Source of the DNA: a virus
Length of the DNA: 30,897 bases
IMG/VR virus record: IMGVR_UViG_3300049024_000036
Coordinates: 1 to 30,897 of that record
Direction: 5' to 3' (one strand)
Shown: positions 1-30,897 of the stretch, one piece after another
Numbering within the stretch: the stretch's first letter is position 1
How the letters are laid out: every line of letters starts with the position of its first letter
The notes under the pieces: generated by a model
Databases searched by the model: none
The model's input: only the letters and a program-made list of their open reading frames with translations
Told to the model about the DNA's origin: nothing
Translations under genes and position numbers: made by a program

Positions 1-459
1 GCGCTGGCCGCTCAGCCCGGCCGAGCGCGCCATCCCCTGCGTGGCCGTGGCCTTCTGACCCATGCCGAGCTGCATGATGGTGCTCAGCCCCGACGTGTAG
101 GCGTCGTCGATCTGCTGCTCGGCCAGGCCCAAGCCCATGCCGGTCGAAGCCGCGCTGTCGTCACCGAGGCCGGTGAGCGCGAGCTTTGACTTGGACGATC
201 CGAGCCCCACGGTGTTTGCGAGGCCGCTCTCCAGCTTGTCGCCAGCGCCCGCAAAGCGCGCGGCGGTCTCGGTGGAAGCGATGCCCTTCGCCTGGCGGCG
301 CTGGGCTGAACCTTGATCGCCCATCCCGGCGACGGACTTGGCCAAGTTGCGTTGGACCGGAAGCCAGCGGGACTTGTAGTCCAGCAGGCGGTTCATAGCG
401 AGATCAGCCAGAGCGCGCTCGCGCTCAGTCTCCTTGACGCCTTCCTTCTTGCCGCTCAT
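1..459 (-). CDS. Virion protein, possible ejection protein (C-terminus cut by window edge)
   Basis: The reading frame opens with ATG at 457-459 and runs off the left edge, giving 153 visible residues. The start of the protein is MSGKKEGVKETER. It is rich in Ala, Gly, Gln and Ser, has predicted helical stretches, and has no signal peptide or membrane segment. It sits last in the visible tail module, after the nozzle-like protein, where podoviruses of this type often encode proteins injected with the DNA; that role is inferred from position only. Its start overlaps the end of the upstream gene by 35 bp, and no strong Shine-Dalgarno sequence is seen. A tail-assembly protein is the main alternative. 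Confidence 0.7.
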   Translation of the reverse strand, partial: MSGKKEGVKETERERALADLAMNRLLDYKSRWLPVQRNLAKSVAGMGDQGSAQRRQAKGIASTETAARFAGAGDKLESGLANTVGLGSSKSKLALTGLGDDSAASTGMGLGLAEQQIDDAYTSGLSTIMQLGMGQKATATQGMARSAGLSGQR

Positions 460-835
460 CGACGTATCGCCAGAACTCGCTTTCGCCTCTCGGCTTCCAT
501 GCGGGCCCCAGACGTCGCGCCCAGCCTCTTCGCACGGATCGAAACGCCACCTTGGTGGCCTTCAGATCGCGTGCCACGGCGAGCACAGCGGGTTCTGCTG
601 CTGCGAAGGCTCCGTGTCGTGCGGCAATGGCCAGCAGCACGAAGGCTTCGAGTTGGTCGGCATTCTCCCCGGGCTCAAGCGTGATGACAAACGTCCCATG
701 CGGCCCCGTGAAAGCGAGCGCGCGGCCGGCGCTGTAGGCGTTGAGCGCATCCTCGGCGCCCGGTGGCAGCGGGCCGAGGTTCGACCAGGTCGCGGCCAGG
801 TCGGCCAGTTCGTAGAGCGTCCCCGAACAGCTCAC
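425..835 (-). CDS. Hypothetical tail-module protein, 136 aa
   Basis: The start is GTG at 833-835, overlapping the stop of the upstream gene as GTGA. This rules out the longer in-frame extension to 1012, which would be nested inside that gene. The protein begins VSCSGTLYELADLAATWSN and has a mixed alpha/beta composition with a basic C-terminal third (RRGWARRLG). I do not recognise a family. It lies between a coiled-coil tail protein and the possible ejection protein, so a minor virion or assembly role is likely. Confidence 0.7.
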   Translation of the reverse strand: MSCSGTLYELADLAATWSNLGPLPPGAEDALNAYSAGRALAFTGPHGTFVITLEPGENADQLEAFVLLAIAARHGAFAAAEPAVLAVARDLKATKVAFRSVRRGWARRLGPAWKPRGESEFWRYVDERQEGRRQGD

Positions 836-1635
836 GGCACCGTGAAGATGGGATCGCCGTCGATGCCGTCGTTGTTCTCGATGCTGATGCCGCCGCCGCT
901 GCTCGTGACGAACACGCGCGTGGTGAGGGTGTCGCCAGCCTTGACCAGGAAGCCATCGGGCAGGTCCAGCAGGCCCAGCATCGGCCCGAGCTTGCGGCGC
1001 AGCAGTCCCCACGTCACGGGTGTGAAGTCATCGAACGGGGAACCGTAGAGGTCTTCGCTGACGAGCAACGCCAGCTCGGGCTGCACGAAGAGCGCAGAGG
1101 AAGTCACCGCGACGCCGAGCGGAACGGCATAGGCTTCATAGGACGGGCTCTGCGTGACGCCACCCACAGCCGCATAGACGGCGCGGCCTGGTTCCAGGCT
1201 GACGCCCGACACCGACATCGTCCCGTACCGACGAACCACGACGATCGCACCAGCTGCACCGGCGGCCTCGGTGAGGCCGATCACCGCGTTGACCGTCAGC
1301 GGGTCGGACGGGTCCACCGGGCTGACGGTGTCGGTGCCCGTGGGGTAGACCGGCACGCCTGCCGCCGTGGCGACGTCCAAGCGCATCGACACACGCGACG
1401 AATCGAACCGGGCCTGCAAGGCGGCGATCTGCTCGCGCATCTGCCGCAGTTCTTCCTGCAGCTGCGCGACCGTGGACACGAGTCCGCCGGCGGCGCTGTT
1501 GGCCGTGAGCTGCGTCACCACGGTGACTTGCCCCTGCAGCTTTGCGAGGTCGGCCCAAAGCCGCTGGAACACACCGTTGATCTCGCGCGGAGTGGCCTCG
1601 CGCACCCCGATGTTCTGCTGCCGGGCCGTCACCAT
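832..1635 (-). CDS. Tail-module structural protein with N-terminal coiled coil, 267 aa
   Basis: The ATG at 1633-1635 starts one base after the stop codon of the nozzle-like gene. Residues about 20-75 form a heptad-like helix (LQEELRQMREQIAALQ), suggesting oligomerisation. The remainder is rich in Val, Gly, Thr and Ser and looks beta-structured, ending GDPIFTVP. This N-terminal coiled coil plus beta C-terminus is common in tail-tip or fibre-adaptor proteins, but no specific family is recognised. A downstream gene is coupled to it by a GTGA overlap. Confidence 0.75.
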   Translation of the reverse strand: MVTARQQNIGVREATPREINGVFQRLWADLAKLQGQVTVVTQLTANSAAGGLVSTVAQLQEELRQMREQIAALQARFDSSRVSMRLDVATAAGVPVYPTGTDTVSPVDPSDPLTVNAVIGLTEAAGAAGAIVVVRRYGTMSVSGVSLEPGRAVYAAVGGVTQSPSYEAYAVPLGVAVTSSALFVQPELALLVSEDLYGSPFDDFTPVTWGLLRRKLGPMLGLLDLPDGFLVKAGDTLTTRVFVTSSGGGISIENNDGIDGDPIFTVP

Positions 1636-1636
1636 C

Positions 1637-3973
1637 TCAGCTCAGCTCCATGACGTCTTCGGACAACTGCACCGTGCGCACGCGCGACGTGCCGATGAAC
1701 TCGATCTCGACGGTGTCGTAGCCCTCGGCCATGGGCAACGTGAAAGGGTTGCCGTCGCTGATCACCCGGTTGAAAAACATCGCACCGTCCGCGTACAGGC
1801 GCAGCACGAGGTTGTCGAAGTCCGCGGCCTTGACCTGGCAGACCTGGAACGCAGTCGGCAGTGGCAGCAGGTGCAGCTTGCCCCGCCAGCGGTAGACGAT
1901 GTGTCCGTCGCCGGCCTCGGCATTGAATTCGTAGATCGTGGCGCCGTCAGGGTCCGGTGCCGTGCTGGGCAATGGCAAGTAGGCGTCGCTGGGCTCGTTG
2001 ACTTCGTCGAGCACCAGGAACAGCTTGTCGGTCAGTGGGTCGGCGTGCGCTGCGGTCGCATGGAAGGACAGGGGCGCCAGGCCGAAGCCATCGGCCTTCA
2101 TGTCGAGGGCGAGTGCAGCGCCCTCCCCCTCGGCCTCATAGAACATCCAGTAGACGTCGTCGTGGGCGAGCGCGCGGATGGTTTCAGGTGCGAGGGCTTG
2201 CCATTGGTCGCGCGTGAACACGCCGCTCGTGAGGTTGCGCACTTGCCCCGTGCCGGCCACGGCGATCAAGCCGTCGGGCGAGGCGAACACCACGCCGATC
2301 CCGGTCAAGTACGCCAGCGAGCGCTGCGCAACGCAGGCCTGCGGAACCTCCAACTTGCTCATGCCGTAGGTGGCAGGATCGTTGCCGGTGGCGAGATAGA
2401 TGAAGTTCTCGGTCCCGATCACCACCGTGGTGTCAATGTTGCCGATGGCCACGATGTCGGTATCGACGGTGAGGCGGTAGCTCACCGGCCATGCGTGCGG
2501 GTAGTTCTGCGCGGAGAAGCACAGCTGGTTGCCGACGAAGCCCACCATGACGCCGTTGGGCAGCGCAAGGATGCCGCGCAGGCCGACAGGGGGCAGGTCC
2601 CATTCCTCGGACGGCAGCAGCTCGCCGAGTTCCGTGTCGTCGAGAGCGTCGATGAACTCTTCTTGCGCCAACGGAATCTCGGTCACCAGCCGGTACACCG
2701 TGCCGGTGGCGCCGGTCACCGCGCGATAGATGCGCTTCGTGGCGATCCCGAATTCCGGGTCGAACCCCGATGGCACGCCGCCCTCGGTGGTCACCGTGAT
2801 GGCCACGCCGTCGGGGCGCAGCACCGTGGCGCTGGGCAAGCTCGGCGCGCTCTCGTCGCCGACGTCGTTCACGTAGGTGAAGAGGTAGGCCGTGGCGGTG
2901 TTGACCGGCGTGTAGTTGGTCGAGCCCGTGGCCTGCACGCGGTAGTTGTCGTAGCGCGTGAAGTACTGGGTGGGGACGGCATCGTCGTTGATGCCGTTGG
3001 CGAAGCCGCACATGTCGCCGTCGTCGAAGGTGCTGGTAGCAGTGACCTCACCCAGGCTTGTGCCCGACGGGTCTTCAATCCACGCCGTGACGGTCTTCTG
3101 TCCGTTTTCCTGCCGCACGACCGTGACGTGCAACGAGTTCCAGACGTCCGCGGCGGGCCCGCAAGCCACGGCGGCGAGGTCGGCTCGCCCGAAGATGCAG
3201 CCCCACCCTGCGGCCTTGGCGATGGTGAGAACCGAATCGTTGTACCAGACACGGATGCCGGAGCCGCCGGCGGTGCACGCCACGTTGACGCAGGCCTGCC
3301 ACCGGTTGATCAGCATGAAGTCCACCGACACCGTGAGCACGTTCACGCCGGTCACGCCGAAGTCACGGTAGGCCCAGGCCTCTTGCCCGGGGTCGCGGTT
3401 CTCGTCGTAGGTGCACAGGTAGCTCGGGGCGGGGTTCCCAGCATCGCCAACCTGCAGGACGGTGGCATACCGCGAGCCGATCAGCGGCGGGTTCGTGGTC
3501 CAGTCCGTGGCGAGCTTGTCCCCCTCGTCGAGCACGTCGATGGTGAAGCTCGTCGGGTTCGGGTCGATGCCCGCGGCGACCGTTGGCACAGAGGTGGGCC
3601 CTGGGACTCCGAGCGGCCGAGTCTCGACGGGGTACGGCGCCGCGCCGGTCGTGGCCATGGCGTAGTTCGTCCACTGCGGCCGGTCGTAGAGATCGGGGCC
3701 CGTGAGGTAGGTGCGCATCGTGGTGTCGCCGGCAATTGCGCCGCGCGCCACGTCCACGTCCGCGCCCCACGACAGCCATGCGTCGCCCAGCTTGAAAATC
3801 GTGCGCACCGGCGCCGCGGTGGCCAGGCTCTGTTCGCTGGCGAATTGCCGCCACGCGTCCAGATCGCCCGACAGCAGACGCGCGTTGGTGGCGTCCTGCG
3901 CAGCGTTGTCTGGCAACGCCCGCGGGGTGATGCGCGGGGCCTCGCCGCGGTACGAGGTGGTTTCGACCTTCAC
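1637..3973 (-). CDS. Tail nozzle / tubular tail-like protein with an inserted LamG-like domain, 778 aa
   Basis: The ATG at 3971-3973 begins MKVETTSYRGEAPRI. The N-terminal part and the region after about residue 380 (YRAVTGATGTVYRLVTEI, then NGVMVGFVGNQLCFS) resemble the large beta-rich tail tube or nozzle proteins of P22/Bcep22-type podoviruses. Roughly residues 205-350 look like a concanavalin A/LamG-type beta-sandwich, with motifs such as WNSLHVTVVRQ and TAWIEDPSG. The protein would form the distal tail tube below the portal and adaptor ring. It follows two adaptor-like genes, which supports this. The nozzle assignment comes from recalled resemblance and order; the domain limits are approximate. 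Confidence 0.75.
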   Translation of the reverse strand: MKVETTSYRGEAPRITPRALPDNAAQDATNARLLSGDLDAWRQFASEQSLATAAPVRTIFKLGDAWLSWGADVDVARGAIAGDTTMRTYLTGPDLYDRPQWTNYAMATTGAAPYPVETRPLGVPGPTSVPTVAAGIDPNPTSFTIDVLDEGDKLATDWTTNPPLIGSRYATVLQVGDAGNPAPSYLCTYDENRDPGQEAWAYRDFGVTGVNVLTVSVDFMLINRWQACVNVACTAGGSGIRVWYNDSVLTIAKAAGWGCIFGRADLAAVACGPAADVWNSLHVTVVRQENGQKTVTAWIEDPSGTSLGEVTATSTFDDGDMCGFANGINDDAVPTQYFTRYDNYRVQATGSTNYTPVNTATAYLFTYVNDVGDESAPSLPSATVLRPDGVAITVTTEGGVPSGFDPEFGIATKRIYRAVTGATGTVYRLVTEIPLAQEEFIDALDDTELGELLPSEEWDLPPVGLRGILALPNGVMVGFVGNQLCFSAQNYPHAWPVSYRLTVDTDIVAIGNIDTTVVIGTENFIYLATGNDPATYGMSKLEVPQACVAQRSLAYLTGIGVVFASPDGLIAVAGTGQVRNLTSGVFTRDQWQALAPETIRALAHDDVYWMFYEAEGEGAALALDMKADGFGLAPLSFHATAAHADPLTDKLFLVLDEVNEPSDAYLPLPSTAPDPDGATIYEFNAEAGDGHIVYRWRGKLHLLPLPTAFQVCQVKAADFDNLVLRLYADGAMFFNRVISDGNPFTLPMAEGYDTVEIEFIGTSRVRTVQLSEDVMELS

Positions 3974-3976
3974 GCG

Positions 3977-4501
3977 TCACACCGGGTTCGTGAGGTCGCC
4001 GTACAGCACGTAGTTGTTCGGCGAAAGCCATCGAAGAAAAGCGACGGCGTGCGGGCCTCGAAGCGCGGGGCCGAGGCCGCTGCGGTATTCGACATTCGTG
4101 CCGCCGTCACCTCCGACAAACAGGTAGCCCGAACCGCCCTGGTAGAACATCACATCGCCGCCTCCGGCGTCGTCGAAGAGGCCGGAGGGAACAACGAGGC
4201 TCGCCGAGTCATTGGACGTCCATGCAATGGCGTTGTTGCGGTCGGTTTCGAGCACGTCGCCGCCATCTTCCAGGGTCCGCCAGGTGCGGTCACCGCCGCC
4301 CCCGCCTTCAGCGGTCACGGTGATGATGTTCGACGAGGTCCCGGTCCCCCGCGTCGCCGTCGTGCCGGTGGAGAAGTTCACCGTGTCGGCGTCGCGTCCC
4401 CCGAGGTTCACACCGCCGTTCTGGAACTGCAACCCGAGCGGGAATTCCTGCGGGGTCTGCGGAGGAAAGCCGGTTGCTGGGGTGATCTCGAAACCTGGCA
4501 T
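3977..4501 (-). CDS. Hypothetical virion protein, 174 aa
   Basis: The start ATG shares one base with the stop of the preceding gene (TGATG at 4499-4503). The protein begins MPGFEITPATGFPPQTPQEF and is rich in Gly, Thr and Asn, with short beta-type segments (SNIITVTAEGGGGGD, YLFVGGDGGTNVEYR) and no helices of note. The frame ends three bases before the nozzle-like gene starts. I do not recognise the family. Composition and position suggest a beta-structured minor virion component, possibly a decoration or tail-associated protein. Confidence 0.75.
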   Translation of the reverse strand: MPGFEITPATGFPPQTPQEFPLGLQFQNGGVNLGGRDADTVNFSTGTTATRGTGTSSNIITVTAEGGGGGDRTWRTLEDGGDVLETDRNNAIAWTSNDSASLVVPSGLFDDAGGGDVMFYQGGSGYLFVGGDGGTNVEYRSGLGPALRGPHAVAFLRWLSPNNYVLYGDLTNPV

Positions 4502-5151
4502 CACACTCTCCCGACGATGAAGGGCCGCTTGCGGGCCACGACGACCCCGGCGTTGTATTCGCGCTGCTCGTCGGCGCGGGCGTTGTTGATGGCCGCCTGA
4601 AACGCGCGGCGGCGGCGCTCGGCCTGCAAGGGATCGGTCCACGGCTGGTCGGGAATGTCGAGCAGGTAACCCAGCGCCCCGTCTTGCAGCGCCTGGTCCC
4701 ACTTCACGAGCAGCGACTCGGGGATCGAGTTCGTGCCTTTGGTCGGTTGCAGCACCAGCGTCACCGTGAGGTCATAGACCGCATCGGGGGTCGGGTACAG
4801 CGCGATCTGACCTTCGGGCACGTAGGCGTACCGGGTGGGGTGCGAGGGCCGCGTACCCGTGGGCCAGGTCGTCGTGGCCGACACGTGCAGCGGCCACGCC
4901 GTGGTGTTGCCCGAGGTGCGCGCGGCAGACGCAGCTTTGAGCCCGACGATCTCGAGCACCTGGTCGCTGCCGAGGTTGTAGAGCGACGTCCCCGCCTCGG
5001 TCTGCCCGGGCAGCGTCGAGCGCAGCCAGCGCGATTCGCGGCAGAACTTGCGAGCTGCCCGCACGTAGGCTGCGATCAGGGTGGGGTCGGGCGCCTTGCG
5101 CACGATCTGCGCGACATCGGCGATCACGTCGAAAACTGCGACGTTCGGCAT
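4501..5151 (-). CDS. Head-completion / tail adaptor protein, 216 aa
   Basis: The ATG at 5149-5151 begins MPNVAVFDVIADVAQIVRKAP, two bases after the TAG of the preceding gene. The protein has an N-terminal helical part (LIAAYVRAARKFCRESRWLR), a central beta region, and a C-terminal helix (QAERRRRAFQAAINNAR) typical of podovirus head-to-tail adaptor proteins that sit below the portal. The 'YALPPEGQIALYPTP'-like middle, here YVPEGQIALYPTP, is a feature I associate with that family. It ends in a TGATG overlap with the next gene. The family assignment is moderately sure; no catalytic function is expected. Confidence 0.72.
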   Translation of the reverse strand: MPNVAVFDVIADVAQIVRKAPDPTLIAAYVRAARKFCRESRWLRSTLPGQTEAGTSLYNLGSDQVLEIVGLKAASAARTSGNTTAWPLHVSATTTWPTGTRPSHPTRYAYVPEGQIALYPTPDAVYDLTVTLVLQPTKGTNSIPESLLVKWDQALQDGALGYLLDIPDQPWTDPLQAERRRRAFQAAINNARADEQREYNAGVVVARKRPFIVGRV

Positions 5152-5153
5152 GG

Positions 5154-5786
5154 CTACATCCCCACGTTCTGGTTGACCTTGGGAGCCACCGCGACCTGTG
5201 CCACGCTCTTGAGGCCGAGGCTTTGCCGGAACTCCTGCATGTAGCCGCCCGACTTGCCGAGGTCTTGCCGCTTCGTGTTCTTCGCATAGGCCCGGGCCAG
5301 CGTGAAGCACTCCAACGGGTACTGGTAGACGTCGAGCAGGCCGATTTCTTCGCCGAGAGCCACGGCGGCCGGCGTCATGCCGTAGAGCACTTCGAGGCTA
5401 CCGGTCCCGTCGTTGGGCGGGGCCACATCGAAGCGGCGCGGGTCGCGCGGGTCGGCACACCAGTGCATCACGCCGGACTCGGGTGTTGCCGCTGGCCAGA
5501 AGCGGTTCATGTGGTCGAGCAACTCGCGGTCCACCAGCGTGGCGACGCGACCGGTGGCCTCGTTGTCGCCGCAGTCGAGGATGGCGACGCCGCCGGCGGG
5601 CAGCTGCTGCTTGGTGCCCGCCACCAGCGCCAGATACTCGCGCACCGTGTAGGCGTCAGGCTTGAGCAGCACGACGGTGCGCCGGGCCTCGTTGAGGTAG
5701 CCCAGCAGCTCGTCGTCGCTCCACGTCGCCGCCTGGGCGTCAATCAGCGTGACGCGGCAGGCGTTGACGATCACCGAGGCCAGCAT
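5154..5786 (-). CDS. Head-tail adaptor-like protein (DUF6682-type), 210 aa
   Basis: The ATG at 5784-5786 begins MLASVIVNACRVTLIDAQA. The pattern of a short helix, then WSDDELLGYLNEARRTVV, then a central domain and a C-terminal helix with YPLECFTLARAYAKNTKR matches the phage adaptor family often labelled DUF6682. These proteins bind the portal and connect it to the tail. It is directly followed by a second adaptor-like gene. The C-terminus (VAPKVNQNVGM) is probably flexible. The family name is from memory and not checked by search. Confidence 0.75.
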   Translation of the reverse strand: MLASVIVNACRVTLIDAQAATWSDDELLGYLNEARRTVVLLKPDAYTVREYLALVAGTKQQLPAGGVAILDCGDNEATGRVATLVDRELLDHMNRFWPAATPESGVMHWCADPRDPRRFDVAPPNDGTGSLEVLYGMTPAAVALGEEIGLLDVYQYPLECFTLARAYAKNTKRQDLGKSGGYMQEFRQSLGLKSVAQVAVAPKVNQNVGM

Positions 5787-5789
5787 CGG

Positions 5790-6230
5790 TCAGGTCTCGG
5801 TGTTGTCGCTGGCGCCACCGTCGGGCAGCACGCGCTGTGCGCGCACGGGATCCACACCGGCCAGCTTGGCGACGATCGAACGAATCTTGTTGAGGTGCAG
5901 CGCGGGGTCGATCAGCTCGCCGTACTCGTCTTCGGCGAACTTGATGAGGTCATCCTTCGACGCCTTGGCGATGTCAAAGGGTTCGTCGTCGGCCGGCGGC
6001 GCGGTGTTGATGACACGGCGGCGCTGCGGCTGCCCGGCGAGGTACTTCATGCGCTCTTCGAGCGTTGCCTTGATGTCGCCGTGATAGGGCCGGAAACGCT
6101 GCTTCTTGGCGATCAGCGGCACATTGGGCATGAGCACGCCGTCGTCGCGGATCAGGAACGGCACCGACTTGTTCTGGCGGTTCTTGCCACGGTGTTCGGC
6201 GACTCGCGCCTCGAATTTGTCGTCGATCAT
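5790..6230 (-). CDS. Hypothetical virion-module protein, 146 aa
   Basis: I chose ATG at 6228-6230 because a GGAG sequence lies seven bases upstream of it; a GTG at 6242 would place that sequence inside the gene. The protein begins MIDDKFEARVAEHRGKNRQN and is hydrophilic, with a basic centre (QPQRRRVINTAPP) and an acidic stretch (KDDLIKFAEDEYGELID). Residues about 85-105 resemble the LEM/SAP-like 'lysine-leucine-glutamate' helix pairs seen in small phage head proteins. It lies immediately after the terminator that closes the coat module. Function unknown. Confidence 0.75.
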   Translation of the reverse strand: MIDDKFEARVAEHRGKNRQNKSVPFLIRDDGVLMPNVPLIAKKQRFRPYHGDIKATLEERMKYLAGQPQRRRVINTAPPADDEPFDIAKASKDDLIKFAEDEYGELIDPALHLNKIRSIVAKLAGVDPVRAQRVLPDGGASDNTET

Positions 6231-6251
6231 GGAGTTCTCCACATCAGGTGT

Positions 6252-6282
6252 GAAAAAGCCCCGGCCACGAATGGCCAGGGCT
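6252..6282 (-). terminator. Rho-independent terminator with UUCG loop
   Basis: Read on the minus strand, an 11-base-pair stem (AGCCCTGGCCA pairing with TGGCCGGGGCT, one G-T wobble) encloses the loop TTCG and is followed directly by five T residues (6253-6257). It lies 18 bases after the stop codon of the 68-residue gene. It would stop or attenuate leftward transcription after the coat module. This is the clearest terminator in the window. Confidence 0.88.
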
Positions 6283-6299
6283 GGGGCTCAGCGCCGCGA

Positions 6300-6506
6300 T
6301 CAGGAACCCGTCGGCGTGGTGCTGGGGGTCAGTGCGCGTTTGAAGGTGCCGGAGGTGCTGCCGCCGCCGCCCGGCTGGTTCGTGAGCGGCTTGTGCGGGT
6401 AGCGGGCCTTGGCCTTGCCGCCGTTTTTCTCGCGCTCGCCGCCGATGATGTTCGGGGTCTGCTTGATCGGCATGCCGGGGCCGTAGGGGGTCTTGCTCGT
6501 GTCCAT
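6300..6506 (-). CDS. Small Gly/Lys/Pro-rich head-module protein, 68 aa
   Basis: The ATG at 6504-6506 is preceded by AAGGAG eight bases upstream. The product begins MDTSKTPYGPGMPIKQTPN and is basic and disordered-looking, with GGEREKNGGKAKARY in the middle and a Ser/Thr-rich end. Small genes directly after the coat gene often encode decoration or minor head proteins, but I recognise no family here. It is bracketed by a GAAA-loop hairpin upstream and the UUCG terminator downstream. Confidence 0.75.
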   Translation of the reverse strand: MDTSKTPYGPGMPIKQTPNIIGGEREKNGGKAKARYPHKPLTNQPGGGGSTSGTFKRALTPSTTPTGS

Positions 6507-6542
6507 CGTGATGGCTCCTTGTGTGAGCGTTGAAGGTGGACC

Positions 6543-6564
6543 GGGGAGACCTTTCGGCCTCCCC
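6543..6564 (-). other. GAAA-loop hairpin after the coat gene
   Basis: Minus-strand reading gives GGGGAGGCC, loop GAAA, GGTCTCCCC: nine pairs with one G-T wobble. It begins eight bases after the coat stop codon. No T-run follows, so it is not a canonical terminator. It may protect the coat mRNA 3' end or partly attenuate transcription. Confidence 0.65.
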
Positions 6565-6571
6565 TGTCCGA

Positions 6572-7504
6572 TCAGCCGCGGCTGATCACGGCGGTGCCGA
6601 TGTAGCTCGGCTCGACGGCTTCGAAGCCGTAGACCATCAGGCCCTGGACCAAGTAGCCGAAGTCGTTGGGGTTGTCGATCATGCGCAGCTCGGTGATCTG
6701 CGAAGCGAACGTGAGTCCGGCCGAGTGGCCGAACATCGCGTAGGTCGCAGCGGCCGCCGGGCTGTTCTGCGTCAGCAGCGAGCGCGACTGGTAGATCGTG
6801 AAGCGATCCACCTCGCCGACCTTGCCGTTGCGCAGGATCGAGATGCCGTCACCGGTCAGGCTGGCGATCTTCAGATCGCTGCGCTTGATGCGGCTGATGG
6901 CCCAGGGCGGCAGCACCATCCAGCGGCCTTCGTCGCTGACGCTCTGCTCGTCGAGCACCTGGCCGCAGTCGACAACGAAGTCCACTACGTTGGAGGCGCT
7001 GATCGAGCGCGGCGCGGCGGCCGAGCCCATGTCGATGTCGTTGGAGTCGGCGCCGGCCGTGGTGCCGCTGTTGTCGGTCGACACGTCCGCCGGGATCGTC
7101 TCCAGCATGTCGGCATCGGCGGCGATGCGCAGCTTGATGCTGCCGTCGTTCGCAAAGATGTCGGCCATGTCCAGGTCGGACTGGCGGGCGTCCACCGTGC
7201 TCACGGCCACGGCAAAGCTCTTGCCCTGGTCGATCGACAGCGTCACCGAGTTGCGCGAGGGGTACTCGTTCGACAGGCCCTGGCCGATCACGTAGTCGCT
7301 CACGGTCACGTCCGGGATGGTCCGGATGATCACGTTCGAGCCCATGCCCGTGATGTCGCCCTCGTAGTCGGTCGAGGCGATCTCGCCGAAGACGGTGGTC
7401 TTGTAGAACTTCTCGACCAGCTTGCCCGAGTAGACCTCGGGGTCGTAATTGATGGTCCCGCTGGGACCGTAGTCCGGAATACCGGACGCGCGTGGCACAC
7501 CCAT
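6572..7504 (-). CDS. Major capsid (coat) protein, 310 aa
   Basis: The ATG at 7502-7504 follows a strong GGAG site (TTCAGGAGAACACC). The protein begins MGVPRASGIPDYGPSGTIN. The segment LVEKFYKTTVFGEIAS near residue 30, the early VIIRTIPDVTV strand, and the C-terminal MFGHSAGLTFASQITELR and YGFEAVEPSYIG segments fit the coat proteins of podoviruses with HK97-type folds. It lies directly after the scaffold gene, the standard order. It forms the icosahedral shell. No protease gene is seen, so a P22-like assembly without proteolytic maturation is likely, by inference. Confidence 0.85.
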   Translation of the reverse strand: MGVPRASGIPDYGPSGTINYDPEVYSGKLVEKFYKTTVFGEIASTDYEGDITGMGSNVIIRTIPDVTVSDYVIGQGLSNEYPSRNSVTLSIDQGKSFAVAVSTVDARQSDLDMADIFANDGSIKLRIAADADMLETIPADVSTDNSGTTAGADSNDIDMGSAAAPRSISASNVVDFVVDCGQVLDEQSVSDEGRWMVLPPWAISRIKRSDLKIASLTGDGISILRNGKVGEVDRFTIYQSRSLLTQNSPAAAATYAMFGHSAGLTFASQITELRMIDNPNDFGYLVQGLMVYGFEAVEPSYIGTAVISRG

Positions 7505-7534
7505 GGTGTTCTCCTGAAGTGGTTGCCAGCCGCC

Positions 7535-8524
7535 TTAAGCAGCTGTTCTCGACTTCAGCCGTGCCTCGAACTCAGCCCGCTCTTTGTCCGTCACAAACCG
7601 TGGATCGCGCGGGTTGCGGATCGTCGAAGCGCGCTTGTAGAACTCGCGTTTCTCGGCTTCCGTGGGGTAACCCTGCCCAGGCGCAGCTGCAGCAGCTGCC
7701 GGGCTTGCCCCGGCCACCGTCGTGCGCGCTGGCGCAACAGGCGGTGCCGGGCGGTGCTGGCTCTTCTCGAACGCCTTGAAGACCGTGGCTACACCCGCAG
7801 CGTTGAGGCTGCTGCGGTGCTGGCTCAGGATCGCCTGGCGTTGCAGCCCCGAGGCTTCGTCGTCTTCGGCCAGCCATGCCAGCCAGGCGTCGGTCTTGTT
7901 GACCTCTTCCCAGCGGGGGAACAGCTCGGTGAGCTTTTCCCAGAACTGTTCGGCCTTGCGCTGCTTCTCGGTCTGAGCATCAGCGGCAGCCTTGTCCTTG
8001 ATGGGCTTGACCTCGGCGTCGATCAATGCCTGGGCCTGCTGCTGCGCCGCCGTGATGGCGGCGTGTGCCATGGCCTGGCATTGGTCTTCGCCGAAACGTT
8101 CGATCTGTTCGGGGGTGAAGAACGTGGCCGCATCAGCGGATGGGCTCTTCACGGTGCCTGCTTCGAGCGCTTGCACTCGCGCTTTCAGTTCGGTGATCTC
8201 CAGATCCTTCGCCGCCAGCTGCTCGCCGTGCTGAACCTGCTGGGTTCGCAGCATTCCCTGGGTCACGTTGAAGCGTTGACGCCAGTAAGCCGGATCGTTC
8301 TCCCGTGGGTCGACCACGGGGGCAGGTGTTGCAGGGGCTGCGCTGTGTTCAGGCAGAAGGGAATCGGGGTCGGTGACGGCCGCCGCCGGAGCGTTCGCCA
8401 CATCGGGCGGGATCGCTGCAACGGGGGCGGCGTTCTTCGCTTCGAGCTTGCTGTTGACGCGACGCATTTGCTCGCGCACGGCCCGAGGAAGGCGGGGGTC
8501 GTTCTGACTGGCTTCAGTCGTCAT
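7535..8524 (-). CDS. Capsid scaffolding protein, 329 aa
   Basis: I chose ATG at 8522-8524 (MTTEASQNDPRLPRAV) because GGAG lies six bases before it; the codon seven residues upstream lacks this. The protein is strongly helical and charged, with an Ala/Pro-rich N-terminal linker, a coiled coil around residues 95-130 (AAKDLEITELKARVQALEA), further Ala/Gln-rich helices, and a basic C-terminus (RAEFEARLKSRTAA). This layout and the position directly before the coat gene are typical of scaffolding proteins, whose basic C-terminus binds the coat protein during procapsid assembly. Confidence 0.82.
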   Translation of the reverse strand: MTTEASQNDPRLPRAVREQMRRVNSKLEAKNAAPVAAIPPDVANAPAAAVTDPDSLLPEHSAAPATPAPVVDPRENDPAYWRQRFNVTQGMLRTQQVQHGEQLAAKDLEITELKARVQALEAGTVKSPSADAATFFTPEQIERFGEDQCQAMAHAAITAAQQQAQALIDAEVKPIKDKAAADAQTEKQRKAEQFWEKLTELFPRWEEVNKTDAWLAWLAEDDEASGLQRQAILSQHRSSLNAAGVATVFKAFEKSQHRPAPPVAPARTTVAGASPAAAAAAPGQGYPTEAEKREFYKRASTIRNPRDPRFVTDKERAEFEARLKSRTAA

Positions 8525-8620
8525 CTTGGCTCCACGATCCGACACGCACCTGTGGTGCTCATCGCGGGATTCGCAACGGTCGGAATGCGCGGAGGCGCGG
8601 TTTCCAGGGGGGCGGTCAGG

Positions 8621-8872
8621 TCAGCGCCAGGCCGTGGTGGGCCGTGGTTGTTCCGGTCGCTTGAGGGCCTGCGGGGCGTCGTTGACCAGGCTGATCAGCT
8701 CGTCGAGCTGTTGAGCGCGGCCCTGACAACGAAGCAGTTCCTCGCCGGACGCCCTGCGCAGTTTTGCGTCAGCGTCGCCCAGCATCTTTTTCAAGAGTTC
8801 GACCCAAGCCCGGCCTTCAGGCCGCGCGCCAAAGCTGCGCAGCGTTTGAAGTTCGTCGTTGGTCAACCTCAT
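8621..8872 (-). CDS. Small helical head-module protein, 83 aa
   Basis: The ATG at 8870-8872 begins MRLTNDELQTLRSFGARPEG. The product is nearly all helix, with an amphipathic run near residues 37-65 (ADAKLRRASGEELLRCQGRA). Small proteins of this type, with an L-x-x-ELQ-type opening, are found between portal and scaffold genes in several podoviruses, but no function is established that I can cite. No clear Shine-Dalgarno sequence is seen; three TCAAAC repeats lie just upstream. A 96-bp stretch without a gene follows before the scaffold start. Confidence 0.72.
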   Translation of the reverse strand: MRLTNDELQTLRSFGARPEGRAWVELLKKMLGDADAKLRRASGEELLRCQGRAQQLDELISLVNDAPQALKRPEQPRPTTAWR

Positions 8873-8884
8873 GGGCCGGGATTC

Positions 8885-8911
8885 TCAAACCCCCCTCAAA
8901 CCCCGTCAAAC
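8885..8911 (-). repeat. Three phased TCAAAC repeats
   Basis: The plus strand carries TCAAAC at 8885-8890, 8896-8901 and 8906-8911 (GTTTGA on the coding strand), spaced 11 and 10 bases, each next to C-runs. They fill the short gap between the PASTA gene and the 83-residue gene. Spacing near one helical turn suggests a protein-binding site or a translation-control element. Confidence 0.5.
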
Positions 8912-8916
8912 GTGGG

Positions 8917-9792
8917 TCAGAGCAGGCGTTCAGCGAGGATGCGTGCGCGCCTTGCGTTCTCGGCCTTGAGGTCCACGGCCTTGGCCGTATCGGGGTCTGG
9001 CGCCGGGTCTTGGGGGGGATTCGTTGAGGGTTCGCGGGCGCTCGGCAGGATTGCCATCAGGGCTTCGTTCAGCGGGTCGCGCGGCGAGTCCATCGGGAGG
9101 GTCAGCGCGAGGTCGTGCTCGATGCGGCCGGTGCTCTCCGACACCAGCGCGATCACCTTGTCGAGCTTGGCGTCGAGCGCTGCGGCGGCGGACTCGATGC
9201 GCGCCATCAGGCGCTGCTCAAGTTCTTCGAGCGGGTCGACCGGCGGCGGTGCGGCCGGTACCGGCTCGGGTGTGGGCGTTGCGACTTCGGCCGGCGGGTC
9301 GGGCAGTGCTGGCGCGACGACAACTGCAACAGGCTCGGCGGGCGGCAGTTCCTGCGTGCGCTTCAGCAGGCCCAGCAGCAGCCCGCTTGCCCGCGCCTTG
9401 GGCTTGGCCGCCTTTGCCGGCTCGTCGCTGGGCTTGGCCTCGTCTTCCTCGCGTGCCGGCTTGAAGGTCAGGTTCTTGTGCTGCTTGCGCTTCTTGCCGT
9501 GCAGCGTCGGGTCCACTCGCGGCGTGTCGCCCGAGGAAACCGTGATCGTGACGGTCGCGCCCTCGGTGGACATGCTGCCCGCCGGTGGGGCTTGGCTGAT
9601 GACGACGCCGACCGCAACGGTGCTGCTCGACTGCTGCACGACCTGCACCGCGAAGCCCGCGAGCTCCAACGCGGCGATGGCGTCGGCCTGCGCCAGCCCG
9701 ACGACATCGGGCACGACGACCGGCTCGGCCGCCTGCCACGCAGTCCCAGCCCAGGCACCAGGGGCCCAGGCACCTGGTGCCCATGCACTCAC
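8917..9792 (-). CDS. PASTA-domain virion protein, 291 aa
   Basis: The GTG at 9790-9792 overlaps the upstream stop as GTGA. Residues 4-19 contain a short repeat (WAPGA, WAPGA, WAGTAW). Residues about 25-88 match the PASTA pattern: VPDVVGLAQADAIAALELAG, then ISQAPPAGS, then VTITVSSG. A Lys-rich segment (KKRKQHKN), Pro/Ala-rich linkers, and a helical C-terminal region with an Ala-rich coiled coil (about residues 185-225) follow. PASTA domains bind peptidoglycan fragments in bacterial kinases and penicillin-binding proteins; in phages they also appear in structural genes. Here the head-gene context suggests a capsid-surface or cell-wall-binding protein. Binding itself is inference. Confidence 0.8.
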   Translation of the reverse strand: MSAWAPGAWAPGAWAGTAWQAAEPVVVPDVVGLAQADAIAALELAGFAVQVVQQSSSTVAVGVVISQAPPAGSMSTEGATVTITVSSGDTPRVDPTLHGKKRKQHKNLTFKPAREEDEAKPSDEPAKAAKPKARASGLLLGLLKRTQELPPAEPVAVVVAPALPDPPAEVATPTPEPVPAAPPPVDPLEELEQRLMARIESAAAALDAKLDKVIALVSESTGRIEHDLALTLPMDSPRDPLNEALMAILPSAREPSTNPPQDPAPDPDTAKAVDLKAENARRARILAERLL

Positions 9793-10739
9793 GGCGAGCC
9801 GCCCCAGGCCGTCGTGGTGCTGCCGTTCTGTTGCACAGGGTCGGCGATCACGTGCGTGATGTTGGCGTCAACCTTGCCCGCGACGGTAAAGGTCAGGCTG
9901 TCGGTCTTGCCCTTGATGTCGTTCGCCGTGTCCTGCAGTGCTGCCACGTCGGCAGCCAAGCTCGCGCCCACCGGCGTGCCGATCAGTGCGTTCGTCCCGG
10001 CTGCGGCCGTCTCGATGGCCGTCTCCAAGCTAGCCACGTCGGTGGCACGCGCCATCGTGTCGAGCTGAGCATCGAGGTTCGCCGAGGCCATGCCGAGCGC
10101 CGTTCGTGTCCCTGAAGCGCTGAGCGGCGCGGTGTAGCCAGCAGTCGCTAGCCGCGAACTCACGTCGGCGTCGATGCGTCCGGTCACCGTGGTGGTGAGC
10201 CCAACGTCGGCCAGCGCCGTATCGGCCGCCGCGTTGGCCGCGTTGCCGATCTCGGTGATGTAGTCGGCAGCCGCAGCGGCGGCGGTGATGACGTTCGAGT
10301 CCATCGCGCCCACGCTGGCGTCCATGCGCCCGCTGACCAGCGCGGCCGGCAGCCGTGTCTGGATGTCCTGGGTGTCGACCTCGATCGCTTCGGCCTGCGT
10401 CTTGAGGGCGGCGATATCCGCCGAGACCGACGCGCCGGCCGGCGCGCCCAGACGCGTGAAGGCGTCGCCCGCCTTGGTGTAGACCTGAACCGTCGCAGGG
10501 ACGGCGGCGGTGCCCACGAAGGTGAATGCGATGTGCGCGCCGTTGGTTTCGGCCTGCGCGGGCGCATACGAGTGGTAGCCGTTTCCCTCGTGCGTGCAGA
10601 TCCCGGAACCCACTGAGCCGATGGCTTGCGTGCCGTTGTCGATGGTCACGTAGACGGTGACGGTGCCGGTGAAGGCCGAGCCGTCAGCGGCGGTCACCAT
10701 CTGCGCGCCGATGCTCTGCCCTGCGGTGTTGATGAGCAT
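9789..10739 (-). CDS. Virion protein with beta N-terminus and repetitive helical body, 316 aa
   Basis: The ATG at 10737-10739 lies two bases after the upstream stop. Residues about 1-95 are beta-type (VTVYVTIDNGTQAIG, IAFTFVGTAAVPATVQVYT). The rest is Ala/Thr/Asp-rich with repeated helical units of the form 'ADIAALKTQAEAIEVDTQDI' and 'LAADVAALQDTANDIKG', suggesting a long trimeric coiled coil as in head fibres or short tail fibres. It lies between structural unknowns in the head module. The fibre role is inferred from composition and repeats. Confidence 0.75.
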   Translation of the reverse strand: MLINTAGQSIGAQMVTAADGSAFTGTVTVYVTIDNGTQAIGSVGSGICTHEGNGYHSYAPAQAETNGAHIAFTFVGTAAVPATVQVYTKAGDAFTRLGAPAGASVSADIAALKTQAEAIEVDTQDIQTRLPAALVSGRMDASVGAMDSNVITAAAAAADYITEIGNAANAAADTALADVGLTTTVTGRIDADVSSRLATAGYTAPLSASGTRTALGMASANLDAQLDTMARATDVASLETAIETAAAGTNALIGTPVGASLAADVAALQDTANDIKGKTDSLTFTVAGKVDANITHVIADPVQQNGSTTTAWGGSP

Positions 10740-10741
10740 GG

Positions 10742-11461
10742 TCAAGCTCCGATGAGTTGGTTTGCGCCGCGCGCCCACGCGGCCTGAAAGCCGCCGCCGC
10801 CGGCCGCACGAATCTCCAAGGCGGCCAGCATCGCCTCGTAGACCGTGCCGGTTTCGTCGAGGTCGGCCCACGGCACCTGGTCGGAGATCGAACTGTCGCG
10901 GCGCTGCATTTGGAAGCAGGCCCAGTTCGGGTTGTTCACGTCGAGGATTTCTGTCCATCCGCTGCCCGGCGTCACCGACTGGGTGCCACTCGACACCGAT
11001 GACACGATGCCCAACACCTCGGACGTGCTGGCCGGCGCCGCGCTCAGCGTGATGGTTTGGGCCCCGCCGCTGCCGGTGTTGGTGCCCGTGGCGGTCGAGC
11101 CGGTCGGCGTCGTGGTGTCATAGCCGGTGTAGCTGATTGCCTGCGCGTACAGGCGGTTTGCGTTCAGCACGCCGACGTTCACCGTGACCGTCATCGACAC
11201 GCCGGTGGTGACCGGTGCGGTCCACACCCTCAAGCCAACTCCCCATCGCGTGGGCGCGGCGCTGAGAACGCGCGAGGTCCAGGTGAGCCCTACTGAGTCC
11301 GTGATGCCGAAGCTCGAACCCTGCAGCCCGCCGTTGCTGCTTTGCACGGCAGCGCCGACCACCACCAACAGGCTGTTGTCGGGCGGTGTGAAACTCCCCG
11401 TCGCTACAGACGAGACGCCGACCCCGGTGGCAAGGCTCTGGACGGTGCGCGCGAGTGGCAT
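10742..11461 (-). CDS. Beta-rich virion protein, 239 aa
   Basis: The ATG at 11459-11461 begins MPLARTVQSLATGVGVSSV, three bases after the stop of the beta-helix gene. The sequence is Ser/Thr/Gly/Val-rich with alternating hydrophobic residues (NSLLVVVGAAVQSS, GVSMTVTVNVGV), typical of a beta-sandwich. The motif VWTAPVTTG, then ISYTGYDTTTP, recalls beta-sandwich proteins found widely in phage and secreted proteins. It has no signal peptide. A minor capsid or fibre-base role is likely from position; not recognised further. Confidence 0.72.
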   Translation of the reverse strand: MPLARTVQSLATGVGVSSVATGSFTPPDNSLLVVVGAAVQSSNGGLQGSSFGITDSVGLTWTSRVLSAAPTRWGVGLRVWTAPVTTGVSMTVTVNVGVLNANRLYAQAISYTGYDTTTPTGSTATGTNTGSGGAQTITLSAAPASTSEVLGIVSSVSSGTQSVTPGSGWTEILDVNNPNWACFQMQRRDSSISDQVPWADLDETGTVYEAMLAALEIRAAGGGGFQAAWARGANQLIGA

Positions 11462-11464
11462 CGC

Positions 11465-12928
11465 TTAGAGGGCGCAGACGCCCGTCGTGGCATCGGCTCC
11501 GATGCGATACACCGTGCCCACCTCGGTGGCGCCGGCGTAGACCTGCACGGCCCGGCTGTGCTGGTGGGCCACGGCCAGGCACACGACGTTGTCACGCACC
11601 GCGGCGCCGCTGTCGGGATCGTCACCGGTGCCCACCGAGCGGTCGGGGATCACGATTCCGAGGTGCTGCGTGTCGCGGGCGCGCCGGATCACGTTGCGCT
11701 CGACGACCACGCCGGGCGCCGAGGTCATGCAGATCGAGCACAGGCCGAGGTTCGTGATGGTGTTGCCGCGCACCACCACATTGCGGAACCACTCTGCCGA
11801 GTCATAGCCCGGATTGATGCTGATCCCGTAGCAGCCGCCGTCGCTGTCCACCTGCGTGATCGTGTTGCCTTCAATCAGCAGGCCGTCCCATTGGCCGTGC
11901 ACCGTGAAGTTGCCACCGGTGCACACGCCGTTCACCACCGAGTTGTTGATGAACCGGTTGTTGCGCACCACGCCGTTCGTGCCGCGCCCGCCGAGGTAGA
12001 TCGCGTGCTCGAAGGTGCTGCCGGTGAAGTTGTTGCCCTCGAAGGTGTTGCCCTCGACCAGCAGGTCGTGCGCGTCGCCGAGGATTCCCATCTGCGAGTT
12101 GCGGCTGATGACGTTGTTGCGGATCACGATGCCGGCGTTCCCACGCTCGCCGGCATTGCCCATGTGGATGCCCAGCGCGAAGCCGGTGATCTCGTTGCTT
12201 TCGATGGTGACGTTGCGCACCTGGTTGCGCAGGTGGAAGCCCCATGAGCCGGTCGATGCAGATCCGTCGAGCCGCAGGTTGCGGAAGGTGTAGCCGCCAT
12301 CGAGCGTCAGGTCGTTGAAGCGGCCGAACTGGAAGGCGTAGAAGGTGCCGCCGGCACGCAGCAGCGGCGCCGGGCCCGTGCCGTAGGCGTCGAACACCAA
12401 CGGGGCTTCAGGCGTCGCGTTGGGGTTCTGCAGTTGCACGTTGAAGCCGGCCCATGCCCCGCCGCGCACGAACAGCACGCGCGCACCAGCCGGCAGCGCG
12501 TTGACATCCAGGCCGACCAGCGTGCGCTTCGGCGCGCTCGGGCTGGTGCCGGCGTTGGCGTTGTCGCCCGGCACGCAGCCTGCGGCGGCGCCTGGCTGGC
12601 AGTCGGACAGGTACACGGCTGGGCCGGTGCTGTCCGGCGGCGGGGGGGGCGGCGCCGGCGGCGCGGCCACGGTCGAGAACAGCACCTCGGTGATGGTGCG
12701 GCAGCCGTAGCGCTGCACCAGCGGCGTGGCCGTGTTCGTCGCGCGCGCTGCGCTCGCCGCGGCACTTGCAGCGGTCAGGCACTCGGCCTCGGTGGCGTTC
12801 TGGCTCAGGCGCGCGGTGCCCTGGTAGAGGTCGTGCGTGCCTCGGTTGACGGTCTCGGTCGTGACCTGTGCAGTGGCAGCCATGACGACGGCCAGCAGGG
12901 CGAGCGAGGTGGAGAGTTTGCGGAGCAT
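11465..12928 (-). CDS. Secreted-type right-handed parallel beta-helix protein, 487 aa
   Basis: I chose ATG at 12926-12928 because AAAGG lies six bases upstream and a signal peptide starts exactly there: basic MLRKL, hydrophobic SLALLAVVMA, and a likely cut after A20 (ATA before QV). A short Cys-containing N-domain (C50, C76) and a Pro-run at about residues 90-98 lead to a long region of PbH1-type coils with recurrent NNxI and GNTI/ENN patterns (VIRNNVISRN, LLIEGNTITQ, VVERNVIRR). Such helices occur in polysaccharide lyases, tailspikes and adhesins. It sits between portal and head genes, but Sec export is unusual for a virion part. It may be a host-envelope-acting cargo gene. Confidence 0.8.
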   Translation of the reverse strand: MLRKLSTSLALLAVVMAATAQVTTETVNRGTHDLYQGTARLSQNATEAECLTAASAAASAARATNTATPLVQRYGCRTITEVLFSTVAAPPAPPPPPPDSTGPAVYLSDCQPGAAAGCVPGDNANAGTSPSAPKRTLVGLDVNALPAGARVLFVRGGAWAGFNVQLQNPNATPEAPLVFDAYGTGPAPLLRAGGTFYAFQFGRFNDLTLDGGYTFRNLRLDGSASTGSWGFHLRNQVRNVTIESNEITGFALGIHMGNAGERGNAGIVIRNNVISRNSQMGILGDAHDLLVEGNTFEGNNFTGSTFEHAIYLGGRGTNGVVRNNRFINNSVVNGVCTGGNFTVHGQWDGLLIEGNTITQVDSDGGCYGISINPGYDSAEWFRNVVVRGNTITNLGLCSICMTSAPGVVVERNVIRRARDTQHLGIVIPDRSVGTGDDPDSGAAVRDNVVCLAVAHQHSRAVQVYAGATEVGTVYRIGADATTGVCAL

Positions 12929-12962
12929 GGAAGACCTTTCGATCTGTGGTTGAGGCATGGGG

Positions 12963-15158
12963 TTACTCGACCTCGGCGCCTTCGATCAGGCCTTCGGCGT
13001 TCGTCAGGTACTTGAGGCGCTTGGGCCCCTGCTTCATCGACGCCATCTCGGCGGCCACCGCCTGCTTGACGATGTCGCCGATGATTTCGAGCGAGCGCGC
13101 GCGGTCGTCGCTGACGGCCTTGGCCTCTGCGCGCGCGGTTTCCACTTGGAGTTGCTGCTCGACCTGCTGCTGCTGCATGGCGAGCTGCTGCTCGGCCTGG
13201 GCCTTGGCGGCTTCCATGGCCTGGCGCTCGCGCTCTTCGAGTTCTTCGGCGCTTGGCACCACCTCGTCGACGGGCAGTTCCATCGCGCTGGCAACCTCGC
13301 GCAGCAGCGCGGCGCGGCCCTTGTTCCCGATGATCGCCATGTCGATCGGGTTGGCCGTCATGCCGAGGAACTGCGTGCGGCGGGCCTGGGCGCTTTCCTT
13401 GATCAGGATGGCCGCAGCACCACGCGGCACGATGATGCAATCGCCCTTGATGCTCTCGTCGTCGTTGTAGAGCATCTCGTTGACGAAGGCCATGCCGATG
13501 GTCGGCGCGATGACCCGCATGTCGATGTTGCCGATGGCGCGACGCAAGCCCTTCGCGGCGTTGTTCATCAGCATGGCCAGGCCGCTGGCCGTGTCCCCTG
13601 CCCCGGCCGCCTCGCCGTTGCCGTAGGTGTAGCGCGGCACACCGGTGGCGTCGTCGGCGCGCTGCTCCCACTCGGCATAGACGCGCATCAGCTTCTCGGT
13701 GTTGTCGTTGGGCTGGAAGAAGCCCACGCCCGGGTTCACGCCCTGCGTGGCGTCGCTCTTGAGCTGCCACATGCGCCACGGCGTGACTTCCATCGACTGC
13801 TCGCCGTCGGCCAGGCGGTCCATGTGCACCCAGCCCATCGGCCCCGAGGCGGCGCCCATGTTGTCGGCCACGGCGCAAGCGGCGGCGTTGCACATCTGCT
13901 GGTGCACGCCGCACAGGTCGGGGATGCTCCGGCCCCAGAACGCGCCGGGAATCTCGTCGTAGCAGGCCTTGCGGTAAGGTCGCTGGCCCAGCGGGTCGGG
14001 GTTGAGCGCGCAGTAGATGACGAAGCGGCCGACGATCAGCACGTTGACTTCGTAGTCCTTGTCCGGCTCCATGTCCTCGCGGACGCCCCAGCTCATGAGC
14101 TTCCACCCGGGCACGCTGCCCCAGTAGTTCAGGGCGTCGATCACGCCCGGCGGCGACATGAAGAGGTAGGTGGTTTCCTTTTCCAGCCGCTGGCGCTCGG
14201 CCTCGGTCCACAGCCAGCCTTCGAGGTGGCCGTTCGTGTATTCGAGCAACGCCTTCTCGATCTCGCCGTCTTGATAGCCGGGCATGCCCTTGAGCGCATG
14301 CAACTCGTTGCGCCAAAAGCGCATGCGCTCCACGAAGTCGCCGGTCTGGCAATCGACGGAGCCGACGGATGGATACACGTCGAAGGGCGACACCCGCTCC
14401 CAGCTCTGCGCCGGGTTGTCGGACACCTGCGGCGTGAAACCTGCGCCCCAAGAAAGGCGCTTGTGACGCTGGTAGATCGGGCCCTTCAGGATGGCCGCCG
14501 GGTAGGTGACAAAGTCCTCGACGAACTCGTCGATGGCCTGTTCCCAGCCACCTTGCGCGAGGCGGTCGGCGATCACGCGCTCCATGCGCTTCGCGCGCCG
14601 GTCGGCCGTCTTCTTCAGCTCGGCCTCGGCCTCGGCGCGCAGCTTCTCGCCCAGCTCGGCCACGGTGGCGCGGAAGTCCGAGCGCTCCATCACCACGCCG
14701 GCCTTCTCGGCCATGTTCTGCATCACCTGCACGGCCTGCTGCACGGCCTTGGCGACGACGCCCTTCTTGATCGGCAGGGGAAGGTCAGGCAATGGGGTGG
14801 GCGACACAGCCCAGGGGCGTTCGCCCGCCGGCAGCACGATTTCGCGGATCCACGCGGAGGCCCCCCGGCACTTCGTCTCGGTGAGGTCGGCCCACACGAT
14901 GTTCTGGCCGCCGTTAGCCTGGATGATCGAAAGCGCCTCGGCGCTGTACTCGCCGCGCCGTGCCCGCAGGCAGTTCAGCATGCGGCGCTCGATCTTCTCC
15001 TTGGCGAGCTTGTTGTTTGCCCACGCCCGGCGGACGTGTCCAGCCAGGGCGGTTTCAGTTTGGGGATCGTCCAGCGTGCGGAACTCGGGCACGGCCTGGG
15101 CCTCGCGCTGCAGCAGTTGCTGCAGGCCGAGCTGGCGCACAAGGGGGTTCACTGCCAT
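12963..15158 (-). CDS. Portal protein, podovirus type, 731 aa
   Basis: The start ATG at 15156-15158 gives MAVNPLVRQLGLQQLL; a TTG ten codons upstream is less likely. The protein is long, with an N-terminal helical region, the central portal-like FDVYPSVGS and GSVPGWKLMSWG segments, and a long Gln/Ala/Glu-rich C-terminal helix (LAMQQQQVEQQLQVE), like the barrel helix of P22/Bcep22-type portals. It forms the dodecameric ring that the DNA and terminase pass through. The large terminase frame overlaps its first 104 bases. Third-position GC is high from this ATG onward, supporting it. Confidence 0.85.
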   Translation of the reverse strand: MAVNPLVRQLGLQQLLQREAQAVPEFRTLDDPQTETALAGHVRRAWANNKLAKEKIERRMLNCLRARRGEYSAEALSIIQANGGQNIVWADLTETKCRGASAWIREIVLPAGERPWAVSPTPLPDLPLPIKKGVVAKAVQQAVQVMQNMAEKAGVVMERSDFRATVAELGEKLRAEAEAELKKTADRRAKRMERVIADRLAQGGWEQAIDEFVEDFVTYPAAILKGPIYQRHKRLSWGAGFTPQVSDNPAQSWERVSPFDVYPSVGSVDCQTGDFVERMRFWRNELHALKGMPGYQDGEIEKALLEYTNGHLEGWLWTEAERQRLEKETTYLFMSPPGVIDALNYWGSVPGWKLMSWGVREDMEPDKDYEVNVLIVGRFVIYCALNPDPLGQRPYRKACYDEIPGAFWGRSIPDLCGVHQQMCNAAACAVADNMGAASGPMGWVHMDRLADGEQSMEVTPWRMWQLKSDATQGVNPGVGFFQPNDNTEKLMRVYAEWEQRADDATGVPRYTYGNGEAAGAGDTASGLAMLMNNAAKGLRRAIGNIDMRVIAPTIGMAFVNEMLYNDDESIKGDCIIVPRGAAAILIKESAQARRTQFLGMTANPIDMAIIGNKGRAALLREVASAMELPVDEVVPSAEELEERERQAMEAAKAQAEQQLAMQQQQVEQQLQVETARAEAKAVSDDRARSLEIIGDIVKQAVAAEMASMKQGPKRLKYLTNAEGLIEGAEVE

Positions 15159-16785
15159 GCGGGGTTGCCTCGATCGGTTGGCCGACAAGGCGTGCCCGCG
15201 TTGGGCATCTTGCGCAGAAGGGGAGCATCAGGCGCTGGCGCGCCCGGGGTTGCTGGGGCTGGATTTTGGCGGCTCGCGGGTGGCTGGGCAAACGCGGCGA
15301 CATCCGCGCTTTGCTCCAGATGACTTGCCGGCGCCGCACGGGGCGCGCCTTCGCTGTGTGCACCTTCCGGTCGATCAGTTCGGCCACGAAGCTGAGGGCC
15401 AAACTGTCGGCGCGGTCCGGGCTCTTGCCGTGGTTCTTCTTCGCATCCTTCTTCGACTCCAGCTGAATCCGGAACAACCCGTCATGGAAGTAGTCGAGCG
15501 ACGTCAACTCATCCGCAAGGGTGTCGTCGTCTGGGATCTCTCCGTGAGCGAGCCAGTCCTTCATCGTTCCCCAGCACTCGCTGCGCTGGTTGAAGTACTT
15601 CTTGTCATCCTTTGCCGGGATGCTCCACATGACCGGGATCAGCAAGGGCAGGGTCGGCGCGCGACGAAGAGCGCTGTCGAGGTCGGCGCCGTTCCCGTTG
15701 GCGTCATAGGCGATGCAGGCAATGCCCGGGTTTTGCTGCACAAGCTCGACAATTCGGCTGCATAGCTCGGGACCGTCAAAGCCCGAAAGGGCCACCTGGA
15801 AGTGCACCTTCAGCCCCTGGCGAAGGGTGATCACGCTCCAGTCATCGCCGAATCGCGCAGGGTCCACAGAAAGGATCTTCTGATGCGCTTGATACGCCAT
15901 GCGCGGCACCTTGCGGAGGCGCGCCGCCTCCACAACCTCGGCGCCGATGAAGTTCGAGAACCCGGCCCGGGGCGCGAGCCCACGCACGTGCACGCGCACG
16001 TAGTCGGAGTCGAGTCCGTAGTCTTCGATCCACGCGTTGATTTCTGTGAGGTTCGCGAAGCTCACTTCCCGCGCATCGACGCGCCAGGTCTTCCAGCGGC
16101 TGGACCGCGTCGTGATCTTGTGGAAGGTGCCGCTCGTTCGCGTGTGGTTGCCGAACACCGCCCAAATGATCTGCGTGTTCGCCTCGGTCATCGAGCCCTC
16201 GGTGAACTCCCAAATGGAGTCGGGGATCGGGCTTGCCTCGTCGAAGAGGTACAGGGCGCGCTTGCCCTCGTTGTGTGCACCTGCGATGGCCTCGGGCTTG
16301 TTCTCAGCCCAGGGCACCGCGTCGATGCGCCAAGTCTTGGAGTGCTTTGGATCGGCCGAATAGATCGCGGTGGCCGTCAGCACAAACAGTTCTTTGGCGA
16401 TGAACAGCTGGTGCCACTTCGCCAGCTCTGCCCATGTCTTCGTTCGAAGCTGGGTCTCCGTGTTGGCCGTGACGCTGCCGCGCGTGTCTTCGAAGGTCGC
16501 AATGGCCCACAAGATCAGCCACGTCACGAGGGCAGACTTGCCGACGCCGCGCCCGGCGCTGACGGCAGTTCGCACCACCGCCCCCAGATCACCCCCCGCG
16601 CGAAGCTGATCACCGATGTAGGTCAGCACCTCGATCTGCCACTGCTCGGGCCCTGTCTTCCGCGCGAGGTTCGTACCCTCCTGCCCCCACGGAAAGGCCC
16701 ACAGCACAAACCCAAGCGGGTCGAACTCGAACTCGGCGAGCTTGTCGAGTACTTCGTCGATGGGGTCGGTAGCAGCTTCGGTCAT
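15055..16785 (-). CDS. terL: Terminase large subunit, 576 aa as read
   Basis: ATG at 16783-16785 begins MTEAATDPIDEVLDKLAEF. Walker A is AGRGVGKS at residues 77-84 and Walker B is LYLFDEAS near residue 185. The C-terminal nuclease shows SVDPARFGDDWSV near residue 300, YDANGNGADL near 365, and DRADSLALS near 465, the expected acidic residues. It packages DNA into the procapsid through the portal. The reading frame runs 104 bases into the portal gene; there its third-position GC falls, while the portal frame keeps high values. The last ~35 residues may therefore not be functional, or a frame change may have occurred; the biological end could lie near 15160. Confidence 0.85.
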   Translation of the reverse strand: MTEAATDPIDEVLDKLAEFEFDPLGFVLWAFPWGQEGTNLARKTGPEQWQIEVLTYIGDQLRAGGDLGAVVRTAVSAGRGVGKSALVTWLILWAIATFEDTRGSVTANTETQLRTKTWAELAKWHQLFIAKELFVLTATAIYSADPKHSKTWRIDAVPWAENKPEAIAGAHNEGKRALYLFDEASPIPDSIWEFTEGSMTEANTQIIWAVFGNHTRTSGTFHKITTRSSRWKTWRVDAREVSFANLTEINAWIEDYGLDSDYVRVHVRGLAPRAGFSNFIGAEVVEAARLRKVPRMAYQAHQKILSVDPARFGDDWSVITLRQGLKVHFQVALSGFDGPELCSRIVELVQQNPGIACIAYDANGNGADLDSALRRAPTLPLLIPVMWSIPAKDDKKYFNQRSECWGTMKDWLAHGEIPDDDTLADELTSLDYFHDGLFRIQLESKKDAKKNHGKSPDRADSLALSFVAELIDRKVHTAKARPVRRRQVIWSKARMSPRLPSHPRAAKIQPQQPRARQRLMLPFCARCPTRARLVGQPIEATPHGSEPPCAPARPAATAAARGPGRARVPHAGRSPN

Positions 16786-16841
16786 TGGAATGGACGTCGG
16801 GCTTTCACCGACGGCACCGAGGCCCGTACAGCCTCAGCTCT

Positions 16842-16863
16842 GGCCGCTGTGGCAACAGCGGCC
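16842..16863. repeat. Perfect 9-bp inverted repeat upstream of terL
   Basis: GGCCGCTGT (16842-16850), four-base loop GGCA, ACAGCGGCC (16855-16863) lie in the 100-bp gap between the 75-residue gene and terL. No T-run follows on either strand. A terminase-gene hairpin or dyad such as this could be a packaging-site element or an RNA processing or regulatory hairpin. Confidence 0.6.
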
Positions 16864-16885
16864 CATTCGCAGCGCTGGCGACGAA

Positions 16886-17113
16886 TTACCGGAGAGTGGT
16901 CTGGCGCATCACCTGGCCAGCGGGGGCGCACGAGTACTCGGCCGGCGTCGGCTCGGGGTAGCCCACGGCGAATTTGCGCTGGGCGGCCGGCGCGCAGTCG
17001 ATGACGCGCTGGCTGCGATTCAGCCCGGTGCGCTCGCTCTCGCTGCGGGTCTGGCCGATGCCGGTGCACTGGGCGCGAAAGCGCACAGCGCTCGGGGGGT
17101 GGCAGGTCTTCAT
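16886..17113 (-). CDS. Hypothetical protein between terminase subunits, 75 aa
   Basis: The ATG at 17111-17113 overlaps the small terminase stop as ATGA. More than nine in ten codons end in G or C, much more than in the competing frames, which supports real coding. The protein begins MKTCHPPSAVRFRAQCTGIG, has four Cys residues and several Arg residues, and shows no membrane segment. I recognise no family. The large terminase starts 100 bp after its end. A competing 119-codon frame (16782-17141) is Arg-rich and was rejected. Confidence 0.62.
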   Translation of the reverse strand: MKTCHPPSAVRFRAQCTGIGQTRSESERTGLNRSQRVIDCAPAAQRKFAVGYPEPTPAEYSCAPAGQVMRQTTLR

Positions 17114-17721
17114 GGCTTCTGTTCCTTCCGCTTCTGTTCACGTTTGGCCTTCAGCCGGTCGGCGATGGCTGACGCCAACGCGTTGACGCCCTCGTCGGGC
17201 GACTTGACCAGCTTCTTGTGCTCAGCCAGAAGTCTCAGCGCAGGCATGGGATCGCGCAAACGTACCTTGCGGGTCTCGCCCACCTTCACGCGGCTCTTGC
17301 CGGTACCGGAGAACTCTTCGTAGACCTCGACGCCGGCCACGGCCGCCGCTGCTTCCATGTCGAGTTCGTGCGGGCTCAGCAGGTTGCCTTTGTCGTCGTA
17401 GAGACCGTGCACGCTTGAGCGCGCGATCATTGCGGCGCGCGCCAGCACCTCGTCGACCTCCATATGCAGGCGCTTGAAGCGCTCGGACATCAGCTCCTTG
17501 ATGCGGGCCTGGATCACCGGCTCATTGAACAAACGCGAGGCGGATTGCTTGGCGCCCTGGGCTCCGAAGCCTGCGGCGATGTAGGCCCCGGCCTGGTCGC
17601 GCAGGCCGCGTTTGATCAGTTCCAGGCAGAACAGCTCGTGGCGGTCGGTGAAGATCCCGAGCGGCTTGCGCTTCCTCTTTTCGGCCGGCGGCTTGTCGGC
17701 CTTGCCCTTCACTGCAGCCAT
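17110..17721 (-). CDS. terS: Terminase small subunit, 203 aa
   Basis: I chose ATG at 17719-17721 (MAAVKGKADKPPAEKRKRK). The basic N-terminus is followed by a Terminase_2-like segment: FTDRHELFCLELIKRGLRDQ, AYIAAGFGAQGAKQSASRLF, VIQARIKELMSER, which forms the DNA-binding helix-turn-helix of small terminases. The C-terminal part is charged and ends KAKREQKRKEQKP. It recognises the packaging site and recruits the large subunit. The start overlaps the preceding gene by 13 bp; an in-frame ATG further upstream would overlap more. Position immediately before terL confirms the role. Confidence 0.85.
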   Translation of the reverse strand: MAAVKGKADKPPAEKRKRKPLGIFTDRHELFCLELIKRGLRDQAGAYIAAGFGAQGAKQSASRLFNEPVIQARIKELMSERFKRLHMEVDEVLARAAMIARSSVHGLYDDKGNLLSPHELDMEAAAAVAGVEVYEEFSGTGKSRVKVGETRKVRLRDPMPALRLLAEHKKLVKSPDEGVNALASAIADRLKAKREQKRKEQKP

Positions 17722-18098
17722 CGCTTTTCGCTCGGCAGCATCAGGTCGCGGCTCATCTTCGTGTTGATGGCCTTCGTGACCTTGGTGTTGAAGTCCAGGA
17801 TGATCCGCTGCACCGCGGCGCACACGCTGGTCCAGTTCGTGACGTGGATGTCGGGGTGGTCAGGGCCGCCCTGTTCGAGTAGCGACTGGATCACGGCGGT
17901 CACGTAGTCCTTTGCGGCATCCAGCGTGGGCGTGATCGGCTTCGGTGTGTCCCAGCCCACCACCTTGGTGCTTCCGCTGGGCAGGAAGATCATGAACCCG
18001 CCCTGCTCCACCCGCTCGGTGCCTTCCAGCTCGATTAGCGAGCAGCGGCCTTTGCCAGGGTGGCGGGGGTGCAGGCCGTCGTTTCGTTCGTTGTCCAT
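17709..18098 (-). CDS. Hypothetical protein upstream of terminase, 129 aa
   Basis: The ATG at 18096-18098 is preceded by AAGGAA six bases upstream. The protein begins MDNERNDGLHPRHPGKGRC, has a small hydrophobic beta segment (GFMIFLPSGSTKVVGWD) and two helices (LDAAKDYVTAVIQSLLEQG and CAAVQRIILDFNTKVTKAI). No family is recognised. It is the junction gene between the cargo cassette and the terminase, separated from the kinase-like gene by only 10 bp, so it is probably co-transcribed with both. Confidence 0.72.
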   Translation of the reverse strand: MDNERNDGLHPRHPGKGRCSLIELEGTERVEQGGFMIFLPSGSTKVVGWDTPKPITPTLDAAKDYVTAVIQSLLEQGGPDHPDIHVTNWTSVCAAVQRIILDFNTKVTKAINTKMSRDLMLPSEKRWLQ

Positions 18099-18108
18099 GT
18101 CGGTTCCT

Positions 18109-18564
18109 TCAGGCGTCGATCCATTCAGCCTTCTTCAGGCGCTTGGTGTGTGCGCCCAGCTCCAGCACCTTCGACGACAGGCTGCCGTAGTCGTGGCAGA
18201 CGACCCAGCGGCCGCTGTTCGAGTCGTCGGCCGCAATGCCCCAGTTCGTGCGCTTGAGGTCGTTGCACCAGGCCGGCACGCGCTCTGGCAGCTCGTTGAG
18301 CCGCACGGGCTGCGTGCGCTCCATGACCAGGATGTGGCCGTTCGGGCTGATCCATTTGCACTCGGCGAACCAGCGCGACGCCTCGGTGCCGACCACCTGC
18401 TGCCAGATGGCCCATTCGATGATGTTCTCGAAGCTACCGGTGCGCTCTTCCACCTTGAGCACGACATCGGGACGGATCGTGCACGCGAAAACCTTGCGGC
18501 TGCACCCCTCGCCGATGAGGTCACCGCACAGCAGGTTGAATGCTTCTTCGTAGGCTGCGCTCAT
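18109..18564 (-). CDS. Minimal protein-kinase-like protein, 151 aa
   Basis: ATG at 18562-18564 overlaps the preceding stop as ATGA. The short protein shows kinase-core elements in order: glycine loop GEGCSRKV (18-25), VLKVE with K37, a helix with E46/E50, hinge-like ILVMERTQP (78-86), NDLKRTNWG with D102, K104 and N107 in the canonical Asp-x4-Asn spacing, and HDYG with D125 in the place of DFG. It then ends after about 25 residues, so the large helical C-lobe of normal kinases is missing. It may phosphorylate a sugar, a nucleotide or a protein, or be a pseudokinase-like binder. It is coupled to the glycosyltransferase cassette. Confidence 0.72.
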   Translation of the reverse strand: MSAAYEEAFNLLCGDLIGEGCSRKVFACTIRPDVVLKVEERTGSFENIIEWAIWQQVVGTEASRWFAECKWISPNGHILVMERTQPVRLNELPERVPAWCNDLKRTNWGIAADDSNSGRWVVCHDYGSLSSKVLELGAHTKRLKKAEWIDA

Positions 18565-18725
18565 TGCGGCTTCAACTCCCCGGATTCGTACTTCTCGCGC
18601 TGGTCGAGCGCGTTGTGGATCCACAGGCCGGGCGTCTCGTCGTCCTCGACCGGTAGACACCAGCAGGTGCGGAGGGCGTCGTGCTCGCGCAGGTCTCCGA
18701 TGGGCACCACGTGGCACTCGTTCAT
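18561..18725 (-). CDS. Hypothetical small protein, 54 aa
   Basis: The ATG at 18723-18725 overlaps the glycosyltransferase stop as ATGA, and its own stop overlaps the kinase-like start as ATGA. The protein begins MNECHVVPIGDLREHDALR, contains CWCLPVEDDE and WIHNALDQREKYESGE, and is acidic. This resembles short phage proteins with a HxxxxxxC-W-C core of unknown function. It is too short for an enzyme; a small partner protein or adaptor within the cassette is possible. Confidence 0.68.
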   Translation of the reverse strand: MNECHVVPIGDLREHDALRTCWCLPVEDDETPGLWIHNALDQREKYESGELKPQ

Positions 18726-19411
18726 AGCTGGGCGGCCTCCTGCCAGATCTCGTCGTGCCTTGCGCCCTTCCAGCCTGGCAACCAAGGCCCACCCAGCGTG
18801 AAGTGCGCGATGGCCGGATTGGGTGGCTTCGGCTGCTCGCCCACCAGCCAGTTCCATTCGTGCGACAGCTCGCCGATCTCGCTGTCGTGCAGCCAGTAGA
18901 AGGCGTGCAGGTCGCGTCCTGGCCGCGTGTTGACGTCGTGCAGCGTGAGGCGGCGGTTCGCGGGGTGGTCGCAGTTGAAGAGCATCACGCTCGACCAGTT
19001 CTTGCGCCAATAGGCCACCTGCGGTTGCGTGTCCATCTTGAAGCTCTCGCGCGGCTCGTACTGGTGCTTCACCACCATGACGGCCTTGGTCGGGTCGGCA
19101 ACTTCCAGCAGCCGGTGCACGTCACGCAGAAAGACCACGTCGCAGTCGGTGAACAGGGCCCAGCCGCCGGTGCACAGGATTGGTACGAGGAAGCGGCTTA
19201 CCGCGAACTCGGTGGACTGGCTGGCGTCGCTCACGAAGTCGTGCATCCAGCCGCGGCGATCCACGGGGCGCCAGAGCAGGCCCTTGATGCGCAACGAGTG
19301 CTCGACCAGAGGCTCGGCCTCGATGCCGGACTGCCGGCGCAGGGTCTCGGCCGCCACCTTGTAGGCCGCCTCTTCGCGGCGGTCGTGGCCCATGAAAACG
19401 CGCAGGGTCAT
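18722..19411 (-). CDS. GT-A-type glycosyltransferase (GT8-like), 229 aa
   Basis: ATG at 19409-19411 overlaps the preceding stop as ATGA. The protein begins MTLRVFMGHDRREEAAYKV, the first strand of a GT-A fold. Residues around 68-94 give EFAVSRFLVP followed by FTDCDVVFL, where D89 and D91 form the metal- and nucleotide-sugar-binding DxD. The C-terminal HFTLGGPW near residue 208 recalls the HFxG-x2-KPW motif of GT8. It should transfer a sugar from a nucleotide donor to an unknown acceptor. There is no signal peptide or membrane segment, so it works in the cytoplasm. It pairs with a GT9-like gene upstream. Confidence 0.8.
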   Translation of the reverse strand: MTLRVFMGHDRREEAAYKVAAETLRRQSGIEAEPLVEHSLRIKGLLWRPVDRRGWMHDFVSDASQSTEFAVSRFLVPILCTGGWALFTDCDVVFLRDVHRLLEVADPTKAVMVVKHQYEPRESFKMDTQPQVAYWRKNWSSVMLFNCDHPANRRLTLHDVNTRPGRDLHAFYWLHDSEIGELSHEWNWLVGEQPKPPNPAIAHFTLGGPWLPGWKGARHDEIWQEAAQL

Positions 19412-20157
19412 GTCAGAACGTCCTTCAGGTTCGCCGCCACCTCGTCGACCGAGATGCGCAGCATGGATTCGATGCAGCCGGCGCACTGCTGGCGCGAGCC
19501 GCAGGCCTTGCCGGCGTGCCGCAGGTTGCGGTGCTGCGGGTAGCCCGTCACCGTCGGGTCGATGAACTCGGACCACAGCACCACGGCGGGCACGCCCACG
19601 GCGGCGGCGGCATGGTGAAGCGCGCCCTCGGTTCCCGCAAACGCGCGGCACACCGACAGGACGGCGGTAGCCTCGCGGAAGGTGGCGGTCTCGACGAACG
19701 CGGCGCGATGCACCCTTTGCACGCCACGTGGGCCGCACTGCACGAAGCGCACACCGGCCAGCAGCGGGTGTTCGAGCAGCGCCTCCCAGCGGCGGAACAC
19801 CCAGGCCTTGTTCGTGTGCGCCTGGGCCTTCACGTTGGGCTCGACCAGCACCATGCCCCGGTACTTCTCGGCGAAGGCCAGTTCTTCAGGCGTGAACACG
19901 ATCTCGGCCGGCTGCGGCTCGTAGGGCCGCCAGCACCACCGCGTGGCCGCCTTGGCGCTGATGTACGGCCGCGTGCCCGGCGCGTTGACCAGGCGGGCGG
20001 CACCGGGCTCGTGCTGGCGCAGGATGTAGGGCAGCCCATCCCACAGATCGGACCACTGCGGCCGGTTGTGGCGATCCACGATCACGACCCTGCGGCCGAT
20101 GCGTTCGTGCAAGGCACGGGCCTCACCCGCTGCCATGAGCTGGTCACCGATGCCCAT
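19408..20157 (-). CDS. GT-B-type glycosyltransferase, GT9/heptosyltransferase-like, 249 aa
   Basis: Start ATG shares one base with the preceding TAA (TAATG). N-terminal MGIGDQLMAAGEARALHER is the family's first strand and glycine-rich loop. The C-terminal Rossmann half has FAGTEGALHHAAAAVGVPAVVLW, the typical nucleotide-sugar site of GT9 enzymes, followed by a Cys-rich segment (GKACGSRQQCAGC) also known from heptosyltransferase relatives. The 249-residue length is short for a full GT-B enzyme (usually 320-360), so one of the two domains is reduced. The sugar donor and acceptor are unknown. Heptose or other core-sugar transfer is one possibility. Confidence 0.75.
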   Translation of the reverse strand: MGIGDQLMAAGEARALHERIGRRVVIVDRHNRPQWSDLWDGLPYILRQHEPGAARLVNAPGTRPYISAKAATRWCWRPYEPQPAEIVFTPEELAFAEKYRGMVLVEPNVKAQAHTNKAWVFRRWEALLEHPLLAGVRFVQCGPRGVQRVHRAAFVETATFREATAVLSVCRAFAGTEGALHHAAAAVGVPAVVLWSEFIDPTVTGYPQHRNLRHAGKACGSRQQCAGCIESMLRISVDEVAANLKDVLT

Positions 20158-20666
20158 TAGGGCGTCTCCACCAGCACGAAGGGCAAGCCCCCGCTGTGCT
20201 CGCTGAAGGTGTCCATCCACCACTGAAGCGGCTGAATGGTCACGTGCAGGTTCGTCGTGCCGTCGGGAAAGGTCTTCTTCGCCGGGCGGCAGCACACCGA
20301 GGCCCACACGAACTTCTTGGCGTGGCCGAAGAGGTTGGCGACGAAGGCGTCGACGTCGGCCTCGCGCACGTGCTCCAACACGTCCGAGCACAGCACACCG
20401 TCGAACTTGCCGTGCGGCTTCTCGTCGTGCTCGGGGAATGCGGGGTCATAGAGCGTCACGTCGAACCAGCGCAGCCCGAGTTCGCGGTGCAGCCGATGCT
20501 GGTGACGCCACGCATCGCCGGCACCGCAGCCGAAGTCGAGCAGCGTCTTCGCCTGGTGCTCGCGCACGAGCTTGGCCAGCTGGTCGCGGTGCTGAAGGAT
20601 CGACAGCCCCCGGAACTGCTGGCCGCCCGCGGCCATCTCGCGGTACAGCGGAATCAACGAATCCAT
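20157..20666 (-). CDS. Class I SAM-dependent methyltransferase, 169 aa
   Basis: I chose ATG at 20664-20666 (MDSLIPLYREMAAGG); a GGAG site lies about ten bases upstream, and the alternative ATG at 20693 would deepen the overlap. Motif I is LLDFGCGAGDAW, motif II ends VTLYDPAFPEHD, and the motif IV region is FDGVLCSDVLEHV. A Trp-rich C-terminal element (LQWWMDTF) follows. It should methylate a small molecule, glycan or nucleic acid; the acceptor domain is minimal. The start overlaps the second methyltransferase by 13 bp. Confidence 0.8.
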   Translation of the reverse strand: MDSLIPLYREMAAGGQQFRGLSILQHRDQLAKLVREHQAKTLLDFGCGAGDAWRHQHRLHRELGLRWFDVTLYDPAFPEHDEKPHGKFDGVLCSDVLEHVREADVDAFVANLFGHAKKFVWASVCCRPAKKTFPDGTTNLHVTIQPLQWWMDTFSEHSGGLPFVLVETP

Positions 20667-21256
20667 TTCTTGGCCCTCCAGTAGCCGATCCATTCGCCGA
20701 GGTGGCCCTCGGTTTCCTCTTCGAGGTTGAAGCCCAGCGAGCGCAGCACCGCGTCGAGGTCGTGCGGCACGTTGTTCGAGCGGCGGTCCACCACCACGGG
20801 CCCACCAGGTGGTAGCCGCAGCACCACGAGACGGTCGCAGACGTCTTCGACGAGGCGGCGCAGCGCGGCGCTGGGGTCAGGCAGCTTGTGCAGGATCGAA
20901 AGCGCCATCACCACGTCATAGAGCCCCGTCGGCTGATAGGTGCTGAGGTCGCCGACTTCGAACGTGCACCGCTTGTCGCCGATGGCCAGGCGCTGGGCGT
21001 CACGCACGCGCTCGGGCACCAGCTCGACGCCGTGCAAACGACTGGCGCCGGCCTTCAGCATCTCCATGCCGATGAGTCCTTCAGCGCAGCCAGCGTCCAG
21101 CACCGACAGCGGCCGCCCGCGCTTGGCACACGTGCGGAACTCGTCGACCAGTGGCCGCAAGCCGATCATTTGCTGCACCAGAGTGCGTTCGTGCCCTGCG
21201 GCCCGGCCCGTGGGGAACCAGGATCGCGCGTGTTTCTTCGTGGTGGTCGTGCTCAT
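20654..21256 (-). CDS. Class I SAM-dependent methyltransferase, 200 aa
   Basis: ATG at 21254-21256 overlaps the preceding stop as ATGA. A basic N-terminus (MSTTTTKKHARSWFPTGRA) is followed by motif I VLDAGCAEGLIG, acidic residues in GVELVPER, then FEVGDLSTY and VVMALSILHKL, the standard order of a Rossmann-fold methyltransferase. A terminal segment ends GYWRAKKWIR. It is adjacent to the other methyltransferase but not obviously its duplicate: the N- and C-termini differ. Both are likely to act on the product of the neighbouring glycosyltransferases; that link is inference from coupling. Confidence 0.8.
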   Translation of the reverse strand: MSTTTTKKHARSWFPTGRAAGHERTLVQQMIGLRPLVDEFRTCAKRGRPLSVLDAGCAEGLIGMEMLKAGASRLHGVELVPERVRDAQRLAIGDKRCTFEVGDLSTYQPTGLYDVVMALSILHKLPDPSAALRRLVEDVCDRLVVLRLPPGGPVVVDRRSNNVPHDLDAVLRSLGFNLEEETEGHLGEWIGYWRAKKWIR

Positions 21257-21993
21257 GGGTTCAGCCGGCGCCAGGCGGTGCCGTCCTCCAGTTCGTCAAG
21301 GGTGAATTCGTGGTCGGCGAGGACGTTGAGGAAGTGGCGGCGCTCGTCGGGCTCGGCGCACTTGAGGTCGGCCAGGGCGTGGTGGTGGCTGACCATCACG
21401 GGCACACCGGCCAGCACTGCCTGCACTGCGGCGGCTGACGTGTGGGTCACGCACATGGCCGCGCCTGCGAGCGCATCGCCGAGCGATTGCAGCGCCTGGG
21501 CCTTGTTGCGGTTCCACGCTCGCCATATCACCGGCACCTCGGTCCCTCGCATCAGCCGCTCGCTGGCTTGCAGCCAACCGGGGTCCAGGGCGAGCAGGCG
21601 CATGTGCAGGTCGCTCTGCTCGACGAAGAGGAAGGCGCCGTCGCGTGGCTGCCAGTTGCGGCGCCAGGGCTCCCACCTCCAAGGCTTGATGTCCAGGCCC
21701 AGCGCCTCGAAGCGCTTGCCGTCCGACGTCCACGCACGCGGGGCTACCTGAAGGCGGTTGCGGGTGACGCGAAAGCGCTGGCCGCGCGTGGCGTCGAAGT
21801 AGCTGTTGTCGATGTAGAACCAGGGGCGCGGCTTGCGCGGCGTGAAGCCGGTGAAGTACTGCCACGACGTGGCGTTCGAGTCCTTCACCCCCGCGAACAC
21901 GACGCCCTCGGCCTCACGCGGCGCACCTGCGACGAACGCTTCGCACAGCCGGCGGCTCTTGTCTTTGCCGGGGACGGGGAAGGCGGTCAGCAC
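21253..21993 (-). CDS. GT-B-like transferase, 246 aa
   Basis: I chose GTG at 21991-21993 because GAGGGGG lies five bases upstream; the longer ATG start (22044) lies deep in the previous gene. The protein begins VLTAFPVPGKDKSRR and shows YIDNSYFDATRGQRFRVTRN near residues 75-95, a segment I have seen in phage proteins related to capsule glycosyltransferases. The C-terminal half has CVTHTSAAAVQAVLAGVPVM, the small-residue loop of a GT-B nucleotide-binding domain. No catalytic acid is evident. The true acceptor is unknown; export-type or sugar-transfer functions are both possible. Confidence 0.65.
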   Translation of the reverse strand: MLTAFPVPGKDKSRRLCEAFVAGAPREAEGVVFAGVKDSNATSWQYFTGFTPRKPRPWFYIDNSYFDATRGQRFRVTRNRLQVAPRAWTSDGKRFEALGLDIKPWRWEPWRRNWQPRDGAFLFVEQSDLHMRLLALDPGWLQASERLMRGTEVPVIWRAWNRNKAQALQSLGDALAGAAMCVTHTSAAAVQAVLAGVPVMVSHHHALADLKCAEPDERRHFLNVLADHEFTLDELEDGTAWRRLNP

Positions 21994-22280
21994 GGCACCC
22001 CCTCGAACTTCGCGAACCCGCTCGGCGTCTTGCAGTAGCTGCACACCTCGGGCTCGATGGGGGCGCCGCAGTTGCGGCAGTACGCAGCCATGCGGCCCTT
22101 GACGATTCGGCAGCCGTCGATCATCACCACGTCTTCACGCGTCAACGCGACCATCGTCAGCCTTTGACCCTCCTCTCGAATCAGGCGCGTATAGGCAAGC
22201 GGGTGCAACACCACATGGGCGGGCTCATACCCAGCGGCTCGCTGGCCGGCGATGTAGCCAAGAAGGGCATCGATCAGCAC
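21987..22280 (-). CDS. Small protein with C-terminal zinc ribbon, 97 aa
   Basis: GTG at 22278-22280 is preceded by GGGAGGT seven bases upstream, deciding the start. Both ends overlap the neighbours by 7 bp. The protein begins VLIDALLGYIAGQRAAGYEP and continues with VVLHPLAYTRLIREEG; a knuckle pair YCRNCGAPI and VCSYCKTPS near residues 65-85 should bind one zinc ion. It sits between two GT-B-like genes. The first half resembles small phage proteins that are otherwise found near head genes, so it may be a stray adaptor. Function unknown. Confidence 0.72.
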   Translation of the reverse strand: MLIDALLGYIAGQRAAGYEPAHVVLHPLAYTRLIREEGQRLTMVALTREDVVMIDGCRIVKGRMAAYCRNCGAPIEPEVCSYCKTPSGFAKFEGVPC

Positions 22281-23029
22281 GCCAACACCTCCCGAAACGC
22301 ATCGCCCCGCGCTACCTCGTCGATGTCCCACATGGCCCAGGCCATGCGCTCGAACATCGGCAGGCGCAGATCCACGGGACTGAGCCCACGACCCACGAGC
22401 GTGGCCGCCGGCGCACCGATCCACCCGGGCATGCCGTAGAAGCACCAGCAGCCCATCAGCATCGCCTGAAGGGCCGCGCCGCTCGACCACGTGACGACGG
22501 CCGCCGCGTTGGCCAGGTCTTCAGCCAGACTCGGCCCGGTCGTGCTGGTGCCAGGGTGCCGGCGGATGCGAGCGCGCATCGAGCGCGCTGTCTCTGCGGT
22601 CCAGTGGTCGGGCGCCCGAAGGTCGGGCTCACCGATGCCGCGTTGCGCCAGCAGCACCGTTTCGCCCATGAGCCCACGCATCGGCGCCAGCTCGACGCCC
22701 CAGGATGCCCAGCGCTCGGGGCCGCCTTGTGGCCAGCGGCCGCGCCCGTTGTGGTGGCTGCGCGAGAGGGCGAACCAGCGGCGGCCCTGCCACTGCGCGC
22801 CGAGGTAGCCGTTCTCCGCCACCAGCACCGTGGCGCGGGCCTGTTCGAAGCGCTTGGCGTGCGTGTGGTGGGCGCCCATGCGGTTCCAAACCACCAGCAC
22901 GTCGCCCGGCTTCGGGTCGTCGATGCGGGCGTGCACGGTGAAGCCGCAGGCCTCCAGGCCGGCGGCGAACAGCGCGGCCTCGGCGTGCTTGTTGGGCTGC
23001 GCCAGCAGCATGAGGGCGGCGCGGCTCAC
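22274..23029 (-). CDS. GT-B-like glycosyltransferase, 251 aa
   Basis: GTG at 23027-23029 overlaps the preceding stop as GTGA, with GAGG upstream. The protein begins VSRAALMLLAQPNKHAEAALF. Residues about 30-70 (GFTVHARIDDPKPGDVLVVWN) look like the first Rossmann strand pair. Near residue 180, VTWSSGAALQAMLMGCWCFYGMPGW parallels the CVTHTSAAAVQAVLAGVPV loop of the 246-residue protein and FAGTEGALHHAAAAVGVPA in the GT9-like one. The family is remote from well-known ones, and the donor is unknown. It lies between the GT42-like and zinc-ribbon genes. Confidence 0.65.
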   Translation of the reverse strand: MSRAALMLLAQPNKHAEAALFAAGLEACGFTVHARIDDPKPGDVLVVWNRMGAHHTHAKRFEQARATVLVAENGYLGAQWQGRRWFALSRSHHNGRGRWPQGGPERWASWGVELAPMRGLMGETVLLAQRGIGEPDLRAPDHWTAETARSMRARIRRHPGTSTTGPSLAEDLANAAAVVTWSSGAALQAMLMGCWCFYGMPGWIGAPAATLVGRGLSPVDLRLPMFERMAWAMWDIDEVARGDAFREVLAC

Positions 23030-23640
23030 CGCAACACCTCGCCCAATTCCCCGGTCTCGAACCACTTCAACGCGCTCTCGGGCGTGCAGTTCGTCACCTC
23101 GACGTTCATTGCGTGGGCATCCTCTGCCACGGCCTTGAACTTGTGCAGCCACTCCGCGTATTGCTGCACCTGCACGAGCGGCGCCGGGTGCTGGCCGAAC
23201 CAGTGCGCCCTGCCCTTCACGTCGCGCATGTCGAAGCCCAGTAGCACGATGCGCTTGGCACCGAACAGCACGGCCAGGTTCAGGGCCTGCGCGCCGCTGT
23301 TGCCGTTGAGATGCACACGCTCGTCGCCCAGGCCCTTGCGGTCGGTGCTGCGCACGTACCTGCAGCGGTGGCGCTCGGCGGCCGCGCGGTCCCCGGTCCA
23401 CCACGTGCCGCGGCAGGCCTTCAGCAGCGGCCGGTAGTGCTTCACCGCCAGGTAATCGCCGAAGTAGTGGACATCGGCCCACGGTGCGCGCTCGGCCGTG
23501 TTGTTCACCGTGATGACGTGGCAGCGCTGCGCCAGACGTGCTTCGAGCACGAGCGCGAGCTGGTCGTCGCTGAGGCTGGGCCCGCTTGCCACGATGACGG
23601 CGGGCACCTGATCCCAGCCGTCGGCCTTGTAGTTGTTCAT
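23026..23640 (-). CDS. DUF115/GT42 sialyltransferase-like protein, 204 aa
   Basis: ATG at 23638-23640 overlaps the preceding stop as ATGA. The N-terminal VIVASGPSLSDDQL (about residues 14-27) matches the glycine-proline-serine opening shared by GT42 sialyltransferases and DUF115/MptE-like proteins. Later NGNSGAQALNLAVLFGAKRIVLLGFDM has the NSG-x-A-x-x-A pattern and LLGFD typical of the same fold, which binds a cytidine nucleotide. It has no signal peptide. A sugar- or pterin-diphosphate-dependent transferase is likely; the exact reaction is unknown. It opens the cassette on its upstream side. Confidence 0.7.
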   Translation of the reverse strand: MNNYKADGWDQVPAVIVASGPSLSDDQLALVLEARLAQRCHVITVNNTAERAPWADVHYFGDYLAVKHYRPLLKACRGTWWTGDRAAAERHRCRYVRSTDRKGLGDERVHLNGNSGAQALNLAVLFGAKRIVLLGFDMRDVKGRAHWFGQHPAPLVQVQQYAEWLHKFKAVAEDAHAMNVEVTNCTPESALKWFETGELGEVLR

Positions 23641-23891
23641 CGGTTCGGGTGTCCCTTGGTGCGCTTGGGGCGCGGGTTCTTGGATCGCTTGAGGCGATGG
23701 CCGACGCTCGACAGGTGCCACTTGCCGCAGCTCGTGCAGCGGTAGGTGCGGCGGTGCGAGCCATCGCGGCGCACGCGCTTCGCGGCCTTCAGGGCAAGCG
23801 TCGCGGTGTCGAACCCGGCTTTGCCGAGGCAGTGCGACTCGGGCGGGTTGTTCTCGCCGGTGCGCGAGGGCTGCACGGTGCGGTCGGTCAC
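23637..23891 (-). CDS. Small basic zinc-binding protein, 84 aa
   Basis: GTG at 23889-23891 overlaps the preceding stop as GTGA. After an N-terminal linker, residues about 28-60 carry KAAKRVRRDGSHRRTYRCTSCGKWHLSS, with C-x2-C and a nearby His that are likely to bind zinc, and the tail (KRSKNPRPKRTKGHPNR) is strongly basic. This layout is a common phage small zinc-finger protein, probably binding DNA or RNA. Its stop couples to the GT42-like gene. Confidence 0.75.
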   Translation of the reverse strand: MTDRTVQPSRTGENNPPESHCLGKAGFDTATLALKAAKRVRRDGSHRRTYRCTSCGKWHLSSVGHRLKRSKNPRPKRTKGHPNR

Positions 23892-24037
23892 GGCAACACC
23901 TTGCAGACGCGCCAGACGATGCCGCCGAGCTCGAAGGTGTGGCCCGGCCGGATCGTCACGGCGTCGAAGCGCGGGCCCTCGATGGCCATCGTCACGGCGC
24001 GCCAGTTGCCGGGGCCCTTGGGCTTGAGGATGAGCAT
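23888..24037 (-). CDS. Hypothetical small protein, 49 aa
   Basis: The ATG at 24035-24037 shares one base with the upstream TGA (TGATG) and its stop overlaps the next gene as GTGA. It begins MLILKPKGPGNWRAVTMAI and is predicted beta-rich, with PGHTFELGGIVWRVCKVLP at the end. Its size suggests a small OB- or SH3-like barrel. No family is recognised and no motif is diagnostic. Confidence 0.65.
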   Translation of the reverse strand: MLILKPKGPGNWRAVTMAIEGPRFDAVTIRPGHTFELGGIVWRVCKVLP

Positions 24038-24465
24038 CACGAAACGCCCCGCCAGACGAAGTCGCCCTTGTCCTCGCGGATCGCGGGTTCGGTCTCCACA
24101 CACGAGCATTCGTAGCCGCTGAGCTTGTCGGCCACGTACCGCCAGAAGTTGCGAACCCGGCCGTTGGGCACGTGGTTGTCCTCCTTGGCGTCGCTGAGGT
24201 CGAAGGCAGCGAGCGCGAAAAGCGCATCGGCGCTGGAACAGCGTGCGCCGTTCATGCTTACGCTGAGGTGGTACTCGGGGCCCAGCGGCTTCATTCCTGG
24301 CTTGTCGATGGCCACCTCTACCGCTGACAGCGCGAACAGCCCGGACACGTGCTCCCACGGCTCAATGGGATAGCCCAGCGCGGCCAGGTCGGGCGGGCAA
24401 CGCCACCACGTCGCGCGCTTCCAGCCCGCACCCTGCGGCTGCTTTGGCGTGATGACGGAGTTCAT
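24037..24465 (-). CDS. Hypothetical early-region protein, 142 aa
   Basis: ATG at 24463-24465 overlaps the RusA stop as ATGA. The protein begins MNSVITPKQPQGAGWKRATW, with W-rich N-terminal and central segments (EYHLSVSMNGARCSSADAL, AKEDNHVPNGRVRNFWRYVAD) and a C-terminal CSCVETEPAI. The EDNHVPNG-x-VRNFW core recurs in several phage genes of unknown function that I recall only as conserved hypotheticals. Position with RusA suggests a role in DNA processing, but none can be assigned. Confidence 0.72.
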   Translation of the reverse strand: MNSVITPKQPQGAGWKRATWWRCPPDLAALGYPIEPWEHVSGLFALSAVEVAIDKPGMKPLGPEYHLSVSMNGARCSSADALFALAAFDLSDAKEDNHVPNGRVRNFWRYVADKLSGYECSCVETEPAIREDKGDFVWRGVS

Positions 24466-25028
24466 GCCCCCGCCCCGACCAGCTGCTCACCGTCCCAAAC
24501 CGTGCGGCCGGCGGTGGGCACGGGCAGGGCATCAATCGCCGCCGTTACCGCCTCGATGTCGCCCAACAGGCTGGGCTGCATGTGCGCGACCGCAATCGGC
24601 GTGATCGTCACGACCACCCTGCCCTCGCCGTCGGGCTCCTTGCGCCGCTTGTGCAGGTCCCAAATCCACTTGTCGTCGGTGAAGACGATGCCCTGCAGGG
24701 CGTCGCTGAGCACCTTCTCGGCGTTCCCGAGGTCGATGCACTGCACGGTGTCATCCCAGGTCTGCGGCTCTTTGCGCGCCCGGCGCGCCCAGTCCTGCGG
24801 CCGGTGCGGATACAGGTCGAGCGTCACCGCAACGCGGTGCGGGAACGGCTCAGACAGGCCGATGCCGCTTGCGATGCCGGCGACCGCCTTCCGATACGCC
24901 TCGGCCTCGGGCGTCACGTACGTCATCGCCATCGGCTTGCCGGTGTGCTTCGACTTCACGACGCGGGTGGCCCAGTAGCGGTTCGCGCTGATCGGGTACG
25001 GCAGGGTCAACACGACGGCGGCGCTCAT
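24462..25028 (-). CDS. rusA: RusA-family Holliday junction resolvase, 188 aa
   Basis: ATG at 25026-25028 (MSAAVVLTLPYPISANRYW) overlaps the preceding stop as ATGA; the frame's longer start is not favoured. The protein shows the RusA opening LPYPISANRYW, a long middle helix, and DTVQCIDLGNAEKVLSDALQGIVFTDDKWI, where the Asp residues of the DLGNxxK and TDD segments are the metal-binding catalytic residues of RusA. It cuts four-way DNA junctions during recombination or replication. It is longer than the E. coli prophage enzyme (~120 residues) at both ends. Confidence 0.82.
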   Translation of the reverse strand: MSAAVVLTLPYPISANRYWATRVVKSKHTGKPMAMTYVTPEAEAYRKAVAGIASGIGLSEPFPHRVAVTLDLYPHRPQDWARRARKEPQTWDDTVQCIDLGNAEKVLSDALQGIVFTDDKWIWDLHKRRKEPDGEGRVVVTITPIAVAHMQPSLLGDIEAVTAAIDALPVPTAGRTVWDGEQLVGAGA

Positions 25029-25222
25029 GCCGGGCACCCACGCACAACGGCCACGACGATGGCGACCATCACGAGGGCGGGCACCGCGACCAGCAGGCCA
25101 CCCCAGGGCAGGCCATCGACCTCGGGCTTGTCGTCGCTGTCGTCAGCACCGGCAAGACTGCTCGGAACGTGCGGGCACGTGCGGCCCTGGTTGCAGGTGT
25201 TGGTGCAGGGTGGGCAGCTCAT
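25025..25222 (-). CDS. Small single-pass membrane protein, 65 aa
   Basis: ATG at 25220-25222 overlaps the upstream stop as ATGA, and the stop couples to rusA as ATGA. The protein begins MSCPPCTNTCNQGRTCPHV, with five Cys and one His in the first 20 residues, then an acidic linker and a hydrophobic segment (GLLVAVPALVMVAIVVAVV) before RGCPA. This is a cytoplasmic or membrane-bound metal- or redox-type N-terminus with one C-terminal transmembrane helix. No role is known. A holin is unlikely because of the position in the replication block. Confidence 0.68.
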   Translation of the reverse strand: MSCPPCTNTCNQGRTCPHVPSSLAGADDSDDKPEVDGLPWGGLLVAVPALVMVAIVVAVVRGCPA

Positions 25223-25506
25223 GCGGCAACTCCGAGGGATGTGAGCCACGTTGCGGCGCGCTTCGGGAGCGTCACGCCGGTGGCCGGTGCGGTGGTGGCG
25301 GGGATGGCGGTTTGAGGCAGCAGCGCGAGGGCTCGGACGTCGACGAACAGCGCGCAACCGGTGGGCGACAGGCAGTGGCTGGCGTCGATCTCGTCGCGGA
25401 AGTCGTCGGCGCGTGCCTGGCGTCGGGCGCAGCGATCAGCCTGCGGACAGGGCCGCTCGGGGATGCAGCGCGCCGTCAAAAGGGGCAGAGAGTCGCGGCG
25501 CTTCAT
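25219..25506 (-). CDS. Hypothetical Cys-containing protein, 95 aa
   Basis: ATG at 25504-25506 overlaps the preceding stop as ATGA. It begins MKRRDSLPLLTARCIPERPC, with Cys residues near 14, 20 and 26 (RCIPERPCPQADRCARR) and CLSPTGCALFVD further on, then an Ala/Pro/Thr-rich C-terminus. The Cys spacing could bind a metal, but no family is recognised. The surrounding helicase-loader, small membrane protein and rusA genes suggest a replication-linked role. Confidence 0.6.
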   Translation of the reverse strand: MKRRDSLPLLTARCIPERPCPQADRCARRQARADDFRDEIDASHCLSPTGCALFVDVRALALLPQTAIPATTAPATGVTLPKRAATWLTSLGVAA

Positions 25507-25997
25507 GGCTGCGGCTCCTCGACGCCGAACCCGGCTTCGACGCTCAGTGCGGTGCGCCATGCCGCCTTCTGCGCGATCGTCAGCGACACGCCGCGCGCCT
25601 CGTCGTCGCGCAGGGCTCGTGCCCACGCCTTCGGGTCCTTGGCCTCGGGCCGCTTGATGGCGCCGAGCACGCTGGCCACGAACGAGGCATCGACCTTCGG
25701 CGCCGGCAGCGCCTTCTGCGCGGGCTCTGGGACGCGGCGGCAGAGCGCGGCGAACTCGGGCAGGTTCGGCGGGCGCTCCGGCAGGTGGTCGAGGCCGTGC
25801 GCGATGGCTCGCGGGTTCTGCTGGAAGCCGCGCAGTTCGCGGCCCCACACGGCCTTCAGGTCGGCCACGTGCTGCACCGGATCAATCCCTTCCGGGCATT
25901 CCCACTGCCGGTCGAAGGCGGCGCCGTAGAAGCCGCGCATGGTGGTCCAGATGCGCTCAACCCAGGCGTCAGGGAGCGATGAGTCGGGATGGGACAT
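25503..25997 (-). CDS. Probable replication / helicase-loader-like protein, 164 aa
   Basis: ATG at 25995-25997 follows GGAGA about seven bases upstream. The protein begins MSHPDSSLPDAWVERIWTT, with W-rich helices (WTTMRGFYGAAFDRQWECP), then WGRELRGFQQNPRAIAHGL, and PPNLPEFAALCRRVPEP, a signature of phage P-type helicase loaders. A helical C-terminus with EEPQP end follows. It overlaps the end of the DUF1376 gene by 29 bp. The order DUF1376 then loader-like is the same as lambda O then P. The residues that would confirm helicase binding cannot be seen. Confidence 0.7.
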   Translation of the reverse strand: MSHPDSSLPDAWVERIWTTMRGFYGAAFDRQWECPEGIDPVQHVADLKAVWGRELRGFQQNPRAIAHGLDHLPERPPNLPEFAALCRRVPEPAQKALPAPKVDASFVASVLGAIKRPEAKDPKAWARALRDDEARGVSLTIAQKAAWRTALSVEAGFGVEEPQP

Positions 25998-26979
25998 CGA
26001 CGGTCTCCGGTTCGGTGGTGGGTGGTGCCGTGGGGCGCACGGCGCCGGTCATCAGCCCGGCGGTGGCGAGCTGGCGGCTCTTGCGGTCGGTGGCGTGCGG
26101 CAGCGGGCCGTGGTGCACCCCTGCGGCCGCTTCGGCGGCGTCCTGGCGCTGCCCCTGCACCGTGGACAGCACGTAGGCGAAGGGGTCGCGTTTGGTCTTC
26201 GCCTTGGCGACGGCGCCGAGGAATTCCGCCTCGGTGGCGCCGGCTTGCAGCAACACGGCGAGCGTGGGGTGGCCGGGGTTCACGTTGCCGACGCCTGCGG
26301 CCTTGAGCGCACGGCAGATGCGCCCGGCAGGCGTCGGTTGGTGCCCCACATCGGCCGGGTCGCCGAGTTCGCGCAGCGCGGTATGCGGTGCAGCAGGTGG
26401 TGGTGCGTGCTCTTTCTCTTCTTCTGGGTACTGGTGTCTGGTGTCTGGTGTCTGGGTAGCCGTTGCAGGCGTCTCAGGTGCCGTATCAGGTCGCGTATCA
26501 GGTGCCGTATCAGTTGCGGCAGCTGATACGCGTTTCACGTCGATGCCGTTTCGCTCCGCAATCTGTCTCAGCTCGGGGGTTTTGACGTTCCATGCGGCCT
26601 GCACACCCACTGTGCGAAGCGCATCAAACAGCGCAGCGCGGACAGCGCGATGCCGCTTCAGGCGGGTGTCCTTGTTCTGTCGGCGCTCTTCGCGCTCGGG
26701 CTCGCCGGCCTGGTACGCCTCGATCTCGGCGTCGCAGCGGGTTTGATGCCAGCCGTCTTCACGCAAGTCGAAGAACTCGTGCAGCACCGTTTCGACGGCC
26801 TCACGCTCTTCCTTCGTACGCGCACCGATCAGCCGCTGCGTGGCCTTGATGTCGGCCGGCAGCGGCTTCTCCGTCGCGTAGTACTTGCGGATGAGCCGGC
26901 TGTAGGCGGCGTCCTCGACGAACGACAGGTGACCGGTGGCCTCGGCGTAGTCGCCGAGGTGGTGCTCGTAGTAGTTCAA
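25969..26979 (-). CDS. DUF1376 replication protein, 336 aa
   Basis: I chose TTG at 26977-26979 because it overlaps the preceding stop as TTGA, has GAGGGG six bases before it, and gives the standard DUF1376 opening MNYYEHHLGDYAEATGHL; longer starts would extend into the previous gene. Residues 1-90 are the DUF1376 domain, a winged-helix-like DNA-binding domain of phage replication initiators (EDAAYSRLIRKYYATEKPLP, QRLIGARTKEER). A basic linker, a Pro/Thr/Asp-rich stretch encoded by the iteron-like repeats (about residues 150-170), and a C-terminal helical domain (TEAEFLGAVAKAKTK, FAYVLSTVQGQ) follow. It probably initiates replication, analogous to lambda O. Confidence 0.82.
   Translation of the reverse strand: MNYYEHHLGDYAEATGHLSFVEDAAYSRLIRKYYATEKPLPADIKATQRLIGARTKEEREAVETVLHEFFDLREDGWHQTRCDAEIEAYQAGEPEREERRQNKDTRLKRHRAVRAALFDALRTVGVQAAWNVKTPELRQIAERNGIDVKRVSAAATDTAPDTRPDTAPETPATATQTPDTRHQYPEEEKEHAPPPAAPHTALRELGDPADVGHQPTPAGRICRALKAAGVGNVNPGHPTLAVLLQAGATEAEFLGAVAKAKTKRDPFAYVLSTVQGQRQDAAEAAAGVHHGPLPHATDRKSRQLATAGLMTGAVRPTAPPTTEPETVDVPSRLIAP
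26431..26530. repeat. Iteron-like repeats, candidate replication origin
   Basis: Four tandem 12-bp repeats lie inside the DUF1376 gene: GTCTCAGGTGCC (26471-26482), GTATCAGGTCGC (26483-26494), GTATCAGGTGCC (26495-26506) and GTATCAGTTGCG (26507-26518), then an inverted copy GCAGCTGATACG (26519-26530). Three 7-bp CTGGTGT repeats precede them (26431-26451), after a pyrimidine-rich tract (26411-26426). In lambda, four iterons in gene O form the origin. Here they also encode a repeated (D/E)T(A/R)P linker, which could explain them. Confidence 0.6.
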
Positions 26980-27200
26980 GCGCACCCCCTCGACATCAGT
27001 TGTCGGATGCGCGCCTTGTCCGCTGCGCAGCGCAGGCGCTGGCATTCGCAGCAGGACGCGTTGCGCGTGTACCTCTCGGCGACGTGGCCGTGCACACAGG
27101 GCTTTCCGTCTCGATAGCGCGAGCGGCCTTCAGACGCCGCTCGGGTGCGCAAGTCCACCTCAGCCGGCACGAGGGGTGCGGGGAGCGTGGTTTCAGTCAT
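26976..27200 (-). CDS. Small HNH-type or zinc-finger-like protein, 74 aa
   Basis: ATG at 27198-27200 overlaps the PP-loop gene stop as ATGA; an ATG two codons upstream is possible but less consistent. The protein begins MTETTLPAPLVPAEVDLRT, with GKPCVHGHVAERYTRNASCCECQRLRC, where C-x-H-x-H and C-x2-C pairs look like a zinc knuckle. This is the layout of short phage proteins sometimes labelled HNH-like, but the catalytic Asn/His core is not visible. A DNA-binding zinc protein is the safe reading. Its end couples to the DUF1376 start by TTGA. Confidence 0.75.
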   Translation of the reverse strand: MTETTLPAPLVPAEVDLRTRAASEGRSRYRDGKPCVHGHVAERYTRNASCCECQRLRCAADKARIRQLMSRGCA

Positions 27201-28156
27201 TCGCACAGTCCGTAGGCGCTTTCGCAGGCCTTCGGCTCCTCAGAGATGCGGATCCAGTCCAGCGTCTTGCCGCCCTGACCGGTTTGGCTCCAGCCGACGA
27301 CGTTGTGGATGCCGCGGCGGTTCAGGTGGGCGTCACGGTGCGGATCTGGGAAGAAGCTCGCTTCCTGCTGCTTGGCGGCGAGCGAGACGGCCACTTCCCA
27401 ATACGCGATGCGCTCGATGTGGTTGGGGAAGCGCTTCGAGATTTCGAGCACTTCGTCTTTCGAGGCGTTGACGCACGGCATGCAGCCGACGCGCGTCATG
27501 CCCTGGCGATAGAGCGGGTTCGGGTCCAGGCCGACGATGCGGTGCGCCTCGAACACGTCCGACGCGGTCCAGCGCAGGATCGGTCGGTAGTTGTAGAGAC
27601 CACCTCCCGCGACTTCGAAGAGGCGGTCGCACGCCGGCACGTTGGCCGTGCAGGCGAGGCGAGACCGGCGCGCTTCGCTCTCGTCGATGCGGACGCCTTG
27701 CCAAGCCCAAACGGCTTCGCACTCACCGCGCTCGATGAACCCGAGCTGGTGCTCGACCAGCGGTTTCGTCTTCAGAAACTCGGTGCAGAACTGCGCGCGG
27801 CGCGACGGGAATCGACCTTTCCAGAGGCAGAGGTCGAGGAAAGGGTTGCCCGTGGGCACAAGCGCGGCCACGGCGCGATCCACGTCGGCCTGAGACAGGC
27901 CCTCGGCTGGCCAGTGCTCGCGGATGTACTCGCGCCGGCGCAGCACTTCGGCGGTGAGGTCCGCCCGCAGCGTTACGACCTCGATGCCAAGGTGCCGAGC
28001 CATGTACGCCAGCCACTCCGGGGTGCTCTCGTGCTCGTTGCCGGTGTCGCAGAAGGCGAAGCGCAGCGACTCCCGCGGCTGGGTTTCGAGTGCGAGGATG
28101 GCCGTGGCAGCGCTGTCCTTGCCACCGCTGATGCTCACGCAGTGAATGATCGTCAC
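27197..28156 (-). CDS. PAPS-reductase-family / DndC-like PP-loop protein, 319 aa
   Basis: GTG at 28154-28156 overlaps the methylase stop as GTGA, with GGAGG upstream. Residues 10-15 are SGGKDS, the PP-loop that binds ATP or adenylyl substrate, then AFCDTGNEHESTPEW, VTLRADLT, and AQFCTEFLKTKPL. Cysteine pairs CTANVPAC and GCMPC could hold an iron-sulfur cluster. A later TRVGCMPCVNASKDEV segment is typical of phage PAPS-reductase-like proteins and of DndC, the DNA phosphorothioation sulfur-transfer protein. It is fused in coupling to an adenine methylase. The substrate is unknown: DNA sulfur modification, tRNA thiolation or sulfate metabolism are all possible. Confidence 0.8.
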   Translation of the reverse strand: MTIIHCVSISGGKDSAATAILALETQPRESLRFAFCDTGNEHESTPEWLAYMARHLGIEVVTLRADLTAEVLRRREYIREHWPAEGLSQADVDRAVAALVPTGNPFLDLCLWKGRFPSRRAQFCTEFLKTKPLVEHQLGFIERGECEAVWAWQGVRIDESEARRSRLACTANVPACDRLFEVAGGGLYNYRPILRWTASDVFEAHRIVGLDPNPLYRQGMTRVGCMPCVNASKDEVLEISKRFPNHIERIAYWEVAVSLAAKQQEASFFPDPHRDAHLNRRGIHNVVGWSQTGQGGKTLDWIRISEEPKACESAYGLCE

Positions 28157-29016
28157 GCTGCGACCTCCGCGAACAGCCCGCCATGCGACTGCGCCAGAGC
28201 GGCACTGCATGCGGGGTTGAGCCAGACGACTTCGGTGCGCATGCGTGCACGGTCGGCAACGTGGCTGCGCTGATGCCGCTCCCAGCCCTTGAACAGTGCT
28301 TCGTACAGGCCACTCGGATAGCCCGACACGACCACCATGCCGCTGCACGCATGCAGTTGCGCCGCCAGTGCCTCGTGCTCCGCGTCGGTCATCTCGAAGC
28401 GGTATCCGTTGGTCGTGCTGCTGCCCTTGGACAGGGCAGAACGCGTGCTGTGCACGTATGGCGGATCGCAGTAGATCAGCGTGTTCGGTGCGTCCATGCG
28501 GCGGATCACCGGGAGCGCGTCGTCGCTTTCGAGCAGTACTCCCGCCAAGCGCGCGCGGAAGTCGTCGATCGACTCTGGCCAGGTGCGCCACTCGGCCGAC
28601 GGCAGGGCTCGACCATCGGTCAGGCGCGATCGAAATCCCGTGCGCGTTGTGCGGCAGGCCGAGTCCGACCCATGCCCCATGAACGAGCGAACAACCAGCC
28701 GATGGGCGGCATCAATGCGATCGGTCGGTTCCCCGAACGCCCACTCCAACTCGGCGCGGGCGTACGGCGTCAAGGCGGCGCGGCGCTTCAGCTCGGCGCC
28801 AGCCTCTGGATCTCGCAGTACTCGGAAGAATTCAACGATGCGATCGTCGCGGTCGTTCAGACATTCGGCCGGCACGCGTGGCTTGAGCAGCAACACGGAC
28901 GCCGCGCCGCAGAACGGCTCGACGTAGGCTTGGTGCGGCGGGAAGAACTGCAAGATCCACGGGGCCAGCCGGAACTTGCCGCCGTGGTATCGAAGCGCGG
29001 GGCGGGTGACGGTCAC
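28153..29016 (-). CDS. DNA N6-adenine methyltransferase (Dam/D12 class), 287 aa
   Basis: GTG at 29014-29016 overlaps the preceding stop as GTGA. The protein begins with TRPALRYHGGKFRLAPWI (motif X, SAM binding), then AYVEPFCGAASVLLLK (motif I, FxG), and later IYCDPPYVHS near residue 187 (motif IV, catalytic DPPY). The target-recognition part lies between, with the charged LKRRAALTPYARAELEWAF segment. It should methylate adenine in a short double-stranded site, either to protect phage DNA or to regulate phage promoters. It lies between the DUF6884-like and PP-loop genes. Confidence 0.87.
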   Translation of the reverse strand: MTVTRPALRYHGGKFRLAPWILQFFPPHQAYVEPFCGAASVLLLKPRVPAECLNDRDDRIVEFFRVLRDPEAGAELKRRAALTPYARAELEWAFGEPTDRIDAAHRLVVRSFMGHGSDSACRTTRTGFRSRLTDGRALPSAEWRTWPESIDDFRARLAGVLLESDDALPVIRRMDAPNTLIYCDPPYVHSTRSALSKGSSTTNGYRFEMTDAEHEALAAQLHACSGMVVVSGYPSGLYEALFKGWERHQRSHVADRARMRTEVVWLNPACSAALAQSHGGLFAEVAA

Positions 29017-29474
29017 GCTGCAACGTCCTCAAACAGCACCGGCTGCTCAAGCTGCTGGTTCAGCCACTGCAAGCGCTGGCCGATCTGCATGCCCTGCATG
29101 GGTTGGTGAACGGTGCACCACGCCTCGACCAGCGGCACCCACCCCGCGTAGTCCTGCCCGGCCAGAAGCGTGATCTCCAGGCGGTCGGCGCCGTAGAAGG
29201 TGGTCAGCGCGTCGATGTCCATCGCCACGCTTTTCGCCCACGCCTGCCGCGCCTCTGGCTTCAGCGAGGCCATCGCGCAGTCGTAGGGCGCGAGCTGGCT
29301 GTCGGGCTTGATGAGGCCATACGCGGCCGACAGCACATGCCAGTCGTGGCGCTGCTGGCTGGCCCACTGCGCGGCCTTGCGGAACAGCGCCGAGCGATAG
29401 AGCTCGCGTGCCGGGGCAATACGCCCCAGCTTCTCGGCGCAGCAGCCGATAAGGGTTAGGTGGTGGGTCTTCAT
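29013..29474 (-). CDS. DUF6884-like protein, 153 aa
   Basis: ATG at 29472-29474 overlaps the preceding stop as ATGA. The protein begins MKTHHLTLIGCCAEKLGRI, then PARELYRSALFRKAAQWA, LSAAYGLIKPDSQLAPYDCA, ITLLAGQDYAGWVPLV, and IGQRLQWLNQQL. This order (opening strand with Cys, ELYxSxLFRK, LSxxYGL, LLAGxxYxxWVP) matches the family I know as DUF6884, whose function I do not know. Its company (a methylase and a PP-loop protein) suggests a DNA-related role. The family name is from recall. Confidence 0.75.
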   Translation of the reverse strand: MKTHHLTLIGCCAEKLGRIAPARELYRSALFRKAAQWASQQRHDWHVLSAAYGLIKPDSQLAPYDCAMASLKPEARQAWAKSVAMDIDALTTFYGADRLEITLLAGQDYAGWVPLVEAWCTVHQPMQGMQIGQRLQWLNQQLEQPVLFEDVAA

Positions 29475-30079
29475 GCGCCGCTGCCCCCATCAACACCCAG
29501 GTATTGCCGCCAGCTCTTCCACCCCTCGGGCGTGATGAAGCCCCAGCTGCGGCGCTTGCGGCCGACGATCCACAGCGTGCGGGCCGGAGTCCCCCCGACG
29601 GGGATCACGAGGCGGTGCGATGCCTCGGCGCGCCGGTAGACGACAGCGCCCGGCCCACGCCAGTGGATGCCGAAGGCGGCCAGCAGTTCGCGGTCGGCCG
29701 GCTGGGCGAATGGCACGAAGTGCAGCAGGCGACCGTAGAACTCGGGAAAGCGCACGCCCGCCTCGGGAGGCTCGCAGACCTCCCAGTAGCCGCCGTCCAG
29801 CACGACGCTGATGCTGTTGACCGGGTGATCGTGGCGCGCGCGGTCGTGGTCGCTGCGCAGAATGGTGTGGGCGCGACAGGCCGCGCGCTCGGTCAGCCAC
29901 GCGTGCAGGCGCCCCAGCGTGCGCCCGTGCCACGTCGGGTTGCCGGCGTTGCGTGCCGCGCTGTGATAACCCAGCACCCAGCCCCGCTGCATGTAGCCGT
30001 CGAGGTGGAAGTACGGGCGCCGCATGGCCCATGTGTGCAGGCGAAGCAGCGGCTTCAGGGTGAAGGTGGGCAGCTTCAT
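29471..30079 (-). CDS. Cupin-like phage protein, 202 aa
   Basis: I chose ATG at 30077-30079 (MKLPTFTLKPLLRLHTWAM), which overlaps the preceding stop as ATGA; a much longer in-frame extension to 30469 would be nested in other genes. The centre carries HDHPVNSISVVLDGGYWEV, which resembles a cupin strand with a HxH metal pair, and RSDHDRARHDH. The C-terminus (VIPVGGTPARTLWIVGRKRRS) completes a beta-barrel. Such proteins are frequent in phages and are predicted metal-dependent dioxygenase- or isomerase-like folds, but the substrate is not known. It is probably cytoplasmic. Confidence 0.75.
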   Translation of the reverse strand: MKLPTFTLKPLLRLHTWAMRRPYFHLDGYMQRGWVLGYHSAARNAGNPTWHGRTLGRLHAWLTERAACRAHTILRSDHDRARHDHPVNSISVVLDGGYWEVCEPPEAGVRFPEFYGRLLHFVPFAQPADRELLAAFGIHWRGPGAVVYRRAEASHRLVIPVGGTPARTLWIVGRKRRSWGFITPEGWKSWRQYLGVDGGSGA

Positions 30080-30345
30080 GCGTTCCCCCCGGTCTGCGTC
30101 AGCAGCGACAGCACAACCTCGCGATTGCCCTGCTCGATGTTCGAGCTGACAAGATCCATCGCCATGGCGGGCGTCATCTTTCGCTGGTCTTGCAGCGCGA
30201 TGAGCTGACCCACGCAGTGCGACATGACGGCGAGCAGTTCGTCGGCCTGCAGCGTCGCACCGTGCGTGCGCATGGCCTCTTCCAAGGCTTTGCGAAAGGC
30301 CAGGTGCAGCGCGTTGGGCGCCGAGTTCTTCATGGGGGTGTTCAT
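30076..30345 (-). CDS. Hypothetical helical protein, 89 aa
   Basis: ATG at 30343-30345 overlaps the regulator stop as ATGA, and its own stop couples to the cupin-like gene. The sequence MNTPMKNSAPNALHLAFRK is followed by helices (ALEEAMRTHGATLQADELLAVMSHCVGQLIALQ) and IEQGNREVVLSLLTQTGG. No motif is diagnostic; it may be a small regulatory or partner protein. An ATG four codons downstream is also possible. Confidence 0.7.
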   Translation of the reverse strand: MNTPMKNSAPNALHLAFRKALEEAMRTHGATLQADELLAVMSHCVGQLIALQDQRKMTPAMAMDLVSSNIEQGNREVVLSLLTQTGGNA

Positions 30346-30716
30346 GCCGCGATCCCCCCGCCGGCCAGCACGCGCTTGAGGGCGACGTTCTCCTCGCGCA
30401 GCAGCCGGTTCTGGCGCTCCAGCTCGGTCTCGACGCGGCGCATGCTGCTGAGGTCATAGCCGCGCGCAAGGTTCATCCACAGCAGCGGCGCGTCGTTGCC
30501 GCACACGTCCATCAGCGCCGTGAGCTTCGGCCAGACGATGCCCTCCTTGCCGTCGGTCCAGCGGGAGAACTGCGCCTTGTCGGTCTTCAGTTCCTCCTGC
30601 ACCTGCTTCGGGGTGAGGCCTGCGACCTTCGCGCAGAGGTCGATGGAGCCGCCCAGCGACTGTTCGCGGGCGATCTCTTGCAGCGTGACCTGCGAGGGGA
30701 AACCTAGTTGGTGCAC
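30342..30716 (-). CDS. Phage regulator with helix-turn-helix and coiled coil, 124 aa
   Basis: I chose GTG at 30714-30716 because GAGAAG lies about five bases upstream, and the longer start at 30794 would overlap the divergent gene and leave no promoter region. The middle residues (about 27-62: LCAKVAGLTPKQVQEELKTDKAQFSRWTDGKEGI) fit a helix-turn-helix, and ELERQNRLLREENVALKRVL at the end is a leucine-zipper-like coil, indicating a dimer. Similar proteins in Burkholderiales prophages are thought to control early genes. It heads the long leftward unit. Whether it activates or represses is unknown. Confidence 0.75.
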   Translation of the reverse strand: MHQLGFPSQVTLQEIAREQSLGGSIDLCAKVAGLTPKQVQEELKTDKAQFSRWTDGKEGIVWPKLTALMDVCGNDAPLLWMNLARGYDLSSMRRVETELERQNRLLREENVALKRVLAGGGIAA

Positions 30717-30775
30717 AACGCTTCTCGATTCATTTGAGAGAGGTTGAGAGGCACGGCCGGGCAAAACTGAAAGCC
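30717..30775. promoter_or_regulatory. Divergent control region with two TTGAGAG repeats
   Basis: The 59-bp gap between the regulator start and the plus-strand gene contains TTGAGAG at 30734-30740 and again at 30744-30750, a spacing of 10 bases, one helical turn. This suits binding of a dimeric regulator. No consensus -35/-10 pair could be placed with confidence. Confidence 0.5.
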
Positions 30776-30895
30776 ATGAACAAACTGCCACCACCGGATG
30801 AATGGGCCCGCGACAAACTGCGGTTCGTGCTGCGGCTTGCGCTCAAGCGCTGGCTCTTCGAAATCGAGCTGCTGACGCGCGAGGCGGGGCTGTGA
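30776..30895 (+). CDS. Small divergent protein, 39 aa
   Basis: ATG at 30776-30778 gives MNKLPPPDEWARDKLRFVL and ends in TREAGL before TGA at 30893-30895. The codons are mostly G/C-ending, and the Leu/Arg/Trp-rich body would form one amphipathic helix. It is the only apparent plus-strand gene in the window and points away from the regulator, so it may be the first gene of a second early operon continuing past the right edge. No Shine-Dalgarno sequence is clear. Family unknown. Confidence 0.5.
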   Translation: MNKLPPPDEWARDKLRFVLRLALKRWLFEIELLTREAGL

Positions 30896-30897
30896 GG

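Follow-up and report, generated by a model that had tools for sequence, protein, structure and literature searches.

A run of ten overlapping genes in a phage genome fragment (positions 18109-23640 of the 30,897-nucleotide IMG/VR record IMGVR_UViG_3300049024_000036, hereafter the window) contains a cassette of seven glycosyltransferase-like and methyltransferase genes whose order is kept in other phages. With moderate confidence, we propose that this cassette O-glycosylates a virion protein with an LPS-core-like sugar, using the sugar pool of a Gram-negative host. A previous reading of this DNA from its letters had left the product open among phage DNA, virion protein and host surface; the evidence presented here favors a virion protein, including over host LPS, and lends very little support to DNA hypermodification.

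Gene layout and the conserved core

All ten genes are encoded on the minus strand and run from 23640 to 18109, with successive overlaps of 4, 7, 7, 4, 13, 1, 4, 4 and 4 bp in that direction. The sequence-only reading had the strand, the coordinates and these overlap sizes (4, 7, 13 and 1 bp) right, but counted nine genes where ten are present. The gene preceding the run (23637-23891) likewise overlaps it by 4 bp, and the gene downstream starts at 17993, leaving a gap of 115 bp, or of 10 bp if an alternative start at 18098 is used. Neither a sigma70-type promoter nor an intrinsic terminator on the coding strand was found between 16500 and 27300, which is weak evidence in DNA of 67% GC.

The core comprises, in this order, a DUF115/MptE-like (PF01973), GT42-like protein (23026-23640, 204 aa; phrog_4603, 3.5e-39), two KpsC-like proteins assigned by predicted fold, GT-B1 (22274-23029, 251 aa) and GT-B2 (21253-21993, 246 aa), two class I SAM-dependent methyltransferases, MT1 (20654-21256, 200 aa) and MT2 (20157-20666, 169 aa; phrog_24759, 1.7e-21), a heptosyltransferase-like GT9 (19408-20157, 249 aa), and a GT8-like protein with a DxD motif (18722-19411, 229 aa; phrog_28018, 3.3e-54). 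At least three of these seven families occur together in 153 of 238 distinct loci and all seven in 21, with identical order in 20 of the 21. Gene distances are correlated, MT1 homologues are present in full cassettes, and complete cassettes span podo-, T7-like and siphovirus backbones. The initial idea of a coupled glycosyltransferase/methyltransferase cassette is thus borne out, with relatives keeping the genes together in fixed order rather than carrying them singly. Because most of the ten proteins match curated or phage families and the seven cassette families co-recur, we regard the gene set as real rather than a product of chance. The cassette is probably a mobile, co-transcribed unit that travels between phages.

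No earlier description of the seven-gene cassette was found in the literature searched. Caulobacter phages C1 (gp162-167) and CcrColossus (gp126-131) also have DUF115, GT-B1, GT-B2, GT8, MT2 and GT9 genes clustered, but their run differs from that of the window in having six genes, without MT1 and in another order, and these genes are mostly annotated as hypothetical. A portal scan for close phage relatives returned a single 8-kb contig (L171), in which GT8 and the kinase-like gene were not detected across the 1.5 kb that precede the terminase genes, a stretch too short to exclude a cassette.

The kinase-like, zinc and small proteins, which the sequence-only reading had included in the system, fall outside this core. 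The small kinase-like protein (18109-18564; phrog_4301, 2.1e-29) is coupled to the run but was rejected as a pathway member because its family is also found elsewhere, in 90 phage records; in the two records inspected, NP1 and Pan1, no annotated glycosyltransferase lies beside it. Also rejected was the 54-aa protein (18561-18725; phrog_2864, 1.5e-14), which is translationally coupled but belongs to another uncharacterized phage family that likewise occurs elsewhere, with no demonstrated specificity for the cassette. Among the first 88 cassette loci, no relative was found of the 97-aa protein with a C-terminal zinc ribbon (21987-22280; DZR, 3.3e-4, under the cut-off), which was therefore rejected as a core part.

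Genomic position and the likely acceptor

Among 121 cassettes, 82 have a head, neck or tail gene no more than 3 kb away; 31 are placed exactly between portal, MCP or protease genes and neck genes, and 6 between terminase and portal. The major capsid protein of the window is encoded at 6572-7504. The T7-like cassettes (19 of the 121) adjoin helicase rather than capsid genes, and marine cassettes are found in replication or tail-fiber regions, away from capsid genes. In cultured Caulobacter phages, the six-gene run sits between tail-fiber and lysozyme genes, and in D3-type phages, a DUF115 gene lies directly behind the major capsid gene. D3 orf12 was considered as a GT-B homologue and rejected because it has no sequence similarity to the GT-B proteins, so the D3 set consists of DUF115, an unknown and a methyltransferase only. 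Genomic position is the single line of evidence that suggests a virion protein as the acceptor.

The main alternative, possible but rather unlikely, is a role in reshaping the LPS core or some other surface glycan of the host, during late infection or in lysogens, which would result in superinfection exclusion or in progeny being kept off debris. The enzymes resemble those of LPS inner-core (waa) assembly, which are cytoplasmic, in combining a Kdo-type transferase fold, GT8 and a GT9 with a WaaF profile match; they differ in being phage-borne, often in late modules, and in having Kdo-type enzymes that resemble KpsC, not WaaA. Chromosomal GT8 relatives adjoin KdsB-KdsA (L164) or, judged by eye, are part of a surface-polysaccharide cluster (L095), the window's nearest relative is on an integrase-carrying contig that reads as a prophage, and host O-chain modification has been proposed for pelagimyophage GT8 genes (PMC7029224). 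These points must be weighed against the sites in head-neck modules and the terminase coupling, which point to late expression, and against the large Caulobacter phages, which carry the cassette in a tail-lysis block. The run also differs from O-antigen conversion systems of the gtrABC type, as it includes neither an O-antigen flippase nor a membrane glycosyltransferase, and membrane-spanning-like segments are absent from the ten proteins (top 19-residue hydropathy, 1.55).

Transferase folds, motifs and probable donor sugars

GT-B1 and GT-B2, the two least certain members of the set, are both predicted to have transferase folds. With AlphaFold models of pLDDT 90.3 and 89.8, respectively, the best 24 PDB matches of GT-B1 are all retaining beta-Kdo transferases (top match 6mgd, 1.4e-5) and the best 8 of GT-B2 are WbbB, KpsC and KrkA (top match 4e-4), with TM-scores to retaining beta-Kdo transferases that are moderate for both models, at about 0.4-0.6; a PDB sequence search with GT-B1 gave no match. 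In addition to this predicted fold, GT-B1 shares with KpsC (GT107), WbbB (GT99) and KrkA (GT140) the (K/R)XHP CMP-binding motif (R in 121, H in 128 and P in 133 of 135 sequences), a conserved Ser, and mostly the Gln of the QXXXD site (106 of 135) (PMC12887879, PMC10148158). Unlike in these enzymes, the nucleophile position is Gly in 127 of 135 sequences with no Asp at +4, the QXXXD register being judged by position after the first strand of the C-terminal domain. GT-B2 departs further, with R-x-W-N in the window for R-x-H-P, W or K replacing His in most sequences (W-N or K-P for HP), and Asp not among the commonest residues at the nucleophile site; both phage-encoded proteins are also shorter, at about 250 aa. 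We therefore rejected GT-B1 and GT-B2 as canonical Kdo transferases, as the nucleophilic Asp is missing. GT-B1 probably has a CMP-sugar-binding glycosyltransferase fold without this residue. With the nucleophile missing from GT-B1, and HP as well from GT-B2, the sugar may differ or one of the two may be inactive.

For the remaining transferases, the GT9 profile matches WaaF (1psw, 2.3e-6), the Asp of its N-terminal GxGD is present in 89 of 90 sequences, and ADP-heptose is its probable donor. The DxD of GT8 is kept in 170 of 171 sequences, with a weak PDB match to GT8 (0.57). MT1 (Methyltransf_25, 38.8 bits) and MT2 (Methyltransf_23, 43.6 bits) exceed the cut-off of 27 for their class I SAM Pfam profiles. 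Curated Pfam cut-offs are not reached by the matches of GT9 (Glyco_transf_9, PF01075; 1.4e-4, 21.8 of 22 bits), GT8 (Glyco_transf_8; 18.9 of 24.3 bits) or the DUF115-like protein (PF01973; 2.1e-7, 31.3 of 34.6 bits, with 11 of 15 homologues matching at 0.01).

The DUF115-like protein has no match in NCBIfam; in the PDB, its profile matches the sialyltransferase CstII (2e-4), and D62 and H146 are kept in 126 of 127 sequences. Maf domains (pfam01973) are similar to CstII, and Maf enzymes can use both Kdo and CMP-nonulosonates to O-glycosylate Ser/Thr (PMC11339370). The matches to PF01973, below its cut-off, and to CstII tentatively link the phage protein to the Maf flagellin glycosyltransferases and the GT42 enzyme CstII, but at about 200 aa it has just one domain and lacks the N- and C-terminal domains of Maf. 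We propose that it is a CMP-sugar transferase, akin to a Maf-like domain, that primes the glycan.

Genes for Kdo biosynthesis accompany relatives of the cassette: KdsA (TIGR01362, above the curated cut-off) is present in 14 of the 15 marine GT8/GT-B2 contigs that extend far enough to include it, against 14 of 50,697 phage records overall, a linkage drawn from one related marine phage group and a few bacteria. A KdsB-like gene adjoins KdsA in most of the marine contigs, and a Rhodobacteraceae genome contig carries KdsB-KdsA-GT8 in tandem. No sugar-nucleotide gene was recognized in the window, and the donors are probably CMP-Kdo or a similar acid, ADP-heptose and a nucleotide-hexose, all precursors of the host LPS core.

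It is improbable, to our mind, that a virion protein is modified with an acidic sugar other than Kdo, such as a nonulosonic acid (sialic, pseudaminic or legionaminic type) or another host CMP-sugar. Pseudaminic acid is the sugar that one KpsC homologue transfers, sialyltransferases also have the RxHP motif (PMC12887879), CstII is itself a sialyltransferase, and GT-B1 lacks the Kdo-transferase nucleophile; however, the linked biosynthesis genes, in a search that covered those for Kdo, are KdsA and KdsB-like.

It is very improbable that the DUF115-like protein is instead an MptE enzyme akin to pyrophosphokinases and that the cassette makes a small molecule or other conjugate: the Pfam family bears the MptE name and a weak PDB match to the 6-hydroxymethyl-7,8-dihydropterin pyrophosphokinase 8sd5 (0.27) was found, but the PDB profile prefers CstII and the neighboring genes encode glycosyltransferases of CMP-sugar fold. 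Some phages glycosylate their DNA, and genes for a Dam-type methylase, a PAPS-reductase-like protein and DUF6884 are present in the window, but hypermodification of phage bases (a sugar on a modified base) against restriction is barely credible, as the folds match those of CMP-sugar transferases whose targets are glycans or proteins, early DNA-modifying genes lie outside the cassette, and, as the sequence-only reading had noted for the latter two, no hydroxymethylase, thymidylate-synthase-like or base-oxidase gene was recognized among the window proteins scanned (weak evidence, the window being a fragment).

A proposed pathway for virion glycosylation

In the virion glycosylation that we favor, the DUF115-like protein would transfer an acidic sugar of nine or eight carbons, for which Kdo supplied by host CMP-Kdo is the most likely candidate, to a hydroxyl of a virion protein, a priming step modeled on Maf transfer to flagellin Ser/Thr. 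The KpsC-like GT-B proteins would then lengthen the glycan with further CMP-activated sugar, GT9 would add heptose (from ADP-heptose) and GT8 a hexose, and MT1 and MT2 would cap hydroxyls by methylation. The phage particle would thereby be coated from host LPS-core sugars, which may benefit it through shielding or adsorption.

As a tentative and somewhat doubtful generalization, an interchangeable operon may be shared by many unrelated phages that infect Gram-negative bacteria, giving their capsid or tail an O-methylated coat that imitates the host LPS inner core (Kdo, heptose, hexose). A single-domain Maf-like enzyme would start this glycan, and KpsC-fold transferases working without an Asp nucleophile would lengthen it. 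Protein-linked glycans on phage particles have been documented mainly in mycobacteriophages. Mycobacteriophages Che8 and Rita, whose capsids carry covalent glycans (PMC11256854), resemble the phages studied here in encoding glycosyltransferases, whereas the cassette is distinguished by Gram-negative-type hosts, LPS-core-like enzymes and a fixed seven-gene order.

If our proposal is correct, virion glycosylation would be a widespread trait, given that well over a hundred phage contigs, with apparently Gram-negative hosts, carry the fixed-order cassette. It would also account for genes, some of D3 and P1 among them, whose usual annotation is 'alpha-2,3-sialyltransferase' or hypothetical, and would add to the Kdo-transferase fold a new branch with an unexplained mechanism.

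Conservation and layout of the cassette

The window is a linear virus record of 30.9 kb from a podo-like phage, in which the minus-strand gene order leads from early genes (DUF6884, Dam-type methylase, PAPS-reductase-like, primosome-like and RusA) through the cassette span at 18109-23640 to late genes (small and large terminase, portal, beta-helix protein, scaffold-like protein, major capsid protein and virion proteins). Ten genes overlap in the span, and our computed overlaps agree with those given in the sequence-only reading. Inserted between GT-B1 and GT-B2, the two KpsC-like proteins, is a gene (21987-22280) for a 97-aa protein that has a zinc ribbon at its C-terminus, for which no relatives were found among the cassette loci searched; L093, a Rubrivivax contig, has no room for it there. 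The early genes for DUF6884 (29013-29474), a D12-class adenine methylase (28153-29016) and the PAPS-reductase-like protein (27197-28156) also overlap, and 27197-29474 is possibly a DNA-modification or anti-defence set. Amid the head genes, the PASTA-domain protein (8917-9792) and the right-handed beta-helix protein (11465-12958) are possible host-contact proteins, and the 9789-10745 protein has one domain also present in L080 and L083-L085.

When viral contigs were scanned with GT8 and GT-B2, the relatives carried DUF115, GT-B1, GT-B2, MT1, MT2, GT9 and GT8 in unchanged order. Later scans were seeded with GT9, MT1 and GT-B1, and an HMM survey over every fetched locus, collapsed to 238 distinct loci, found three or more of the seven families in 153, five or more in 66 and all seven in 21; as the seeds were cassette genes, these counts show the company the cassette keeps and not its frequency among phages. 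Gene order was identical in 20 of the 21 complete cassettes. The window is among these, as are 12 contigs where the cassette lies close to a T7-type helicase and five of siphovirus type that carry portal or capsid genes. For the seven genes, pairwise distances were correlated across the 20 cassettes (Mantel p<0.05 in 20 of 21 tests), as would be expected of genes that mostly move as a set. Among cultured phages, Caulobacter phages C1 (gp162-167) and CcrColossus (gp126-131) carry a core of DUF115, GT-B1, GT-B2, GT8, MT2 and GT9. We are certain that the cassette is real and conserved.

Parts of it also occur in genome contigs: six, mostly binned as Verrucomicrobia (L119, L127, L129, L134, L138, L140), have GT-B2, GT9 and GT8 with order kept, and Mesorhizobium genomes (L095-L110) have a GT8 homologue (~50% identity) and no other cassette genes, located in L095 in an apparent surface-polysaccharide cluster, as judged by eye.

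Probable transferase identities and candidate donors

The cassette proteins likely have transferase folds. The DUF115 protein matches PF01973, with a score below the curated cut-off, and the CstII sialyltransferase, a pairing shared with Maf flagellin transferases; these have a CstII-like PF01973 domain at their centre and are able to attach Neu5Ac or Kdo to Ser/Thr (PMC11339370). GT9 matches the WaaF profile with an invariant GxGD Asp, the GT8 DxD is present in 170 of 171 sequences, and MT1 and MT2 score above cut-off as ordinary class I methyltransferases.

For the AlphaFold models of GT-B1 and GT-B2 (pLDDT 90), the top PDB matches were only retaining beta-Kdo transferases, which are defined by a QXXXD nucleophile, a (K/R)XHP CMP-binding motif and a glutamate base (PMC12887879, PMC10148158, PMC9587256). 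Across 135 GT-B1 sequences, RxHP and Ser are nearly invariant and Gln is common, whereas the position of the nucleophilic Asp is Gly in 127 and Asp in none, so that GT-B1 appears to keep a CMP-sugar fold without the known double-displacement residue. In GT-B2, Arg and Ser are kept and His is replaced by W or K in most sequences. Because the nucleophile test failed, we do not assign either protein to the known Kdo-transferase families.

Of the 15 marine phage contigs that hold both GT8 and GT-B2 and extend at least 9.5 kb beyond GT8, 14 carry KdsA (TIGR01362, over the curated cut-off) 8-11 kb downstream of GT8, and one additional contig holds a KdsA fragment; among phages generally KdsA is scarce (14 of 50,697 records). 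A KdsB-like gene, scoring below the curated cut-off, adjoins KdsA in most of these contigs. Synechococcus phage S-SCSM2R has annotated KdsB and KdsA close to GT8, a Rhodobacteraceae contig has consecutive KdsB-KdsA-GT8, and phage DSL-LC06 carries a related set upstream of terminase annotated as KpsC, heptosyltransferase and sialyltransferase. CMP-Kdo and ADP-heptose are LPS precursors in Gram-negative hosts, and the KdsA/KdsB linkage and DSL-LC06 annotations point to these LPS-core-type sugars as plausible donors by gene association. Marine phage contigs also encode, immediately upstream of GT8, a fusion of a cytidylyltransferase-like domain with a mannose-6-phosphate-isomerase-type cupin (L049 9214-9978).

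Genomic position and the putative acceptor

Position was counted for 121 cassettes flanked on one side by 3 kb or more of sequence, with gene detection limited to a small number of seeds. A head, neck or tail gene lies within 3 kb in 82, 31 cassettes sit exactly between portal, capsid or protease genes and neck genes, and 19 are near a T7-type helicase. DUF115 is about 300 bp or less from an HK97-type capsid match in L016 and L020, L057 reads terminase, cassette, portal, and the prophage-like Mesorhizobium locus L112 runs capsid-DUF115-GT8-GT9-MT1-GT-B2-portal. A smaller set is found in phages D3, PAJU2, Psp6 and Eowyn: DUF115, then an unknown gene and a third gene that is methyltransferase-type or unannotated. 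In three of the four phages it is surrounded by capsid and connector genes.

Such positions suggest that the cassette is expressed late and that its acceptor is a virion protein. Host LPS as the acceptor is also compatible with them, and other authors have proposed it as the target of pelagimyophage GT8 genes (PMC7029224), but we consider it less likely here than a virion protein; putative virion decoration is the best reading of the cassette.

Separately, L057 encodes between GT8 and the portal gene (10711-12660) a protein of 649 aa whose C-terminal domain is MptE-like (DUF115), and similar proteins occur in L084 and L170. In phage P1 (L180 2429-3615), pmgO is homologous to DUF115 and pmgP is weakly MptE-like (3.4e-4), both annotated with putative morphogenetic functions only.

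Exchange within the cassette

The window's nearest relative, L093, is a contig from a Rubrivivax metagenome-assembled genome; as read by eye, an integrase marks one end and bacterial genes follow past the other. Its capsid, portal and terminase are 83, 77 and 72% identical to those of the window. For GT-B1 the identity is just 32%, and the L093 protein groups with the T7-like set (47-49%); another protein occupies the GT9 position. Parts of the pathway are being swapped while the phage backbone stays stable, the pattern that a diversifying surface glycan would be expected to show.
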